A DNA stretch of 64,000 nt from a virus: positions 186,001-250,000 of IMG/VR virus record IMGVR_UViG_3300032245_001746; one strand, 5' to 3'. Of this stretch, positions 1 through 64,000 are shown piece after piece; within the stretch, counting starts at the first letter, position 1, and every line of letters starts with the position of its first letter. The notes under the pieces were generated by a model. It did no database searches. It saw nothing but the letters and a program-made list of their open reading frames with translations, and had not been told where the DNA came from. A program made the position numbers and the translations under genes.

Positions 1-248
1 ATTTCAATATTATTTATTATTTTCAACTCTTCTTTTAACCATTTATATGCTATAAATTCTGCTGCCTTTGAATATGCGTCTTGTTTTGACAGTTTTCTTG
101 GATCTGCATTACGTTTTATGCACAAATAATTGTTAAATGCAGATTTTTCTTGAGTATAATTGTTACAACAATCAATTAAATTTTGACTTAAAAAGTAACA
201 ACATTTATCTTCTAAATAAATTAAATTTCGTTCTGTTTCTGTCATCAT
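1..248 (-). CDS. hypothetical protein, 3' end cut by window edge
   Basis: An open minus-strand frame starts at a double ATG (246-248 and 243-245) and runs without a stop to base 1, so at least 82 N-terminal residues are present and the C-terminus lies outside. The product is charged and Lys/Glu-rich, with a Cys-Cys pair near residue 16 and a predicted helical stretch towards the edge. No family was recognised. The ribosome-binding site is weak. It diverges from the kinase-like gene at 319. A plus-strand frame overlaps it (137-322) but has a poorer, Asn/Leu-rich composition. Confidence 0.55.
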   Translation of the reverse strand, partial: MMTETERNLIYLEDKCCYFLSQNLIDCCNNYTQEKSAFNNYLCIKRNADPRKLSKQDAYSKAAEFIAYKWLKEELKIINNIE

Positions 249-318
249 ATAGAATCATTTCTTTAAAAATACAAAATTATTGTACGAATACATCAAGGCT
301 TTTCAATAAATATTCAGT

Positions 319-1101
319 ATGAATTTTAAAGAATGGTTAATAAATGAAAGAAATAACGATGCATTTGAAATAAGAATGAAAAAAATAACTTCATTTTTAT
401 TAAAACTTTATTATGGAATTCAATTTAACGAAATTGCTGAAGTCCCACGTGAATTGTTTTCAGATAATAAATCTAGTAAATTATTTAATTGGATTAAAAG
501 ATTTGATCCAAATTTTAAATCTGCTGATGGACTAAAAATAAAATCTGGAACGGAAAGTTCCGTGTTGTTTTTAGGAAATGGTATTGTAATTAAATTCAAT
601 GATAATCCAAGTGAAGCCAATATCGCCTTTTTAATAAAGGGAGACCCAGATTTTCCAGTTTTAGATGTTGGCTCTTTTAATGATAACAATAATTTAATTT
701 ATGTAATAGCAATGAAAGAATTAAAAGTGTCTTTTAATGAATTGAAACAAGATGTTGAGTCAGCTTTGAATTTGGTCCATATGTTTCAATATAAATTAAA
801 AGAAATAAATAAATTAAATTCTAAAAAAGTTGTATCTGAATTTAATGAATATAATTTTTTTAGATGGCTATCTTCATATAAAGGAAGAGAAAATCGTTCG
901 TATCAAATATTGGTTTATTGTATACAACTAATAAAATTATATAATAAATTACATGATAAAACAGGATATTATTCTGCAAACGATATTCATGATGGAAATT
1001 TCGGTCTTACAGATAAAAACACATTGTCTACATTTGATTATGGTTATTCTGATTTAGTTGATCCAAAAAAATCCAAAAACATTGAAATCGATGGTGTTTA
1101 A
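319..1101 (+). CDS. kinase-like protein with capsid-targeting-like N-terminus
   Basis: This 260-residue protein looks like a protein-kinase/aminoglycoside-phosphotransferase fold. Residues 77-93 form a Gly-rich strand ending in a VIK lysine (K92), E99 follows in SEA, and YVIAMKEL (128-135) looks like a hinge. The catalytic loop NDIHDGNFG (221-229) supplies D222 and N227, and FDYG (239-242) takes the place of DFG. All expected catalytic positions are present, so it should be active; the substrate is unknown. The N-terminus MNFKEWLINE matches the short tag seen on other genes here and resembles the T4 internal-protein targeting sequence. It converges on the next gene with a 4-base overlap. The fold assignment is inferred from motifs only. 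Confidence 0.7.
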   Translation: MNFKEWLINERNNDAFEIRMKKITSFLLKLYYGIQFNEIAEVPRELFSDNKSSKLFNWIKRFDPNFKSADGLKIKSGTESSVLFLGNGIVIKFNDNPSEANIAFLIKGDPDFPVLDVGSFNDNNNLIYVIAMKELKVSFNELKQDVESALNLVHMFQYKLKEINKLNSKKVVSEFNEYNFFRWLSSYKGRENRSYQILVYCIQLIKLYNKLHDKTGYYSANDIHDGNFGLTDKNTLSTFDYGYSDLVDPKKSKNIEIDGV

Positions 1102-1319
1102 TTGAGTTTTTGTCGACAAACTCCACAAAACTTACGGTTTTTCATGTTTTCAATAGAGCAATTTATTGTTAAACCACAATATAAACAATAAGGTTCTCCT
1201 TTTGAAGAAACAGACCAACCTTTTCGTTCAACCATTTCAATATCTTCATCTGAAACTTCGTCTGGATCACATCCGAATAAAACGTGTAAGTTTTCAGTTT
1301 CGTCATAATAAGATTTCAT
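1098..1319 (-). CDS. small zinc-ribbon-like protein
   Basis: The product is about 73 residues with an acidic N-terminal half (DPDEVSDEDIE) and a C-terminal pair of CxxC motifs (CLYC and CGVC) separated by about 18 residues, as in a zinc ribbon. The start at 1319 was chosen because AAGGA lies 7 bases upstream. An in-frame ATG at 1352 has no such site and would add 11 residues. It ends 4 bases inside the converging kinase-like gene and lies downstream of the homing endonuclease. Its role is unknown; metal or nucleic-acid binding is an inference from the cysteines. Confidence 0.6.
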   Translation of the reverse strand: MKSYYDETENLHVLFGCDPDEVSDEDIEMVERKGWSVSSKGEPYCLYCGLTINCSIENMKNRKFCGVCRQKLN

Positions 1320-1368
1320 AAAGTTTTCCTTAAAAAAGGAATCATACTTCATTTTGAATTAAAGTGAA

Positions 1369-2994
1369 CTAAATAATTAGCTCCCACTTGTCATTTCCAC
1401 AATCAAACACTCTTTCGTAATGATTTAAACTCATTATTTCATGTTCAGATAGTTTTTCATCATAGTATGGCATATTTTTAATTGATTTTTTTGTAAAATT
1501 CATTCTATTAAATACTTTTTTGTTCTTTAAGTTGAAATAAAAGTAGCCGGGTTGAGATGAACCGATATATGAAAATCCTAGTTTTTTATAAAGATTTCCA
1601 TTTGACCATCTTTTATCTGAATAAGATATCAATTTTCCATGATATTTTTTCTTAAATTCTTTTAACAATTTTCCTGCTGCTCCTATAACATTTGTATTTA
1701 ATTTAGAACAATATCTTATTAATTCATAATCATATTGTTTGTTAAATCTGGGTAGTCCAAAAGTCATGCAAGCAACTAATTCATTTTCATATACCAATCC
1801 GAAATAAATTGTTGAATTATCAATTCCTTGTATGTGATTTTTATTTAAAAATAAATTTTTTTCTTCTTTTGTTAAAGTTATAATTTTACATTTTCTGGCA
1901 AAGATTTTATTGTTGTTGCCAATTAAACTTTTAATTCTCGATTTAACTATTTCTTGTTTTTCATTCCATTCATGTTCAAATATTTGAATCAACTTTATTT
2001 TGTTTTCACATAATTTCAGTTTGTTTAAATGATAATTTTTTCCAACAATTTTTTCCATATGCCAATAATTTCCATTTACTTCTATTCCAAGTTTTAAATC
2101 TGGTAATAATATATCTATTTCTTTATTTTGAATTAAAACTCTGTTATTTCTTTCAATTGCACCTTTATAATTTTCTTGAATGAAATTAAATATTTCTGAT
2201 TCCAATTTAGATGTTGATAATTCTGCAACACATTTTGGACAAGAGTGTTCCGTTTGAAGATGCATATAAGCCGTTTGATTAAATTCTCCATGAATTGGAC
2301 ATTCAATTTTTATTTTATCATGAGAATGTTTATATTGTTCTTTATATTCAAATTTGTTTGAATGTTTTAAGTTTGCTTTAGAGATAAATTCTTTATTTGA
2401 ATTTTTAATTCCACCATTACACTTTGGGCATCCATTTTTTAAATGAATATGATTTGCAGCTTTTTGCTCAAAATCACCATGAACTGGGCAAGTAATTTTT
2501 ACTTTTTGATTTATGGAATTTAACACAACATTATTATATGTGTAATAATTATTATGAATTAAATTTGCTTTTTCTACAAATAATTCTTTTGTATATTTTG
2601 TCTGACCTCGACCGTTACAAAAATTACAACCATTTTTTAAATGGCATGATGGAGTTTGTTCTATAACTCCATGAATAGGGCATATAACTTTTATTTTATT
2701 TTTTTTATTCAAATAATTAGTTAAAGAATAATCGTATTTATTTCCCCATTTTTCAAGACATTGATTTATAAATTTTTCATTTGTTTTATTATTTTTTCTT
2801 TTTAAATATCCACATTTAGGACATTTTTGTTTTTGTGAGATGTGTGCATTTGGAGTTTGCTCAAATATTCCATGAATTGGACATTTAATTTTTATTTTAG
2901 TTAAAGCATTTACATAATTTGATTCACTGTAATCATAATAATTACAGTGAATCAAATTTGCTTTTTCTATAAAATCATTTATTTTTTTTAACAT
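1369..2994 (-). CDS. free-standing homing endonuclease, EDxHD/Vsr-type, with DUF723-like zinc repeats
   Basis: This 541-residue protein has three parts. Residues 7-62, 74-126, 138-193 and 202-256 are four copies of a zinc-binding repeat with a central CPIHG or CPVHG and a terminal CPKC or CNFC, as in DUF723 DNA-binding repeats. Residues 262-345 are a PD-(D/E)xK/Vsr-like nuclease with EIDIL, GIEVNGNYWH, YHLNKLKLC and FEHEW, the pattern of EDxHD homing endonucleases. Residues 395-485 look like an acyltransferase-type fold, with SYSDKRWSNGNLYKKLGF near the end. It follows the capsid gene but is separated from it by a terminator. A perfect 13-bp hairpin lies inside its first codons. It probably spreads by cutting alleles lacking it; the target is unknown. 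Confidence 0.82.
   Translation of the reverse strand: MLKKINDFIEKANLIHCNYYDYSESNYVNALTKIKIKCPIHGIFEQTPNAHISQKQKCPKCGYLKRKNNKTNEKFINQCLEKWGNKYDYSLTNYLNKKNKIKVICPIHGVIEQTPSCHLKNGCNFCNGRGQTKYTKELFVEKANLIHNNYYTYNNVVLNSINQKVKITCPVHGDFEQKAANHIHLKNGCPKCNGGIKNSNKEFISKANLKHSNKFEYKEQYKHSHDKIKIECPIHGEFNQTAYMHLQTEHSCPKCVAELSTSKLESEIFNFIQENYKGAIERNNRVLIQNKEIDILLPDLKLGIEVNGNYWHMEKIVGKNYHLNKLKLCENKIKLIQIFEHEWNEKQEIVKSRIKSLIGNNNKIFARKCKIITLTKEEKNLFLNKNHIQGIDNSTIYFGLVYENELVACMTFGLPRFNKQYDYELIRYCSKLNTNVIGAAGKLLKEFKKKYHGKLISYSDKRWSNGNLYKKLGFSYIGSSQPGYFYFNLKNKKVFNRMNFTKKSIKNMPYYDEKLSEHEIMSLNHYERVFDCGNDKWELII
2921..2953. repeat. perfect 13-bp inverted repeat inside the start of the homing endonuclease gene
   Basis: GATTCACTGTAAT at 2921-2933 is repeated inverted at 2941-2953 with a 7-base loop. 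In the mRNA it forms a stem-loop about 41 bases downstream of the endonuclease start codon, within codons for the first zinc repeat. Coding pressure does not require the symmetry. A role in damping translation is an inference. Confidence 0.6.
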
Positions 2995-3054
2995 AAATTT
3001 TGCCTTTGGTAAATTATTGTACGAAAAATACCAAATTTAAATTTGTGTAAAAAC

Positions 3055-3087
3055 AAAAAAACCAGTAAAAGATTACTGGTTTTTTTG
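3055..3087. terminator. bidirectional intrinsic terminator after the capsid gene
   Basis: AACCAGTAA and TTACTGGTT pair around an AAGA loop, flanked by A6 on one side and T7 on the other, giving a classic stem plus U-tract on either strand. It lies 50 bases beyond the capsid stop codon and ends the head operon. A smaller hairpin (TCCTTG/CAAGGA, 3105-3121) sits between the two. Confidence 0.85.
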
Positions 3088-3136
3088 TTTTTTATTTTTA
3101 TAAGTCCTTGTTTCACAAGGAGTTAAATTGGTAACG

Positions 3137-4582
3137 TCATATAACAAAATTTGCAATTGAAACTCTAGCGAAGAATTTAGCTCCTTCTCTTAACAATTTC
3201 TTACCATATCTTGTCATCAAACCTTTTCTTGGTGTCATTGATTCTGGGTCCATAACAACTGGTGTTTGTGTTAATGGAACATAAGGACAGAAGAAGTAAC
3301 CGCTATCCATATAGCTATCGCCTTTGTAACCCATTAAGATTTGGTTGTTTTGGAAGTTAGGATCTTTGTACAATTTCCATTTTTGATTAACAGAGCCAAC
3401 ATATTGTACGCCCAATGAAGAAGTGAATGATTCAGTGCTTGATGGAGCGAAACCTGCTGTAGCTGTTTCAAAGATAGATGCAATTTCTGGAGATGTTACA
3501 ATCCAGTTTGCTGATCCACGCAATGTCTTACGATGTACTACGTTTGAAACTTCTGTAATTTTAACGAAAAGTGATTCATATTTTTCTTTAATATTATCAC
3601 CTAAAGCTGCATTATAGTCCCAAGCTGCAACAGTGCCAGCATTTGTTCTAAGGTCATTAAGAATCTCTCTATCAATTTCAAGATTGATTTCTTGTGCCAT
3701 AACTTGAGTCAATTCTGCTTCTGCATCCAAGCTGTGTTGAGATCTAATGTCTTGTTGAGCTTCGAATGTCCAACTAGCTTTCAATCTTCTTGTTTTAGCT
3801 GTGATGGTGTCAGATTCGATCACCAAATTGATTTCTGGCATGTCTTGGTTGCCTTCCATGTTGTATTCATATGATACAACTACGTGATTAGCACCAGGAG
3901 CAGAGTTCCATGTCAATTCAAGTGCTCCAGTTGTTACATCCAAGCTTCCTGCTGTTACTTTAATAGATGGAGAACCAACATCTGAGAATTGGAATGCTCC
4001 AGCTTGTGTTACAGTAAATGTTTGAACAATAGTTGTTCCGTCATAAATTGTACCAGTTACAGTACCTGGAATAACTGGTGTATGTTCCAATGCACCATAA
4101 ACAGAAGAAACGTCATTACCATCGTCAGTTGTTGATACTTCATTGCTTACTTCTTGTGAAGTGTATGTTGTATCCAAGTTAACATCACCATTTGCTTTTT
4201 GCATTAATGATTGAGCATCATCACTTGGGTATCCAGCGTTACTTCCGCCACGCATTGCACCTTTGTTTGATGAGTATCTAAATCTCATGTAGTATACTAA
4301 TCCTGCTGGTCCTAACAATGGTTGTATAGAAACAATTTTGTTAGCGATTAATTGAGGATAGATTCTTCTTACAAGAGGAATAGAAATTCTTTGGAAGTTA
4401 GCAACATCGCTGCTATCTGTTCCAGATTCATTCAATTTTTGTAAAGCCAATCTTTGATTTTCCAATACGACTGAAGTAACTTTTCTTGTGTATGCATCAC
4501 TGATGCCACTCAAAAGACCAGTTTGTTCCCATTTCTTTTCAAGAATGCGAGCTTCATTTAAAAACACGTTATTACCACTCAT
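3137..4582 (-). CDS. major capsid protein, T4 gp23-like
   Basis: The 481-residue product matches the T4 gp23 layout. After an N-terminal delta-like region comes ISIPLVRRIYPQLIANKI with VSIQPLLGPAG just after, the counterpart of the gp23 segment that follows cleavage. Next come a surface insertion with Gly/Thr-rich beta content (about 140-250), the conserved EINLEIDREIL helix and a C-terminal YGKKLLREGAKFFARV. LNE-A at residue 10 and LNE-S at 52 are (L/I)xE sites; E52 sits where gp23 is processed in T4. AAAGGAAA lies before the start. Codon use is richer than in the neighbours, consistent with high expression. It is the last gene of the head operon. Confidence 0.9.
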   Translation of the reverse strand: MSGNNVFLNEARILEKKWEQTGLLSGISDAYTRKVTSVVLENQRLALQKLNESGTDSSDVANFQRISIPLVRRIYPQLIANKIVSIQPLLGPAGLVYYMRFRYSSNKGAMRGGSNAGYPSDDAQSLMQKANGDVNLDTTYTSQEVSNEVSTTDDGNDVSSVYGALEHTPVIPGTVTGTIYDGTTIVQTFTVTQAGAFQFSDVGSPSIKVTAGSLDVTTGALELTWNSAPGANHVVVSYEYNMEGNQDMPEINLVIESDTITAKTRRLKASWTFEAQQDIRSQHSLDAEAELTQVMAQEINLEIDREILNDLRTNAGTVAAWDYNAALGDNIKEKYESLFVKITEVSNVVHRKTLRGSANWIVTSPEIASIFETATAGFAPSSTESFTSSLGVQYVGSVNQKWKLYKDPNFQNNQILMGYKGDSYMDSGYFFCPYVPLTQTPVVMDPESMTPRKGLMTRYGKKLLREGAKFFARVSIANFVI

Positions 4583-4618
4583 ATATTTATTTCCTTTTAT
4601 TTATTTAAATTGATTTAA

Positions 4619-5545
4619 TTACTCTTCTTTTGCTAATCCAGATAATACTTTCATAGCTTTAAATTGTTCTTCACCAAATGATTCAAGTAATGTTGAATCT
4701 AAAGGTTCAGGCTTAACTGTTTTCTTATCAACAGTTTCAGCAATTACTTTTGTGTTTTCTGTAACAACTTCGCCTCTTCCAGTCGCACTCTTAGACTTTT
4801 CTGCTCTCACTTTTCTATTTTCTTCAATAAGGTCTTTGTTACTTTCTGCAATTAATTCTGCAGCTTGTTTTAGACCTTCATTAAGTTTATTATTTTCTGT
4901 TGACAATCTTATATTTTTAGCTTCCAACATTTTAACTCTTGATGTAGCTTCATCGATTGCTTTTTTCATATCATTAAATTTGCTTGATGTTGCCAATACT
5001 TTATCTTCATCACTGATGTAATCAGATACGCTTTCAACAATTTTATCAAGAACAATTTTGTGTTCAATCATGGAAGGATCAGACATGATGTCTCTTCTTG
5101 CCATTTCGTATATTTCTTTACCTTTAACTTTCAAGAATTCATCTACTTTTTCAACAATGTGTGATTTTGCTTCTTCAAATCTTCTTTCATATTCTTCATG
5201 AAGATCTGTTTCGATTGTTTCATTCTTTTTCTTTTCTTCACTTATTACTTCGTAAGCTTCTTTGTATCCTTCTTCAAGAGCTTCTTGATATTCAGCTTTT
5301 AAGACTTCCATTCTGTTTCTCAAATCAGAAATTATATTCCAAGCTTCTTGATAACCTTTTTCGCCAGTAGCTTCTGCATTTTTTACTTCTTGTGAAAGTT
5401 CTTCATATGCTTGTTCAAGATTTTTGTTGTATTCATTTTCTAATTCAGTTTTTGTTTCTTCTAACCAAGTAGAAATTGCAGCTTTAACATCGCTCATATT
5501 TTCTTCTGGTAACATTTTGCTTAATGCTTCAATTATCTTATCCAT
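4619..5545 (-). CDS. prohead core scaffold protein, T4 gp22-like
   Basis: This 308-residue protein is highly charged, Glu/Lys-rich and almost entirely helical, with long coiled-coil stretches (about 20-130 and 185-245). It sits exactly between protease and capsid, where T4-type phages encode the gp22 scaffold. Several (L/I)xE sites are visible in its C-terminal half, including LNE-G, IAE-S, IAE-T and LLE-S. This fits a core protein that the prohead protease destroys during maturation. Its start codon shares one base with the protease stop, so the two are probably translationally coupled. The identity rests on position and composition rather than on a sequence signature. Confidence 0.78.
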   Translation of the reverse strand: MDKIIEALSKMLPEENMSDVKAAISTWLEETKTELENEYNKNLEQAYEELSQEVKNAEATGEKGYQEAWNIISDLRNRMEVLKAEYQEALEEGYKEAYEVISEEKKKNETIETDLHEEYERRFEEAKSHIVEKVDEFLKVKGKEIYEMARRDIMSDPSMIEHKIVLDKIVESVSDYISDEDKVLATSSKFNDMKKAIDEATSRVKMLEAKNIRLSTENNKLNEGLKQAAELIAESNKDLIEENRKVRAEKSKSATGRGEVVTENTKVIAETVDKKTVKPEPLDSTLLESFGEEQFKAMKVLSGLAKEE

Positions 5546-6264
5546 TATTTTAACCTCTCTTTAATTTGATTTACTTGTGATTTTAAAATACTTTCAACAC
5601 AAGTTAGAAGAATGTTTTTATCGACAACTCTATCTATGCTTCGTGTTTCATTTTTTGTTAAATATTTTTCAACATTTTCAACATTTTCATTTTTTCCGCC
5701 TGTCACTTTCTTTTGAAATGCAGAATATGTACTTGGATCTGATACAATATCAAATGTAATTAGTTTATAGCTTTCGCCAATAACTAATATTCCATTTTCA
5801 TCAACTCTACCACTTCCAACACCTCTACTGCTTATTCCAATTCTTACTCCATCATTAATGAGACTACGTAATATTTTACCACATGGAGTGTTTAAGATTA
5901 CTCCTTCACCCATTAAGGTATTACCTTCCCACCACAACTTTGTAATTTTGTGTGAAACATCTTTAAAATGAATTATGGAATCTGAAGGGTGGTCCAACTC
6001 ACCAGTTAATCCACCTTCATTCATTGTTTTTTCAAGTTTCTTAACGTTCTCAGATAGTACACCTTTAGGGTACATTCTTTTGTTTTTATTAATAGCATCT
6101 GCTTCTTGAAATTTGCCTCTGAATTTCAAATGATTTACACCAGATTCTGATGATTCATGCAAATCCATTTCGTTAAGAAATCCATCAACTCCACCAAACA
6201 CAAGGCTTTCTTGACAAACAGTGTTTGGAGAGAAATTTGTATTTTCTAAATAAATTATATTCAT
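5545..6264 (-). CDS. prohead core protease, T4 gp21-like (peptidase U9 type)
   Basis: The 239-residue protein carries the gp21-type serine protease core. GELDHP places the catalytic His at residue 92, ISSRGVGSG places the Ser at 145-146, and FDIVSDPS (171-178) is the conserved strand with Asp. It also has the family's early segment NKNKRMYPKGVL. It should process the capsid, scaffold and any tagged internal proteins inside the prohead. The C-terminal 55 residues are charged and may be removed by self-cleavage, as in T4. SD-like AGGAGA precedes the start. It lies between the 600-aa head protein and the scaffold. Confidence 0.9.
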   Translation of the reverse strand: MNIIYLENTNFSPNTVCQESLVFGGVDGFLNEMDLHESSESGVNHLKFRGKFQEADAINKNKRMYPKGVLSENVKKLEKTMNEGGLTGELDHPSDSIIHFKDVSHKITKLWWEGNTLMGEGVILNTPCGKILRSLINDGVRIGISSRGVGSGRVDENGILVIGESYKLITFDIVSDPSTYSAFQKKVTGGKNENVENVEKYLTKNETRSIDRVVDKNILLTCVESILKSQVNQIKERLK

Positions 6265-6278
6265 TTGTCTCCTTTAAA

Positions 6279-8081
6279 TTATTTGTCAACAACTAGATCA
6301 TCACTTTTCATTTTGAATACATCTGGTGAATTTAAAAGATATGGATTTTTCAAATTTGGCCAAGTATCTTCGCCGCCTGCATGGGCAAGCTGACCAGAGT
6401 CAGAATCTACGTCTTTTTCACCTTTCATTTTATAATCACCATATGGTTTTAAAAGATATGGATTATTCAATGAAGGATATGTATCTTCTCCACCAATGTT
6501 GCTCCAAGAATCACCTTCCATATCATCAGCTAAGTTTTTCTTAATTCCATTTCCATCTGATACAGGTGCAGCACTTTGCCAGTTTCCACTGAAATCAGAT
6601 GATGGAGTGTATGATTTTTGAGAATTCTTAGCCATTCTTGGATGATCACCACTTATTGTTACATGAACGTTGTTTGATACATCCCAACCTTCAGCTTCTA
6701 AGTTAGTTTCAACCAAATGAGTCAACCATTCAGCAGCACTTATTGCAACTTGAATATTAGGTTCCATGTTTTGTTCAAGTATGCTCATTAAATCATTTAA
6801 GTGATTTGAGGTTTCAGATTTCAAAAATTGATTATTTGAAGCTTGTGCTATTTCATATACTGTTCTTAATGATTCGTACAAATCTACATAGACTTGCATT
6901 TCTCTTGATGCACTTTCATCTAATTTAGGATAGAATGAATCAGTTACTTGTTTGAAGTTAGCATAACTATCTTCTGAAGATTCATCAACTTTTGATCCTG
7001 CAAGAGTCAATACTTTATTAACTCTTTCAGAATAATTAGCATGTGCTGTTACTAAAATAGCTTCTGCTAAGAAGTCACATGTTGTGTCTTCATAATTAGA
7101 AGCACCAACTGCCTCTAACGCTTCAGAAATTATTGATGACAATTCATCTTGAGTTAAATAAAGAACTGAAGAAAATCTGCTTGTAAGATCTTCAAGAGAT
7201 TCTTGGATTTTATCAGAATCAGATAAAGCATTCCATCTCTTAATTTGTGCTACAGCCTTACAAAATGCTGAATTTTCAGCAAGTTTTTTAGCTGATTTTC
7301 TTAAAACTTTAACGTCAGTGTCTAAAGTTTTCCAGTCTGCACTTAAAAGTTTAGCTTCATTTTTTGTCTTCAAATTTGGAACACTAACTGATGTTACATT
7401 TCCTTTTGAATCAACTGATAAAATATTTTCTTTAGCAAATGTACCAAATTGCTTGTAATTAGCAAATTCTTCTACATTTTCCGCAATCATTGTCCATTCT
7501 TTTAATTTACTTGCTTTTGATTTTGCTTTTTTAAAGAACAAGAATTCTTTTTTGTTTTTATCTTTTTTGCCAGAATCTTTGCCATCTTCTACGTTTTTCA
7601 ATCCTTTGATTTTTTCTTTAAGATCAGGACTTACTAATTTTTTCTTTCCTGTTTTTTTATCTTTCTTTTTATCTTTTTTGACTTTTGCAGATTCTGAAAT
7701 TGTTCTTTTGTATGATCTTGAATTTATGTAAGCTTCAAACATAGAATCTGCTGTAGATGTGTTATCATCCACTAATGATTCAATTAAATCTGAAACTACA
7801 GATTTCAATTTTGCTTGTTCTGATCCTGCATCTACAATCAATTGTTCAATGTTTTCAAAAACAACTTCTTTATTTGTTATTTTGTAATTAGCATGAATAA
7901 ATGGTCCACTATGGGTTTCATACATTACAGTATCTGGACCAAAGCAAGATAGCTTTAAACTTTCGACATTTAATGCTTTCGTTAACATCTCGCCAGCTTC
8001 TGCCAATTCATTTTCTGCATTTGAAACCGCACTATTTTGTATACTTTCAAATACATCATAATTGATGAGTTTTCTCTTCAT
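6279..8081 (-). CDS. 600-aa head-operon protein with a duplicated C-terminal GGEDT motif
   Basis: No family was recognised. The 600-residue product lies between portal and protease, so a prohead or virion role is likely. It has a Lys-rich low-complexity block at about 135-190 (repeated KKDKK), a mostly helical central part, and an acidic Gly/Pro-rich tail. The tail holds two copies of a 15-residue motif, GGEDTxPxLxNPYLL, at residues 530 and 569. ELAE-AG near residue 28 matches the (L/I)xE cleavage pattern. TAGGAGC precedes the start, and the gap to the protease gene is short. It may be an internal core protein; this is inferred from position and the cleavage-like site. Confidence 0.7.
   Translation of the reverse strand: MKRKLINYDVFESIQNSAVSNAENELAEAGEMLTKALNVESLKLSCFGPDTVMYETHSGPFIHANYKITNKEVVFENIEQLIVDAGSEQAKLKSVVSDLIESLVDDNTSTADSMFEAYINSRSYKRTISESAKVKKDKKKDKKTGKKKLVSPDLKEKIKGLKNVEDGKDSGKKDKNKKEFLFFKKAKSKASKLKEWTMIAENVEEFANYKQFGTFAKENILSVDSKGNVTSVSVPNLKTKNEAKLLSADWKTLDTDVKVLRKSAKKLAENSAFCKAVAQIKRWNALSDSDKIQESLEDLTSRFSSVLYLTQDELSSIISEALEAVGASNYEDTTCDFLAEAILVTAHANYSERVNKVLTLAGSKVDESSEDSYANFKQVTDSFYPKLDESASREMQVYVDLYESLRTVYEIAQASNNQFLKSETSNHLNDLMSILEQNMEPNIQVAISAAEWLTHLVETNLEAEGWDVSNNVHVTISGDHPRMAKNSQKSYTPSSDFSGNWQSAAPVSDGNGIKKNLADDMEGDSWSNIGGEDTYPSLNNPYLLKPYGDYKMKGEKDVDSDSGQLAHAGGEDTWPNLKNPYLLNSPDVFKMKSDDLVVDK
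6333..6494 (-). repeat. two copies of a 45-base coding repeat (GGEDTxPxLxNPYLL)
   Basis: Positions 6450-6494 and 6333-6377 encode near-identical 15-residue motifs spaced 39 residues apart at the C-terminus of the 600-aa head protein. The conserved residues are GGEDT, P, L and NPYLL. A paired short linear motif suggests a docking peptide for another virion protein. Confidence 0.75.
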
Positions 8082-8135
8082 ATTTGCTCCTAAAGCTAAA
8101 TTTTATGTCATGTCGACAACTATTATTGATTTTAT

Positions 8136-8212
8136 ATAGTATTAACTATCTAAATTTTGTTAATAAATAAATAAATTTGAATAAATTTGAAAATTATATA
8201 GTCTATAAACTA
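8136..8212. promoter_or_regulatory. divergent intergenic region with TAGT...ACTA dyads
   Basis: The 159 bases between the 600-aa gene and the plus-strand gene at 8241 are very AT-rich. They contain ATAGT-ATTA-ACTAT (8136-8149) and TAGT-N6-ACTA (8199-8212), each in a TATATAG context. Both genes diverge from here, so promoters are expected. A similar dyad lies in the divergent gap at 59524. Whether these are operators or part of a phage promoter is unknown. Confidence 0.35.
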
Positions 8213-8240
8213 ATTATAATTATCAAACAAAAGGATATAA

Positions 8241-8546
8241 ATGTTAACATTTAAAGATTATCTCAAAAAAGAAAGTGATCAACAATTATTATCAACAGAT
8301 AATGATGAAGAAAATTCTTTAAGACAAATAATAACTTTGGCTTGGAAAAAACATTTATCTAAAACTAAACAATTCTTGAAAGAATTATCAAAAATTGATC
8401 CGGAAATTAAACGTTTGTTTCAAAAATTAGATAATGAAAGTTCTGCTCCCAGTCTTGGATCTGATCAAAAAGATCAAAATTCAGACACATCTTTTATAAG
8501 ACCACCAGTTGCTGATACTGGTTATGGATTAACTGATGAAAATTAG
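8241..8546 (+). CDS. small helical protein with capsid-targeting-like N-terminus
   Basis: The product is 101 residues. It begins MLTFKDYLKKES, one of the best matches to the shared tag (compare T4 internal-protein MKTYQEFIAEA). A helical, Lys-rich middle and a Ser/Asp/Pro-rich unstructured tail follow. AAAGGA lies 7 bases before the start. It is a lone plus-strand gene inside the leftward head operon, overlapping the portal stop by 4 bases, a typical late-added single-gene insertion. No fold was recognised. A packaged internal protein is a plausible but untested role. Confidence 0.65.
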   Translation: MLTFKDYLKKESDQQLLSTDNDEENSLRQIITLAWKKHLSKTKQFLKELSKIDPEIKRLFQKLDNESSAPSLGSDQKDQNSDTSFIRPPVADTGYGLTDEN

Positions 8547-11053
8547 AATTCGCTATAATCTGGCTCCTCTGAATCTTGTTCTTTAGAATAATTATTAATA
8601 GCTAAATTATATTTTTTAATATCGTCTTCACTAGGTTCTTCTAAAGGCATCAATTCATTATTATCTTTTGCATTATTAGAATTATCTTTATCCATATTCA
8701 TACCTAATCCTTGTTGATCATTATCAACAGATGATTGATCATCTGTTGGTGTTGGCATAGGGTTAGGACCAGAACCATCTATTCCCATTTGTTCTTCGCT
8801 CGAATCTGGAACCCCTATTCCTAACAAGTCAGGATTTTGCATTAATATTTGTATTTTAGCTTCTTCCAAGAATTGATTTTTCAATCTTGAAATCATTTCT
8901 TGAGCATCTTTTTCACTATGTTTCATAACTTTTGTTAATATGTCCCAATCAGAATAAATTTTAGAACCTTTAAGGCTCGATGCATTATTAATTCTTGCAC
9001 TTTCGATTTCCATTCTTGCAAGTTCTCTCCAATCTGATGGAGGAGTTAACTTAATTACTAAGTCTTCATAAGTTTCTTCTGGAAAACCCATTAATCTTAA
9101 ATGAAGATCTGCAATTTGCCATAATCCATCTTCAACATGTTCTTGTATTCTTTCAATCATTCTTGCAACACGTGCATTTTGTGATGAAAGTGTCATTCTG
9201 GTAGCACCTGGATCTTCATTATTAAAATAATTTGGAGGAAAGTTTAATGCAACATATAATTTATTTCTGAAATAAACACTATCATCAATTTCTCCAAGAT
9301 TAGTAGCACCTGGTAAAGTATCAATTCTTGTTTGAGAATTAGGTCTAATAGGAATCCAATAATCTTCATCTGCAGAAGGTGACGACCATCTTTCATCTAA
9401 AGCGGTTGATCCGTCTCCAGGACGATTTACTATTTTCTTTTTTCTTAACAAATCTTGCATTCTTGATATAAAAGCTTCTTGTCTATGACCAGACATGTTA
9501 CCAGTATCAATATAAAACACTCTTCGTTCTGGTGCTCTAACAAGCCTGTAAACAATCATTGAATCTTCCATCAATCTTAGTTGATGTGCTGGTCCTCTTG
9601 CTGGTTCAATTAAAGATTGACCATATGGATAAAATGTTTTTCTATCATCTCCTAATTTAAAATGTATGATTTGTTCAGGAGTAAATCTTAAAGCTTTACT
9701 TTGAGATAATTCTAAATCAGTAGATTGAGTGACTGGTTTTTTTATTAAAGATTCATAATCTGGTCCTTCACTTGATTGTTGAAATTCTAAAAGTTTTCCT
9801 TTAGTCGTTTCAATTCTAAACATAGTTTCAGGGGCTAATTCTGCTACATTTAATATTCCATCTTTTGGATTTCCTAAATCTATTATCACTTCCCAAAAAA
9901 CATCACCATTAATGCACAATCTTTTAACTAGATTTGTTGCTTTTCTGTTTAAATTAAGCATTTTTCTGTGCAGAAAAAGAAAATCTAATTCTTTTTTTAC
10001 TTCTTTATTTTCGCATGTTATTTCTAATACATTTTTTTTATTATCTTTTTGGCAATTGTGAAATATAACAGATTTTCCGCAAAAATTTTCAAAATGTTTA
10101 ACTGAAAGATCATATACATCTATTTCTTTATAATCTATAATTCCAATTACTCTTCTTGTTTTTTCTTTTTTTGCAAGATATCTAATTTCTTTTACACAAA
10201 ATCCTTCATTTTTAAGCATGACACTTAATTGAGAAGCTTCAATATTCATTTCTGTGGCTACTGCATCGATTGATAAACCATTTGATAACAATCTAATTGC
10301 TTTGTTTATGGATTCATATTTTACTATGTCTTTATTTGTTTTCCATTCATCAATAAATTGTCTTTCGTGCATCCAGCCTTTATTGTGAGTAAATATTCTT
10401 GGAAATTGATTATTTTTAATTTCATTCATTTTTTGATTTGGTTCTATTCTATAAAATGGCATTAAAGTGCTTCCATACTTTAAGTCACCCGTTTGAACCC
10501 ATTGTTCATCACTTAATAAAACTCTATGATCTGGTGTTGCTATGAAAAAAGTACCATCATCAAGTATAACTTTTTTAGTCATAGCTTTTTTTACAAATCT
10601 TGGATCATACGCTACACCTAAAGCATAATCATTTTTTTCAAAATCCCAACAATAAACAAAAAATTCTTCATTTTTCTTGTTTTCAGCTAACCATTTTATT
10701 GTTTTCGCTCCATAGAATAATGTCTCTATTTCTTCATCACCAGAAATACATGCTTCATCTGATATAATGGTCATTACTTGTTCTATTTCTGGAACGCTTC
10801 TTAATCTTTCATACTCTTTGTATCTTGCTGATCTGTTACTAACCGTTGATAAATCGATTAAATCAGTTCCTATTTTCAAATGTTTTAAGTTGCCAGTTTC
10901 TCCAAAATAGCCATCATTTGATCTAATATTTGGTACTGCATCGGGACCTGATATACCAACACCAGTCTTATTTTTTGTTCTTTCAATTTCAGACTTTGGA
11001 TCATTAGTTAATGAATAAGTTAAAATTTTAAAAGCGTCATACCATGCTGCCAT
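8543..11053 (-). CDS. portal protein, T4 gp20-like, interrupted by an in-frame intein
   Basis: The precursor is 836 residues. Residues 102-333 are an intein; removing them leaves a 604-residue portal, close to the size of T4 gp20. Portal signatures include RSARYKEYERLRSVPEIEQV before the intein, LNRKATNLVKRLCINGDVFW after it, the FPYG-like IIHFKLGDD segment, APERRVFYIDTGNM, and the MTLSSQNARVARMIERIQ helix. The acidic, Asp/Asn-rich C-terminus (about 770-836) is probably flexible. The intein interrupts the conserved helix IISDEA-C, so splicing is needed for function. The portal forms the dodecameric DNA gate at one capsid vertex. It is encoded downstream of terL, as expected. Confidence 0.92.
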   Translation of the reverse strand: MAAWYDAFKILTYSLTNDPKSEIERTKNKTGVGISGPDAVPNIRSNDGYFGETGNLKHLKIGTDLIDLSTVSNRSARYKEYERLRSVPEIEQVMTIISDEACISGDEEIETLFYGAKTIKWLAENKKNEEFFVYCWDFEKNDYALGVAYDPRFVKKAMTKKVILDDGTFFIATPDHRVLLSDEQWVQTGDLKYGSTLMPFYRIEPNQKMNEIKNNQFPRIFTHNKGWMHERQFIDEWKTNKDIVKYESINKAIRLLSNGLSIDAVATEMNIEASQLSVMLKNEGFCVKEIRYLAKKEKTRRVIGIIDYKEIDVYDLSVKHFENFCGKSVIFHNCQKDNKKNVLEITCENKEVKKELDFLFLHRKMLNLNRKATNLVKRLCINGDVFWEVIIDLGNPKDGILNVAELAPETMFRIETTKGKLLEFQQSSEGPDYESLIKKPVTQSTDLELSQSKALRFTPEQIIHFKLGDDRKTFYPYGQSLIEPARGPAHQLRLMEDSMIVYRLVRAPERRVFYIDTGNMSGHRQEAFISRMQDLLRKKKIVNRPGDGSTALDERWSSPSADEDYWIPIRPNSQTRIDTLPGATNLGEIDDSVYFRNKLYVALNFPPNYFNNEDPGATRMTLSSQNARVARMIERIQEHVEDGLWQIADLHLRLMGFPEETYEDLVIKLTPPSDWRELARMEIESARINNASSLKGSKIYSDWDILTKVMKHSEKDAQEMISRLKNQFLEEAKIQILMQNPDLLGIGVPDSSEEQMGIDGSGPNPMPTPTDDQSSVDNDQQGLGMNMDKDNSNNAKDNNELMPLEEPSEDDIKKYNLAINNYSKEQDSEEPDYSEF
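10055..10750 (-). mobile_element. intein in the portal gene (232 aa, no clear active endonuclease)
   Basis: The element begins with C-ISGDEEI (block A, Cys1 = precursor residue 102). TPDHRVLL (173-180) is block B with its TxxH. The block F-like segment is VYDLSVKHFENF, and it ends VIFHN-C, with the terminal His-Asn at 332-333 and Cys+1 at 334. All residues needed for standard class 1 splicing are visible. Between the splicing halves lie about 90 residues. PRIFTHNKGWMHERQFI looks like the beginning of an HNH-type nuclease, and residues about 249-285 look like a helix-turn-helix. A full LAGLIDADG or HNH core is not apparent, so the homing function may be decayed or compact. Confidence 0.9.
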
Positions 11054-11111
11054 TTTTGTTTTTCCAAATAAAAAATATATTACTATAATAGTTAGTTAGC
11101 GAGGAAATTCT

Positions 11112-11690
11112 TTGAAAAATGTACTATTTATAGCAACCCATCTTCATTCTGGGCATGATATTTTAACAAATTCTTTAAATCAAAACGAAAGAATAGATTT
11201 AAAGAATCAACGGTTAATGTACGAACATCCAGAAGTTTTAAATCATCTATTTTCTTTCAAACATAAAAATCCTAACTCGGCATCTATTTATGGAGATTTA
11301 TTATTAAATAATAAAGATTTTACTTGTAAATCTTTTTATAAATTTGCAAAATTTATATTTTTAATAAGAAAACCAGAAGAAACTTTACCATTAATTTTGA
11401 TTAATGATAAAAATTATACTCAAAAAACAGCTTATATGTATTATTCTTTTAGGTTAAGAAGACTATATGAAATGGCATTTGAAATTAAAAATTTTATATT
11501 TTTAAAATATGACGATTTGATTTTAAATAAAAAAAATAATATTAAAGAATATTTAAAACTAAACAAAGAAATAGAATTTACATTTAGTGATCAAATCGCT
11601 CCTTCTTTAAATATAAATCCATTAATACTTAATGAAGCTAATAAGTGTTATGAAAAATATTTATATAAAATTAATCAATTATCGTTGTAG
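11112..11690 (+). CDS. sulfotransferase-like protein
   Basis: The 192-residue product has a sulfotransferase/P-loop-like layout. A first strand and turn read FIATHLHSGHDIL (6-18), in the place of the 5'-phosphosulfate loop. FIFLIRKPEET (81-91) matches the 3'-phosphate motif with Arg86 and Pro88, and FLKYDDLI (130-137) resembles the family's RYEDL. The usual Lys/Arg of the first loop is absent, so activity is uncertain. GAGGAAA precedes the start. It is a lone plus-strand gene between portal and terminase, overlapping the converging small gene by about 20 bases, and is probably a host-derived accessory gene. Confidence 0.55.
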   Translation: MKNVLFIATHLHSGHDILTNSLNQNERIDLKNQRLMYEHPEVLNHLFSFKHKNPNSASIYGDLLLNNKDFTCKSFYKFAKFIFLIRKPEETLPLILINDKNYTQKTAYMYYSFRLRRLYEMAFEIKNFIFLKYDDLILNKKNNIKEYLKLNKEIEFTFSDQIAPSLNINPLILNEANKCYEKYLYKINQLSL

Positions 11691-11979
11691 CATTTAAGCT
11701 ATCTATTTTTTTATTTTCTATATTTATTAATTTATCAATTGCTTCTAAAGTTTGTTTAGGATTTTTTAAATCAAATTTAACTTTATCTATTTTTTCTTGC
11801 CATTCTTGTTCTAATTTGGCTTTTACTTCATTTCTCTTATTTGATTTTTTATCTAAATTTTCTATATTTTTAATAACATTATTAATACTTTTTCTTATAT
11901 CGCTACAATTATTTTTGTTTGGAAGTTCTTTAATTGCTAAACTTAAATATTTAATTGTTTTTTCAAAAGGATTTTTCAT
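11671..11979 (-). CDS. small coiled-coil protein downstream of terminase
   Basis: This product of about 102 residues is Lys/Asn-rich and predicted helical, with heptad-like spacing across most of its length. The ATG at 11979 overlaps the terminase stop (TAATG), with AGGAG upstream. A GTG at 11985 is an alternative that would add two residues. Position between terL and portal suggests a packaging or portal accessory, but there is no sequence signature. A small-terminase assignment is not supported, because no helix-turn-helix is visible. Confidence 0.6.
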   Translation of the reverse strand: MKNPFEKTIKYLSLAIKELPNKNNCSDIRKSINNVIKNIENLDKKSNKRNEVKAKLEQEWQEKIDKVKFDLKNPKQTLEAIDKLINIENKKIDSLNATTIID

Positions 11980-13847
11980 TACCACCCAAACTCCTGTAAA
12001 ATTTTATTTTTTTTAATATATTTTTTATCATTAACATTTTGATCTACATAATAAATAGTATTCATAAAATCATTTTCACTTAAATCTTCATTATCATCAA
12101 ATAAATCATCTAAATCACTTTGAATTATTTCATTTTTTATTTCTTCAAATATTTTGTCTTTAAAAATACTTATTTTCTCCTCGGTGGCAGAGAAAAACCC
12201 TTGATGTTTTAAATCTCTTACATAACAAGCAATAGCTAAAGAAATAATTGAGTCATCATGACATCCTCTTCTAGCCTCTGGTTTCTTAGTGTTAACGTTA
12301 AATATAAAAGTATTTAATTCATTTACAAATCTTTTACTGTTTATCTTTATTGTTCCATTCATCAATTTTTGCTGTAAAGATTGAAGATATTTCGGTCTTG
12401 TTAACTTTGTAGTTTTAACTCCAGGATTTTTTGCTCCTTCTTCATAAAATAAATTTTCATAATTTATTTCATTATGTAATATGTTTAAAACTACAGCACC
12501 ATGTGTATTATTTTCGATTACTATTTCAGCAGTATTGTAAATAAGTCCAAGCTGATGCAGCAATAAAGCAAATTCATGAGGAGGAATGGAATTAGAATAA
12601 AATTCTGCAACTTGTTCTAAAGTATTAAGATCCAACACTTGAAATGCGCTATTATCACCAGCAGTCCCTATTCCTTCTGCACAGTCTGCTGATATTAAAT
12701 ACTCTCTACCAGATATTGGCGTTTTCCAAATCCATAATGCACCTTCATCTCCTTTAAATTTCTTTTCAGAATTTTTGTTTTTCCATTTTTCAAACATGAA
12801 TTTTTCTGGAAAACTATTATCAGTAATTTTCATCAAATTAGATATTACATCTGCTTTAGCCCAAGTTTCTCCACTTCCGATGAAACATCTTTCTACTTCT
12901 TGTGCCCAACCATCTTCTTGCAAAACAGATTTAGTTTCTTCTATCCATTTTGGATCATTATATAAAGGATGCTCCCAATAATCTATATTAATTATATTAA
13001 ATGGTCCCTTGCCAGATTCAGCTTCATGATAAGTTTCTTCGTACCAATTTCCTAATCCATTTACTGTGGATATAGCAGCACAACGTCCCCCTGTAGATAT
13101 AACTGGATATATTGCTTTCCATTCATCTTTCATATCTGGAATAAAAGCAGCCTCGTCAATTATCAATATACTAATAGATTTTCCACGACATGCTTCTATT
13201 GTATAACACCATAAAACCGAATTAGTTGTTTTAAACTGTTTTTCGTGTTCATTGAATTTATCTGTTTCTGGTTTCAACCAATTTGGTAAATATTCCACTG
13301 CAGTTTTAGCCATATCACCAGCAGCAATTGCTTCTCTGTCTGTTTTAGAAACAATCATAATTCTTTGACCAGAACCAAACATGCATTTCCATAATGCCCA
13401 AATTACAGATACGGTTGTCAATCCTCCTTGTCTAAATTTAGACAATATATTAAATCTATGATCATTATAACATTCTATTACTCTGTTTTGGTAAATATAT
13501 GGCATAAACCTTATTGTTCCAAACACAGGGTGGTTAATTTTCACATATTTTACACAAAAATACCAAAAATCATTAGTGCATCTTATTAATTCTTGTATTT
13601 GAGTTTGTATATCATAATTTTCTAAATCTTCTTTGGTTTCAGATAAATTAATATTTAATTGATTATCATTAAAATGATAATAATTAGAATATATTTCTTT
13701 CCATTCTTTTGTTTCTAAAATATCTTCAAGTTTGTTAAAAACTCTTTTTCCATTTTCGTCTTCTTGATCAATCCATTTTTCAAATACAATCTTAGGAACA
13801 GGTATTTGTTTTCTTACGGAAGAAACGTTTTCTACTTTGTTATTCAT
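11979..13847 (-). CDS. terL: terminase large subunit, T4 gp17-like
   Basis: The 622-residue DNA-packaging motor has an N-terminal ATPase and a C-terminal nuclease. The ATPase loop is KFRQGGLTTV (137-146), a variant Walker A in which the usual Lys before Thr is Leu. Walker B is ISILIIDEAAFI (225-236). The motif III region is STVNG (260-264). Nuclease acidic residues are D388 in ISADCAEG, E445 in VIENNTHG and D531/D532 in CHDDSIISLA. The C-terminal 60 residues are acidic and may contact the portal. It is the first gene of the leftward head operon, behind a 153-base divergent gap. Confidence 0.94.
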   Translation of the reverse strand: MNNKVENVSSVRKQIPVPKIVFEKWIDQEDENGKRVFNKLEDILETKEWKEIYSNYYHFNDNQLNINLSETKEDLENYDIQTQIQELIRCTNDFWYFCVKYVKINHPVFGTIRFMPYIYQNRVIECYNDHRFNILSKFRQGGLTTVSVIWALWKCMFGSGQRIMIVSKTDREAIAAGDMAKTAVEYLPNWLKPETDKFNEHEKQFKTTNSVLWCYTIEACRGKSISILIIDEAAFIPDMKDEWKAIYPVISTGGRCAAISTVNGLGNWYEETYHEAESGKGPFNIINIDYWEHPLYNDPKWIEETKSVLQEDGWAQEVERCFIGSGETWAKADVISNLMKITDNSFPEKFMFEKWKNKNSEKKFKGDEGALWIWKTPISGREYLISADCAEGIGTAGDNSAFQVLDLNTLEQVAEFYSNSIPPHEFALLLHQLGLIYNTAEIVIENNTHGAVVLNILHNEINYENLFYEEGAKNPGVKTTKLTRPKYLQSLQQKLMNGTIKINSKRFVNELNTFIFNVNTKKPEARRGCHDDSIISLAIACYVRDLKHQGFFSATEEKISIFKDKIFEEIKNEIIQSDLDDLFDDNEDLSENDFMNTIYYVDQNVNDKKYIKKNKILQEFGW

Positions 13848-14000
13848 AAACCATTTCCAATTAAAAACTTATGTTCAAATATTACTTATTACTTCAATTT
13901 TTATATTTTTCTTGTTTTTAAGTATTTTTTAGAAAAAAGAGTAATAAAAATTTTTCATTTTCATATAGTTTTTATGTAAATTTTTTATAAGGGAACCAAG

Positions 14001-14318
14001 ATGAGTAATATTAAATATGAATTTTTAAAAGATAAACCCGTTGCTAGATTTTATTATCAAGGGAATCATTCGCACCCAGTTAGAAGAACTGTTTTGATTG
14101 TTCAACAAAACGATAAAGTAATTACTGGATATGAAGTAAGAGAAGGGTCAAAAACCAGGTCTTTAGCAAAAGCACCTGTTAAATCCTATTTAAAATCAAA
14201 CATTGCTAAAGTATGTCAAATAGACAGAAAATGTTCTTTAAGAAAGAAAGCTGAAAATAAAAATTCAACAACATATGTTCGTGAAAATTTGAGAGATTTT
14301 GTAAAAACTGGTCCTTGA
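14001..14318 (+). CDS. small basic protein of unknown function
   Basis: The 105-residue product is basic and beta-rich at its start, with FYYQGNHSHPVRRTVLIVQ followed by GYEVREGSKTRSLAKAPVKS. The Gly-Tyr-x-x-Arg-x-Gly and charged strands recall small nucleic-acid-binding barrels such as WYL-type domains, but the match is loose. The C-terminal third is Lys/Arg-rich. AAGGGAACC precedes the start. It diverges from terL and is followed by a strong terminator, so it is probably a single-gene transcript. Confidence 0.6.
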   Translation: MSNIKYEFLKDKPVARFYYQGNHSHPVRRTVLIVQQNDKVITGYEVREGSKTRSLAKAPVKSYLKSNIAKVCQIDRKCSLRKKAENKNSTTYVRENLRDFVKTGP

Positions 14319-14342
14319 ATTAATAATTTATTAAAAACAATC

Positions 14343-14384
14343 AATGATACTAAATAATTTAAATTATTTAGTATCATTTTTTTA
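14343..14384 (+). terminator. intrinsic terminator after the small basic protein gene
   Basis: AATGATACTAAATAATTT pairs perfectly with its inverted copy to 14378, followed by a run of T residues. It is an 18-bp palindromic stem placed 24 bases after the stop codon and before the repeat-protein gene. Confidence 0.85.
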
Positions 14385-14395
14385 TTAAAGGACAT

Positions 14396-15769
14396 ATGCC
14401 TTCAATTGAACCACTTACAAGCGAATATTTTTATACTTCGACTGGTAATTTAACATTAAATGGCAATTCGGCTTACAAAGTCTTATTAAGCAATGGATTT
14501 TCTGGTATACCTGAAGGTCAAAAGTTTTATAAGACTGCTATTTTAGTATTTGGTTATGTTTTGCCAACAGCAAATTTAACCTATAATTCATCTGGAAATT
14601 TGCTGTTGGGTGGTGAATCTACTACAAAATATTCGATCAATTTAAGATACAATTCATCTGGAAATTTGGTTTTAAGCGGCGAATCTTTAGTAAGTATAAA
14701 TAAAAATTATGCATCTACTGGTAATTTGGTTGTAGGTGGCATTTCATCAATTGCACCATCTAAATATAATTTTATCTATGATAATATTTCTGGAAATCTT
14801 ATTTTAAGTGGAAATTCGATTTCTTCGATAAGAAGAATGAATTTCGCATACCCAGCATCGGGATCTTTAATTCTTGGATCTAATTCGATTGTAAACATAT
14901 ATGCTACCAATTATTATCCAAACATAAATGGAACGTTATTACTACAAGGTAGTTCGATTTATGAAGAAAAATATAAAAAATATACTTATTTAAGCAGTGG
15001 AAATTTAACATTATCTTCTTCATCACCAAATTCTTATTTAGTAAAATATATTAGTGAAGGCAATCTAACACTTGCTGGTTCTGCTTATGGCAACTCTGTA
15101 ACGAGAAATTATATTATTTCCAATGATAGTTTGTATTTAAGTGGTGCATCATTATTTGGACAAAGTTTTAAAACTAATTCTAATGGTAATTTATTCCTAA
15201 ATGGAAACTCTTTATTTAAAATTAACTATAATGGAAATGCTAGTGGAACTTTAAGTTTAATTAACAATTCATCAATTTACAAAATATTTTATAAATACTT
15301 GTCTTCTGGAACTTTGATTTTAGGAGAAACAAATATTTCTTCAAAAGGAATGGTTTATTATTCGTCTGGAAATTTAACTTTAATTCAAGGAAATATAAAT
15401 CCTCGTATTAATTATGTGAATTTAAATCCTAATCTTAACTATAATGCTTTGATTTTAAACGGATCTTCTTTAAGCAAATATTCTGTTAACTATTCTTATA
15501 ATATAATAAATCCAATTTTAACACTAGTTGGTAGCTCTAATTTTAAATATTCAGTTAATCATAAAATATTAAATATATCTGGTACTTTATTGTTAACTGG
15601 AAAATCAAGATCTAATAATGGTAAATATGAAAATGTATATTTTGAAACAGAAAATGAATTATCTAATTTAGAGGTTGAATTAATCAGAACTATTAAACAA
15701 AAAGAATTAATCAAGTGGAAAAATATAAATAATGTTATAATTCCGTCCATATCTATTGAATCAAAATAA
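14396..15769 (+). CDS. repeat protein built of about 17 degenerate SGNLxLxG units
   Basis: The 457-residue product is almost wholly made of repeats of about 20-30 residues, with core (S/T)SGNLxLxGxS followed by a short Tyr/Asn-rich linker. About 17 copies can be counted by eye, from TSTGNLTLNGNS near residue 15 to NISGTLLLTGKS near residue 400. Alternating hydrophobic residues predict one beta-strand pair per unit, as in a beta-solenoid or fibre. The last 45 residues are charged and helical and could be an anchor or assembly domain. AAAGGA precedes the start. A virion fibre or decoration role is inferred; no known family was recognised. Confidence 0.7.
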   Translation: MPSIEPLTSEYFYTSTGNLTLNGNSAYKVLLSNGFSGIPEGQKFYKTAILVFGYVLPTANLTYNSSGNLLLGGESTTKYSINLRYNSSGNLVLSGESLVSINKNYASTGNLVVGGISSIAPSKYNFIYDNISGNLILSGNSISSIRRMNFAYPASGSLILGSNSIVNIYATNYYPNINGTLLLQGSSIYEEKYKKYTYLSSGNLTLSSSSPNSYLVKYISEGNLTLAGSAYGNSVTRNYIISNDSLYLSGASLFGQSFKTNSNGNLFLNGNSLFKINYNGNASGTLSLINNSSIYKIFYKYLSSGTLILGETNISSKGMVYYSSGNLTLIQGNINPRINYVNLNPNLNYNALILNGSSLSKYSVNYSYNIINPILTLVGSSNFKYSVNHKILNISGTLLLTGKSRSNNGKYENVYFETENELSNLEVELIRTIKQKELIKWKNINNVIIPSISIESK

Positions 15770-15812
15770 AAAAACAAAACTATATAATAAATAAATTTAA
15801 GGAATAATAATT

Positions 15813-16466
15813 ATGTCATATTTTCAAAATGTTTTTTTTCATGAATTTCTTGGAGATAGACATGTCTATCTTAATTACAGATTGCCAGTAAATAGTGGCA
15901 GGGGAAGCGAAATTGTTGTTTCATGGGGTACTGGACCTTTTAATTTAAGTGGCAATGATGCTGATTCAAATCAATTAAAATATTTAAATATTAATTATAA
16001 TATAAATTCTTCCGGAAATGTTTGGAATAGATTGTCGGTCGATATTACAACAGCAGCCAGTTCGTCTAGTGCTGTTAAAATTAATGAAATTGTTGATTCA
16101 TTGAATAATAATTCTATTTTTTCTAATTATTTTCTTGCTGTTAATTTGAATAACAACTTTGTTCAAATAAAACAAAAATTAGAATCTCACAAAATGAAAT
16201 TTTATATTGAAAACGGTCAAGCCGAAACTAAATTACTTTTTAATTTAAAAGCTCCAGTTGTTGAAATGCATTCTGATTTTGAAAAACATTTAATTTCTAA
16301 TCGTTTTCAAAAAGAATCAATGGGTATTTTGTTGAAATTAAATACAAGTTTAAATGTTGATCGAACTTTAATCACCAATGCTTCTGATGAAAAGGGGGTA
16401 AAATATGGATATAACCCAGATTCTCCAACTTCAGATTCATCATTATTAAGGAATTTGTTTGTTTGA
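15813..16466 (+). CDS. unknown protein, probable virion component
   Basis: The 217-residue product is Asn/Ser-rich and beta-rich, with no signal peptide or membrane segment. A central Ser/Ala-rich stretch (TTAASSSSAVKINEIVDSL) precedes a strand-rich region. The C-terminus is SDSSLLRNLFV. Composition resembles phage structural proteins and that of the repeat protein upstream. TAAGGA lies 8 bases before the start, and CTATATAATA about 30 bases upstream could be a promoter. No family was recognised. Confidence 0.6.
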   Translation: MSYFQNVFFHEFLGDRHVYLNYRLPVNSGRGSEIVVSWGTGPFNLSGNDADSNQLKYLNINYNINSSGNVWNRLSVDITTAASSSSAVKINEIVDSLNNNSIFSNYFLAVNLNNNFVQIKQKLESHKMKFYIENGQAETKLLFNLKAPVVEMHSDFEKHLISNRFQKESMGILLKLNTSLNVDRTLITNASDEKGVKYGYNPDSPTSDSSLLRNLFV

Positions 16467-16556
16467 TTTTTTTCAAAATTTTAATCAAATAAAATAAATA
16501 AATTTTGTAAAGGATTATTTTTCAACTATAATAAGATATTATCAATAAGGAGCGTT

Positions 16557-17120
16557 ATGAACGAAAACACAAATGATCTTACATTCTTTTTAGAAGATGG
16601 CAGAAAAGCAGAAAAAAAAGTAATGCAATTAGCTGTTGACAATGAAGAACAAAAAATAGTTACAGAACTTTGGACTGAACCAAAGATAGAAAAGAAGCTT
16701 TCTCAAAGAATTGTTTCTTATAAAAAACCATTGGTTTACAAAAGAGAAATTGAAACTATAGACGAAAATACTGGAGATGTTTTGGAAAAACAAGTAGAAT
16801 CACTTGATTCTGATGTCAAAGTTCAATATAGAGAAGTTACTAAGGAACCAACTGTTTCTTCTTTAAGTTATGAACCTTCAAATATTGACACATCTGTTTT
16901 TGTAACAAAAGAAGACCTTAAAGGAGCTTTAGCTGAAACAACAATGTCTTTAGTGAGAGCTATTAAAGATTCTCAACCAAAAAAAACAGCACAATCATTA
17001 AATTATCAAGAAATAATTAAAGAAAAGGTTGAAAATTCTGATGATGTAAAAGGATGGGGAGCATGGGCGATTTTAGCAGCACTCGGAGCAGTTTTCGTTT
17101 ATGTAACATTTTTTCTATAA
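16557..17120 (+). CDS. tail-anchored membrane protein of unknown function
   Basis: The 187-residue product has a hydrophilic, charged body and one C-terminal membrane helix (about 164-187, WGAWAILAALGAVFVYVTFFL) with no residues after it, so the body should face the cytoplasm. AAGGAGCG before the start is among the strongest ribosome-binding sites here. ACTATAATAAGATATT lies upstream. No domain was recognised. A role at the host inner membrane during infection is inferred from topology alone. Confidence 0.65.
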   Translation: MNENTNDLTFFLEDGRKAEKKVMQLAVDNEEQKIVTELWTEPKIEKKLSQRIVSYKKPLVYKREIETIDENTGDVLEKQVESLDSDVKVQYREVTKEPTVSSLSYEPSNIDTSVFVTKEDLKGALAETTMSLVRAIKDSQPKKTAQSLNYQEIIKEKVENSDDVKGWGAWAILAALGAVFVYVTFFL

Positions 17121-17230
17121 AAGAAGAAAAAACTTTTATACTTTACAACTTTCCGGTTGGATTTAAAGAAATCGTAATTTGTAATAAACAAATTATCAAA
17201 TATGTAAAAAAAACATTATCTGAACTACAA

Positions 17231-17268
17231 AAATAAGACGTTAGTTAAACTAACGTCTTATTTTTTTA
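17231..17268. terminator. bidirectional terminator between converging genes
   Basis: GACGTTAG (17237-17244) pairs with CTAACGTC (17250-17257) around TTAAA, flanked by A/T tracts on both sides. It serves the plus-strand membrane-protein gene and the minus-strand gene ending at 17266. Confidence 0.88.
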
Positions 17269-17853
17269 AATGCCCCATAATTTTTTCATTTTTTCTATCC
17301 ATTTTATTTTTTCATTCTTGTTTGTTTCTAATTTTTCTTCTTTTAAAGATTGATTTTTTAAATCAATTTGTTGTTTGCATTTTTTATATAATTTTTCTAT
17401 TTTGTCAATCCATTCTTCTGATGGATTATAGCAAAAAAGATCACCTTCTATTTCTTGATAAACCATATACCCCTGATAATTAACAATTAATTCTTGATTT
17501 TCATTTAAAAACTTTATTTCTAAATCTAATCCATTAGTTAATCCATAATAATAATATCCCAATTTAGAGGTATAATATTCTTTTTTATTTTTCTTTGTTG
17601 CCCAATCTGGTTCTTGAATTTCATTTCCAAATTGATCAATAATATTACTTGTTAAAATTTGATCTTGCTCTTGATCAAACAAGTCTTCATAACTATATGA
17701 AATGCTACTAAATCCTACTTCTTCTTGTGAAACAATTGGTTGTCCCATAACTTTAGCAATTATTCCAAGCTTGCCAGAAATTCCCATTAAATTATTTTTA
17801 ATAGCTTCGACTTTTCTTTTTTCTTTTATTATGTTTTCTTTTTCATTTAACAT
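17266..17853 (-). CDS. unknown charged protein paired with a lipoprotein
   Basis: The product is about 195 residues. The N-terminal 30 residues are a charged coiled coil, the middle is Tyr-rich and beta-like (YYTSKLGYYYYGLTNG), and the C-terminus is a Lys-rich helix. The ATG at 17853 overlaps the end of the lipoprotein gene by 11 bases, with AAGGA upstream, so the pair is probably co-translated. A TTG at 17880 is an alternative start. There is no signal peptide, so it should stay in the cytoplasm unless carried by a partner. Function unknown. Confidence 0.6.
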   Translation of the reverse strand: MLNEKENIIKEKRKVEAIKNNLMGISGKLGIIAKVMGQPIVSQEEVGFSSISYSYEDLFDQEQDQILTSNIIDQFGNEIQEPDWATKKNKKEYYTSKLGYYYYGLTNGLDLEIKFLNENQELIVNYQGYMVYQEIEGDLFCYNPSEEWIDKIEKLYKKCKQQIDLKNQSLKEEKLETNKNEKIKWIEKMKKLWGI

Positions 17854-18268
17854 TTTTTGATGGTTTTCCTTGTGAATCAAATTCTATTATTGAAATTTGA
17901 TCTGTTATTTTTTTATATAAATATTCAGTATATGATTTATCTCCAAAATTGTTTATTCTTATACTTAATTTAGTTAAATTTTCTATAGTTTCAATTCTTA
18001 TACTAAAAGTGTTTCTTTTTTCTGCAATTAAATAATATTTGTTATTTTTTTCATATTCTTTTATAATAGTTAAATTTTCAGAAATAACTTTTTTTGTTGC
18101 TCTGTGAATTATTTCTTTATTTTCTTCAAAGTATCTAGAAGATTCTCCTTGTATCCAGTACGTCACTCCGGTTACAATTGGTCCGATAATCATGCTTGGT
18201 TCACAACCAACAAATGAAAAACTAGTAATAATCAAAAATAATAATATATTTTTTGAAAAAATATTCAT
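17843..18268 (-). CDS. lipoprotein, DUF3568-like
   Basis: The 141-residue product begins with a lipoprotein signal: positive N-terminus, hydrophobic core LLFLIITSFSF, and lipobox FVGC with Cys22. After cleavage it would be a small periplasmic lipoprotein. The mature part matches the DUF3568 pattern: a Gly/Thr stretch, a helix, then YYLIAEKRN and TKLSIRINNFGDK near the end. Phage lipoproteins are known to block superinfection in other systems (for example T5 Llp), but no such activity can be read from this sequence. It is the first gene of a two-gene unit. Confidence 0.7.
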   Translation of the reverse strand: MNIFSKNILLFLIITSFSFVGCEPSMIIGPIVTGVTYWIQGESSRYFEENKEIIHRATKKVISENLTIIKEYEKNNKYYLIAEKRNTFSIRIETIENLTKLSIRINNFGDKSYTEYLYKKITDQISIIEFDSQGKPSKNVK

Positions 18269-18319
18269 GAAAACTCCATTTATATAAATTATATTTATTT
18301 ATCAACCAAAGGACGCAAA

Positions 18320-18631
18320 ATGAAAACAATTAATGAAGAAATTAATGCTTATAATCTTAAATCTTATGATGAAGATGATGATTTAGATGAAGATGATGAT
18401 TTATTTGATAATGATAATTTAGACGAAGAAAATGATGACTATGATGATGATGATTTGTTTGACGATGAAGATGATGATTTTGATGATGACGATGATGATT
18501 TCTTCGACGACGATGATGATTTTGATGATGAAGATGATGATTTCTTCGATGACAATGATGACGATTTTGATAATGAAGATGATGATTTCTTCGACGACGA
18601 TGATGATTTTGATGATGATGACGATTTTTAA
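18320..18631 (+). CDS. extremely Asp-rich low-complexity protein
   Basis: The 103-residue product has a 15-residue ordinary start (MKTINEEINAYNLKS), after which it is nearly only Asp, with Glu, Phe and a few Leu and Asn. DDDFFDDDDDFDDE-type units repeat with a period of about 14 residues. The ribosome-binding site AAAGGACG and clean start support it being real. Net charge is strongly negative, as in DNA-mimic or cation-binding proteins; either role is inference. It converges on the papain-like gene with a 4-base overlap. Confidence 0.7.
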   Translation: MKTINEEINAYNLKSYDEDDDLDEDDDLFDNDNLDEENDDYDDDDLFDDEDDDFDDDDDDFFDDDDDFDDEDDDFFDDNDDDFDNEDDDFFDDDDDFDDDDDF

Positions 18632-19317
18632 TTAATTTCTAAGTATTTTTCTGGATATTGAAAATAATTTTTATCTGCAATTATTTCTTTGTCGTTTTCA
18701 TCAATGATTTTTAAATTATCTGCTTTATAATTTTTATATTTTATGATATCCTTATCGGCATATATTACTAAAATCCAATTTTGAAATACTTGATTAAATC
18801 TGTCAATGGTTCCAGTCTGAATATTCAGACTGGAATCACTATTATCTATCCATTTAAATATATTGTTTTGTTCATCAAAATGAACCAGCACCATAGCGTG
18901 ACCCTTAATATTCCATAAACATCCTCTTTTTTCTTTCATTGCAATTCTTATTAACTCCAAACATTTTTCACGATTAGTAGCTTGAACAAATTTAACATTT
19001 AAACTTTCAAGCAATAAACCTGCTCTATGTGGATCTGAATAACTTTTACAATTCGATCTTGATGTTAATGGAGGATTTATTAGTTTTGGCTCCTCAGCCC
19101 ATCTACCTAATGTTTCTATTGAAGACCAAACACATTGAATTCCAGTATAATTTGCAACTCTGTCTTTTCTTGGAATCGGACATTGAACATCATCTAAACT
19201 TTCGTTTACATTTAATTTTGTATAATATATCGGATTATATTTGGTTTCAAATTGATTATAATTTATGTTAAATAAACAAATTATAATCAAAATTAATAAA
19301 AAAAATATTTTTTTCAT
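18628..19317 (-). CDS. secreted papain-like cysteine protease
   Basis: The 229-residue product has an N-terminal signal or membrane helix (KKIFFLLILIIICLFNI). The domain then shows GIQCVWSSIE with nucleophile C62, KGHAMVLVHF with H140, and WIDNSD with D158/N159, the Cys-His-Asn/Asp order of papain-fold peptidases (C39/C1-like). Just after the signal lies CPIPRKDR (46-53), a motif echoed in the trypsin-like protease at 20531. It should act in the periplasm or be exported. The start overlaps the stop of the short upstream gene (ATGA). A perfect 24-base palindrome lies inside it (18811-18834). Confidence 0.7.
   Translation of the reverse strand: MKKIFFLLILIIICLFNINYNQFETKYNPIYYTKLNVNESLDDVQCPIPRKDRVANYTGIQCVWSSIETLGRWAEEPKLINPPLTSRSNCKSYSDPHRAGLLLESLNVKFVQATNREKCLELIRIAMKEKRGCLWNIKGHAMVLVHFDEQNNIFKWIDNSDSSLNIQTGTIDRFNQVFQNWILVIYADKDIIKYKNYKADNLKIIDENDKEIIADKNYFQYPEKYLEIN
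18811..18834. repeat. perfect 24-base palindrome inside the papain-like gene
   Basis: TCCAGTCTGAAT is followed directly by its reverse complement. It has no T-tract and lies mid-gene, so it is unlikely to be a terminator. It could be chance, a protein-binding site or an mRNA hairpin. Confidence 0.5.
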
Positions 19318-19493
19318 TTTTTGAATTTTCTCTTTTTAACTTTAACTGGTGGGAGATCGCCCAAATTGTAATTAGGCATTGCATTTAATTGTCCAGGTTC
19401 ATTACAAAAACCTTGCTTGCTTGTGCTAGGAGGTTCTAAACCCCCCCCAATAATTTGAAATTCTAACCAATTTTTAAAACAAAGTTGAATCAT
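19314..19493 (-). CDS. short Pro/Lys-rich protein with a G8 tract
   Basis: The frame encodes about 59 residues from an ATG at 19493: an aromatic start, Gly-Gly-Gly encoded by the G8 run, GLEPPSTSKQ, and a basic tail KVKKRKFKK. Its stop overlaps the protease start (ATGA), which supports translation. Upstream in-frame codons to 19577 would overlap the diverging gene at 19510, so the shorter form is preferred. There is no clear ribosome-binding site. It may be a leader or partner peptide for the protease, but this is speculative. Confidence 0.4.
   Translation of the reverse strand: MIQLCFKNWLEFQIIGGGLEPPSTSKQGFCNEPGQLNAMPNYNLGDLPPVKVKKRKFKK
19441..19448. repeat. homopolymeric C8/G8 tract
   Basis: Eight consecutive C on the plus strand (G8 on the coding minus strand) stand out in a genome that is otherwise very AT-rich. 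It falls inside the short gene upstream of the papain-like protease. Such tracts slip during replication and can switch reading frame. Confidence 0.7.
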
Positions 19494-19509
19494 ACTAATA
19501 TATAGAATT

Positions 19510-20025
19510 ATGAATAAAAATTGGCATGGAATAATGAAATTATTAGAAGTTTCCAAATTAGATTGTTTTGGAAACATAGTTTATCAACAAAAAAATATAT
19601 TAAATATGTTGCATAATACTGGCGAGCAATATATAATAAATTCTGCATTTATATCATCTAAAGCAGATAATTTTTATTTTGGACTTGATGCAAGAGCTAC
19701 CATTGCAGCAGAAGACACAATGGTTACTATAGTAAATAATGGAAATGAACCAACAATAAATGGATATAGCAGAGTGATGGTAAGTGGTAGTGGCGGATTC
19801 ACACTAGGAGTTGCTTCTGGTGTTTATTTGGCTCAAGGACCAGTGGTTTCATTTTCAGCAACTGGTGGCAGTTGGGGACCAGTTAAAAACTTATTCTTAA
19901 CTACAAAAAGTGACAATACTGGCATATTGATAGCAAGTGCTGCATTAAGTGAAAATACAATATTGAATTCTGGAGAGACGCTTAATGTTAGATTAGCTTT
20001 AACTTTAAAAGATATTACGGTTTAA
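19510..20025 (+). CDS. virion/tail-associated beta-rich protein
   Basis: The 171-residue product resembles small phage structural proteins. It opens with WHGIMKLLEVSKLDCFG and then NMLHNTGEQYI. A beta-rich Gly/Ser body follows (GYSRVMVSGSGGF, SFSATGGSWGPV) and it ends GETLNVRLALTLKD. The 158-aa baseplate-region protein at 41872 has a similar outline, so the two may be distant relatives. An internal ATG at 19534 is an alternative start. It sits alone on the plus strand in the accessory region. The exact virion position is unknown. Confidence 0.6.
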   Translation: MNKNWHGIMKLLEVSKLDCFGNIVYQQKNILNMLHNTGEQYIINSAFISSKADNFYFGLDARATIAAEDTMVTIVNNGNEPTINGYSRVMVSGSGGFTLGVASGVYLAQGPVVSFSATGGSWGPVKNLFLTTKSDNTGILIASAALSENTILNSGETLNVRLALTLKDITV

Positions 20026-20510
20026 CTTAAAGAATCAAAAAAATCTTTAAGTTTTGAAACCTTAACAACATGTGTAACTAACCTAACTTTTCTATCTTCT
20101 TTAATTTTATGTATTTGTTCATAAAATATGAATTCGTTATCTTCGTTTAACACATTAGGTTCTTTTACCAAGAAGATTTGATTGTTGTCCATAACGCATT
20201 TATTTTTATCTTCTTCTGATAATTCATGTAAATTTAAAGGATTTATTGGTAATTTCATTTTTTGACAATAATCTGGAAGATATAGTTTATATCCGTCCTT
20301 TAAAGTTTTAATTGTGTCAGGCTGATTCTTTTCTAAGTTATTACTAATTAAATACTTACAGAAAACCTCCTCTGCAGGTTCAGAGGTAATCATTCCAAAT
20401 GACCAAACAGGTAAACTCACACCAATTACTTCGATATCTTTGCCAGATCGCAATAATGTTAAATCTTCTTCATTAAGAAAAATGTTGTGAACAATAGATA
20501 ATTTCAACAT
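20022..20510 (-). CDS. unknown 162-aa protein
   Basis: No family was recognised. The product is acidic and mixed alpha/beta, with SLPVWSFGMITSEPAEEVFC in its first third and a C-terminal TSHVVKVSKLKDFFDSL-like helix. It has no signal peptide, membrane segment or metal-binding motif. It converges on the structural gene (4-base overlap) and diverges from the trypsin-like protease gene with only 20 bases between, so a shared promoter region overlaps the two starts. Confidence 0.55.
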   Translation of the reverse strand: MLKLSIVHNIFLNEEDLTLLRSGKDIEVIGVSLPVWSFGMITSEPAEEVFCKYLISNNLEKNQPDTIKTLKDGYKLYLPDYCQKMKLPINPLNLHELSEEDKNKCVMDNNQIFLVKEPNVLNEDNEFIFYEQIHKIKEDRKVRLVTHVVKVSKLKDFFDSLS

Positions 20511-20530
20511 ATTAATTTGGATTCAGTAAA

Positions 20531-21433
20531 ATGAAAAGAAAAATTATTTTTATAATGGCATTTTATATAATATTATCAATTCTTATACAAAAAAATGATA
20601 AAATTGTTGGTTACAGTCGAATAAACGAATCTGTACCCATGCCTATTGTTAATTCTACGCGAAAGCCACAACTTTGTGCAACTCCAATTCCAAAAAGAGA
20701 TTTACAATATTCAAAATATCTTTCTGCTACGTTTAAAATATCTGTATCAAATGGATCTGGATCTGGATCTTTAGTTTATTACGATTCTGTAAAAAATGAA
20801 GCATATATTGCATCATGTGGACATCTTTGGGATGGAAGTAGATCAAGCGAAGAATTAAAATCAAATCCAGTAAAATGTTCTGTAACAACTTGGTATCAAA
20901 ATGAAAAAAAATTAATTACTCCTAAAACTTATCCTGCAACAGTTCTTTTTTGGAGCAATGCCAGAGGATATGATTGTTCCTTATTGAAATTTACTCCTGA
21001 TTGGAAACCTAATTACTTTCCAATTGCTCCTTTAAGTTATCCTTTTAAAAAAGGATTAATATTAAATAGTTGTGGTTGCGATGCAGGGGGAGAAGTTGCT
21101 TTGTATGAAGTTCAATTTAGAGAATTCAATGGTAACGATTTAATTACTATAAACAATAGCCCAAGACCAGGTCGTTCTGGTGGTGGACTATTGACTTCTG
21201 ATGGTTTTTATGTTGCAACATGTTGGGGAACCTCTAATGTTGATGGCTCGGGAATTGGATATTTCACTCCGTTGCAATCAATTTATAAAATATATTCTCA
21301 AAATAATTATGGTTGGATATTAAAAGTATCTAATAATATGGCTAGAAAACTGCCAATTAGAGACATGAATAACAAACAAGGTAAGTACAGTCCAGATTAC
21401 ATACCATTGCCAGATAATTTTTTACAACTTTAA
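20531..21433 (+). CDS. secreted trypsin-like serine protease
   Basis: The 300-residue product has an N-terminal hydrophobic signal or anchor (IIFIMAFYIILSILI). A chymotrypsin-fold protease follows. ASCGHLW holds His98, GYDCSLLKF Asp148 and GRSGGGLL Ser216, so the triad is complete. CATPIPKRDL (49-58) after the signal parallels CPIPRKDR in the papain-like protease nearby, suggesting a shared targeting or processing element. Such trypsin-like domains are usual in bacterial periplasmic or secreted proteins, so acquisition from a host is likely. It ends 4 bases inside the converging nuclease gene. Confidence 0.8.
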   Translation: MKRKIIFIMAFYIILSILIQKNDKIVGYSRINESVPMPIVNSTRKPQLCATPIPKRDLQYSKYLSATFKISVSNGSGSGSLVYYDSVKNEAYIASCGHLWDGSRSSEELKSNPVKCSVTTWYQNEKKLITPKTYPATVLFWSNARGYDCSLLKFTPDWKPNYFPIAPLSYPFKKGLILNSCGCDAGGEVALYEVQFREFNGNDLITINNSPRPGRSGGGLLTSDGFYVATCWGTSNVDGSGIGYFTPLQSIYKIYSQNNYGWILKVSNNMARKLPIRDMNNKQGKYSPDYIPLPDNFLQL

Positions 21434-22203
21434 ACCATGTTGTAAAAACTGCATACTTTTTTGTAATCACACAAACCACAATGTTCTCCCACATTTCCAA
21501 TTACAGTTAATGGATCTTGATCTTGAATTTTATTATATAATTCTAAAAGTTCTCTTTCTGCAGAATCAATTGATTCTTGAGTAAAAGATGTTGGAACAAA
21601 TTGATTATCTTCTAAATAATAAAGTGCTGCTTTTATATTTTTTGGATCAACTTTGAATTCTTTATTTATTATTTTAGCATAAGTTCTTAATTGTAAATCG
21701 TGCTTTATTGATTCAATATTTTTTCTCCATTTTCCTGGTTTTGTTGTTTTATAGTCAATAATAATCCAAATTCCATCTCTAACAATTAACCTATCAATAA
21801 ATCCTTTTAATATTTTTTTATTTGGTGGATCTAAATCATAATTAAATTCATATTCAGTTCTTCCTTCAAATCCTAAATTTTTAGTGATTTTTTCAACATT
21901 TTTAACATGAATTGGTAGTCTTTGTTTGTAAGATGGTAGTAAATCTGGACAATATACTAATTTATCAAAATTCTTTTCAATAGGTATTTTTTTGTTTAAA
22001 ACATCTTTAGTAATTTCTAAAATTGGTATTTCTCCTTTTCCTTCCACATACTTTTCTGCTATAGTATGAATAACTTTTCCATATTTAAACCAAGGTTTTT
22101 CCGGATCAGGTGATTTCAACTTTAAATGATATTTTAATTTGTATTCATGCTGACATTTATCGTATGTTAATCCTCTTGAGACAGATATGTGTTCTATATT
22201 CAT
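21430..22203 (-). CDS. Cas4/RecB-like PD-(D/E)xK exonuclease with probable Fe-S cysteines
   Basis: The 257-residue product is a PDDEXK_1-family nuclease. H46 lies in GKVIHTIAE. D137 is in GFIDRL, D150 and K152 are in IIDYKTTK, and Q171 and Y175 form the QLRTY motif IV. Four cysteines (C17, C242, C245, C251) are arranged as in Cas4/AddB proteins, one N-terminal and three in CGLCDYKKVC, and could hold a 4Fe-4S cluster. It probably processes DNA ends in recombination or replication. It diverges from the primase gene with an 18-base gap. Confidence 0.85.
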   Translation of the reverse strand: MNIEHISVSRGLTYDKCQHEYKLKYHLKLKSPDPEKPWFKYGKVIHTIAEKYVEGKGEIPILEITKDVLNKKIPIEKNFDKLVYCPDLLPSYKQRLPIHVKNVEKITKNLGFEGRTEYEFNYDLDPPNKKILKGFIDRLIVRDGIWIIIDYKTTKPGKWRKNIESIKHDLQLRTYAKIINKEFKVDPKNIKAALYYLEDNQFVPTSFTQESIDSAERELLELYNKIQDQDPLTVIGNVGEHCGLCDYKKVCSFYNMV

Positions 22204-22221
22204 TTTTTACCTTAAAATATT

Positions 22222-23247
22222 ATGATTTCTTTTGAAAAATTTTTAAATTGGGCAGAATCAAGATTTGGTGATGTCAAAGTCAGAAACAAAGAAATAAAAA
22301 TAAATTCTATTTTTTGTGAAGATTATAAACATCATTTATATTGTAATCCATCTGGTGGCAAAAATAATTTGCCATATGGAGCTTATAGATGTTGGAAAAC
22401 TGACAGAACTGGCAGTTTAGTTTCACTAGTAATGATTGTAGATAAATGCTCTTTTGAAGAAGCACTTGAAACTCTAGATTCAACTGATCTTAACCTCTAT
22501 GTTTTACAAGAGAAAATAGAAAATCTATTTTCTAAAAATAATGTTATTATTGAACAAAATGTAAAAAAGAAAATAGATTTTCCTCCATTTACATATAAAA
22601 TTTCTGAATTAAATGAAAATGATATCTGGAGAACAGATGCTGAAATTTATTTAAGTTCAAGAAAATTACCAATTGATAAATTTTATATTTGCACACAAGG
22701 AGATTATAAGAACAGAATAGTAATTCCATATTATCTAAATAATGAATTAGTTTACTGGAATGCCAGATTATTGCAAGATAAAAAAAATTCTCCGAAATAT
22801 CTCGGACCAGACAAATCTTGTGGCATTGGCAAAAGTGATGTTATCTATTTTCCTAAACCAATATATAATAAAAGTAAACTTTATATAACTGAAGGCGAAT
22901 TAGATGCTGAATCTATCTCAATTTCCGGATTAGATTCAGCAGCAATTGGTGGAAAATCATTGGAAGAAAAACAAATAGAATTTTTAAGAGGATACATTCC
23001 AGTTTTATGCTTTGATACAGATAATAAAAAAATAGATGCTGGTGGTGAAGCATTATTAAAGATTGCACTAACCTTAAAATCTAAAGGTTTTAGTGACATT
23101 TTTTTCGTTAGACCACCTTTAAAATTTAAAGATTGGAACAAAATGTTAGTAGAAACCAATCCGAAAATTGTTAATAACTACATTTTGTTAAACGAAAAAC
23201 CATTTGATGATACCACAGAACTTAAATTAAAATTAAATAAAATGTAG
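22222..23247 (+). CDS. DNA primase with zinc-binding and TOPRIM domains
   Basis: The 341-residue product starts with a zinc-finger-like region (C32, H37/H38, C41, C57). It continues to a TOPRIM domain: YITEGELDAE with E224, then VLCFDTDNKKIDAGG with D265 and D267. This is the DnaG/T4 gp61 order, without a fused helicase. It should make RNA primers for lagging-strand synthesis. The N-terminus MISFEKFLNWAE superficially resembles the tag seen on other genes, but here it runs straight into the zinc domain. It shares its promoter region with the nuclease gene. Confidence 0.8.
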   Translation: MISFEKFLNWAESRFGDVKVRNKEIKINSIFCEDYKHHLYCNPSGGKNNLPYGAYRCWKTDRTGSLVSLVMIVDKCSFEEALETLDSTDLNLYVLQEKIENLFSKNNVIIEQNVKKKIDFPPFTYKISELNENDIWRTDAEIYLSSRKLPIDKFYICTQGDYKNRIVIPYYLNNELVYWNARLLQDKKNSPKYLGPDKSCGIGKSDVIYFPKPIYNKSKLYITEGELDAESISISGLDSAAIGGKSLEEKQIEFLRGYIPVLCFDTDNKKIDAGGEALLKIALTLKSKGFSDIFFVRPPLKFKDWNKMLVETNPKIVNNYILLNEKPFDDTTELKLKLNKM

Positions 23248-23249
23248 TT

Positions 23250-23408
23250 TTATTTACACATTTTGCATTTACATCTTAAGGATTTGCATTTATTGCAACA
23301 TTTCATTTCTTTCTTTGAATTATTAGATTTATCTGCAATTTCTTCATTTTTTATAAATTTTAATAAATCTTCATCTGTTTTCTTTAAAAATTCTAAAAAA
23401 GTCTTCAT
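23250..23408 (-). CDS. 52-aa Cys-rich protein with capsid-targeting-like N-terminus
   Basis: This 52-residue gene begins MKTFLEFLKKTDE, the closest match in the window to the T4 internal-protein tag MKTYQEFIAEA. It ends in a Lys/Cys tail with seven cysteines in about 18 residues (CCNKC, CKCKMC), likely to bind metal. AAAGGAATTTACAC precedes the start. It fits exactly between the primase stop (23247) and the gene at 23459. Small size makes it easy to miss; the tag match is the main support. Confidence 0.6.
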   Translation of the reverse strand: MKTFLEFLKKTDEDLLKFIKNEEIADKSNNSKKEMKCCNKCKSLRCKCKMCK

Positions 23409-23458
23409 GTGTAAATTCCTTTAACTAAAATATGTTATAGTTTATTTAGGGAAGATGC

Positions 23459-23791
23459 ATGAAATATTTTGAAGGTAAAATTTGTAGCGTTTTTACAGTT
23501 CCAATTAATAAAAATATAAAAAACGATGAAGAACATTTAAATTACTTTGTTGGATTAATAGAGTCTGTTACCAACGAAGGAATATTAATGAAACAACTTT
23601 CAAGTAATTTAAAAAATTACTTTTTTAAACACTCAATAGTTGCAATTTGTGAAGAAGAAGTTCTTGATCCTCAAAACGAAAAAGATGTTGAATTAATTAA
23701 TGAAATTAAAAAAATTCACGAAAAAGAAAAAGAAGAATATTTAAATATAAATCAATTAAACTCAATAGTAAAAGAAGTTAAAAATAGTTGA
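23459..23791 (+). CDS. unknown 110-aa protein with SH3/Sm-like strand pattern
   Basis: The product has a beta-rich first 70 residues (FEGKICSVFTVPI, YFVGLIESVTNEGILMKQL) resembling a small barrel such as an Sm or SH3 fold. A charged helix, rich in Lys and Glu, follows. No motif is diagnostic. TTTAGGGAAG precedes the start, and TATAGTTTATTT lies upstream. It is followed closely by the 1108-aa gene, with which it may be co-transcribed. Confidence 0.55.
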   Translation: MKYFEGKICSVFTVPINKNIKNDEEHLNYFVGLIESVTNEGILMKQLSSNLKNYFFKHSIVAICEEEVLDPQNEKDVELINEIKKIHEKEKEEYLNINQLNSIVKEVKNS

Positions 23792-23844
23792 AATATAACT
23801 AGCAGATTAATATATAACTTAATATTTTAAGGAATTAATCTGTT

Positions 23845-26800
23845 ATGATAATATTAAAAAAATCTTTCAAAGATTATTTAAATTTAAAGAAAAATGATTC
23901 AAATTTATCTTTTGAAGAAGAGTATGAAAATAAATTAAAGCAAAGCTTAATGGAAATGCTTTTTTCTGAAATGCCTGTTCCACCTATTTCATTTAAAGAT
24001 AAAGATGGAAATTACAGTGATGAAAAGCACCATGCTGCTATAAATGCGCCAATTTTCATGGATGAAGATGATATTTTATACTTGTATCAATTCCCGCCAG
24101 AATTTTGGACTCACGCTTTGGCATATAGATATGTAGATGCTCTTTATGAAGCAAAAGTAAATCCTAATTATAACGATATTCAAAATATTAAACTTGGTGA
24201 TGGAAGTAGAAGTGTAATATTTAGAAATAGAAACACTTTTGCTAAAAAACTTGTTGATAAAATTGAAAGAACGGTTGATGTTGATCATTTTATGAACGCT
24301 AAATCAAATGATCCTGATTTAAAAAAACAATATGCAGCTAATTTTGAAAAATACGGAAAAGAAGGTAAGGACTTAGGTGGATTATTCGGTACAGATATGT
24401 CTTCTCCAGTAAGAAGAGCAGGAACAAATTTATGGGTAGCAAAAGGAATGATGGCACCAGATGAAGCATCTATAAAAAGAAATGTTTCTCAATGGATGTC
24501 TGCTTCTTCTCATGGTATTTTAGAAGATCCTGACGATTATACAGGAAATCCTTTTTATATGAAATTAGGTGGCGGCAGAGGTATGTCTAAAGGTAAAAGA
24601 TATTTATCTGTTAGTTATGATTATGCCGCAAAATTATTACAAAAGATGAAATCTGTTGGAGCTAAACCATTTAATTTGCACAGATTTCCTACGTCTCCTA
24701 AAGATGCTGTTGTGTCTTGGGATGATGTTTCATATGATAATAAAAAAAATGCTTCTGGATTTTTTTTAGAAAAAGGTCAACCAAAACATTCTAAAATTCC
24801 TATTCTTTTTCCTGGAAAAGCTTTAGATTCAAATTCAAATACGCATTATGAAGCATTGCAATCATCATTGGGTAAAGCAGAAGATGTTTCTTTGTCTGAT
24901 GTTAAAGATGTTGATTCTTTGGGTGTTGAAATATCAAAATTAAATGATGAACTTAGCCAAACTAAAGACAGAGCAAGAAAAGTAGAAATTAACAAAGAAT
25001 TGAAAAATTTGGTTTCATTAGTTCCATTTATGCAATTTGTTAAGGATTCTGGAAAAACTCCTAAATCTGAAATAGAATTAGAAGATCTTAAAAAACTATA
25101 TTCTAGAAAAGTTCATGATGAAATGAAATTAGTTGGTAAAAACGCAAAAAAATATGATGCGTATGATTGGGCTTTTCATCAATATAACCAAAACAGAAAA
25201 GATCATGATCCTCTTGAGGTAGGAATGGCAAATCCAGTTGCTGTAGGTGAATATGAACATGAAAGACTTATGAATAAGGCTACCACATATGGCAGTTATT
25301 TTCCAAATAGACAAAATAAAACAACTTTAGTGGGTGGTCAGGGAGACTGGGAGGATTTTTTCCATCAATGGTTTGGAATAACAGATGGTTTTAAAAACAA
25401 ATATCATTTAGAATCAAAAGAAATAAATGAACTTGAAAGAGAAGTTGATAAATATGTTTTTAAAATTTCTGATAAATTATCCAATGATCCAAAAGTTTTA
25501 TCTTTTCTTGGACTAAACAAACAAGACGCTAAAATGGCTTTAACCTCGTCATCTTCTCTTGCAAAAGCTATGAGAGGATCTCAAGGAACAATGCCAAAAT
25601 CTTTAGAAATTGCTCTTGATGAGCTTAAAACCATAGAAAGTGAAATAAAAAATTTAGACGAAGCATCATCAACAGGATTTAATAAAAGTGATATTTTAAG
25701 TGGCGTTGAACTTGCTGTTTCTAAAACTATACATCCTATTGTTAAGATGATATTAAACAATAATAAATTAGAAATAGCTTGGAATGCAGAAAACCACATT
25801 AAGAAAAATATGGGAATGCCAGTTTTCAAAAAACTCATGAATTCAATGAAGTCTGGTAATTTAGGCACAATACAAAAACACAAGTTGTTTTTGGATGCAA
25901 AACAACAAATTAAATCTTATGCTCAAAATTATGCTGTAACTATTTCCCAACTTCCTTTTGGAAATGCAGATTCAGATCAAGGAAGTATCAGCATTGCAAG
26001 TAGAAGAAAAAGAGATGGTTCCACATCCCTTGGTAACTCCAGCTTTAGTGCGTTTGGAGGAGAAGATGGTGGTGACGAATTAGATTCAATACATGGTAGA
26101 ATGACTAGTCAGTTAAAAAGAGTTTCTGACATGAGTGATGATAATGATGATAAATTTTCTATAAGTGATACAGGATCAGATGATGAAAAAATAGCACCTA
26201 ATTCTGCAACTCATGGAGATTCAAGAGTTAATCAAATGAAAGATATTGAGATAATAGATGATATAGCTCAATCTTATTTTGGTGATTTAGGCAAAAATGC
26301 TTACAGAAAACATAGATCAAACAGCGATTCTACAGGAGTTGTTGGGCATAATGTTAACGTAATTCGTACACAAATTGAAAGAGAAGCAAAAACTTTGGCT
26401 GATAAATCTGCATCCAATGCAAAAATAGGTGCTGATAATTTGAAAGAAAAGTTAAGTTCTATTAGTCAACAAGAAATAGACATGATTAAAAAGATAAACG
26501 ATTCTTTAGCATTATATAACTTTTTTGTTACAATGTATAATAAAAAGAAAATTGGACCACCAGAAAATAGTCATGCTTGGGCTAAACAAAGAATGGAATC
26601 TGTTTTAAAGAGACATGGATCTTACTCTATGAATGATTTATCGCCTGATTCTATTCGTTATTCTCAAGAAACAATTGATCAAAAAGCATCTAAATTATAT
26701 GATTCATTAGAAGCATCATATGAACCAGATCAATTAGATATTGAAATTCAAAAAATTGTTAATAAAGCATCGACAGATGAGGAAAAACAATTTGCTGATA

Positions 26801-27171
26801 GATTACTTGTATTACATGGAAAAGAACGAAAATTTTCTCATGATAAAGGTGACGGACCAGTTGCGTTGAAAGGTGGATTAAAAGATACTTTAGCAAAAAT
26901 AGCTGCAAAGAAATCAAATTCGCAAGCTGTAAAACCTACATCACCTTCAGTAGACAATAGTGCCGATGATGTTGAAGCTATGTTTAAAGATAGAATGAAA
27001 AACAGAAGAGCAACTATACCAACAACTAATGTGTCTACTCCAAATCCAACACCACCTTCAACTCCAACATTAAAACCTAATGTTCCAAATCCAACAAATT
27101 CAACACCTTCAACACAACCACCGATTTCTGCGGCGGATAGACTAAGAAGATTAAGAAAAAACAATGAATAA
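23845..27171 (+). CDS. 1108-aa protein with capsid-targeting-like N-terminus, probable internal virion protein
   Basis: This very long protein has no recognised catalytic domain. SFKDYLNLKK at residues 7-16 matches the shared N-terminal tag. The first third contains conserved-looking segments such as PPEFWTHALAYRYVDALYEA. The central part is helical and charged (coiled coil about 350-400), and a Ser/Asp-rich acidic block follows at about 715-790. The C-terminus is Pro/Thr/Ser-rich (about 1055-1095) and ends AADRLRRLRKNNE. TAAGGAATT precedes the start, and a strong terminator follows. A capsid-internal or ejected protein is a reasonable inference; no membrane segment is visible. Confidence 0.65.
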   Translation: MIILKKSFKDYLNLKKNDSNLSFEEEYENKLKQSLMEMLFSEMPVPPISFKDKDGNYSDEKHHAAINAPIFMDEDDILYLYQFPPEFWTHALAYRYVDALYEAKVNPNYNDIQNIKLGDGSRSVIFRNRNTFAKKLVDKIERTVDVDHFMNAKSNDPDLKKQYAANFEKYGKEGKDLGGLFGTDMSSPVRRAGTNLWVAKGMMAPDEASIKRNVSQWMSASSHGILEDPDDYTGNPFYMKLGGGRGMSKGKRYLSVSYDYAAKLLQKMKSVGAKPFNLHRFPTSPKDAVVSWDDVSYDNKKNASGFFLEKGQPKHSKIPILFPGKALDSNSNTHYEALQSSLGKAEDVSLSDVKDVDSLGVEISKLNDELSQTKDRARKVEINKELKNLVSLVPFMQFVKDSGKTPKSEIELEDLKKLYSRKVHDEMKLVGKNAKKYDAYDWAFHQYNQNRKDHDPLEVGMANPVAVGEYEHERLMNKATTYGSYFPNRQNKTTLVGGQGDWEDFFHQWFGITDGFKNKYHLESKEINELEREVDKYVFKISDKLSNDPKVLSFLGLNKQDAKMALTSSSSLAKAMRGSQGTMPKSLEIALDELKTIESEIKNLDEASSTGFNKSDILSGVELAVSKTIHPIVKMILNNNKLEIAWNAENHIKKNMGMPVFKKLMNSMKSGNLGTIQKHKLFLDAKQQIKSYAQNYAVTISQLPFGNADSDQGSISIASRRKRDGSTSLGNSSFSAFGGEDGGDELDSIHGRMTSQLKRVSDMSDDNDDKFSISDTGSDDEKIAPNSATHGDSRVNQMKDIEIIDDIAQSYFGDLGKNAYRKHRSNSDSTGVVGHNVNVIRTQIEREAKTLADKSASNAKIGADNLKEKLSSISQQEIDMIKKINDSLALYNFFVTMYNKKKIGPPENSHAWAKQRMESVLKRHGSYSMNDLSPDSIRYSQETIDQKASKLYDSLEASYEPDQLDIEIQKIVNKASTDEEKQFADRLLVLHGKERKFSHDKGDGPVALKGGLKDTLAKIAAKKSNSQAVKPTSPSVDNSADDVEAMFKDRMKNRRATIPTTNVSTPNPTPPSTPTLKPNVPNPTNSTPSTQPPISAADRLRRLRKNNE

Positions 27172-27176
27172 TTTAT

Positions 27177-27213
27177 AAAAAAAGAGACTTGGTTAACCAA
27201 GTCTCTTTTTTTA
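27177..27213. terminator. bidirectional terminator between converging genes
   Basis: AAAGAGACTTGG and CCAAGTCTCTTT pair around TTAA, with A-tract and T-tract flanks. It separates the 1108-aa plus-strand gene from the 469-aa minus-strand gene. Confidence 0.9.
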
Positions 27214-28620
27214 TAGAAATGATTTTATCATTTCAACTTTTTTAAGTATGTTTTTTTCTTGTCTTATTTTAATTGTATTGTTTAAAACATCTCTTGTATT
27301 TTGAGAACTTAAAGCTTCTTTTAAATATTTGTGTTTATTTTTAATTTCCGCATTAAAATATTCATTTATTAAATTTTTATTTTTAAATTTTGATTCTTTA
27401 ACATCAGCAGAATTTTGTTGTTCTAATGCATTAATTACTTCTTTAATTTTTCTTAAAGTGTTTTTTGTTATAAAAAAATCATAGTAACCTTGATAATACG
27501 ATATGTCAGATGAAATTTTTTCATCTTCATCGTCCGAATCATACTCGGCTAATAGTTGATATAATTTCACAGCGTTAGAAACGGTATCTGCAATTTTATT
27601 TTGTGATGTAAATTCTATACCAAAATCAACCAAGTGGTTTTTGTAATTTATAATTTCACGCTCTAGTTGTTCTTTTTCGCTAGATGTAAGATCTTCTTGA
27701 GGTTTATATGAAGCTATATTAGATAATGTATTTTTTATGGCTTCGTGTGTTTTTTCAGCCAATTCTTTACTATTAAAATATTGATTTAAATTATCTAAAT
27801 ACTTAGGAGTAGATTTTTTTGAATATTTATTTTTACTTCCATCAGGCTCTGTTAAAGGTCTAATATCAGATTTTTCTTCTGGTTCAATTGAGCCAACAGT
27901 AGGTTTTTCTTCTCTGTCATTAGAAACAACATTAGGTTCTTCTGGTTCAATTGAGTTAATAATAGGTTTTTCTTCGCGATCATTAGAAGCAACATTAGGT
28001 TCTTCTGGCTGATCTAGTAAAGAAGTTTTCTTTTTAAATTTTCTAGAATTATTGGTTCTAACTTTTATTTTCTTTCCAGAGTTAGAGGCTGCTGGAGTTA
28101 TATTAATTAATTCATCATTAGGATCTTCATTTTTAAATCTATTAACATTTTTACTAACTATTTTTTTTGTATTAAATGCTGCTCTTATAATGGAAGACAT
28201 TAAACTTTTAGTTAAAGTTTTAATTTCATCGGGTGAAAAAATTTCACTCTCATTTAATATAGATTCTAACTCTTCTTTTGCAGAAGAGTATTCTATAATT
28301 AATACACTTTCATTAACGCCTGACCAATCAGGATTTTTATTAGAATCTCCATACCATAATTTTCTCACAAAACCTTTGATTCCATTAGAAAACCAAGGCA
28401 AACTTTTTATAGGTTGATTTTTTGTCGCATTATTTGCAACATTAGGTGGAGAAATACTTGGTTGATTATTTTTAATAAGATTGTTTAAATTATTAATTAC
28501 AAATCTTTGTTTTTCATTCCAAAAACTTCTTAATTTTTCTTCAATTTCTTTTTCCAAATTTGCAAATATTGCTCTAATTTCTGGATCATCGTTTATTTTT
28601 GTATTTCTATCTACAGCCAT
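27211..28620 (-). CDS. unknown 469-aa protein with internal 21-aa repeats
   Basis: No family was recognised. A helical N-terminal region (1-60) leads to a segment with WFSNGIKGFVRKLWYG (76-91), reminiscent of a membrane-active or binding helix. A Lys-rich basic patch (183-198) and two 21-residue repeats (205-246, PEEPNVxSNDREEKP) follow. The second half is a long helical, charged region. The gene is bracketed by two strong terminators, so it is its own transcript from a promoter near 28630. The low-complexity linker looks like a spacer between two functional halves. Confidence 0.6.
   Translation of the reverse strand: MAVDRNTKINDDPEIRAIFANLEKEIEEKLRSFWNEKQRFVINNLNNLIKNNQPSISPPNVANNATKNQPIKSLPWFSNGIKGFVRKLWYGDSNKNPDWSGVNESVLIIEYSSAKEELESILNESEIFSPDEIKTLTKSLMSSIIRAAFNTKKIVSKNVNRFKNEDPNDELINITPAASNSGKKIKVRTNNSRKFKKKTSLLDQPEEPNVASNDREEKPIINSIEPEEPNVVSNDREEKPTVGSIEPEEKSDIRPLTEPDGSKNKYSKKSTPKYLDNLNQYFNSKELAEKTHEAIKNTLSNIASYKPQEDLTSSEKEQLEREIINYKNHLVDFGIEFTSQNKIADTVSNAVKLYQLLAEYDSDDEDEKISSDISYYQGYYDFFITKNTLRKIKEVINALEQQNSADVKESKFKNKNLINEYFNAEIKNKHKYLKEALSSQNTRDVLNNTIKIRQEKNILKKVEMIKSFL
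27883..28008 (-). repeat. two tandem 63-base coding repeats
   Basis: Two 21-residue units, PEEPNVASNDREEKPIINSI and PEEPNVVSNDREEKPTVGSI each followed by E, lie head to tail, with a third partial PEEK. Near identity at DNA level points to recent duplication by slippage. Confidence 0.8.
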
Positions 28621-28653
28621 ATTAAATTCCTTATCATTAATACTAAGTATATA

Positions 28654-28687
28654 TTTTTAAATCCGCAAATATTTGCGGATTTAAAAA
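28654..28687. terminator. perfect palindromic terminator upstream of the 469-aa gene
   Basis: TTTTTAAATCCGCAAAT is followed directly by its reverse complement, giving a 17-bp stem with T and A tracts. It lies just downstream of the minus-strand gene ending at 28697, terminating the actin-like gene unit, about 35 bases before the next start. Confidence 0.85.
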
Positions 28688-28696
28688 TAAAGAAAT

Positions 28697-28933
28697 TTAA
28701 TATTTTTTATATCTCTTTTTAAGAGACATTAAAAATGAATCAAATCTGTGAAATTCACTATTGAGATAATCATTTTGTTTATTTTCAAAATCTTGATCAT
28801 CTTTTTCATCAATTTCAAACAAATAAGATCGATCGTGGGGATCATATCCTACAACTTTAAACCCATGCATCATTAAATATGCACAAGAACCAAGATCAGA
28901 CACTCTTTTTACATAACCTTCTGAATTTATCAT
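28697..28933 (-). CDS. small DUF5659-like protein
   Basis: The product is about 78 residues. YVKRVSDLGSCAYLMMHGFKVVGYDP and SYLFEID follow the pattern of DUF5659 (sensory-type short alpha/beta module: D-L-x-x-A-x-L-x-x-x-G, then a strand ending in F-E). The start at 28933 has a purine-rich GAGAGAGAGA just upstream; an in-frame alternative at 28987 overlaps the actin-like gene. It is the last gene of the unit containing the actin-fold ATPase, with a terminator after it. Confidence 0.6.
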   Translation of the reverse strand: MINSEGYVKRVSDLGSCAYLMMHGFKVVGYDPHDRSYLFEIDEKDDQDFENKQNDYLNSEFHRFDSFLMSLKKRYKKY

Positions 28934-28956
28934 TCTTTCTCTCTCTCTTTTTTTAA

Positions 28957-29985
28957 TTACTGTGATGCTTCTGCTGCTAATAAGCAACCTCTTGCAACTG
29001 CAAACAAAGGATCTGCAGGTTTTATAACTTTATCAATTTCTACTGGAAGTTTGACACTCTTTAAATGTTTTTCAAACAATTTATCAAATCCATTTGGAGA
29101 ACTAGTTCCACCTGCTACAACTACATCTAAAGCAGATTCAGATCTTACTTTAGTTCCTAATTCATCGAATGCTTTTTTGATTCCGGAAACAGCTTTTTGA
29201 ATCATTAATTCATATTGTAATTTAATTGTATTTTGTATTAAAGAATTTCCATCTTTTGTTAAATCAACACTCATTTTTTCTTTATTTATTACAGCTATTG
29301 ATTCTCCTGTAGCTTTAGCTGATTGTTGATCAATCCAGTCTCCACTATTTACTACTGAAAACGAAAACACTGGTGTTCCAAACATTGCATAACAAATATT
29401 AACCATTCCAGCACCAAAACTAGCACTTATTCCAGTATACATTTTATTTTGTAATTCTGCATATACTAACGCTAATGCTTCATTTATTGGACTTGCAACT
29501 ACTGTATTTCCTTTTTCGTCTTTAAATGCATCAAACATTGATTTCAAAACAAGACTGTGATAATCCGAGTCTGTTTCTTGATTCACAGCATTTGCAGGCA
29601 CGCTATAATATAAATCTTCTTTATCTTTAGATTCATCAATTAAGCTATGTGCCATAATTGCCATAATTTGTTGTGCATGCTTTTCTTTTGGGTTTAAACA
29701 ACCATTAGACATTGGTCTTTTAACTTCTAAATTTGGCATTGAATACGCCAATTTCATTGCGGCTTCTCCTAACGCATATGCCACACCAGCATCTTTCCAC
29801 TCAATTAAAGGCACGCAAGGATTTCCTTGTTCGTCAACTGCGTTTTTCATCATATTAAAAACAAATCTATCTTTAATTGGAAATTCTATAAAAGCATTAA
29901 CTTCTCTTTTATAAACAAAATTGTTTTTTTCATCACGTTTACAACATACTAAGTTATAAGTTCCAGCATCAAATCCACAAGCCAT
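28957..29985 (-). CDS. actin/Hsp70-fold ATPase (ParM/MreB-like)
   Basis: The 342-residue product shows the three nucleotide-binding signatures of the actin/Hsp70 superfamily. Phosphate 1 is GFDAGTYNLV (4-13), connect 1 is NEALALVYAE (168-177), phosphate 2 is SFGAGMVNIC (189-198), and the adenosine motif is VVVAGGTSSPNGF (288-300). Phosphate 2 lacks the usual leading Asp. Length fits a filament-forming ParM/MreB-type protein or a small Hsp70-like ATPase. AAAAGGAGAATATA precedes the start. Possible roles are positioning of phage DNA or the replication centre, or plasmid-like segregation. The small neighbours could be adaptors, though none looks like ParR. Confidence 0.75.
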   Translation of the reverse strand: MACGFDAGTYNLVCCKRDEKNNFVYKREVNAFIEFPIKDRFVFNMMKNAVDEQGNPCVPLIEWKDAGVAYALGEAAMKLAYSMPNLEVKRPMSNGCLNPKEKHAQQIMAIMAHSLIDESKDKEDLYYSVPANAVNQETDSDYHSLVLKSMFDAFKDEKGNTVVASPINEALALVYAELQNKMYTGISASFGAGMVNICYAMFGTPVFSFSVVNSGDWIDQQSAKATGESIAVINKEKMSVDLTKDGNSLIQNTIKLQYELMIQKAVSGIKKAFDELGTKVRSESALDVVVAGGTSSPNGFDKLFEKHLKSVKLPVEIDKVIKPADPLFAVARGCLLAAEASQ

Positions 29986-29997
29986 TATATTCTCCTT

Positions 29998-30234
29998 TTA
30001 CTTTCCAAATTTTATTTTTTTATTTTCGAAATTTTGAATAGCCCAATTTGTTTTTTCAGGTACTTCTTCAATTGATACTTTTGGTTTATCAACAGATAAT
30101 ACCTCAACATTATTGTTTGTATTAACACCATTTATGTTAACTTCAATAACAATTGGTTCTATTATAATAGAGAGTGTTGTTTCTCCATTTTTCGTAATTA
30201 TTTTTGTTTCTGGGATTTTTATATGCTGTGCCAT
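29998..30234 (-). CDS. small protein upstream of the actin-like ATPase
   Basis: The product is about 78 residues, Ile/Val/Asn-rich and beta-like, beginning MAQHIKIPETKII and ending in a basic NKKIKFGK. The ATG at 30234 is just downstream of the glycosyltransferase stop; an upstream ATG at 30255 would overlap that gene. It ends 12 bases before the actin-like start, so the two are co-transcribed. There is no recognised domain. A polymerisation partner or structural peptide is possible but unsupported. Confidence 0.5.
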   Translation of the reverse strand: MAQHIKIPETKIITKNGETTLSIIIEPIVIEVNINGVNTNNNVEVLSVDKPKVSIEEVPEKTNWAIQNFENKKIKFGK

Positions 30235-30238
30235 AATT

Positions 30239-31162
30239 TTATTTATTGTTTTCAATCATAATTTTAATAGCATCAGTTATTATTTTTTCATCTAAATCTT
30301 GTATACAAGGTTTTATAGCCTTATTAGATAATGGACATGAAGCAAAATTATAACAAGGACAATTTTCAGACAAATTCAATTGAACTATAATGGCATTATT
30401 ATGATATTTACTATATAATTTTCCATTTGCCCAAGAAAAAATTCCAACTGTGGGCTTATTTAAACCATTTGCCATATGAAATGCAGCAGTATCAACACTT
30501 ATAACATAACTACACTCATTAATCACAGACATCCATTCTCTAATTGTTAAATTGGTCAAAGTGGGTATATTAAATTGTTTTAATTCTTCAATTTCTTTAT
30601 TGTGTAATCCAATTACATTTAAATTATAATTTTTTAAAAATTTACAAATTTCATAAAGATGTTTTGGCAATAAATTTTTAGAAGGCATTGCTGAATATGG
30701 AGCTATAACAACTGTATTTTCTTTTATTATTTTTTTTGCAAAATTAATTTCATCATCTCGAAAAGACAAATGCATATTATGATTTTCTAGACTAATTCCA
30801 ATACTTTCTGCCCATATATCACTTCTGTGTTTGTCTCCATGAACACCTTTAAAACTTTCGTATCTTGTACATACGTTACTTATATCAAAAGTAATAAATT
30901 CCTCAGTTTTTATTGATTTAAAATCAAATACACCATTTAAATATGGATGTAAGTCAACAGCCGGTATTAAATGGTTTGGACAAGCAAAGTAAATTTTATT
31001 TTCAGGTTTTATTTTTTTTAAATCTTCAAATAACATTCTTGCCATTAAAATATCACCTAATCCACCATATTGTCTATAAATTAATATTTTATCTTTTCTT
31101 TGATCAAATAATTTTATAGATATTTCTTTTTTAATTACATTTTTAATATTTAATGTTTTCAT
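30239..31162 (-). CDS. family 9 glycosyltransferase, heptosyltransferase-like
   Basis: The 308-residue product has the GT9/WaaF layout. GGLGDILMARMLFEDL occurs in the N-terminal Rossmann half and VVIAPYSAMPSKNL begins the second half. SYVISVDTAAFHMANGLNKP with its Asp/His pair forms the sugar-nucleotide site, followed by TVGIFSWANG. It should transfer a sugar such as heptose from an ADP- or other NDP-donor. The C-terminal Cys cluster (CPCYNFASC) is common in some GT9 relatives. ATG 31162 was preferred because the alternative at 31183 lies within a terminator stem. Target (host LPS or virion protein) is unknown. Confidence 0.8.
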   Translation of the reverse strand: MKTLNIKNVIKKEISIKLFDQRKDKILIYRQYGGLGDILMARMLFEDLKKIKPENKIYFACPNHLIPAVDLHPYLNGVFDFKSIKTEEFITFDISNVCTRYESFKGVHGDKHRSDIWAESIGISLENHNMHLSFRDDEINFAKKIIKENTVVIAPYSAMPSKNLLPKHLYEICKFLKNYNLNVIGLHNKEIEELKQFNIPTLTNLTIREWMSVINECSYVISVDTAAFHMANGLNKPTVGIFSWANGKLYSKYHNNAIIVQLNLSENCPCYNFASCPLSNKAIKPCIQDLDEKIITDAIKIMIENNK

Positions 31163-31173
31163 AATCTTAAACA

Positions 31174-31207
31174 AAAAAACCAACTATTTTAAAATAGTTG
31201 GTTTTTT
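31174..31207. terminator. perfect palindromic terminator between decoration-like and GT9 genes
   Basis: AAAAAACCAACTATTTT followed directly by its inverted copy gives a 17-bp stem with A and T tracts. It ends the transcript of the gene at 31234 and lies 11 bases before the next start, so the next gene needs read-through or its own promoter. Confidence 0.85.
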
Positions 31208-31233
31208 ATTTATTTAATTTGAAATTAAGAAAA

Positions 31234-31836
31234 TTAGCTATTAATTACTGATTTTACAGACATTAAAACTTCAATTGTAGCTACAGTACCAGCACCCGAG
31301 AATGAATTGTCAAACTCAAGTTTATTGATAACCAAATCACCACTGTTGAAAATCTGTGTTGAATTAGCTTCTAATGTAATTACAGCACTTGAACTTCCAT
31401 TAAGTTTTACTTTAATAGCATGTGAACCGTCAGTGTTTTTAAGTTGTACAAACATTGCTGGTCCACCATAAGTTGCAACAATGTCTAAAGACATGTTTGT
31501 ACCAGTGCTTGCTGTACCACCAGCAATTGTTCCAGCAACACCTGGCTTCCAAACTACTGGATATGTGTTTTCTGAATTGTCATCTGAATATACAGATCCA
31601 TCATCTGTTACTACTTCAATAAACGCATCTTCAAGTGCTACTTGAGGATACGCAAATCTTTTCCAATAATTGCAATCAGTAAATGTTTCACCATCTGCCA
31701 ATCTTCTTTGTATTTTCTTAGGACCAGTTACAAAGATTGTTCTTTGCAAACTTGTTGCAAATGGCAATCCTGTTACAGGATTTTTATCCAAAAGACCTTG
31801 TTTAGGATTTGATAATTTAACTCTAAATACGCTCAT
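31234..31836 (-). CDS. abundant virion protein, probable decoration or fibre component
   Basis: The 200-residue product is beta-rich, with a Gly/Thr/Ser-rich middle (GTIAGGTASTGTNMSLDIVA) and codon use closer to the capsid gene than to most neighbours, suggesting high expression. AAGGAG is well placed before the start, and a strong terminator follows, so it is an independent transcript. The N-terminal half contains a conserved-looking TIFVTGPKKIQRRLADGETF with a helix. No family was recognised. Capsid decoration is the favoured guess; tail tube cannot be excluded. Confidence 0.55.
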   Translation of the reverse strand: MSVFRVKLSNPKQGLLDKNPVTGLPFATSLQRTIFVTGPKKIQRRLADGETFTDCNYWKRFAYPQVALEDAFIEVVTDDGSVYSDDNSENTYPVVWKPGVAGTIAGGTASTGTNMSLDIVATYGGPAMFVQLKNTDGSHAIKVKLNGSSSAVITLEANSTQIFNSGDLVINKLEFDNSFSGAGTVATIEVLMSVKSVINS

Positions 31837-31920
31837 TTTTTTCTCCTTGAGTTTTCATTTGATTTTTTTAACCTTAATCTAATTTATATATTGTTATTGT
31901 TAAAATTTTTATATCAAATT

Positions 31921-32223
31921 TTAAAAATCAATCTCACACTCTTTAGCTAAAGTAATTATTGGATTTTTTAAAAAATCATTTTTAATTTCACGAACATAAG
32001 CAAAATTTTCTTTTTTAAAAGATGAATTTCCTATTAAAAATTCATCTTTATATTTTTCAGATAATTCATCTGTGCAAGATATAAATAAATTTACAGAAGG
32101 AAATTTTTGATTAATAACTTTTTTAAATTTAATTAAATCTAAAATAATTTTTTCTTCTATACCCCAGTATTTTATACAGTAATTATTGCATATTTTTAAA
32201 TAATCTTGATAAAGCAAACTCAT
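31921..32223 (-). CDS. unknown ~100-aa protein
   Basis: The product starts MSLLYQDYLKICNNYCIKYW and contains FPSVNLFISCTDEL followed by a Lys-rich helix. The strand-turn-helix pattern recalls a fragment of a GT-B glycosyltransferase half, but it is too short for an enzyme. It begins 2 bases from the diverging small gene at 32226 (CAT-AT-ATG), so at least one ribosome-binding site lies in the other gene. Real status is likely but not certain. Confidence 0.5.
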   Translation of the reverse strand: MSLLYQDYLKICNNYCIKYWGIEEKIILDLIKFKKVINQKFPSVNLFISCTDELSEKYKDEFLIGNSSFKKENFAYVREIKNDFLKNPIITLAKECEIDF

Positions 32224-32225
32224 AT

Positions 32226-32369
32226 ATGAATAATAAAGAAACAACAAAACAAATTGATGAAACTATTTTTTCATTCATGTCTAATTTTGACAAAATAGAT
32301 CAACACACATTAATTGTTATTGAATATATTTTTTCAGCATTATGTAACAAAAAGAAAATTAAACCATGA
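32226..32369 (+). CDS. 47-aa small protein, coupled to the next gene
   Basis: The frame codes for 47 residues (MNNKETTKQIDETIFSFM start, helical, ending KKKIKP). Its stop overlaps the start of the gene at 32366 (ATGA), the arrangement used throughout this genome. The ribosome-binding site is weak. It diverges from the neighbour with only 2 bases between starts. Composition (charged, amphipathic) looks coding. Function unknown. Confidence 0.45.
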   Translation: MNNKETTKQIDETIFSFMSNFDKIDQHTLIVIEYIFSALCNKKKIKP

Positions 32370-32749
32370 ATAAAATTTATATTTATTTAGCTAATAGAAG
32401 CAAAAATGGAATAAAATTACTTGCTAATATAACATTAAGTCAAGTAGTAATGCCTACTAGAATTAAAGATGTTTCAAGTTTAGGATTAAATTCGGAATTA
32501 GAATTTAAAATAAATTCTATTTTAGAAAAAGAAAAAATGAATTGGGAATTGTTTTTGGAATCTGCCGCTTCATATAAAGATTTAAAAATCTCTCTTAAAA
32601 ATAGAGGCTATTTTAATCTTCCTATGTTTACTAATTATTTGGTGGTAGAAGATAATAGTTTGGTGGTTAATAAAATACAATCTAAATACAGTTTAAATTT
32701 AAAAAATGGTAGCTTTTTACCATCTATGATTAGAAAAACAAAAAATTAA
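32366..32749 (+). CDS. unknown 127-aa protein
   Basis: No family was recognised. The product begins with a short hydrophobic strand (IYIYLANRS) and is otherwise basic and mixed alpha/beta, with LNSELEFKINSILEKEKMNW in the middle and a basic end. It is translationally coupled to the 47-aa gene and converges on the minus-strand gene with a 4-base overlap. The small plus-strand pair is an island within the leftward tail region. Confidence 0.5.
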   Translation: MNKIYIYLANRSKNGIKLLANITLSQVVMPTRIKDVSSLGLNSELEFKINSILEKEKMNWELFLESAASYKDLKISLKNRGYFNLPMFTNYLVVEDNSLVVNKIQSKYSLNLKNGSFLPSMIRKTKN

Positions 32750-33057
32750 ATTTCATCAACATATGATTTGTTGATATACAACTGTCCTGATTCTACTTCG
32801 ATTAAAAATTGATCTTCTTCACAATCAATTATTACACCACCATTTTTAAAAAAATCTAAACAAACTTCTTTCTCATTTCCTTCATCTACTTGTGATTTGA
32901 AAATCAATTTTTTCAATCCAATTCTTGATTGAACTTCTTTTCCAATATATTCTTCACTTTCAATGATATTTTCTTCAGTTTGTTGTTTAAACATATTTTT
33001 ATCACTCTCTTCAATCCATTTTTTAAAATCATCTAAAGATAATATGTTCCTATTCAT
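32746..33057 (-). CDS. small acidic protein with tag-like N-terminus
   Basis: The product is about 103 residues from ATG 33057, which has GGAG 6 bases upstream; an ATG at 33078 lies within the preceding gene. It opens MNRNILSLDDFKKWIEES, where DFKKWIEE resembles the tag seen on the putative internal proteins, though it is preceded by seven extra residues. The remainder is beta-rich and acidic, with CLDFFKNGGVIIDCEEDQF, like a small barrel. Function unknown. Confidence 0.55.
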   Translation of the reverse strand: MNRNILSLDDFKKWIEESDKNMFKQQTEENIIESEEYIGKEVQSRIGLKKLIFKSQVDEGNEKEVCLDFFKNGGVIIDCEEDQFLIEVESGQLYINKSYVDEI

Positions 33058-33886
33058 TAAAAAGCTCCAATATTTCATTCGTGTTATTTATTTTAATTGA
33101 ATTATTTATCAATTTATTGGAAGAATAATTAAAAATTTCTATTTTTTTAGTTTTAAACCAATGACACATGTTATTTATGATTGAATCAACAAATAATTGT
33201 TGTGGATAACAATATAAATTATTTTCTAATAAAACTGATCCTGGTCTATTATCCACAAATGAATCATCACAATAACATAAAATTATTTTTTTTGCATTAA
33301 ATTTAAAAGCTAAACTTAAAGATCCACAAACTGAATTTCTATAATCATCAATTGTATTGTTAAAATATTTTTTTGATATATTAGAATAATTTACGTTTGG
33401 TGTAGGACAATAAAAAAATTTATTACCTTTGTAGCTTTTAATAAAATCAGGATTAGTTCTTATAGACGCTATACATTTAGGATAATAATTATGACTCGTA
33501 GGTAAATAATTCAATGAATCATCATATGGGTTATTTATAAAATAATAATTCATATTTCTTTTTGATAATTCTTTAAAATTCCAATTTTTAAGCGAATTGT
33601 TTATACCAATAATACATGTTTTTTTATTTAAATCTTTTAAAAATATATGATCTTCTTTTGAGTTATAACCACTTCCTAATATAATAATATTATCATAATT
33701 TTCCAATTCAAATTCTGGAATTCTTTGTGAAAAATTTTCCATTTCATTTTCAATAATCAAATTTAAGTCTGAATCTGAAAATAAATGATTTAAATCTAGA
33801 CCAACAGAATTTTCATTAGTTAAATCTCTAACGTAAATTTTATTTTCTAAAATGTATTTGTTTTTATTAAAATTTTTAATTAACAT
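33050..33886 (-). CDS. DUF115/Rossmann-like protein, possible glycan-modifying enzyme
   Basis: The product is about 278 residues. IIILGSGYNSKEDHIFLKDL with a following CIIGINNSLKNW matches the DUF115/MptE-like Rossmann start. Later comes SVCGSLSLAFKFNAKKIILCYCDDS, a second conserved segment of that group. DUF115 members include motility-accessory proteins that act in glycosylation. ATG 33886 overlaps the upstream stop (TAATG), with GGA before it; an ATG at 33898 is also possible. It is embedded in the tail operon with other glycosyltransferase-like genes nearby. Confidence 0.6.
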   Translation of the reverse strand: MLIKNFNKNKYILENKIYVRDLTNENSVGLDLNHLFSDSDLNLIIENEMENFSQRIPEFELENYDNIIILGSGYNSKEDHIFLKDLNKKTCIIGINNSLKNWNFKELSKRNMNYYFINNPYDDSLNYLPTSHNYYPKCIASIRTNPDFIKSYKGNKFFYCPTPNVNYSNISKKYFNNTIDDYRNSVCGSLSLAFKFNAKKIILCYCDDSFVDNRPGSVLLENNLYCYPQQLFVDSIINNMCHWFKTKKIEIFNYSSNKLINNSIKINNTNEILELFNE

Positions 33887-35991
33887 TAATTTCCACATCT
33901 AACCAATCTAAAACATGGTTCATCTAAACCACCATCACCAGATGGTGTACTAAAGTCAAATTGTACTGGAATTGGAGGTCCATTAAACACAAGAGGAACA
34001 CTCAAATTCTCTTCTAATTTAAGAGTAATTTCACTTGGAATATATCCTTTTAATTCAATAGAATCTGGAATTCCAACTACTTGTATTGCACTAGGAATTC
34101 CAGAAGTATCTAATTTTAAATTCAACAAATCGCTTGGAACTTCTAACTGTATAACTGTTGGCATATTAGAAAAATTAATTTCTATAACAGACGGTATTTC
34201 AGAAACCAAATTTATTACTGAAGGTATATCTGAATATACACGTATTTCACTAGGTATTGGTGTCTCTGGACCCAATATTCTAATATCGTCTATTTTTGGA
34301 ACTTCTAAATAAATTACTTCTGGTAAATCATGAATTACACTTATATTAGGTATTTTAGGAACTATTAAATTTATTTCTTCAGGAATCATAAATGATCCTG
34401 AATCCATCTCTATATTTAAAAATGGATCTTGAAAATCATCTGCACTTAATGAGTTAGCTCTTAATGCCTGAGCTTGAGCACCTGGACAAGTGACAGTCAT
34501 CGTACATGAACATGCAGGAGGTTCACCCCAATCAACACTTATTCCAGGAGGTTCACCCCAATCAACACTTATTCCAGGAGGACTGCCCCAAGTTATATTA
34601 ATATTTGGAGCATCTCCAAAATCTACCATGATTACTGGTGCTGGACCGAAAATCACAGGAACAGTTGGAGCATCTCCCCAATCTACATCAACAGATATAC
34701 TAGAAGGTACTGTTAAAGAAATAGTTAACTCTGGAACTGATATTGAAACATTAATGTTTGGTATCGATGGAACTGGTCCAAATTCAATTGGTCCTATTAC
34801 TGGTGGTGGGTCCCATGTAACGTTAATATCAGGTGGTGGGTCCCATGTAACATTAATATCAGGTGGTGGGTCCCATGTAACGTTAATATCAGGTGGTGGG
34901 TCCCATGTAACATTAATATCAGGTGGTGGGTCCCATGTAACATTAATATCAGGTGGTGGGTCCCATGTAACATTAATATCAGGCGTATTTATATCTGGTA
35001 TATCTACACTTATATCTATATTTATATTACTAGGAAAATCTGGAGTCAAAACTGTAATAACATCTGGTATTGTATCTTCTAATATAATTACAGAAGGAAT
35101 ATCTCCAATAATTTGACTTCCAACACCTAGTTCTATTGGAAAATTAATTTGAGGAAGCGTTAATGTTGTTTGTGGAACATCAATATTCGGTATAACAATT
35201 GGAGGGAATTCTGGTGGTTCTGGAATATCTATTTCAAAAACATCTTCTTCTATATTATTATTTGGTTCTTTTGGATTAGTTCTTTCTATTCCAGTTTGAA
35301 CCATTTGACAAGTATCATTTGAAACTATTACTATTGGATCTATTGATGAATTTGGGGCATACGTATGTGTTCCCACTTGAGAAGAGGTAGTAAAATCTCC
35401 ATCTCCAAATTCTAATCTGAAATTTTTAAAGAATCCATTAATTGTTAAATTATAATTAATTGTAGCTCCAGATTCGCCGCTTGCTGGAGTAGATATGAAA
35501 AAATCTAAAGTAACATCAGGACAACCATGATCATCTTCTATTAAAGGAATAGCATTTAAATTTCTGATTCTAAAATCCAATGTTTCTTTACGATCATCAA
35601 AGTCAATGCCAATAAAATTTTCAATATTTATTAAAGCTTGAACAAGTTGGTTGTGATGATCAGCAACAACAAATCCTCTAACCCAAGTTCCAGCTTTATT
35701 AAATTTTGTTTGTTTTCCTGCTAAATTTCTACAACATCTTTTTAATGAATTTACTTTTCCATATTGATTTCTGCCAACAGTATCATAATAAAACATTTCT
35801 CCAGATATGTTTGCAAAACCATTATCAGCCCATATTTCAATATCGTTTTCACCAACTGGATCTATATCCACTTGATCAGCCCAAGGATTGTTATTTAATC
35901 TTGTTTTTGCTTCAGATGTATTATGCACCAAATACAAAGTTTTGTTTGTATCTATTGCAAGAGGATATGTTGGAATTGGAGGAAAACTCAT
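33886..35991 (-). CDS. large virion protein with PKD domain and PDINVTWDPP repeats
   Basis: The 701-residue product has several parts. The N-terminal module (about 10-130) shares YP..ID..xxLYLV, a Gly-rich strand region and VVADHHNQLVQALINIENF with the next two upstream genes. A PKD-type domain (about 160-225) has LEFGDGDF and GTHTY. Then come Pro/Ile-rich linkers, six exact 10-residue repeats PDINVTWDPP (338-397), two ISVDWGEPPG repeats (about 472-492), and a long series of xIPSxIxLxx units. The repeats likely form an extended rigid stalk. It is a probable tail fibre or adhesin; receptor unknown. Confidence 0.72.
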   Translation of the reverse strand: MSFPPIPTYPLAIDTNKTLYLVHNTSEAKTRLNNNPWADQVDIDPVGENDIEIWADNGFANISGEMFYYDTVGRNQYGKVNSLKRCCRNLAGKQTKFNKAGTWVRGFVVADHHNQLVQALINIENFIGIDFDDRKETLDFRIRNLNAIPLIEDDHGCPDVTLDFFISTPASGESGATINYNLTINGFFKNFRLEFGDGDFTTSSQVGTHTYAPNSSIDPIVIVSNDTCQMVQTGIERTNPKEPNNNIEEDVFEIDIPEPPEFPPIVIPNIDVPQTTLTLPQINFPIELGVGSQIIGDIPSVIILEDTIPDVITVLTPDFPSNINIDISVDIPDINTPDINVTWDPPPDINVTWDPPPDINVTWDPPPDINVTWDPPPDINVTWDPPPDINVTWDPPPVIGPIEFGPVPSIPNINVSISVPELTISLTVPSSISVDVDWGDAPTVPVIFGPAPVIMVDFGDAPNINITWGSPPGISVDWGEPPGISVDWGEPPACSCTMTVTCPGAQAQALRANSLSADDFQDPFLNIEMDSGSFMIPEEINLIVPKIPNISVIHDLPEVIYLEVPKIDDIRILGPETPIPSEIRVYSDIPSVINLVSEIPSVIEINFSNMPTVIQLEVPSDLLNLKLDTSGIPSAIQVVGIPDSIELKGYIPSEITLKLEENLSVPLVFNGPPIPVQFDFSTPSGDGGLDEPCFRLVRCGN
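34517..34576 (-). repeat. two tandem 30-base repeats (ISVDWGEPPG)
   Basis: Two near-identical 30-base units plus a degenerate third encode ISVDWGEPPG. Sequence and period are related to the larger array at 34801, so both probably derive from the same ancestral unit. Confidence 0.8.
34801..34980 (-). repeat. six tandem 30-base repeats (PDINVTWDPP)
   Basis: Six head-to-tail 30-base units with core GGTGGTGGGTCCCATGTAAC differ mainly by one synonymous base (AAC or AAT for Asn). They encode PDINVTWDPP six times. Near identity shows recent expansion or ongoing homogenisation, and copy number should vary among relatives. Confidence 0.95.
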
Positions 35992-36022
35992 AATCTATTT
36001 ATGTTTTTGTTTGTAAATTAAT

Positions 36023-38311
36023 TTAATAAATACCCATTAACCATTGATTTCCAGAAGGTCTTGAATTTAATGCATAAAAAGTTTTATCAATAGAATTATA
36101 TCTAACAAACGCATTAGTACTATAATCATAACTTATATAAGCATTTCTCTCGTTATCAGATGTAGCTAGTAATGTTTGATCAACATTATTATAATCTGAT
36201 ACGGATTTATCTTGTAACGCTCTAAATGGGGATGAGCTAGATCCTATTTCCCATTTATTGTCTATAATATTATAGGCTGAAATATTTCCAGAATTATTGA
36301 AGAAAAATAACCCATTATTTAAATTAACTAATTGACCTTCTAATTTGACAGTACCAGAAACATCTTGCAATTTTCTTATATTTGTTACTGGATTATCTAC
36401 AGTTCCTTCTGTTCTATAGAATTCTTTTATTTTAAAAAATGTGCCAACTCCATCATTTCTTAGAAAATAACCAGTATTATTTCTCACGGCAGATCTATAA
36501 ACAGCAAAACGACCATTTTCTGGTTCGCCATCTATGTAATTTGAAGTAATATGTTCTATTATTTCATTTGCTCCATTAATAAAATTATTTGGATTAACAA
36601 AATTGATTTGATCCTCTAAAACAATGCTTCCATTAATGTTTAATACATCTTCTGTTTGATATGATTTATTTTCATTTAAATTAGATGTAGGATCTACTCC
36701 TAAAATAAAATATATTTTATCTTCTATTGGAAGCCCTATCCAATTCCAAGGTCTGCTTATAGTGGTTGATTCATCAAAAAACACTTCGTTAAATCCATTA
36801 AAATTAATGAATTTTATTTTTTGTGAAGATAATGAAGTAAATTCATCCCCTCCTTCAGCGTAATAAATCAAGCAATTACCTTTACTTCCAGAACCCAAGT
36901 TGGTATTAGGCGTAAATCCAACGTTTCTATCAAACTCTCTTTTTGCTTGAATTTCATTATTTGTATCATCTAAAAAACTAGAATCTCTTATCACTGTATG
37001 ATTTATTGAACTTATTTTGAATGTTTCACTAATTAAACCAAATTCATTTGAATTTAAAGTTGATCCATTCTTTTTAAAAAGCCAAAGATTTTTATCTTCA
37101 ATTACATCAATTGAATTAAAATAATTTGTTATTTTATAAGCTCCATATTGAGTATCACATCTTAATGATACATCATATATTCCACCCATGCTATAAATAG
37201 CTTTTGTTGTTTTATCATTAATATGTTCTAAATCATCATTAAGTTGCCATGTATAATATTCTATTGGATCAATTGCATTTCCCCAAACATCTAATTCTTC
37301 TCCTCCATAAGAACGACCAGTAGATAAGTTTATACCATTTTGTATTTCTAAAACAATTGGTTCATCTGTTTTTGTTCTTATTCTTGGATATTGAACATAT
37401 GGACCACCAATAGGCGATCCTGGAATTAATACTTGTTTTGAAGATGCAGCAATGTTAATTATTGCTTCTTGAGGACTTTCTATTCTTGCATTAATAAAGT
37501 TTTCAAATATTACTTCATCTTCTCCAAATTCATTAATAGCTTTTAGTTTTACAGTATAATTACCAGCTTTAGTATATGTTTTTTCTATAAAACCAGAATC
37601 AATATCTGAAACATATACATCTGTATATGAAATCGGCACAGTTTCCGACACAGATATGGTTTCGATATTTGATGTTGTTTGATCTCCGAAATCCCAAATA
37701 AAATTTATATAATTATTATTGGTTGAATCTTCTCCTAATCTAAAGCTTTCATTTTTAAATTTTACAGTAAGTGGTACTAATCCAACATTTAAATCTGAGC
37801 TAAACCAAGCTTTTGGAGATAAAACTAATTTTCTAAGAAAATTAATTCTTCCTTCCATAGTTTCACCAAAAGGTTTTTCATCAACATTACCTTTAATTCC
37901 AACAAATTCTTCAATTGCTATAATTGCGTCTTTAATTGAATTGTGATGTTGAGCCATCACGTTTTGCGTAACAAAAGTAATGTTTTTAGATCTTATTATT
38001 ATATTTTTATTTTCAAATTCTGGTGTTGGACTTAATCCTTCAAACGTATTAGATCCTTTATTTGTGTAAAAAAAACTGATAGCTTTTGAATCTGAATCAT
38101 TACATTGATCTGTAAGTGTAATAATTCCACTTGATGGAAAATTAGAAATATCACCACTTACATATATTTTTGTTCTATTTGAAATCACATTATCATTAGG
38201 ATCATAATCATTTATAAGTTTTACTCTTAAATGGTCATGAACTTCATATAAATTTACATTTGAATCTAATGAATCAGGATAATTACTCACTTGAAATTCT
38301 TCTGGAATCAT
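36023..38311 (-). CDS. large virion protein with PKD domain (paralogue)
   Basis: The 762-residue product has the same N-terminal module (YPDSLDSNVNLYEVHD; VMAQHHNSIKDAIIAIEEF at 118-136). A PKD domain follows, with FIWDFGDQTTSN (204-215) and a KAGNYTVKLKAIN strand. The C-terminal half is Asn/Ser-rich beta structure with repeating strand-turn units resembling a kelch-like or propeller fold. Its start overlaps the upstream stop (ATGA). It is probably an adhesive tail or collar fibre acting with its two paralogues. Confidence 0.65.
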   Translation of the reverse strand: MIPEEFQVSNYPDSLDSNVNLYEVHDHLRVKLINDYDPNDNVISNRTKIYVSGDISNFPSSGIITLTDQCNDSDSKAISFFYTNKGSNTFEGLSPTPEFENKNIIIRSKNITFVTQNVMAQHHNSIKDAIIAIEEFVGIKGNVDEKPFGETMEGRINFLRKLVLSPKAWFSSDLNVGLVPLTVKFKNESFRLGEDSTNNNYINFIWDFGDQTTSNIETISVSETVPISYTDVYVSDIDSGFIEKTYTKAGNYTVKLKAINEFGEDEVIFENFINARIESPQEAIINIAASSKQVLIPGSPIGGPYVQYPRIRTKTDEPIVLEIQNGINLSTGRSYGGEELDVWGNAIDPIEYYTWQLNDDLEHINDKTTKAIYSMGGIYDVSLRCDTQYGAYKITNYFNSIDVIEDKNLWLFKKNGSTLNSNEFGLISETFKISSINHTVIRDSSFLDDTNNEIQAKREFDRNVGFTPNTNLGSGSKGNCLIYYAEGGDEFTSLSSQKIKFINFNGFNEVFFDESTTISRPWNWIGLPIEDKIYFILGVDPTSNLNENKSYQTEDVLNINGSIVLEDQINFVNPNNFINGANEIIEHITSNYIDGEPENGRFAVYRSAVRNNTGYFLRNDGVGTFFKIKEFYRTEGTVDNPVTNIRKLQDVSGTVKLEGQLVNLNNGLFFFNNSGNISAYNIIDNKWEIGSSSSPFRALQDKSVSDYNNVDQTLLATSDNERNAYISYDYSTNAFVRYNSIDKTFYALNSRPSGNQWLMGIY

Positions 38312-39321
38312 ATAACCTCTATACTTTTTTGTAAAAATACACGTTGTTTACTTTGATCTTTAAATACAATTAATAATGAAGGAGTATATTTTCCACTTTT
38401 TACATAAGTGTGTTGAATGTTGTGAATATTAGGATTTACTATTTGTTCACTTGTTCCATCATCAAAAACCCAATATCTAGTGAGAATATCTCCATCTGTT
38501 TGATCTACAAACTCAAAAGTCGCAGGCGATTCAGAAGTACTTGATATTAGTTTGGAATAAAAAAAAGGTTGTATTTCAGAGTTAGATATTGTTATATAAT
38601 TTGATTTAATACTAATTCCATGAGCACCAGTTGAAGTAATCATATTTAATTTAATTGTATAAATTCCTTCTGATTCATACGTATAAGTCGGATTTCTTTC
38701 AGAAGAAACAGATCCATCCCCAAAATCCCACAAAAATCTAATTGCTTGATTGTTAGAAAAATTTTGAAATCTAATTTTGGTTCCTGCTGGACCTTTTAAT
38801 GGATAACATCGAAATATTGGTTTTGGAGCAAGATGTTTTGATTCCAATGATTTTAAAATTTGATTTAAACTATCAGTTTCTGGAATGTTTTTTACACCAA
38901 GTTTTTTTTGAATATTTAAAACAGCATCTTTTAATGCATTATGCGTTTCTGCATTAACTGGATTACTTATTGTTACGTTATTTGCTTGCCAAGCACTTTG
39001 TCTAGTGCCAGCAAATCCCCTAACAAGATTCATAAATGTGTTATTGTTACGTTTATCATAATATATTAATTCGAAATTATCTAAATTGTTTTTATTGCAT
39101 ACTTTAATAATACCATATGCGGGAAAATTTGATGCATCCTTGACGATTACATATTTTCCATTATAAGGAATACTTTGAGACAAAAAAGTTTCAGCATTAT
39201 TTGAAACTATATACAAACTTTTTGTATCATCCAATATTTCTGGAAATAAAGATAAATCTCCAACTTGATAATTAATTCCATTTTCTTTTTCTGTACTAAG
39301 ACTCGATATTCTTGTTGTCAT
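38308..39321 (-). CDS. virion protein with two PKD-like domains (paralogue)
   Basis: The product is about 337 residues from ATG 39321, where GGAAAATAAAA lies upstream; an ATG at 39354 is deeper in the preceding gene. The shared N-terminal module contains FPEILDDTKSLYIVSN and ETHNALKDAVLNIQKKLGV. Two PKD-like repeats follow: RFLWDFGDGSVSSE with a TYTYESEGIYTIKL strand, and RYWVFDDGTSEQ with an HTYVKSGKYTPSLL strand. The C-terminal end is short and charged. It is the smallest of the three tandem paralogues and overlaps its neighbours on both sides. Confidence 0.68.
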   Translation of the reverse strand: MTTRISSLSTEKENGINYQVGDLSLFPEILDDTKSLYIVSNNAETFLSQSIPYNGKYVIVKDASNFPAYGIIKVCNKNNLDNFELIYYDKRNNNTFMNLVRGFAGTRQSAWQANNVTISNPVNAETHNALKDAVLNIQKKLGVKNIPETDSLNQILKSLESKHLAPKPIFRCYPLKGPAGTKIRFQNFSNNQAIRFLWDFGDGSVSSERNPTYTYESEGIYTIKLNMITSTGAHGISIKSNYITISNSEIQPFFYSKLISSTSESPATFEFVDQTDGDILTRYWVFDDGTSEQIVNPNIHNIQHTYVKSGKYTPSLLIVFKDQSKQRVFLQKSIEVI

Positions 39322-39949
39322 TTTTATTTTCCATTTTTTCAATTGTATTTTCAATTAATGAATTTATTTTTTGTTTAATATCACAATTATTATCTAGTGA
39401 TAATATTGTTTTAATTAATTCTATATCTTGATTTCCAAACATTAATTTTAAATTAAATTCTTGAGATAATTTAGCATTCCAATATTTAATGTTTTCTTCT
39501 GGATCGTCTTGATCTTTAAGTTGTTCTTTTTCATTTAATGTAAAAAACATTTTAGATAAAAAATCACATTCTTCAAATAAACTTTTTAATTTAAATTCTA
39601 ATTCAGATTTTTTATTATTTAAAGATTTTATTTTTCTTGCAAATTTTCTTTTTTTTATTTCATTTATTTTAATTTCATATTCTTCAACAAGAAACTTTTC
39701 TTTATTTTTATTTAAATTAATATCAATTAATTCAATATTATCTTTTACTTCTTCTATTTCTAAAAAAATTGAATCTATTGTTTCTTTTCTTGCTTTTAAT
39801 TCTTTAATGCATCTCCACATTTTGGATTGAATTGTCGGCTCTTTTCCAACTAAAAAATTTCTTAGTTGGAAATAACTGTGTCTATCAGATGAATTACAGG
39901 ATACAATATTGTCAATATTTTTGATTAAAACCGAATGATCTAAAGTCAT
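39296..39949 (-). CDS. coiled-coil protein
   Basis: The 217-residue product is Lys/Glu-rich and helical almost throughout, with a long coiled coil at about 45-150. There is no signal peptide or catalytic motif. Its end overlaps the next start by about 26 bases. An 11-bp inverted repeat lies inside it (39843-39872). Position before the PKD paralogues suggests an assembly chaperone or a trimerising fibre component, but this is a guess. Confidence 0.6.
   Translation of the reverse strand: MTLDHSVLIKNIDNIVSCNSSDRHSYFQLRNFLVGKEPTIQSKMWRCIKELKARKETIDSIFLEIEEVKDNIELIDINLNKNKEKFLVEEYEIKINEIKKRKFARKIKSLNNKKSELEFKLKSLFEECDFLSKMFFTLNEKEQLKDQDDPEENIKYWNAKLSQEFNLKLMFGNQDIELIKTILSLDNNCDIKQKINSLIENTIEKMENKNDNKNIES
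39843..39872. repeat. 11-bp inverted repeat inside the coiled-coil gene
   Basis: TTTCCAACTAA pairs with TTAGTTGGAAA around an 8-base loop, starting about 77 bases from the start codon in the mRNA. It resembles in placement the hairpins inside the homing-endonuclease and ART-like genes, though the stem is shorter. Confidence 0.45.
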
Positions 39950-40030
39950 TTTTTCTCCTAATTTATTTATTAAATTAGTTAAAAATATTGTTTTTTTTAA
40001 TCATTTTAAATTATTTTTAAAGAGTGAGTC

Positions 40031-40549
40031 ATGAATTATTTAAAAAACAGAATGGTTTATTTAGCTGGTCCAATACAATTTGATGAAAATCAAAAGAATT
40101 GGCGTACTAAAATTACTGAAAAGTTAGAAAAAAAATTTAAACTTAATGTTTTTGATCCATTTGAAGATCCAAAACAACAATGGATGAAAAAATATCAAGA
40201 ACATAAAAATAAAAAAGAATATGAAAAAATACAAAATGCTGCAAAAAAATGTATTGATAAAGATCTTACTATAATTGATAGATCCGATTTTTTAATAGCT
40301 TATTTGCCACATAAAGTGCCAACAGTTGGTACTGTTCATGAAATAATTCATGCAAATAAAAATAAAAAACCAACATTGTTAGTAACAGATCAAAACGATA
40401 TTGGAGAAATTCCATTTTGGTATTTTGGAATAGTTCCCTTGGAATTCATGTTCCCAAATTGGGACCAATTATTTTTATACTTGAAAAAAATTAAAAAAGA
40501 TGAAGGCGAAATGCATAAAAGATGGAATTATATTCACAATAAAATTTAA
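40031..40549 (+). CDS. nucleoside 2-deoxyribosyltransferase-like protein
   Basis: The 172-residue product follows the family order. VYLAGPI comes at 9-15, DLTIIDRSDFLIAYLP (78-93) holds the Asp pair, and VPTVGTVHEI with E104 is the catalytic-Glu segment. Such enzymes exchange or remove bases of deoxynucleosides, which fits nucleotide scavenging or modified-base metabolism in phage. It is a lone plus-strand gene in the tail operon; GAGTGAGTC before the start is a weak site. It converges on the next gene with a 4-base overlap. Confidence 0.75.
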   Translation: MNYLKNRMVYLAGPIQFDENQKNWRTKITEKLEKKFKLNVFDPFEDPKQQWMKKYQEHKNKKEYEKIQNAAKKCIDKDLTIIDRSDFLIAYLPHKVPTVGTVHEIIHANKNKKPTLLVTDQNDIGEIPFWYFGIVPLEFMFPNWDQLFLYLKKIKKDEGEMHKRWNYIHNKI

Positions 40550-41091
40550 ATTATTTTAATTCCAAGTATTGATTTAAATTTATATTGCAAATTTGCTGCT
40601 TTAGAAGCCCAATTTTTTTGCCAATTTTCTTTATTTTCAAATAATCCTACTTCTTTTAAAGCATTTTTGTTTATAAAAAGACCATTAAAATTTATTTCCC
40701 AAAAATTGTTGTATGCTTTATAGCAAACATTATTAATATTTTTTTCATAAATCAATGGATAAATTATATCTTTTTCGTTTTCTAAAAACAAAATATATTT
40801 TTTATCTATATTTTGTTTCAACCAAATTCCCTCAAATAAAATTAAATTCCACTCTTTCTCAGAAGAATTAATTCCAACATTTAACATTTCTGCTATATTA
40901 TTGTTTGATTTATTTGTTTTACAAAATTCCTTATATAATTTTATATTTTCTTTTGTGTTTTTAGAATAAACACATGTTATAAAAGAATCGTTTCCGTAAT
41001 TATTTATTATGGAATTATATGTGTATTTAAAATTTCCAAAATTGGGATTATTTGATAAAATAATAAATCCCATATCTAATAAATTACACAT
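40546..41091 (-). CDS. glycosyltransferase-like protein (weak)
   Basis: The 181-residue product starts with a strand and turn (GFIILSNNPNFGNFKYT) and has NVGINSSEKEWNLILFEG, in the place where GT-A glycosyltransferases bind the donor, then WEINFNGLFINKNALKEVGLF, typical of the GT2 acceptor-side segment. The usual DxD is absent; the segment reads FEG instead, so it may be inactive or a non-canonical member. Its start directly follows the upstream stop. Confidence in the fold is moderate. Confidence 0.5.
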   Translation of the reverse strand: MCNLLDMGFIILSNNPNFGNFKYTYNSIINNYGNDSFITCVYSKNTKENIKLYKEFCKTNKSNNNIAEMLNVGINSSEKEWNLILFEGIWLKQNIDKKYILFLENEKDIIYPLIYEKNINNVCYKAYNNFWEINFNGLFINKNALKEVGLFENKENWQKNWASKAANLQYKFKSILGIKII

Positions 41092-41856
41092 TTAAATAAG
41101 TTCCGTATCAAAATCAATCGTAACAATATCGCTACTTGTTAAGTTTCTATTTAATTCAAATAATCCATTTGAATGATCTGGCGTGAATTTTGTTTTTATC
41201 CAACTATTTGAAGGAATGTTATTATAAACATATACTTCTTGATTTTCGAATATTCTAATTCCATTAATATAAACTCTTAAACTTCCTTCAACAAAAGCAG
41301 TTGAAACAGATGTTGTTTTATATTTTTTATAATCAGGTGTAGATAAAGAAAAATGCACTGGAATTAAAGAATAATAATGTCTGTGTGCAGCCGAAGCAGG
41401 AAAAGCAAATTCTGCTTTTAATATATTTGGAGACTCTACAGACCAAGTTACAGAATCTGAATTTGTTAAATTAATTGATTCAGTAGTAATTGCAAGCTCA
41501 TTAACTGTTATGTTCAAAACATTAGCATTATCGTGAATATTTGCTAATTTGGCACGCTCTTCTGGAGTCATTATAACCCCATCATCATCTTCAACATGTT
41601 GCGATATTTTGTGACTTGCTTCATCAATTGCTGTGCTTTTTAAGCTTCCATCAAGATTAATAGATTGATTTAATCTCGCTGACAAGTCGCCAGAAACTCC
41701 AGAAGAATTTCTTATGATTTCATCAACTTGATCTAATGCTCTATTTACCAAATTAATTCTAGCTTCCAGTGCAGATAAAGGTATGTTATCATAATCAGCA
41801 TGATATGGCTGATCCCCAGAGTGTTTAGTTGGTAAAATTGAATCTATATTTGGCAT
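41092..41856 (-). CDS. tail fibre or baseplate-associated protein
   Basis: The 254-residue product has the usual build of phage fibre-base proteins. The N-terminal helix ends ALDQVDEIIR, followed by SGDLSARLNQSINLDGSLK, HKISQHVEDDDGV and MTPEERAKLANI, motifs frequent in tail-fibre or collar proteins. A beta-rich C-terminal domain follows (about 130-254). It is encoded at the end of the baseplate operon, the usual place for fibres. Exact function within the tail is unknown. Confidence 0.62.
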   Translation of the reverse strand: MPNIDSILPTKHSGDQPYHADYDNIPLSALEARINLVNRALDQVDEIIRNSSGVSGDLSARLNQSINLDGSLKSTAIDEASHKISQHVEDDDGVIMTPEERAKLANIHDNANVLNITVNELAITTESINLTNSDSVTWSVESPNILKAEFAFPASAAHRHYYSLIPVHFSLSTPDYKKYKTTSVSTAFVEGSLRVYINGIRIFENQEVYVYNNIPSNSWIKTKFTPDHSNGLFELNRNLTSSDIVTIDFDTELI

Positions 41857-41871
41857 ATTATTCCTTTTTAA

Positions 41872-42348
41872 TTATATAAATGATATTCTCCAAGACCATG
41901 TTATTTGTATAGAAGATGTCTTGTTTAAATCTCCAAATGTTGCCATACTATATAGCTTACCATTATTCATTACAAGAGCCATTTCATTTAATGAAACTCC
42001 ATTTGCATCATCAAAATCTAAAATAGATGTAAAAATTACTTGATTCTTTAAATTTGGATCTACAGTTGATACAACAGCTTTTGATGCTTTTGTCATTCCA
42101 TATAATCCTATTCTGTCTGAACTTACAAATTTAGGAATGCCTTCGGAAGTGCCACCATCTCCAAAAACCATTTTGGAAATAAAAAAATCATAAGAATTTC
42201 CAATTTGATTAGCTAATGAAGACGCTAAAGCTTCTCGTCCATTTCTTAATAAATTGTTATTAAAATTTATTGTTTCTTTTATTTTTAAATTTTTGTCTCT
42301 AATTATAGCTTGTATTGTGCCAATAGATTTTGTTTCTACATTTATCAT
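41872..42348 (-). CDS. baseplate-region structural protein
   Basis: The 158-residue product contains LLRNGREALASSLANQIG, ISKMVFGDGGTSEGIPKF and VSLNEMALVMNNGKLYSM, and ends with IQITWSWRISF. This pattern of a Gly/Asp turn, a strand and a final Trp-rich strand is common among small phage tail proteins. The start overlaps the stop of the I-like gene (TAATG), so they are co-translated. It resembles in outline the protein at 19510. Confidence 0.6.
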   Translation of the reverse strand: MINVETKSIGTIQAIIRDKNLKIKETINFNNNLLRNGREALASSLANQIGNSYDFFISKMVFGDGGTSEGIPKFVSSDRIGLYGMTKASKAVVSTVDPNLKNQVIFTSILDFDDANGVSLNEMALVMNNGKLYSMATFGDLNKTSSIQITWSWRISFI

Positions 42349-45300
42349 TATATATTTCCTTGTATGATTTCACCATTTAAGTTAGTAATTTGAAAATTTA
42401 TTCCTTCATTTTGATTTACAGTTTCAATGATTTGATCATCTTTTGCATTTAAAACAGTTAAAGTTAAAGATGACACATCACTTTCAGACATTGAAATCAT
42501 ATTAACTCCATTTCTATCTAACGAATCTGCATTTAATGCATAAGTTGGAGGGTATTCTCTTTCTTCAATAAAAACTGGAGTTTTTGAATATTTAAGAATG
42601 TCAATATTTAAACTGTCACCAGCCAAAGTTAATTCTTTTTCTGGTCCTTCTATCCATATATCATTACCATCTATTTTTTTAATTATATAATAATCGTTAT
42701 CAATTAATATTAAATAGTTTTCTTTAAATGAGTTATTATTTAATTGTTCGGTATAAGAAATTCCAGAATAATCAATTGCTGGATATAAAGTATCTGCGTT
42801 TTCTCCATTTTGAATATTTAAATTAGTTTCATAATTAATAGATGTTGTTAATTTTATACCAGAATAATTAAAATATCCCCTAGTATCACTTACAACTTTG
42901 TGTAAAAGTTGATGTGTTCCAGATAATGAAACATTACCCAAATTCCAGTTTTTAATATAAAATTCAGTATCAGATCCATTAACGAAGCTATCAAATTGAT
43001 ATTTGTTTGAATTATTATATAATAAATAATAATTGGAAGGAGTGTTTTGTATTAATTTTTTAATATCTGTTAACGTAAAATTATTACCATTAGATGATAC
43101 AGTTCCAGATAAACTTACTCTTCCTCTCTGTTTTATTTTTAAAGAACCAGAAGAACTAGTAAAAACAACATTATTTAAATCATCCAATATGCTGTAATTT
43201 ATGCTTGAAACATTTGATGTTGGCAAAGAATTTGCATCATCAATCAATATTGTATTATCAGGTAATATATTTTTTATTATATAAACAGAAGAATATGCTG
43301 GAATCGATAATTTCCATTCATTTCCATAATAATCTGAATCATAAACAACATCCCAATTAGATTTAATTTTTGAAAAATTTTGATTTAAATCAGAAAATGT
43401 AACATAATTATCTTTATTAATTATAATACTGTTTTTTTCTGCAATAATATTATATAAATCAAAAGAAAAAGCAGATTTGTTCAATGGCGTAACAATATTA
43501 TCAATATCCTCTGTTACTTCAATTTTATTGTAATTTACATCACCTATACTGTATTTTCCTTGATTTAAAGAAGTATTAGATATTTCAATAAATTTATAAT
43601 TTGAATTACTTGTTATTGGTAAATCATTAAAATTTAAAGATGGACAATATAACTCTACTTTTTCATTAACTCCAGTGCAAGAAACATTACTTGCTACAGT
43701 TGAAACATTGGCTAATTCATTTCTCTTTATTAAAGATGATAATTCCATTGAACGATTAAATGATGTTTGAGCGTTGCCAGCAACCGTAAATTCATCTTGC
43801 ACATATTTTATTAAGGCTTCTATTTTTTCTAATTGCGGTTTGACAAATTCATTTATGCTTCCAGATAAATTTAAAGAATGAAGCATCGCATGAACAGGAG
43901 TATATTCTTTAATAATGTCTAATGCTTCCAATATTCTATTTGTTGATATATCCTCTATTTCTAAATCAACTGAAAATTTACTACTTAAACACGAATGACA
44001 TATATCAATAAAATCTTTATCTATATCACAAGGTAAGGTTGAATCTCTTATACTTCCATTATATTCATCCATGTTGTATATGTTTTCACTATATGGAAAT
44101 TCTGTTCTTATTTTACCATAAATTACATCTTCAAAAAATGGATGCTTGTCATTTATTATTGAATCAAATATTACATCATCTTCTTCAATTAATCTTATAT
44201 TCCAATTTTTGATAGGATAATCTTGATCTCTTTCGTCACGATTGTCCATTAAAGGTAACAATCTAACATATGATTCAATTATTTGTTCATCTTCATTCGG
44301 AATTTCTTTTATTTTATAAATAAATCTTATAGAATCATTTATTTCTAAATCTTCACCAATCCAATTTAATATTTTTTGATTTTCGTTTTCATCTATATCT
44401 AATTCTATATTAGATAAATCTATTAATTCCCATTCATTTGAATTATATTTTCTTAAATATAATTCAAAATTATCATTTTCTATATCAAAAGAAATTCTGT
44501 CTAGTGAAAAACTATTTTCACCTTCATAATTAAACATTTGTTGATATGTGTACTTAGAAGAAACTTGCCACAATTTAGTATACTTATTAAGAGATATTCC
44601 AGCTTGCAATAAAGCTTCTTTTAATCCATCATAAGTTCCTTTCTTTTTAGATAATTTAACTGCCTCTTTTATTTGTCGTCTCCACAAAGTGGGATCATTA
44701 GTTCTTAATTTTATTCCAAAAAGATTTCCCAATAAAGGAAGAAAAGATTCATGTGTTGAATTAGCATCATTTAAATCAACAATTTGATTTGCAAAGTCTT
44801 CTAAAAAAGTAAATCCTTTAGCTACTGATTTATTTAATTCCTGTATTGTTTCCGGAGTCATGTCTTTAGGAGACATCTTTAATTTAAACATTTCTGGTGT
44901 ATATCGATCAAGTAATGTTTCATATTTGGTTTTATCAGTAAAATGGGTAGGTATACTTGTTGTTAACAAAGTACTACCTGCTAAATTGAAATGAAAATGA
45001 TCAGATAGTTTAGATCCAGAAGAATTTGGAGTCCATGTCCAACAAATAAAATAATCTCCCTCACGCATATCAAAAGGTTGCCAAATGTACTCAAATACTC
45101 CAAAAACATCTTCATCATTTTCATCTTTTGTTATATGCTTTACTAAAGAATTAGATGTATAATTTTGATCCCAAGCAGCTTCTTCATCATTACCAATTGA
45201 AAGAACAGAAATCGCATCAGAGTAATAAAAAGTACTAACATTTAAACTGTTATTATAATCCAACCTTAATTTTTCCACTTTTTCCAAATTATCCAAACTA

Positions 45301-45557
45301 GGATTGATACATGCGTTTTTAATAGCTAAATCTAATTTAGTTTTAATTCCTTCATCATATGTGTTTTTATTATATTTTGTAGAATTGTTAGAATAATTTC
45401 TATTTACATAATAAATTGTAAAATTATTTAACTTTAAAGGATCACTTGTTAAGCACCCAGTAGAATCTGGACACATTAGTCTTATCAAGACATTGTCAGA
45501 TATTGATGGAAAATCATTTATTTTTTTAAGAGATTGCTCTGTGTTTTCTAAAATCAT
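42348..45557 (-). CDS. baseplate wedge protein, P2 gpI-like tail protein I domain
   Basis: The 1069-residue product carries a tail-protein-I core at about 220-330. ETIQELNKSVAKGFTFLEDF leads into FLPLLGNLFGIKLRTNDP, and KKKGTYDGLKEALLQAGI follows. This is characteristic of P2 gpI and its contractile-injection relatives. The rest is Ser/Asn-rich beta structure and makes it much longer than P2 gpI, closer in size to T4 gp7. It should join the wedge to J and carry fibres. It lies directly after J, in standard order. Confidence 0.8.
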   Translation of the reverse strand: MILENTEQSLKKINDFPSISDNVLIRLMCPDSTGCLTSDPLKLNNFTIYYVNRNYSNNSTKYNKNTYDEGIKTKLDLAIKNACINPSLDNLEKVEKLRLDYNNSLNVSTFYYSDAISVLSIGNDEEAAWDQNYTSNSLVKHITKDENDEDVFGVFEYIWQPFDMREGDYFICWTWTPNSSGSKLSDHFHFNLAGSTLLTTSIPTHFTDKTKYETLLDRYTPEMFKLKMSPKDMTPETIQELNKSVAKGFTFLEDFANQIVDLNDANSTHESFLPLLGNLFGIKLRTNDPTLWRRQIKEAVKLSKKKGTYDGLKEALLQAGISLNKYTKLWQVSSKYTYQQMFNYEGENSFSLDRISFDIENDNFELYLRKYNSNEWELIDLSNIELDIDENENQKILNWIGEDLEINDSIRFIYKIKEIPNEDEQIIESYVRLLPLMDNRDERDQDYPIKNWNIRLIEEDDVIFDSIINDKHPFFEDVIYGKIRTEFPYSENIYNMDEYNGSIRDSTLPCDIDKDFIDICHSCLSSKFSVDLEIEDISTNRILEALDIIKEYTPVHAMLHSLNLSGSINEFVKPQLEKIEALIKYVQDEFTVAGNAQTSFNRSMELSSLIKRNELANVSTVASNVSCTGVNEKVELYCPSLNFNDLPITSNSNYKFIEISNTSLNQGKYSIGDVNYNKIEVTEDIDNIVTPLNKSAFSFDLYNIIAEKNSIIINKDNYVTFSDLNQNFSKIKSNWDVVYDSDYYGNEWKLSIPAYSSVYIIKNILPDNTILIDDANSLPTSNVSSINYSILDDLNNVVFTSSSGSLKIKQRGRVSLSGTVSSNGNNFTLTDIKKLIQNTPSNYYLLYNNSNKYQFDSFVNGSDTEFYIKNWNLGNVSLSGTHQLLHKVVSDTRGYFNYSGIKLTTSINYETNLNIQNGENADTLYPAIDYSGISYTEQLNNNSFKENYLILIDNDYYIIKKIDGNDIWIEGPEKELTLAGDSLNIDILKYSKTPVFIEEREYPPTYALNADSLDRNGVNMISMSESDVSSLTLTVLNAKDDQIIETVNQNEGINFQITNLNGEIIQGNI

Positions 45558-45565
45558 TTTTTAAC

Positions 45566-47128
45566 CTAGTTGTAAATAAAAGATAAGGTGACTATGTCTG
45601 GTCTTATTATTTCATAATATTTTGGAACAATAATTATATCGCTTGATTCTTCTTCGGAAGTAAACATTATTTGTATGTTTTGTATTTCTTTAACATCAGA
45701 TATTTCTTTGATCAAATCAGTATTTTTTAACACTTGATTATAATCCCAATTGTTTAAAGAAAAAAAGGAATTAATTCTTCTTGAAATATTAGATTTTATT
45801 TCTTTTTCATTCTTCTTATAAAATTTATCTAAAGTTAAATCTACATTTACATCAACTAATTTTACAACTCCATCTTTAATGCAAACAAAATCAGTAAGCA
45901 TTTTTTTTGCATTAATTTCTTCATTTAATGCAACTTTCAATTCATTTGAAGCATTTGTTAAGTTGTCACCATCTTTTGATAAAATGTATAAGTCAACTAT
46001 GTTTCCTGCACACCCATGATTTCTTAATACTGCTGATGATTTTCCTACTTGACCAAAATATGGAGTGATAAATTGATCAGCTAATGTTTTGTAATCTTCT
46101 GCTGTCACCGCTCTATTTTGAGCCTTAATCCATTTTGGTAATTTTCTTCTGATATCATCAATTCCATCTCCATTATATCCAAATTCGCCTTTACTATAAT
46201 TTCTATATGTAACTGGAACTGTAAAGTCCAATCCAGGAACAACAACTTGTCCTTGAGTTTCTACATAATTTGTTACTATATTTCCAATTGTTCCGCCACC
46301 AATTCTATAAGTTATTTTAATTCTAGATCCATTTGACGGAATTAAACCAGTTCTATTGTTACCAAACATAACAAACGCTTGATAGTTTGAATTATATTCA
46401 ACTCTATATTCTTTTCTTGGTTGAGAATCAGTAAAATAATCAACTTTATTCCAAGTTGCACCATCGATTTCAACTCTAATTGAATCATAAATTACTGGCA
46501 AAAATGATAATGTTGCTGTTTGTGCAACTTGTCCGCTACCTGAAAATTCCTCCTCTATTGTTCTACCTTCTACACCAACAACACTTTTATTAAATTTCTG
46601 ACCAGCAGGAATTATAATTGGTTCATCGAATAAAGGCATAAAATTACTATCTGCTGCAAATAATTCAATACTTGTAGGTCTATCTTGACCAGGAATATCT
46701 ATTCTGTATGGAGTTTCTATTTCAACATCATTTGTAAATACATTATTTAATTGAACTATCCATTTTGATCTAGCAGCAATAGGTGGAGTTGGTTGAAAAC
46801 CAACTAACTTAGATAATCTAAAAGCATTTTCAACTTCTGTCACTGAATCAATAAATAATTCATTAACGATTTGGTCAATTTTAAAACTTAAAGTATCTGC
46901 CAAAAAAGCCCAATTTTCTATTAACATTATAGCTATATCTGATTCGACAAAATCATTAAAGGTGTTTGGAAGAACAGTTCCGTTTGCTCCAAATCTTTCT
47001 CGAATGAAATCTACCAATCTTGACTTCATTGAATTGAAATCTTGATTTGTATATTGTAAATTAAATATATTTGGTTTTTGCGATATCTCAGATTGAGAAA
47101 AAGGCTTTATATCTATTGGGCATGTCAT
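45566..47128 (-). CDS. baseplate J-like protein, T4 gp6/P2 gpJ type
   Basis: The 520-residue product shows the baseplate-J pattern. YTNQDFNSMKSRLVDFIRER is the N-terminal helix, DIAIMLIENWAFLADTLSFK the conserved helix and NAFRLSKLVGFQP the third. The second half includes VRIKDRAVTAEDYKTLADQF-like text, here AQNRAVTAEDYKTLADQFI, typical of J proteins. It forms the iris or wedge ring of the baseplate. It overlaps the gp25-like gene by one base and precedes the I-like gene by 8 bases. Confidence 0.9.
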   Translation of the reverse strand: MTCPIDIKPFSQSEISQKPNIFNLQYTNQDFNSMKSRLVDFIRERFGANGTVLPNTFNDFVESDIAIMLIENWAFLADTLSFKIDQIVNELFIDSVTEVENAFRLSKLVGFQPTPPIAARSKWIVQLNNVFTNDVEIETPYRIDIPGQDRPTSIELFAADSNFMPLFDEPIIIPAGQKFNKSVVGVEGRTIEEEFSGSGQVAQTATLSFLPVIYDSIRVEIDGATWNKVDYFTDSQPRKEYRVEYNSNYQAFVMFGNNRTGLIPSNGSRIKITYRIGGGTIGNIVTNYVETQGQVVVPGLDFTVPVTYRNYSKGEFGYNGDGIDDIRRKLPKWIKAQNRAVTAEDYKTLADQFITPYFGQVGKSSAVLRNHGCAGNIVDLYILSKDGDNLTNASNELKVALNEEINAKKMLTDFVCIKDGVVKLVDVNVDLTLDKFYKKNEKEIKSNISRRINSFFSLNNWDYNQVLKNTDLIKEISDVKEIQNIQIMFTSEEESSDIIIVPKYYEIIRPDIVTLSFIYN

Positions 47129-47544
47129 TATATACTATTTCCTGTCGATAAAGGTAATTCTAAATTCAATTCCTGTATTTCTTTTATATTTTCCGGATCA
47201 GAAAATGATATACTTATGTACAAAACGTGATCACTAGATGTATCATAATTTAAATTTTCATTAACACCAGAACTTATATCTATACTTTGAACAACAATTC
47301 TTGGTTCCCATCTTTTTATAGAATTTATTATCATATTTCTAGCATTATCAGCTAAAACATCATCATTTGGATCAAACAATAAACTTCTTAATGGTGTTCC
47401 AAATTCAGGAAGCATTACTCTTTCATTTGGATTAGTTAATAATATACATAAAATGTTAGATTTAATCTTATCAAGATTTTTTGATGAAGATAATAATCCC
47501 TGAGATTTTTTAAAAACAGGATATGGATGACCAGAATAATTCAT
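47128..47544 (-). CDS. baseplate wedge protein, gp25/W-like
   Basis: The 138-residue product matches the GPW/gp25 family: NILCILLTNPNERVMLPEFG, then TPLRSLLFDPNDD, IINSIKRWEPRIVVQSIDI and a final strand. It links the sheath to the wedge in contractile tails. Length is normal for the family. It sits between the spike and J genes, the standard order. Confidence 0.92.
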   Translation of the reverse strand: MNYSGHPYPVFKKSQGLLSSSKNLDKIKSNILCILLTNPNERVMLPEFGTPLRSLLFDPNDDVLADNARNMIINSIKRWEPRIVVQSIDISSGVNENLNYDTSSDHVLYISISFSDPENIKEIQELNLELPLSTGNSI

Positions 47545-47546
47545 AA

Positions 47547-49592
47547 TTAATTACCACAACTATTAGTAGAATTTACTGTACAAGAATGGAAAGGTGTTAA
47601 ATGAGTAATATCTACACATCCTGCATCCTTTGATGCAGACACATAAACTCTATCACTTATAGTAACGCCTTTAGGAGTTAAACATAATACTGGCCAAACT
47701 GATGGCATACAACCATCCGACTGACCATCAACAGAAGTATCGGTTGGAGGTTTTTTGTAATCCTCTCCAGCCATTAACAATATGGTTTTTTTAGCCATAA
47801 ACGCATGTACTTCTGCCGAATTATAATAGTATTTATCCGATTGAATTACACTATTTTTACTAACAATTGTAATTTTATCTGCTGGATTTTTATCCAAACT
47901 GCCAACTGTAGTATAATAATTATCATAAATTGAACAAACGTAGTTTCCTCCAACTTTAAGAAAAATCAATCCTGGACCGTCTTTTTTTTCTTGAAATCTT
48001 AAAATATGTGGTCCTCGATCTTTATTGTCTTTTTGAGGACTAAAAATTTGCAAATATTGATTTTTAGTTTCCTCTTGAGAATCCTGATCTTTCATTAAGA
48101 ATTCCATTCCATAACCACTTCTTATTCTAACAAATCCTTTTTTTGCCTTTTGAGTTATTTCGCCACCTGATTTTCTACATGGTGAACTTTGTTCATTATC
48201 TTCATCACACAATTGTATGGTGTGATTTGAAGTACTTTGTATTAAAACACCACGTTTTTCTCCAGCTAAATTAGGAGGACTACCCTTACAACCTTCCGCA
48301 CCTATAGTGTGATCATTCAATTCTATCTTATTTCCACACGCACTTTTAAGTCTAATATAGTTATTTTTGCCTCTTAACTTGCTTTCTTCTTCTTCATCAC
48401 TCATTTCAAACTCATGACCCGTAGCGCTTATGATTTTAATTTTTCCTAAAAATTTATCATTACAACCAAAATCAAAATCTTTAGTTGAACGCTCCCAGTC
48501 AGGTATGCCAGATGGTTCTTCAACCGAATCATCAAATATCCATGTATGACCAGAACAAGACAACATTTGTATTCCACTTTGAGGCAAAGTTACTTTATTG
48601 TTTTGAGGCGTACCTGGTCCCTTGTAAGGTCTGCACTCGTTTTGATGTTTAAAATATGGATTACTTCCTTTATTTGAATCCAATCCATATTTTGTACCTT
48701 CTGGTGTTGATGGATGACCACCAGCTATTTCGCCACCACATTCTGTTATTTCTGTTGGATTTCCTTCAGAATCAACACAACTTAATTCTTGTCCAGTTGA
48801 ACCACAAGATGGATGTGCTATTGTATTTGAAGAATGCAAATGATCATCTTTGAAAATCATATGGTTTCCACAACTACTTAATATCTCAATTCTTTTTCCT
48901 TTGTGGTTACATTTATAATCTCCATCTACCTTTTTAATCATGTGCTTTTGTGGAGTTTTAAATCCATAAATGTTTGGATGTGTTATTTTTCTTTGAGCAT
49001 TTACGTCATTTTCAAAATCTTGAATTGAATCAATATCATAACCATTATAATTCTCGGTGTTCCATTGACAATGAACTTGAGAACCATCATTTGGTCCAAT
49101 TAAATATCCTTTTCTTGTACCTTCATGAATTTTATAATACTCATCAATATTGTAAGACCAATTATGTCCACCATCTGGTCCTCTATCTCTGTGCCAAGTG
49201 GTTCCAAGATAAAAAGCAGCGTCTTTACTTCCATTTTCGAACATTATTATCAATGTGCTTCCAGCGGGAGGAACCCAACACATACCAGAATCATCAAAAC
49301 CACCAGCAGAAGATATTGCGCTTGCAAACGGTAAAGCTTTAACTGGTGTGCCTGGTTTAGTTAATAATGGTGAAAAATATCTAACTCTATTTTGTTTCCA
49401 AGGATCAATTGTGTCTATGCACAACGCCGTATATAAACCAAACATAGTTTCAGCTTGGGGTTTTATTTTCCATTTCTTTTTATATTCTGATTGAACTATG
49501 GCTGTCATATCATAGCCAAGTTCAGAAAATCTATTTTCTAATAATTTTAATCGATCATTTAAAGATCCAATAGTATCAAATAATTTTTCCAT
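47547..49592 (-). CDS. baseplate spike, gp5/V-like, with OB fold and beta-helix
   Basis: The 681-residue product begins with a helix and then an OB-fold (about 50-130), recognisable from GLYTALCIDTIDPWKQNRVR and SAGGFDDSGMCWVPPAGSTL. The C-terminal two thirds contain repeating strand pairs ending in S-x-x-G-x-x-I-x-x-x-D (RIEILSSCGNHMIFKDD; IRLKSACGNKIELNDH; RIRSGYGMEF), the pattern of the gp5/VgrG spike needle. Many Cys and His (more than is usual for a phage spike) suggest metal binding. No lysozyme domain was recognised. Confidence 0.82.
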   Translation of the reverse strand: MEKLFDTIGSLNDRLKLLENRFSELGYDMTAIVQSEYKKKWKIKPQAETMFGLYTALCIDTIDPWKQNRVRYFSPLLTKPGTPVKALPFASAISSAGGFDDSGMCWVPPAGSTLIIMFENGSKDAAFYLGTTWHRDRGPDGGHNWSYNIDEYYKIHEGTRKGYLIGPNDGSQVHCQWNTENYNGYDIDSIQDFENDVNAQRKITHPNIYGFKTPQKHMIKKVDGDYKCNHKGKRIEILSSCGNHMIFKDDHLHSSNTIAHPSCGSTGQELSCVDSEGNPTEITECGGEIAGGHPSTPEGTKYGLDSNKGSNPYFKHQNECRPYKGPGTPQNNKVTLPQSGIQMLSCSGHTWIFDDSVEEPSGIPDWERSTKDFDFGCNDKFLGKIKIISATGHEFEMSDEEEESKLRGKNNYIRLKSACGNKIELNDHTIGAEGCKGSPPNLAGEKRGVLIQSTSNHTIQLCDEDNEQSSPCRKSGGEITQKAKKGFVRIRSGYGMEFLMKDQDSQEETKNQYLQIFSPQKDNKDRGPHILRFQEKKDGPGLIFLKVGGNYVCSIYDNYYTTVGSLDKNPADKITIVSKNSVIQSDKYYYNSAEVHAFMAKKTILLMAGEDYKKPPTDTSVDGQSDGCMPSVWPVLCLTPKGVTISDRVYVSASKDAGCVDITHLTPFHSCTVNSTNSCGN

Positions 49593-49602
49593 ATAATGTG
49601 TC

Positions 49603-51069
49603 TCAACAAGAGTTTAAAGGTATATATCCACAACCACCAGGTCCTCCAAATGGTTCATTTGGATTAACATTTATGCCAGGAGCATCTAATCTTAACTTAA
49701 ATGTTGTTACATAAGAACCCTCTTTAATTGAGTGATCACATCCCAAAATTTGCCATGATTTATTTGATAATACATCATTGCAAGCCGGAGTTGCCAACCA
49801 ATCACCACAGCCATTTCCTAATATTGTATACGGGTTAATAACCACTAATGATATTTTTTTACCAACTAATAATGCTGGATGATTAAATTCTTTTCTTGGG
49901 TCGCCTTGAACTCTTAATTCAGCTTCTATTGCACTTATCTTTTCCATAGCATGTGCTTTAACGTAAGCAGCTTTGGCTTCCATACTTTTATTCACATTAT
50001 CTTTAGGTCCATAAACATCACGTCCAACTTTAGTTGGAGCATTGCTTTGTGTAATACCAGTTTCTGGAGTTTGTACTTTACATTTTTTCTCTTGTTTCAC
50101 ACCACCACCGCTCTCGCTAGAACCAGAGTTACCACCACTTGTCATTGCAGAAAATGAAGCTATAAAATTTATTTTTGGTGTAAAACTAATAACAGGTGAC
50201 TTTGTAGATCCATTTATTATGTAAGTGCCAATTACATTTTCACAATCTGATGCTTCATCACAACCCAATGATACATCTTCAATAAAATCAATCGTTGGTT
50301 GGTTGCAATAAGTAGGATTATATCTTGCTATAATACCTTTATCTCTATCAGTCATGAAATTTTCAAGCCATCTATAAATAGCAGATAATTTATTTTGTCC
50401 ATCTGATGTGTATACACTTTTTGGACCTTTTTCTCCACCATATCTAAACTTAAATGTAGTTTCAGATCCATTCTTTTCTTTTCTTATAAATCTAGCTTGT
50501 ATTTTTGGACTTTTATTTTCACACAACATTGCAATAGCTTCTTTTAAAGCAACCTTGTTATCATCTGTACCTTCTGCTTCATCATGACGTGCAGTAAATA
50601 CATTTTGCATGACATCGTTTGCTGTTATTATAAATTTAACTCTACCTTCAGAAAAATTTACTTCTATATCAATTGGGATTAGATAAACTGGCTCAGATTG
50701 TTTTACGCCAACCATACCATCACAATCTGTTACAACCCACCCATAAACAATTCCCATATTAGATTCTTTGTCGGCTCTATCCATACATTTTTGTAATTTA
50801 TCAACAAATAAATGAAATGCACCTCCTAATTCATCCATTATTTCAACTGTACAACCTATTCCATTGGACATTCCAAGCTGAAATGATTTTATAATAGCTG
50901 TATTTCCCCACTGTGGTGAAGATTCATTTCCAACAGATATAACAGGCACCTCCGAACCAGAATCACAAAAGAATATTTTTATGAACGGAGCAGCGCTTGC
51001 TGCATCTATTGTTTCTATAATTTCGCCACACTGATAACTCTCAATGCATCCAGTTAAACAAGAAGACAT
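49603..51069 (-). CDS. baseplate hub protein, gp27/gpD-like
   Basis: The 488-residue product has the position and shape of a tail hub protein: beta-rich halves, IGCTVEIMDELGGAF early, VKFIITANDVMQNVF and a late SYVTTFKLRLDAPG strand, typical of gpD/gp27-type hubs. It has an unusual number of cysteines and a Ser/Gly-rich linker near residue 325-340. It lies between the LysM protein and the spike, which supports the assignment. No enzyme motif is visible. Confidence 0.68.
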   Translation of the reverse strand: MSSCLTGCIESYQCGEIIETIDAASAAPFIKIFFCDSGSEVPVISVGNESSPQWGNTAIIKSFQLGMSNGIGCTVEIMDELGGAFHLFVDKLQKCMDRADKESNMGIVYGWVVTDCDGMVGVKQSEPVYLIPIDIEVNFSEGRVKFIITANDVMQNVFTARHDEAEGTDDNKVALKEAIAMLCENKSPKIQARFIRKEKNGSETTFKFRYGGEKGPKSVYTSDGQNKLSAIYRWLENFMTDRDKGIIARYNPTYCNQPTIDFIEDVSLGCDEASDCENVIGTYIINGSTKSPVISFTPKINFIASFSAMTSGGNSGSSESGGGVKQEKKCKVQTPETGITQSNAPTKVGRDVYGPKDNVNKSMEAKAAYVKAHAMEKISAIEAELRVQGDPRKEFNHPALLVGKKISLVVINPYTILGNGCGDWLATPACNDVLSNKSWQILGCDHSIKEGSYVTTFKLRLDAPGINVNPNEPFGGPGGCGYIPLNSC

Positions 51070-51079
51070 TCTTATCCTT

Positions 51080-51412
51080 TTAATAAATGTTGTTAGGAAT
51101 TCTTATATTCAATCCAGCTTTAAAATCAAATATATCTTTTATGTTATTCGCCTCTAATATTTTCCACCATAAATCAACACTTCCATATACCTCTTTAGAT
51201 AATCTGTCTGGTCTATATTCCATTTGTGGAGGAATGACCATATACCTGTCTCTAGGTCCGGCAGTTGTTTTTATTTGTTTTTTGTAAGTTGTAAAAGTAG
51301 TATATTTTCTATTATTGATAGAATAATAAATCACAGAAGATTTTCTGTATCTGCTCAGTGCTGAGACAAATCTGTCTGATGATAAATTTGCTGGTTCTAT
51401 ATTATTTGCCAT
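51080..51412 (-). CDS. LysM-like tail baseplate protein, gp53/X-like
   Basis: The 110-residue product has IPPQMEYRPDRLSKEVYGSV and DLWWKILEANNIKD, followed by FKAGLNIRIPN. This is the LysM-like fold of small contractile-tail baseplate proteins (P2 gpX, T4 gp53, XkdP C-terminus). It lies between the tube-adaptor protein and the hub, as in Mu/P2-like order. Together with the gene at 51421 it appears to be a split version of an XkdP-type protein. Confidence 0.78.
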   Translation of the reverse strand: MANNIEPANLSSDRFVSALSRYRKSSVIYYSINNRKYTTFTTYKKQIKTTAGPRDRYMVIPPQMEYRPDRLSKEVYGSVDLWWKILEANNIKDIFDFKAGLNIRIPNNIY

Positions 51413-51420
51413 TTTATTCC

Positions 51421-51957
51421 TTATGAAAATATGTTTAAAATTTTATCTTGACCTGGCAATTCACTACTTTTGTAAACAATTTCCCAAGTTGTATCAATAT
51501 CAAACTTAATTGGTAAATATAACAATTCGTCCCAAGGAACGTCAGTTGGATATTTAACACTATAGTTAGTACAAATTACACAAATTGGTCTGCTTGAAAA
51601 TAAATACCCACATTTTAAGCTACATATTACTGGGGGAGCAAATGGAGCACCACCAGTATCATCACTTCTTGGATAAACCGTGCTTTGTATAGCTCTTAAT
51701 TTTCTTAAATTTTCAAAACTTTCTTGTTGAGATAAAGCATATAAATGAATAGTTAATCCTATAGATCTTATTTGAGAATGAGAGTAAGTTTTTATTGGAG
51801 TTGCTCGCCCAATAACAATTTCATCATTATAACTAGCTCCTTTTTGGTCAGATATTTCTGGTAAAGAATTTAAATATATTCTTCCATAGTTTGGGATATA
51901 AATATAACAATCTGGAATTGGCGTTAACTGTCCAGTAACTTCATTTGTTGCTTTCAT
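51421..51957 (-). CDS. tube-initiating baseplate adaptor, CIS-tube/XkdP-like
   Basis: The 178-residue product has GRATPIKTYSHSQIRSIGLT and LRAIQSTVYP, then PPVICSLKCGYLFSSRPICV and a closing strand. This follows the CIS_tube/XkdP N-terminal pattern of proteins that connect the tail tube to the hub. The match is by layout rather than by exact motif. It lies between the tape measure and the LysM gene. Five cysteines are unusual for the family. Confidence 0.62.
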   Translation of the reverse strand: MKATNEVTGQLTPIPDCYIYIPNYGRIYLNSLPEISDQKGASYNDEIVIGRATPIKTYSHSQIRSIGLTIHLYALSQQESFENLRKLRAIQSTVYPRSDDTGGAPFAPPVICSLKCGYLFSSRPICVICTNYSVKYPTDVPWDELLYLPIKFDIDTTWEIVYKSSELPGQDKILNIFS

Positions 51958-51963
51958 AATTTA

Positions 51964-54900
51964 TTATCTCCCATCAGACACAATAGCTTGACTAGCATTT
52001 GAATCATAACCACCAAATTGCCACTTGTGATAATTAGTAGAGTTAACAGGCTTATTATTTGATCTGGTACTTCTTTGATTTATACCATCAGTACTGCCAC
52101 TAGATGAACCACCACCCTGTAATAGCTCTACCAATTGTTTTATCCCTTCAGATGTAACTATAGCATAATGCAATATATCACTTTGTAAAAATACAAGTTC
52201 TCCCAAAGTAGAAACAGCTTGATCTTTACTAGTTCCAGCTTTTTCTCTTTTAACCTTATCATGAACACTAACAAGAGAAGCTGTTTGAGCAATTTGAGTA
52301 TTTGCAGGGCTTGCAATGTTTTGTTCAGCAGCAACTGAAGCTTTGTATACTGGTGATACTCCACTTGCAATGTTGCTTCCTCGTTCTGCTGCTTTTGCCT
52401 CCATGTCATCTCCAAGAATCCAACCGAAATAAGACTTGAATCCATTCCATATACTCGTTCCAATTCCAGAAATTGATTCCCAAATCCAACTTCCAGCATC
52501 TGATATTTTACTTCCCATCCATTTAAATCCAGAAATTATATTGTTTTCAAAAAAGTCCCAAACAAATTTAAATTCTGGAATTAATGAGAGCATTCCGTTT
52601 TTAAATTCTTTCAAAGCCCCAACAAAATTGCCCTTTATTAATTCAGAAATTACATCACCTTTTCCAAACAATTTTGTTAATAATTCTTTACCTAAAGTAA
52701 TGCCTTTGACAATTTTAGACCCAGCACTAGATATAATTGTTTTTCCTTTTTCGATTAATCCAGAACTATTAATTTTATTAAATATTCCAGAGAAAAAGGA
52801 ACTTGCTGCATCTTTTGCTTTCATAAATTGATCAGTAATCATACTTACAATTCCAGAAGATGAAAATCCTGAAATTATATTGGTAATTGTACCTGAAACA
52901 AAATTTCCAACAGTATTTGTGAAAAAACCCAACATGTTAGGCAACATACTAAATAATGAACTCATGATCTTAACTGGCAAATTAGCAAAATAAAATATTA
53001 TTTCTGTTACCATGTCTGGTATGATAGAGTGACCAACTAAAACATCATATAAATAAGCAAATGGACTTATAATAGCATCCACAGTTTTCTTTACTAAATT
53101 AACTAATAATTTTACACCTTCACTTAAAAGATTTATCCCCCAAGCTGCCATCTTCAACAATCCACCTAGTGTTTGAAAAGTAAGTGTTAAAGGTAACAAC
53201 ACGACTCTTATTATATTACCCACAACAAAAGAAAACGATTTAATTACTGATGTAAAAATTCCCATCAAACTAATGCTTTCACTAATTGTTTTGCTACCTC
53301 CGGAAAACATTTTGAATAAAGGATCAAATATGTTTAATAAAGGTTTAAATGCATTAGTAAATTCAAAAAACGCATTTTTTAATGCATTTATTCCTTCTCC
53401 AATTGGTTCAAATATTTCCAAAAATGGCTTGAATATATCTCCAAACAATTCATTGCTTGCTAAAGATTTAAATCCATCAATTATTGATGTTATAATTTGA
53501 TATGGAAGCATTATTAATGCTTTTGGTATATCAATTATTAATTTTTTGAAAACACCAAGTATCACAGATCCCAGATCTAAAATAAATGGTATTATATTTT
53601 TAATTACATTAAATACCATTATTGGAATTTCAAAAATAAATGCACTAATTGATTGAATTATACCAAAACCAATATTTTTTATTCCATCATAAACTTTAGT
53701 GAAATTTAATGTTAACAAACCACTTGTAATTTCAACAAGACCAGAAACGAAATTCTTAACTCCATTAAAAAGCATTACAAGTGGAGATAAAAGTCCGGAT
53801 CTAATTGCTCCAGCAAGTTTTAACAACCAACTTGCTAATTTTGCAAAAGGAGTTAAAACAAAGTTTACAACAGATCCTATTCCTTCAAATATGCCACCAA
53901 TAACATTACCAATTCCTCCTAGTATAGAAGATACATTTTCAAACAAAGTTCCTGTTTCACTTACTTTATTTCCAAAATTTGTAAATGGTGAAATTATATC
54001 TGAAAAAACTTCAATTATTGTTTTTGCAATCATTACAAAAGGACTTGCAATCTTAGCTATCATTCCAAAGAAGCCAGAGAAAATATTTACAATTAATTTA
54101 TAAGTTCCATAAATCGCTCCTGTTACAACATCTAAAGTAGCAGAAACTAAAGATAACAAAGGAATTACTTGATTAAACTTAGCTAACATAATAGTCAAAC
54201 TTCCACTTGGACCAAGAAAATTATTAAATAATCCGAATGTTAAAAAGTTTAATGCGCCTGTTAATAATCCAGCACCCTTAGAAGCATAAAGTTGACTTGT
54301 TGTTAAATCTTCTAATTCTACACCAAAATGATTAATTGCTTCCTCGCCAGCTTGAACATGACCAACTAATGCTCCAGCTATTGCACCTACTGTTCCTAAA
54401 ACTTTAGCAACACCTAAAAGAGATACTCTTGCAACACTTCCAGCACCAGCTAAAGTTGCCGACTCTGCAGTGGCAACAGTTGCTCCAGTTGCAGCGGCAG
54501 TTCCGGCAGTAGTTGTTGCAGCAGTAGTTGTTGCAGCAGCAGTAGTTCCAGCGGCAGTAGTTCCAGCGGCAGCAATCCAAGGACTATTTATAGCACCAGT
54601 TGCAGCGGCTCCTGCAGTTGTACCAGCAGCACCAGTTCCAAACATGTTTATGCCTTTAAATAACACATCAGCCCAAGATCTTAAAGCTTCTACTCCAAAA
54701 TAACCTTGTGCAGCAATTGTGCCAAGTAACAATGTCATAATAGATGTTGATCCAGCAGTTTGTGCAGCCCACATAACTGCCGCACTAGAATATTTAACAA
54801 TATTTTCATTTAATATTTTAATCTGATCTGTTGCTCTTTCAATAGGATCACCTATTGTTGAATCTTTTATTCCCAACTTTTGTTGTTCTTTAGCCATTTT

Positions 54901-56685
54901 TTCTTGAAGTCTGGAAAACTGTTTAACATCATTATTTTTTACAGCCTTCATAATTCTTGCTGTAAAATCCTGACCTCCGGCTTGTTTAAGAGCTTGTGCC
55001 GATGAAACTGCTAACGCCTGTGTCATAGCATCTTTATTTCCAGTCAAAACTTGTTGTTTCAAATCTTCAGAATATGTTCCAGCAACACTAGCTAATTCTG
55101 TTGTGTAATCTTGAAACTGTTTTGTTGTCATTGAATTTTGAATTTTAATTAAAGCATCATCAAAACTTGATGCGTTTTTACTAGCTTCAGCTAATTGTGA
55201 AGTATAAGACATAGATTTTGTCATAAACAAATCTTGTTTTTTGCGTTCTGCTGTTAGTCTTTCTTCAGAATTAACAGCTTCTGCCAATTCTTTGTTTATT
55301 TCAGACATTTTGTCAGAATAACTTTTGCTGCTTTCTTCTAAAACTTCAACTTGTCTTTGAATGTCTCCAATTCCTAATTTGTATGCTGATTGTAATCTTT
55401 GATCTAAAACGGCTCTTTCTTCAGCACTTAATTTATACACTTCGTTAAGATCTATGTTTGCAAAATCCTTGAAATTTTGTTTAATTCCTTCATTTAAAGA
55501 CTTTAAAGATTCTGTACTCTGAGTCAGAGATCCAGCATTTAATTCATCTAAAACCCCGCCCTTACTTGCAGCTTGTGCTGTAAAACTAATATTTTCTTTT
55601 GATGAGTTTACGAAGTTATTTCTTGAAGTTAATCCATTTAAAAACTCTGACATGTTATCATCATATCCAAGTTTTTTAGCTGAAGTTTGTAATGAAATAA
55701 TGTTAGCAGCAGCACTTGCTGTTAAATTATTAGCCGATCTCATCTTATCAAGATATCTTTCTGAAGATCTTACTGATTCTGCAAGGTTTGTACTTACGAC
55801 ACCAGTGTATCTTGAAACTTCTTTAATTTCATGTGCTAAACTTCCAAGTTGTGTTCCTGTTAATCCTATCTTTTGATTCCAATCAAAAAAAGTATCACTC
55901 AAAGACGCAGCTTCTTGTTCACTAACTCCAATCATTTTTCCAAGACCAAGTCCAGCTTTAGCTATTTTTTGAGAATCAACAACTCCTCTTCTTGATGCTT
56001 TTAACATTTGAGATTGTAAGTGACTAATGTCAAATCCAGTTTCTCTCACTCCATCACTTGTTGCTCGAAAAGAACTTTGAAGATCTCTTGAAGCATCTGT
56101 TATTCCTCTAGTACGAAATGCAATTTTATTCATCTCAGATGCATATTCATATTGCTCGTCAATCATACCTTTGGTTAAAAGTCTATAAGCATCTGCTCCA
56201 CCTAATATTCCAGATAAAAATGTACCCACTGCTGCACTTGTAGCTTGTTTTAAAGCACTTGTAAATTCATTTCCATAAGCAACAGTTGATGCTTTATCAG
56301 GTGTTACTAATACACTTGCTTCTTGTGAAGGAATGTTGCCTAAAAGATTTTTGCCTTTATTTGGCAAAGCTTTTTGAAGAATAGTGGCTAAATTATTAAT
56401 TCCTTTTTGAAATACAGCATCTGATTTTTTATCATCATTTTGTATAGATGAAAATTTTTTTACTAAATCATTAGCAGCTTTTTCTATTTCTTTGAATCTG
56501 GCATCATCACTTTTATTGTTTTTTTGAGAATTTTGATATTCTTTTTTCAATTCTTGATTTTGTCTTGTAATTTGCACTAACACTTTTTGCAATGTGACTT
56601 CTTTCGCCAAATCATTAAAATAATCTTTGGCGTCTACCGGAACTGGTTTAGTCGGTCCTATTAAGTCTTCATATGTTAATGCCAT
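51964..56685 (-). CDS. tail tape measure protein
   Basis: The 1573-residue product has a charged N-terminal coiled coil (1-120), a long helical middle, an Ala/Thr/Val low-complexity region (about 695-760) and many hydrophobic, membrane-like helices (about 640-1180). Such composition and position just before baseplate genes are typical of tape measures. The length predicts a tail of roughly 230-240 nm at about 1.5 Å per residue. The Ala/Thr region corresponds to near-repetitive GCAGCAGTAGTT DNA at about 54465-54620. The last 100 residues contain a Ser/Gly-rich linker. It sets tail length and probably enters the host membrane during ejection. Confidence 0.88.
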   Translation of the reverse strand: MALTYEDLIGPTKPVPVDAKDYFNDLAKEVTLQKVLVQITRQNQELKKEYQNSQKNNKSDDARFKEIEKAANDLVKKFSSIQNDDKKSDAVFQKGINNLATILQKALPNKGKNLLGNIPSQEASVLVTPDKASTVAYGNEFTSALKQATSAAVGTFLSGILGGADAYRLLTKGMIDEQYEYASEMNKIAFRTRGITDASRDLQSSFRATSDGVRETGFDISHLQSQMLKASRRGVVDSQKIAKAGLGLGKMIGVSEQEAASLSDTFFDWNQKIGLTGTQLGSLAHEIKEVSRYTGVVSTNLAESVRSSERYLDKMRSANNLTASAAANIISLQTSAKKLGYDDNMSEFLNGLTSRNNFVNSSKENISFTAQAASKGGVLDELNAGSLTQSTESLKSLNEGIKQNFKDFANIDLNEVYKLSAEERAVLDQRLQSAYKLGIGDIQRQVEVLEESSKSYSDKMSEINKELAEAVNSEERLTAERKKQDLFMTKSMSYTSQLAEASKNASSFDDALIKIQNSMTTKQFQDYTTELASVAGTYSEDLKQQVLTGNKDAMTQALAVSSAQALKQAGGQDFTARIMKAVKNNDVKQFSRLQEKMAKEQQKLGIKDSTIGDPIERATDQIKILNENIVKYSSAAVMWAAQTAGSTSIMTLLLGTIAAQGYFGVEALRSWADVLFKGINMFGTGAAGTTAGAAATGAINSPWIAAAGTTAAGTTAAATTTAATTTAGTAAATGATVATAESATLAGAGSVARVSLLGVAKVLGTVGAIAGALVGHVQAGEEAINHFGVELEDLTTSQLYASKGAGLLTGALNFLTFGLFNNFLGPSGSLTIMLAKFNQVIPLLSLVSATLDVVTGAIYGTYKLIVNIFSGFFGMIAKIASPFVMIAKTIIEVFSDIISPFTNFGNKVSETGTLFENVSSILGGIGNVIGGIFEGIGSVVNFVLTPFAKLASWLLKLAGAIRSGLLSPLVMLFNGVKNFVSGLVEITSGLLTLNFTKVYDGIKNIGFGIIQSISAFIFEIPIMVFNVIKNIIPFILDLGSVILGVFKKLIIDIPKALIMLPYQIITSIIDGFKSLASNELFGDIFKPFLEIFEPIGEGINALKNAFFEFTNAFKPLLNIFDPLFKMFSGGSKTISESISLMGIFTSVIKSFSFVVGNIIRVVLLPLTLTFQTLGGLLKMAAWGINLLSEGVKLLVNLVKKTVDAIISPFAYLYDVLVGHSIIPDMVTEIIFYFANLPVKIMSSLFSMLPNMLGFFTNTVGNFVSGTITNIISGFSSSGIVSMITDQFMKAKDAASSFFSGIFNKINSSGLIEKGKTIISSAGSKIVKGITLGKELLTKLFGKGDVISELIKGNFVGALKEFKNGMLSLIPEFKFVWDFFENNIISGFKWMGSKISDAGSWIWESISGIGTSIWNGFKSYFGWILGDDMEAKAAERGSNIASGVSPVYKASVAAEQNIASPANTQIAQTASLVSVHDKVKREKAGTSKDQAVSTLGELVFLQSDILHYAIVTSEGIKQLVELLQGGGSSSGSTDGINQRSTRSNNKPVNSTNYHKWQFGGYDSNASQAIVSDGR

Positions 56686-57158
56686 TATTGTCCTTGTATT
56701 GTCAACTGATCAGCAGGAGTCACATACTGTTGTTGCATTTGCTGATTAACTGATTGTCTTATTGATTGTACTTGGGTTGGGTCAATATTTCTTACATTTT
56801 GAATCATCTTTGATATAAAAGATACATCAAACACTCTTATTTGAGAAATTCCTTCCCATTTGTAAGAACGAAATGAGTCAACTATATATGAATTATTTTT
56901 AATATTATTATAAGAGAATACTCCTTTTAAATTTGATGCACTGGAAATTAAATTTAATATATAAAATTGTGTTAAATAATGTAAATTAACCCCTCGTAAC
57001 TTTCCATTTAAATTATAATCTGTTACTAACACCAAAGGAATTGGATCATGTATCCAAAAAGAATATTTAAACATAATCAAACTTCCTTTAATAATTTGAT
57101 TATTAACAGGTTGATTTGGTTGTTGAAATAAATTATTAACTAATTGATTTATGTCCAT
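56685..57158 (-). CDS. conserved tailed-phage protein of unknown function
   Basis: The 157-residue product has a short Gln/Asn-rich start and the segment FKYSFWIHDPIPLVLVTDYN followed by LRGVNLHYLTQFYILNLI. This Pro-Leu-x-Leu-Val, Asn-x-His-Tyr-Leu pattern is seen in homologues in T4-like and other large phages, whose function I do not know with certainty. The Gln-rich C-terminus is probably flexible. It overlaps the tape-measure start by one base. A tail-completion or virion role is inferred from context. Confidence 0.6.
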   Translation of the reverse strand: MDINQLVNNLFQQPNQPVNNQIIKGSLIMFKYSFWIHDPIPLVLVTDYNLNGKLRGVNLHYLTQFYILNLISSASNLKGVFSYNNIKNNSYIVDSFRSYKWEGISQIRVFDVSFISKMIQNVRNIDPTQVQSIRQSVNQQMQQQYVTPADQLTIQGQ

Positions 57159-57162
57159 TTAA

Positions 57163-57642
57163 TTATAACATTTGACTAGTAATGCTTGTTGAATAATTTG
57201 GAGATGTAGTTATTTTGCCACCATTTAATTCTATTTCATCTGCTTCTAGCGTTTTTTCTGCTTTATAACTTGTTTTGAAAAATGTTTTGAATTCTTTTCC
57301 AATAATTTTAATTATCTTTTCTCCAGCTTTTTCTTCATCTCCATAATCCGAAATTAAATCGTTATATATTTCTTCTATATCTAACAAATACGCACTTCCA
57401 TAAGGATGAGTATCATGTTCTTTTTGAATTCTATAAGCAATTATATCTCCTATTTTGTATATTCTTACACCACCAAATGATAAATCATCGTTATTTGAAT
57501 ATACAAAAATATAAGGATCTTCTTTTTTTAAATGAGATTCAACTGTAAAACCATTAGATTCAAGAACTTTTTTTATAGTTCTTAAATGATACATTCCCAT
57601 TCTTCCTTGTTGATCAACAAATTCTCTAAATGTTTTTCTCAT
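57163..57642 (-). CDS. unknown protein with tag-like N-terminus
   Basis: The 159-residue product begins MRKTFREFVDQQG, which fits the shared tag (T-F-x-E-F-V) and resembles T4 internal-protein N-termini. The rest is mixed alpha/beta, with DPYIFVYSNNDDLSFGGVRI and EEKAGEKIIKIIGKEFK. No family was recognised. The gene is in the tail operon, 4 bases upstream of the next gene, so co-expression with tape-measure genes is expected. Confidence 0.58.
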   Translation of the reverse strand: MRKTFREFVDQQGRMGMYHLRTIKKVLESNGFTVESHLKKEDPYIFVYSNNDDLSFGGVRIYKIGDIIAYRIQKEHDTHPYGSAYLLDIEEIYNDLISDYGDEEKAGEKIIKIIGKEFKTFFKTSYKAEKTLEADEIELNGGKITTSPNYSTSITSQML

Positions 57643-57651
57643 ATGAATTCC

Positions 57652-58968
57652 TTAACATTGTCTTAATAACAATTCGCTAGAGGTGTAAATACATCTTGAC
57701 AAAGGTCTTAAATCACTTGGGTTACCATTATATGGTAATTCTTTAAATATAATTCCTTGCAATACATTAGAAGCTTCTTTTAATGTATTTAAATCAGCAT
57801 TTAAAAATAATTGATTTCCTTTTCTTTGTATGAATGGAAGTTCTTTTACTTCTGGTTGACCGTCATCTTTCTGATTTCCAGTTTCTTTAGCATAATAAAT
57901 ATTTAAATCCATATAAGATACAATTTCACCATCATCAGTTAACATTCCCTCTGAAGATTCATTAATTGTAGTCTTAACTATTAATTTTCCATCTTTATAT
58001 GCTGATTTAATACATCCAGCAATATCCATTCCTATAGAATACACAGTTCCATCTTCACCAACAACATTGAAAATGAATGAGCGAGTTAAATATTGATTTG
58101 CTATTGATTCAAGAATAACTCTTCTTTTTAAAACATCTCTTTCTTCTGGAGAACCTTCTGACATTCTTTTTAATTCTGGCTCACTCAAATAACGTTCAGG
58201 ATCTGAAGATTTCAATGACCAATTACCAAGATAAAAATCTCCAAAATCTGAATTGAAACGTGTAGAAATAGCAACAGAATAATCATCTTCATTATAAATT
58301 ATGTCTTCGTTAAAAGCTCCACTTCCAACTTGTACGCATCCAAATAAAGCACAAAGGAATTTTCTGTGTAAATCTGCTTTCAGTGAACCATAACCATTTA
58401 GTTTAATAAAAATTGTTGCTAATAATGGTTGAGTTTCCAAAACGGCATTCATATGACTTACCAAAGAAGTTGATGGATTATGTTTGTCCAATCTTTCTTT
58501 AATACTTCTTCTTATATCATTAGATGCTCTTTCAATATTTGCATTTTGTCTTAAAAGTTGAACATTCCAATTATCTTCAATAAATTTTCTTTGATAGGTG
58601 GTAAAGCCACCTTTGTCTCTGATTAAATTTATCATTTCCAATAATTTTTCACTGTTTCCTTTGACACTCTCTTTAAAATAAGAATTTTTCCAAGATTCAA
58701 AACTTTCTTTTTTTTTCTTTTGATCACTGTCATCTGGCATATGTGGATTCACAGGATCATCATTGAAATCATCATCTTCATCATCTTGTGATTGATTTTG
58801 TTGATTTTGTTTTGGTTCATTGTACATATTTTGAGATGGAGGATTAGTAATGCTTGGATTATTAGAAAAAGCATCTTGATTTGAACTTCCACTCATAACA
58901 TCTGGAGGACTTGTAGATGCAGGTATATCTGCTTCCATAAGCCAATCTTCCATTAAATAATTTCTCAT
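57652..58968 (-). CDS. unknown 438-aa virion-module protein
   Basis: The product starts MRNYLMEDWLMEADIP, where LME-A matches the (L/I)xE cleavage pattern and the preceding residues resemble the tag. A Pro/Gln/Asp-rich unstructured region (20-90) follows, then an ordered body with IYNEDDYSVAISTRFNSDFG and a late conserved-looking MDLNIYYAKE. No enzyme motif is seen. Context suggests a head-tail or tail protein. Its start overlaps the previous stop (ATGA). Confidence 0.55.
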   Translation of the reverse strand: MRNYLMEDWLMEADIPASTSPPDVMSGSSNQDAFSNNPSITNPPSQNMYNEPKQNQQNQSQDDEDDDFNDDPVNPHMPDDSDQKKKKESFESWKNSYFKESVKGNSEKLLEMINLIRDKGGFTTYQRKFIEDNWNVQLLRQNANIERASNDIRRSIKERLDKHNPSTSLVSHMNAVLETQPLLATIFIKLNGYGSLKADLHRKFLCALFGCVQVGSGAFNEDIIYNEDDYSVAISTRFNSDFGDFYLGNWSLKSSDPERYLSEPELKRMSEGSPEERDVLKRRVILESIANQYLTRSFIFNVVGEDGTVYSIGMDIAGCIKSAYKDGKLIVKTTINESSEGMLTDDGEIVSYMDLNIYYAKETGNQKDDGQPEVKELPFIQRKGNQLFLNADLNTLKEASNVLQGIIFKELPYNGNPSDLRPLSRCIYTSSELLLRQC

Positions 58969-59513
58969 TTTAGTTTTTCCCTCTTTTTGTTTTCTGCTTC
59001 TATTAATGCTCTTTTTTCACTAGATGATAATTTTCTATTTTCTATATTGATAGTATTGTTTTGATTTGTTGCTAAATACTTAGGAAAAGTATTAGTTCCT
59101 CTGACTCTTGTCATTAAATCAGCAATTTTTGACATTTTATCTGATGAATTTAATTTAGCACTTACCAAATTAATTAACGCTTCTTTAGAAGCACTTGTTG
59201 CATCACCTTCATTTAATATCATGTCGCTAAATTTAGATATATAATCAGAAATTTCTTTTCTATCTTCTCTTATATTGTTTAATACTTCATCATACAATCC
59301 AACCAACTTTTCATCTGAAATTATTTTTTCTTCTTCTGGTGGTAATTGTAAATTTACATTCATCGCAGGTATTAATTCTTGAGATGTTTCTACAACATCT
59401 TGAATTTCTTCTTGAGTCAATTCGATGTTTACAACTTCTTCTTCAATAATTTCAGCATGAATAGAATTTGTATTATCTTCTATTTTTTCTGGTATTAAAA
59501 TATCGTCTATCAT
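58965..59513 (-). CDS. first gene of the tail operon, unknown acidic helical protein
   Basis: The 182-residue product is acidic in its first half (Glu-rich, EEEVVNIELTQEEIQDVVE), then helical with DRKEISDYISKFSDM and a basic C-terminal helix KRALIEAENKKREKLK. No family was recognised. It is the first gene of the leftward operon after a divergent 41-base gap, so its promoter must lie at 59514-59554. The dipolar charge pattern suggests an adaptor or chaperone. Confidence 0.55.
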   Translation of the reverse strand: MIDDILIPEKIEDNTNSIHAEIIEEEVVNIELTQEEIQDVVETSQELIPAMNVNLQLPPEEEKIISDEKLVGLYDEVLNNIREDRKEISDYISKFSDMILNEGDATSASKEALINLVSAKLNSSDKMSKIADLMTRVRGTNTFPKYLATNQNNTINIENRKLSSSEKRALIEAENKKREKLK

Positions 59514-59523
59514 AATAAATATA

Positions 59524-59540
59524 TAGTAATATTGTTACTA
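59524..59540. promoter_or_regulatory. TAGTAA-N5-TTACTA dyad in a divergent promoter region
   Basis: TAGTAA and TTACTA flank TATTG in the 41 bases between divergent genes, in an AAATATATAG context. It resembles the dyads at 8136 and 8199. A role as operator or promoter element is inferred. Confidence 0.35.
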
Positions 59541-59554
59541 AAAAGGAATTAAAA

Positions 59555-59962
59555 ATGGCAGAAAGATCTACTAGTTCTTCTAATTCAAACGAACAAGTTA
59601 ATAATTCTATTAAATCCATAATAGAATTAACTACTCGTATTGATGAAAGAGTTCAAGCAATAATGAAAAAACAAGATCTTTTAGAAAGTAAATCAAACAA
59701 TCAATCAGATACTTTACATACATTAAATACAGATTTAGTCTTATTAGAGTCAATTTCTGGCAAAGTTTTGCAAGAAGAAGTTAAAAAAATATCAAATGAT
59801 ATTATAAATATCAAGTCTAGATTGGAAAATGTAGAAAATAAAACTAATGTTCAAGAAAATAAATGGAAAACAGTTGTTGATTTTATTTTAAAAATTATTT
59901 GGATATTAATTACAGCATATCTTCTAATTAAATTAGGATTGCAAGCACCAGCAATTTCATAA
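59555..59962 (+). CDS. coiled-coil protein with C-terminal membrane helix, XhlA/holin-like
   Basis: The 135-residue product has a Ser/Asn-rich start, a coiled coil (about 15-105) with repeated polar heptads, and one membrane helix near the end (FILKIIWILITAYLLIKLGL). This is the layout of XhlA-type haemolysin/holin helpers, though no motif is specific. The AAAAAGGAATT site is good. It is the first gene of the plus-strand cluster, next to tagged genes. Either host-membrane lysis aid or virion membrane tether is possible. Confidence 0.6.
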   Translation: MAERSTSSSNSNEQVNNSIKSIIELTTRIDERVQAIMKKQDLLESKSNNQSDTLHTLNTDLVLLESISGKVLQEEVKKISNDIINIKSRLENVENKTNVQENKWKTVVDFILKIIWILITAYLLIKLGLQAPAIS

Positions 59963-59971
59963 AGGAAAATA

Positions 59972-60541
59972 ATGAATTTTAAAGAATGGCTCTATTCTGA
60001 ATATGAAGCAGATCTGGATTATGATGTTTCTGATCCAAATTCCATTAAATTACCAACTAGAAGGACTCTTTTACACAGAGTTGCTGGCGATGCTATGGAT
60101 GGTTTTGGTAATATATTTTCAAAACGAATGGGTGCAGGTATGCCCTCTAAAGCAGGAGAGTTTACAACAAAAGATCCAATTCAAACATTTAATGATGGAC
60201 AATATCTTGTTGTTGTTGTAGATGAGCCGTATGATCCAAATAATCATGATGCAAGTGATCAAAATTTAAGAAAATTAATGAATCAAGCTATCAAAAAGAT
60301 TGAAAATGATCAAGAAACTGCACAAGCATTTATTGCAAGTAGGGCTGCAATTTATAATTATTCTGAAAAAGGAAGAAATGCCGAAACTAAATATATTGTA
60401 AGAGATGGTCAGCACTTTATTAGATTTACATTTAGATTTAAGATGAATGTAACCCCAGGACACAATTATAGTATGTCAGATCCAATAAGAAAAGTGAATG
60501 ACGATCGTGATGGAAATAAATCAAATTGGGATATTAATTAG
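59972..60541 (+). CDS. unknown protein with capsid-targeting-like N-terminus
   Basis: The 189-residue product begins MNFKEWLYSEYE, nearly identical at its start to the kinase-like protein at 319 (MNFKEWLINE). The body is mixed, with DAMDGFGNIFSKRMGAG, QYLVVVVDEPYDPN and a beta-rich FIRFTFRFKMNVTPGHNY near the end. No family was recognised. AAAGGAAAATA precedes the start, and 8 bases separate it from the CCA-adding-type enzyme. A virion-internal role is inferred from the tag. Confidence 0.62.
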   Translation: MNFKEWLYSEYEADLDYDVSDPNSIKLPTRRTLLHRVAGDAMDGFGNIFSKRMGAGMPSKAGEFTTKDPIQTFNDGQYLVVVVDEPYDPNNHDASDQNLRKLMNQAIKKIENDQETAQAFIASRAAIYNYSEKGRNAETKYIVRDGQHFIRFTFRFKMNVTPGHNYSMSDPIRKVNDDRDGNKSNWDIN

Positions 60542-60549
60542 GAATAAAT

Positions 60550-62043
60550 ATGTTAACATTTAAAAAATATGTACAATTATTAGAAAATTCAGAAGAATCT
60601 CCAAATAAAGACTGGAGAAAATCATTCACTAAATTAGAAAAAGGATTTGTTCCTCCTTCTAAAATGAGACCAATTATTGACGCTTTTCTTAAAAGTGGCG
60701 ATATCGTATTGACAAATGATGCTTCCAAAAAAGTAACTATGCCAAAAAAAACATTATTTCTTGTAGGAGGACCAGTAAGAGATTTTCTTCTTAATAAAAC
60801 AATTAAAGATTATGATTTAGCAACTAATGCGACTCCAGAACAAATTGCACAAATTCTTTCAACAGCAGGATTCAAAATGGCTGATGAAAGAAGTGGAAAA
60901 TCTGGAAAACCTATGAATCTTAATTTCAAACCAGAATTAGCAGAATCAGGAGAAAAAAGATATTGGTTCGTTAAAGGAAGAGATGCAAGTCAAGATGGAA
61001 AAGTATTCGTAATATCTGCTGTAGTTGATAAAGAAGAATTTGAAATAGCAACATTTAGAAAAGATGCAAAAGTTACAGATGGAGCGGCTGAAGTTGATTT
61101 TGTTGATAATCCAGTTGAAGATGCATCCAGAAGAGATCTTACAATTAATTCACTGTATATCGAATTATCTAAATCAGATGGACCAAATGATAAATTATAT
61201 GATCCAACTGGTAAAGGTTATCATGATGTAAGAAATGGAGTTGTGAGAACTGTAGGAAAAGCTTCTGATCGATTTTCTGAAGACAAATTAAGAATTTTAA
61301 GAGCAATTAGATTTCACGCTAGATTTGGAAGTGGATCTAAAATGGATGATGATATTGAAAATTCAATTCCATCATTTAAACATCTAGATGGTGTTGCACT
61401 CGAAAGAATTAAAGATGAATTTATAAAAGGATTATTGCATCCAGATGTAGATACTAAAAAATATTTAGATATTTATAAAAGAACTGGATTGTTAAATAAA
61501 GTATTTCCAAATCTTAGTTTTCAAAATTTTGAAACAATTCCAGAACAATTTAAACAAAAGAAAGATAAACCATTAGCGTTAGCTTGGATTTTACAAAATA
61601 ACTCTATTAATGATGTAAATATAGCACTATCTCCATCAAGAAATGTATCTGGTGAAGATAAACAAACTGGATGGACCGTAGAAGAAAAACGTGCAGTTTT
61701 GTTTTTACTTAAACTTAAATCATTTGATCCACAACAATTGTCTGAATTTCTAAGATCAAGAAATTCTACAATGCTTACAGATCAACAAATTAGAGATTGG
61801 GTGGAATTATTTAAACATAATAATAAACATTCAAGACCAACTTGGGCAAAACAAATTTTAACACTAGCTTCATATAAACCAAGTGTTAAATGGGACGATA
61901 TAGTAAATTCAGGTCAAGATAATTGTGAAAATTGTCAAGGTTGTCCTATGTGTGATCAAGGAAAAATAAGACCAGATCAAAGAAGTAGATTAATAGCAAA
62001 TCGTGAAATAAATAATTTCACAAAATTAATTGACATGTCATGA
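60550..62043 (+). CDS. CCA-adding/poly(A) polymerase-type nucleotidyltransferase with capsid-targeting-like N-terminus
   Basis: The 497-residue enzyme is a class II tRNA nucleotidyltransferase-type protein. FLVGGPVRDFLLNKTIKDYD holds LVGG (71-74) and the catalytic D87/D89, SRRDLTINSLY (193-203) is the second motif, and FSEDKLRILRAIRFHARFG (242-260) the third. The first 65 residues are extra and start with MLTFKKYVQLLENS, the shared tag with an LLE-N site. The C-terminus adds a C-x2-C-x2-C-x2-C motif (459-468). It may add CCA to tRNA or nucleotides to another RNA. No tRNA gene lies in the window. It overlaps the next gene by 4 bases. Confidence 0.85.
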   Translation: MLTFKKYVQLLENSEESPNKDWRKSFTKLEKGFVPPSKMRPIIDAFLKSGDIVLTNDASKKVTMPKKTLFLVGGPVRDFLLNKTIKDYDLATNATPEQIAQILSTAGFKMADERSGKSGKPMNLNFKPELAESGEKRYWFVKGRDASQDGKVFVISAVVDKEEFEIATFRKDAKVTDGAAEVDFVDNPVEDASRRDLTINSLYIELSKSDGPNDKLYDPTGKGYHDVRNGVVRTVGKASDRFSEDKLRILRAIRFHARFGSGSKMDDDIENSIPSFKHLDGVALERIKDEFIKGLLHPDVDTKKYLDIYKRTGLLNKVFPNLSFQNFETIPEQFKQKKDKPLALAWILQNNSINDVNIALSPSRNVSGEDKQTGWTVEEKRAVLFLLKLKSFDPQQLSEFLRSRNSTMLTDQQIRDWVELFKHNNKHSRPTWAKQILTLASYKPSVKWDDIVNSGQDNCENCQGCPMCDQGKIRPDQRSRLIANREINNFTKLIDMS

Positions 62044-62531
62044 TTACTTTTAAAGAATGGAACGAAAACAGAAAACCCTACGTTTATCAAACCACTTATT
62101 TGATAAACGTAGATTCTATTTTTCAATCAAAATTATTTCCTGCTGCTGGTCAATCGGCTTGGTCTAAACCCGACATCACACGTCATTCTAAAAAAGGTGT
62201 GTTTTTTGCTGATAATCCAAATGGAATAAAATATTGGGTTTGGAATTTGATAGAACAATCATATAACAATTCAGATTATCCATATGAAGAAAATTTGATT
62301 CCAATTATATTAAAATTTAAACTAAACATAAATAGTTGGGAAAAAGATGATTTGGGAAATTTAGAAACACAAGGAAATTTCTTTACTAAAAGGTCTGTAA
62401 ATCCTTTAGGAATAATGTTGTGGAATGGATCGGAATGGAATTCAGACCCAGAAGATGCTTATAATATAAAAAACTATTTTTCTGAAGAAGATTATTCAGA
62501 AGACAATTATCCATATCCGAAAGTTTGGTAA
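62040..62531 (+). CDS. tagged protein, possibly ADP-ribosyltransferase-like
   Basis: The 163-residue product begins MITFKEWNENR, another copy of the tag. The body shows YQTTYLINVDSIFQSKLFPA, then HSKKGVFFADNPNGIKYWVW and IPIILKFKL. This order recalls bacterial ART/RES-like small domains (strand, helix, loop, G-x-(F/Y)-(F/L)-(A/T)-D-(N/D)-P). The catalytic residues cannot be fixed with certainty, so this is a fold guess. ATGA overlap couples it to the nucleotidyltransferase. A perfect 14-bp hairpin lies in the first codons. Confidence 0.55.
   Translation: MITFKEWNENRKPYVYQTTYLINVDSIFQSKLFPAAGQSAWSKPDITRHSKKGVFFADNPNGIKYWVWNLIEQSYNNSDYPYEENLIPIILKFKLNINSWEKDDLGNLETQGNFFTKRSVNPLGIMLWNGSEWNSDPEDAYNIKNYFSEEDYSEDNYPYPKVW
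62078..62112. repeat. perfect 14-bp inverted repeat inside the ART-like gene
   Basis: CTACGTTTATCAAA (62078-62091) pairs with TTTGATAAACGTAG (62099-62112) around a 7-base loop, 38 bases after the start codon. Stem length, loop size and position closely match the hairpin inside the homing-endonuclease gene (2921-2953). Confidence 0.65.
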
Positions 62532-62533
62532 CT

Positions 62534-64000
62534 ATGAATATAGAATTTAAAAATTTATTATCAGAAATAGATTATGAAGATCATGAAGTAATTCATAATT
62601 GGATGAAAGAAAACCCCAATAAATTGGCTTTTACCAATCTTTTTAAAGATAAAATTAGAGTGATATTACCACCAACAAATCAAAAAGATGCTATTAATAT
62701 ACTTGAAAAAATTAAAAATGCAGGATATAAAATAGACTTTAATGCCGGATTAGTGTCTAAAGATAGACCAATCAAACTTGGAAGATTTGTTTTAAATAAT
62801 GACATGTTTACTGATAAAGAAAAAAATTGGTGGAATAAATCTCCAAATCCTATAAAACAACTTGAATCTGTTGATAAAATTAAAAATTATTCAATTATAC
62901 TTTCGCGTAGTCCAATAGATGTTCTTAGAATGTCTGATCACAAAGGTTTAAGCTCATGCCACTCACCAGGTGATGATTATTTTAAATGTGCAATTGCTGA
63001 AGCAAAAGGTGAAGGCGCAATTGCATATTTAGTTAATAAACATGATTTAGATCTTCTTGGTGAAGATGAATTGCAAGACAAAGAAATATTTCAAGACTCA
63101 GATAGAAATATTAAAGGTATAAGACCATTAGCTAGAATAAGATTAAGAAGATTTGTTAACAAAAAAGAAGGATATGAATTCGCAGTACCAGAAATCAGAA
63201 CTTATGGAAATAAAGATTTCAATGGATTTTACGATACAATTAGAACTTGGTTATTAGATAAACAAAAAGAAAATACTGAAGGAAAAAGAGTTAGAATGAA
63301 AGATTTTGTTCTAACTGGAGGTACATATTCAGACACATCTGCATCAACATTATTTAATAAAATGTTTGATGATAAATTAGATTCTGGTAATGTTGAATAT
63401 GGCGGAAGTCAAGATGGATATGTTGATATTATTACACAATATAAAAACGAATTACAACAAATTGAAGAAAGATATCCATCAATTAATTGTATATCATATG
63501 ATACACAAGTCCCAGCAGAAGGTTATGATGATAATAATACAGTTTACATTTCTTTCAATGTTTATTTTAAAATAAATCTTCCAGAATATTTATTTAACAA
63601 AGAATCTTTTAAAAAATTTCAAATTAATAATAAACAAGTAAATTATTATTTGCAGTCGGAATTAGGATTCAATTATTTAGAACAAGTAGAAATGGATGAA
63701 AAAGATTATTCTATTAGTTGTTGGTATTCTAATGTTTATGATGATCCACAAAGAATTGAAGAATATCTTTCTTCATTAAATGAAACTTTAAATGAAAATT
63801 ATAATAAATTTTCTTATTCTTTATATAGAAAATTACAAGAGCTAGGAATAGCTATAAATAATGATACAAATAATCTTGTTAATCACAAAGAAGATCAAAA
63901 TTATCCTTTAACTAATTTTGAATGGGAAGTGGATAAAAAAGAACAATTAAGAATAATGGTAATTGATCCAATAAAACTAGGAGTATTAGATAAAGAAAAT
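62534..64000 (+). CDS. large unknown protein, 3' end cut by window edge
   Basis: The frame is open from the ATG at 62534 to the window edge, giving at least 489 residues. It starts MNIEFKNLLSEIDYEDHE, a looser match to the tag. IILSRSPIDVLRMSDHKGLSSCHSPGDD contains a segment seen in other large-phage proteins (S-R-x-P-x-D-x-L-R-M-S near a Ser-Cys pair), with GAIAYLVNKHDL following. Function is unknown. It starts 2 bases after the previous stop, so it belongs to the same unit as the tagged enzymes. Confidence 0.7.
   Translation, partial: MNIEFKNLLSEIDYEDHEVIHNWMKENPNKLAFTNLFKDKIRVILPPTNQKDAINILEKIKNAGYKIDFNAGLVSKDRPIKLGRFVLNNDMFTDKEKNWWNKSPNPIKQLESVDKIKNYSIILSRSPIDVLRMSDHKGLSSCHSPGDDYFKCAIAEAKGEGAIAYLVNKHDLDLLGEDELQDKEIFQDSDRNIKGIRPLARIRLRRFVNKKEGYEFAVPEIRTYGNKDFNGFYDTIRTWLLDKQKENTEGKRVRMKDFVLTGGTYSDTSASTLFNKMFDDKLDSGNVEYGGSQDGYVDIITQYKNELQQIEERYPSINCISYDTQVPAEGYDDNNTVYISFNVYFKINLPEYLFNKESFKKFQINNKQVNYYLQSELGFNYLEQVEMDEKDYSISCWYSNVYDDPQRIEEYLSSLNETLNENYNKFSYSLYRKLQELGIAINNDTNNLVNHKEDQNYPLTNFEWEVDKKEQLRIMVIDPIKLGVLDKEN

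Follow-up and report, generated by a model that had tools for sequence, protein, structure and literature searches.

A T4-type capsid-targeting-like N-terminal tag on many unrelated proteins of an uncultivated huge phage

Genes of the locus

The record IMGVR_UViG_3300032245_001746 is a 319,857 bp sequence of a T4-type virus of bacteria, and the window analysed here is a stretch of 64,000 nucleotides spanning its bases 186,001-250,000. At the far end of the window lie plus strand genes whose products open with an N-terminal tag of consensus F-[KR]-x-[W/F/Y]-[L/I/F]...E. The gene at 59972..60541 encodes a cargo candidate of 189 aa (MNFKEWLYSE) that scored 16.4 bits with a position matrix (PWM) trained on other phages; it had no Pfam or PHROG match and no IMG/VR relative. 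It is followed at 60550..62043 by a tagged tRNA nucleotidyltransferase/poly(A)-polymerase-like protein of 497 aa (MLTFKKYVQLLE; PF01743, E 3.2e-27; phrog_2244, E 1.4e-46), the catalytic head of which starts about 66 residues in. Its orthologs also begin tag-like, with MRTTFLEFMGLKEA in LR756511 and with MKFKNWLLKEEE and MGKFQDYVLYKENN in the two copies of relative G008. The candidate at 62040..62531 (163 aa, MITFKEWNEN, PWM 10.5) was assigned to no family by profile, and that at 62534..64000, which continues past the window to genome base 250,390 and encodes 618 aa, carries a looser tag (MNIEFKNLLSE); its 651 aa ortholog in G008 (E 2e-47) has the canonical form MNFKNWLEQNINE. Searches of IMG/VR with exact peptide patterns returned no relatives of the proteins at 59972 and 62040 or of the major capsid protein, and no named phage was found to be related at the DNA level.

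Further tagged genes are scattered over the window. A kinase-like protein of 260 aa (319..1101, plus strand, MNFKEWLINE) is the tagged member of a paralog pair. A 101 aa protein (MLTFKDYLKKESD, PWM 11.8) is encoded at 8241..8546 by a lone plus strand gene between the portal and the next head gene, and a protein of 1108 aa (MIILKKSFKDYLNLKK, PWM 9.9) without a Pfam match at 23845..27171 on the plus strand; the latter has a weak relative in LR756511 that is likewise tagged (MLLKFKEFLD). The N-terminus of a 52 aa protein on the minus strand (23250..23408, MKTFLEFLKKTDED), read directly, is a loose match. Two more minus strand genes are conserved among structural genes, and their tag-like N-termini may not be packaging tags. 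One, at 57163..57642 among the tail genes, encodes 159 aa starting MRKTFREFVDQQ, has orthologs in LR756511, G005 and G008, has no [LI]xE behind its aromatic pair and is possibly structural rather than cargo. The other, at 32746..33057, encodes a conserved 103 aa protein (SLDDFKKWIEESDK) whose tag status remained uncertain after ortholog comparison and PWM scoring.

The head genes identified in the window are on the minus strand. They encode a gp23-type major capsid protein (3137..4582; phrog_138, E 4e-86; 67% identical in LR756511), a gp21-type prohead protease of the Peptidase S77 family (5545..6264; PF03420, E 4.5e-27 over 5704-6171; phrog_207 head maturation protease, E 5e-51), a gp20-type portal protein (8543..11053; phrog_213, E 8e-69) and a gp17-type large terminase subunit (11979..13847; phrog_2, E 2e-37). 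The gene at 4619..5545 is inferred to encode the scaffold or core protein from its gp22 position between capsid protein and protease and from its charged, likely helical product, which has no clear family.

The original prediction had listed nine tag-like N-termini, and all nine were found in open frames at the positions and on the strands given; the gene at 32746..33057 was missing from that list. Its identification of a gp21-type protease held (PF03420), as did that of a nucleotidyltransferase among the cargo (PF01743, E 3e-27). Support for a kinase is weak, the ABC1 kinase match of 319..1101 (E 0.006) being below cut-off. The proposal that the protein at 62040 is ART-like is not supported, as no profile matched and the structure model was uninformative (pLDDT 31).

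Enrichment and modularity of the tag

Gene starts were taken from the calls of a simple gene caller. Using a position matrix trained only on three other huge phages, 38 out of 456 genes in the record were found to carry the tag, with 2.3 expected. The pattern F[KR]x[WYF] starts within residues 1-10 in 30 of the 480 genes of the whole record, while in the same genes each later 10-residue bin held it in 0-5. Column-wise redealing of the N-terminal residues gave a mean of 5.7 and a maximum of 14 in 1000 rounds against 31 observed, and shuffling within each N-terminus gave about the same count as redealing. When every gapped residue triplet was searched without a preset motif, the top-ranked one was FK.W in this genome, F..W.E in LR756511 and F..WL in G008, and the spacing of three between the aromatics was recovered. 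Across 55 tagged proteins from three relatives the tag Phe was the only invariant column. The tagged set consists of about 35-40 proteins per genome that are otherwise unrelated and have in common a peptide of about 10-20 residues. The claim of a cohort-wide pattern held, and the cohort is much larger than was originally noted; the later bins, the permutation and the shuffles all gave counts far below those observed.

Several loose hits were discarded as non-tags, namely the portal N-terminus (MAAWYDAFKIF), the primase-like gene at 22222-23247, whose orthologs show the N-terminus to be native, and genes at genome positions 8165, 68974, 281569, 17595 and 201813. A GIY-YIG protein in L113 that starts MNFKEW was not counted as a clear tag because its Pfam domain begins already at residue 6.

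The tag behaves as a separable module. Among ortholog pairs found using residues 17 onward, the tag was present in both members of 7, in our phage only in 5, in the relative only in 4 and in neither in 123 (Fisher p 1.3e-6), and it stays on orthologs even where the bodies diverge. Alignment of the kinase-like protein at 319..1101 with its 41% identical paralog (genome 183,528-184,244, minus strand, outside the window) showed the tag to be a 16-residue N-terminal extension of the former alone. In other tagged proteins recognizable domains start just past the tag, at residue 16 in a NIF phosphatase, 14 in a NUDIX protein and 23 in a C39 peptidase. In the conserved tagged family A7 the Glu after which cleavage is predicted forms the first invariant column, and in its AlphaFold model (pLDDT 85.5) only residues 1-14 fall below 50, with the folded part predicted to start at residue 15; a fold search with A7 gave no PDB match at E<=0.001 and only two uncharacterised viral proteins. 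A relative with 42% GC keeps the tag residues through different codons, including TTC, AAG and CGN/AGN, ruling out a nucleotide-level signal after the ATG. Of the phage's own tagged candidates, 22 out of 46 had no match in eight other genomes or genome parts.

Likeness to the T4 capsid-targeting sequence

In T4 IPIII, targeting to the capsid requires residues 4 and 7 and processing requires residues 8 and 10, the gp21 motif being L/I-X-E (PMC9026906). Positions 4 and 7 are an aromatic pair with a spacing of three that matches the pair of the tag, and the site that follows, where present, matches as well. In 138 model-selected tags, the first aromatic (F or Y) and the second (F..[WYF]) were each present in 137, although the model that picked these tags itself selects for such residues. 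When trained on huge phages with Y allowed and applied to T4, the model ranked IPI, IPII and IPIII 2-4 out of 263 genes (p 1.3e-6); with F-only training just IPI ranked high (rank 2) and IPII and IPIII fell to 22-23. The original prediction gave MKTYQEFIAEA as the start of IPI-IPIII, which is true of IPII and IPIII (MKTYQEFIAE), whereas IPI starts MKTFKEFTST. As in the huge phage, the T4 proteins start with a short shared peptide whose two aromatics are three residues apart (PMC3012670, PMC12373910), have nothing but the tag in common and are accompanied by an S77 gp21-type protease; the gp21-type site that comes next in T4 is clear in only part of the huge-phage set. T4 differs in having three internal proteins, which are small, non-enzymatic restriction inhibitors, with at least ten reported across T4 relatives (PMC12373910), while here there are about 35-40 tagged genes per genome, encoding proteins of up to 1108 aa, many of them enzyme-like; in these tags the first aromatic is mostly F and the second often W.

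An excess of predicted cleavage sites accompanies the tag. A [hydrophobic]xE site within 8 residues occurred in 21 of 36 tagged proteins as compared to 8.9 after shuffling, and none of 2000 shuffles reached 21; the excess recurred in G008 and G005 and was weaker in LR756511. An obvious [LI]xE site was absent from 15 of the 36. The protease at 5545..6264 bears FLNE close to its own N-terminus. PF03420 proteases were also found in LR756511, G002, G004, G005, G007, G008 and G017; PF03420 had no match in G001, a 436-kb record with tags that may be incomplete or have a divergent protease. Phages RAS14, Mel-JY01 and SP-15 have the protease with few or no tags, so that it does not by itself predict the expansion, and an expansion in every gp21-bearing phage is ruled out.

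Tagged genes also have in common a T4-late-type box, TATAAATA, that ends 3-5 nt ahead of the start codon. A similar box whose end lay 2-7 nt upstream of the start was found at 12 of 38 tagged and 10 of 418 untagged genes (p 7e-9), at 10 of 45 and 19 of 1024 in LR756511 (p 7e-8), and with p 2e-4 in G008 and p 0.02 in G005; counted within 60 nt the association gave p 2e-6. One such box, AATAAATA, lies at 305..312 on the plus strand, matches TATAAATA in 7 of 8 positions and has its end 6 nt upstream of the start of the gene at 319. The same class of box is found at virion genes, for instance the major capsid gene of LR756511. In T4 the boxes sit about 20-28 nt upstream, so the short distance seen here does not belong to T4 promoters in general. 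Late expression of the tagged genes is inferred from this promoter-like box only, without transcript data.

Interpretation of the tagged set

Candidate cargo in this genome includes, besides the tRNA nucleotidyltransferase, a UvrD helicase, a GNAT protein, a HAD phosphatase, a zincin-like protein and an Acb1-like phosphoesterase. The last (genome 128,712-129,236, minus strand, tag MLDFKNWVVLNE) matches Pfam Acb1 above cut-off (E 1.8e-8), and its two HxT motifs, H55-V-T57 and H129-C-T131, align with those of T4 Acb1, the anti-CBASS nuclease encoded by gene 57B. Apart from the tag, it differs from T4 Acb1 in that the general 2'-5' RNA ligase family matches better (E 1e-11). The motifs fit the 2H phosphoesterase fold, but the protein may be a 2H phosphoesterase other than Acb1, and cleavage of cyclic oligonucleotides is inferred by analogy. 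There is a weak PARP match in a tagged protein from a relative, and PADLOC returned no matches for ten cargo proteins.

The tag, its enrichment and modularity, its likeness to the T4 capsid-targeting sequence (CTS), the protease, the cleavage-site excess and the promoter association are shown at the level of sequence. The most likely explanation, to which we assign a probability of roughly 0.83, is that the shared N-terminus is a T4-type CTS that is used genome-wide, has been expanded and delivers enzymes at infection. The CTS has been proposed as a general route for T4-like phages to incorporate proteins (PMC9026906). In this view the tagged genes would be transcribed late in infection from T4-late-type promoters, which often lie so near the start codon that they would yield mRNA without a leader. 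The tag, 10-15 residues with the aromatic pair three apart in a short helix, would bind the prohead's scaffold core, and cleavage by the gp21-type protease (5545-6264) after the following [LI]xE would leave the mature protein free within the head. The cargo, a replaceable set of enzymes and unknowns, would be ejected with the DNA into the next host and act ahead of phage gene expression. The central claim of the original prediction, that a T4-type tag is carried by many unrelated proteins, is accordingly supported by the motif model, ortholog co-inheritance, the paralog difference, the T4 residues, the gp21 sites, the late-type promoters and PF03420; packaging, cleavage, injection and function are inferred, there being no virion proteomics.

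Other explanations were considered. The tag might be a CTS on proteins that are mostly core or head-building parts, degraded or kept in the head. Some tagged proteins are indeed short, acidic or of low complexity, as core proteins can be (genome 30959, 152526 and 171434), and two of them, at 57163 and 32746, come from conserved genes that lie with structural ones; many others, however, are enzymes or enzyme-like without a head-building role, and the tagged proteins vary between relatives and occur as accessory genes, making this unlikely. Less plausible still, the motif might direct sorting or docking to another phage structure, such as a replication site, a membrane or a host factor, and only resemble a CTS. 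A short aromatic helix might bind many partners, direct binding to the scaffold is only inferred and the expansion is absent from three gp21-bearing phages, but the match covers both T4 targeting residues plus the cleavage site, and the promoter class is common to virion genes. Chance or N-terminal composition bias, in the form of AT-rich codons after the ATG (e.g. ATG AAT TTT AAA), can be all but dismissed. Such codons are frequent at starts in a genome of 28% GC, yet permutations, shuffles, internal windows and cross-genome training all fall short of or contradict this account, the 42% GC relative retains the residues with other codons and orthologs retain the tag.

The CTS reading was also set against other known systems. 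T4 Alt, a packaged ADP-ribosyltransferase, is an enzyme that the head carries and ejects to take over the host (PMC9026906), but its N-terminus (MELITELFDE) lies outside the motif and ranks 162 of 263. Phages phiKZ and SPN3US eject a large set of head proteins that a gp21-related protease cleaves after Glu (PMC5694885), although most of the propeptides exceed 100 residues and no short tag is common to them; in this phage the tag spans 10-15 residues, with domains starting at residue 14-23 and the A7 fold at 15. In the P1 Dar system an N-terminal signal (DarB) is enough to bring a foreign protein into the capsid (PMC9024508), but Dar proteins have no consensus and a T4-type scaffold is absent. 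Phages and conjugative elements also encode polyvalent proteins, in which injected domains including ART, GNAT and signal-degrading enzymes (summarised in PMC7824862) are joined in single giant multidomain chains, while here the genes are separate and each has its own tag. A survey of 224 jumbo phages (PMC7824862) did not mention a capsid-targeting sequence, and no description of a genome-wide CTS set in huge phages was found in the open-access literature searched. The cargo system is therefore not wholly of a new type, as had been suggested; the T4 capsid-targeting principle is known, and what is new is its scale, expanded about tenfold, and its enzyme-loaded content.

About 35-40 proteins of this phage bear a T4-like loading peptide, and it is therefore probable that the phage, like its uncultivated relatives, brings a whole enzyme kit into the cell along with its DNA; a cargo that is rich in enzymes and replaceable suggests counter-defence and host take-over. 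A bolder reading, towards which we lean only slightly, is that the CTS peptide has become a genome-wide export code in one clade of huge, uncultivated T4-type phages, whereby acquiring a tag of 10-15 residues together with a leaderless late promoter would turn any gene into virion cargo and each particle would deliver dozens of enzymes, including an Acb1-like anti-CBASS nuclease and RNA- and DNA-repair-type enzymes, before phage gene expression. The tag would give a sequence rule that predicts virion cargo straight from the genomes of phages that have not been grown, and a natural, transferable loading tag of 10-15 residues from very large capsids would be a useful part for protein delivery. 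Dozens of hypothetical genes per genome would become candidate injected effectors or counter-defence proteins acting in the opening minutes of infection, which are difficult to study.

Occurrence and modularity of the tag

The window covers bases 186,001–250,000 of an IMG/VR virus record of 319,857 bp. Gene calling with a simple script over the whole record resulted in 480 genes, among them T4-type head genes for the major capsid protein (phrog_138, E 4e-86), portal (phrog_213), head maturation protease (phrog_207; PF03420, E 4.5e-27) and terminase. No match to the record was obtained in a DNA-level search among named phages; the nearest named record was LR756511 ("uncultured phage", 595 kb; 67% capsid protein identity), which has a diverged second S77 protease match at 242,621–242,989 (-). 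The studied genome also encodes a tmRNA (29,678–30,043 (-), tmRNA tag GETVRLAA) and a cluster of 13 tRNAs, mostly Leu, Ser, Tyr and Phe, at 82.6–84.9 kb, with more tRNAs at 264–318 kb. A probable interrupted gene lies at 105,400–108,983 (+), where a ribonucleotide-reductase-like frame precedes a GIY-YIG-like frame and an end resembling an intein (VYDITVEDNHNFYANDI). The 278–314 kb region holds numerous short paralogs (MKLSEIIAKYSS..., MKIGFKATYDF...), every one on the same strand, which are likely to represent an early-gene expansion.

Every N-terminus listed in the original prediction was present exactly as given, and the set of tagged genes extends genome-wide. F[KR]x[WYF] begins within the first 10 residues of 30/480 genes, as compared to 0–5 genes for any later 10-residue bin, and 31 were observed against a column permutation mean of 5.7 (maximum 14 in 1000 permutations). 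A motif matrix trained only on three huge-phage relatives, LR756511, G008 (IMGVR 3300023174_000040) and G005 (3300046517_002304, first 400 kb), identified 38 of 456 genes in the studied genome (2.3 expected). Leave-one-out matrices returned 45/1069 genes in LR756511 (5.3 expected), 30/457 in G008 (2.3) and 29/711 in G005 (3.6). Elsewhere, matches numbered 5 in Stenotrophomonas phage RAS14, 2 each in Bacillus phage SP-15 and T4, and 1 in Microcystis phage Mel-JY01. Searching without a supplied motif ranked FK.W (studied genome), F..W.E (LR756511) and F..WL (G008) at the top. At least 118 stretches in an IMG/VR scan matched ATGAAYTTYAARGARTGG, some being true gene starts, often with other tagged genes adjoining, and others not N-terminal; an S77 protease was seen in 8 of 22 such records, several of which are fragments.

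Orthologs in the studied phage and LR756511 were paired with the first 16 residues excluded. Both members were tagged in 7 pairs, only one in 5 and 4, and neither in 123 (p 1.3e-6); a wrongly placed start accounts for at least one of the pairs with a single tag (genome 6038; MDFREFYKL inside the ortholog). A 16-residue N-terminal stretch, the tag, sets apart two paralogs (41% identical) of the studied genome, and in relatives the NUDIX, NIF phosphatase and C39 domains start 14, 16 and 23 residues in. Tag residues vary in the conserved tagged family A7 (six phages), Glu12 being the first invariant column, and the AlphaFold model of an A7 protein is folded from residue 15 (mean pLDDT 85.5), with residues 1–14 below 50. 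Between 28% and 42% GC genomes the tag residues are kept while codon use differs. The tag, found on about 35–40 genes, is real, modular and co-inherited.

Promoter-like boxes at tagged genes

A TATAAATA-like box of the T4 late promoter type lies within 60 nt of 22/36 tagged genes versus 88/396 others (p 2e-6). The box ends 3–5 nt from the start codon at 12/38 tagged versus 10/418 other genes in the studied genome (p 7e-9) and at 10/45 versus 19/1024 in LR756511 (p 7e-8), and this close box is also enriched at tagged genes in G008 (p 2e-4) and G005 (p 0.02). Many tagged genes show a TATAAATA-N4-ATG arrangement, e.g. at genome 45,277, 73,200 and 251,158. In T4, by contrast, box positions peak 20–28 nt upstream. 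As T4 late transcripts begin a few nucleotides past the box, mRNAs from close boxes would be leaderless, a possibility inferred from box position only. Among the untagged genes with a close box are the capsid gene of LR756511 and long genes of late type; the close box is therefore the mark of a virion class, not of tagged genes only. The four tagged genes at 59972–64000 of the window are packed head to tail and lack close boxes of their own, and are therefore probably an operon.

Relation to T4 capsid targeting

The first 10 residues of the T4 internal protein IPIII are sufficient for targeting, which rests mainly on residues 4 and 7, the Tyr and Phe of MKTYQEFIAE; processing depends on residues 8 and 10, and the gp21 protease cleaves behind L/I-X-E (PMC9026906). 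The aromatic pair of the tag matches that of IPIII at identical spacing, and [hydrophobic]xE follows the pair in 21/36 cases versus 8.9 in shuffles. Applied to T4, the huge-phage matrix (F or Y first) placed gp61.1, IPI, IPII and IPIII at ranks 1–4 of 263 genes, the chance of the ranks reached by the three internal proteins being 1.3e-6. We admitted Y at the first position with T4 in mind; restricted to F, the matrix still ranked IPI second, while IPII and IPIII fell to 22–23. At the functionally important residues the tag resembles its T4 counterpart, the capsid-targeting sequence. The genome encodes a gp21-type protease, and putative cleavage sites and late-type promoter boxes are associated with the tag. 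That tagged proteins enter the prohead, are cleaved and are injected is inferred, as is what the cargo does.

T4 gp61.1 (NC_000866 18,966–19,130 (-); MKTFKEFIKED, 54 aa, hypothetical) outscores IPI–III as a targeting sequence and may therefore be an unrecognised internal protein. T4 Acb1 (57B, 73,952–74,410 (-)) adjoins ipI and, starting MMEFKDF, ranks 6/263; the Acb1-like protein of the studied phage bears the full tag.

Predicted cargo and significance

Tagged proteins within the window comprise a tRNA nucleotidyltransferase, a kinase-like protein (weak) and unknowns reaching 1108 aa. Outside it, the genome encodes tagged forms of a UvrD-type helicase with a topoisomerase zinc finger, a GNAT acetyltransferase, the Acb1-like 2H phosphoesterase (both HxT motifs present), an RNA-repair type HAD phosphatase, a nucleotidyltransferase-like protein (phrog_24943) and a protein bearing an HExxH zincin signature. 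A tagged 152-aa protein (L002:1480–1938 (+)) has an HExxH motif (HEVAHAVW) and matches a zincin peptidase family below threshold; it is conserved, and tagged, in LR756511. The relatives carry tagged C39 peptidase, NIF phosphatase, SNF2-type helicase, NUDIX and PARP-like (below cut-off) proteins. No match in the other genomes compared was found for 22/46 tagged candidates of the studied phage, which fits the expectation for accessory counter-defence genes. The 250-aa A7 cargo (L004:5277–6029 (+) and family) is conserved in at least six phages and gave a confident AlphaFold model and no PDB match. One family of small tagged peptides, built around a GLYPxxYGGxGxYPP core, recurs across the group, at genome 97,006–97,197 (-) in L006, 56,441 and 218,787 in G008, 71,311 and 502,604 in LR756511, and in L155, L176 and L134.

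The principle of proteins tagged for capsid targeting is already known: T-even internal proteins have only the tag in common (PMC3012670), Ip1–3 each block a GmrSD enzyme (PMC12373910), and the targeting sequence has been proposed as a general means by which T4-like phages could carry proteins (PMC9026906). The jumbo-phage survey in PMC7824862, which covers 224 phages, mentions no such sequence. What is new is the scale, together with the enzymes among the tagged proteins, the occurrence across uncultivated huge phages and a late-promoter arrangement whose leaderless state is inferred from box position.
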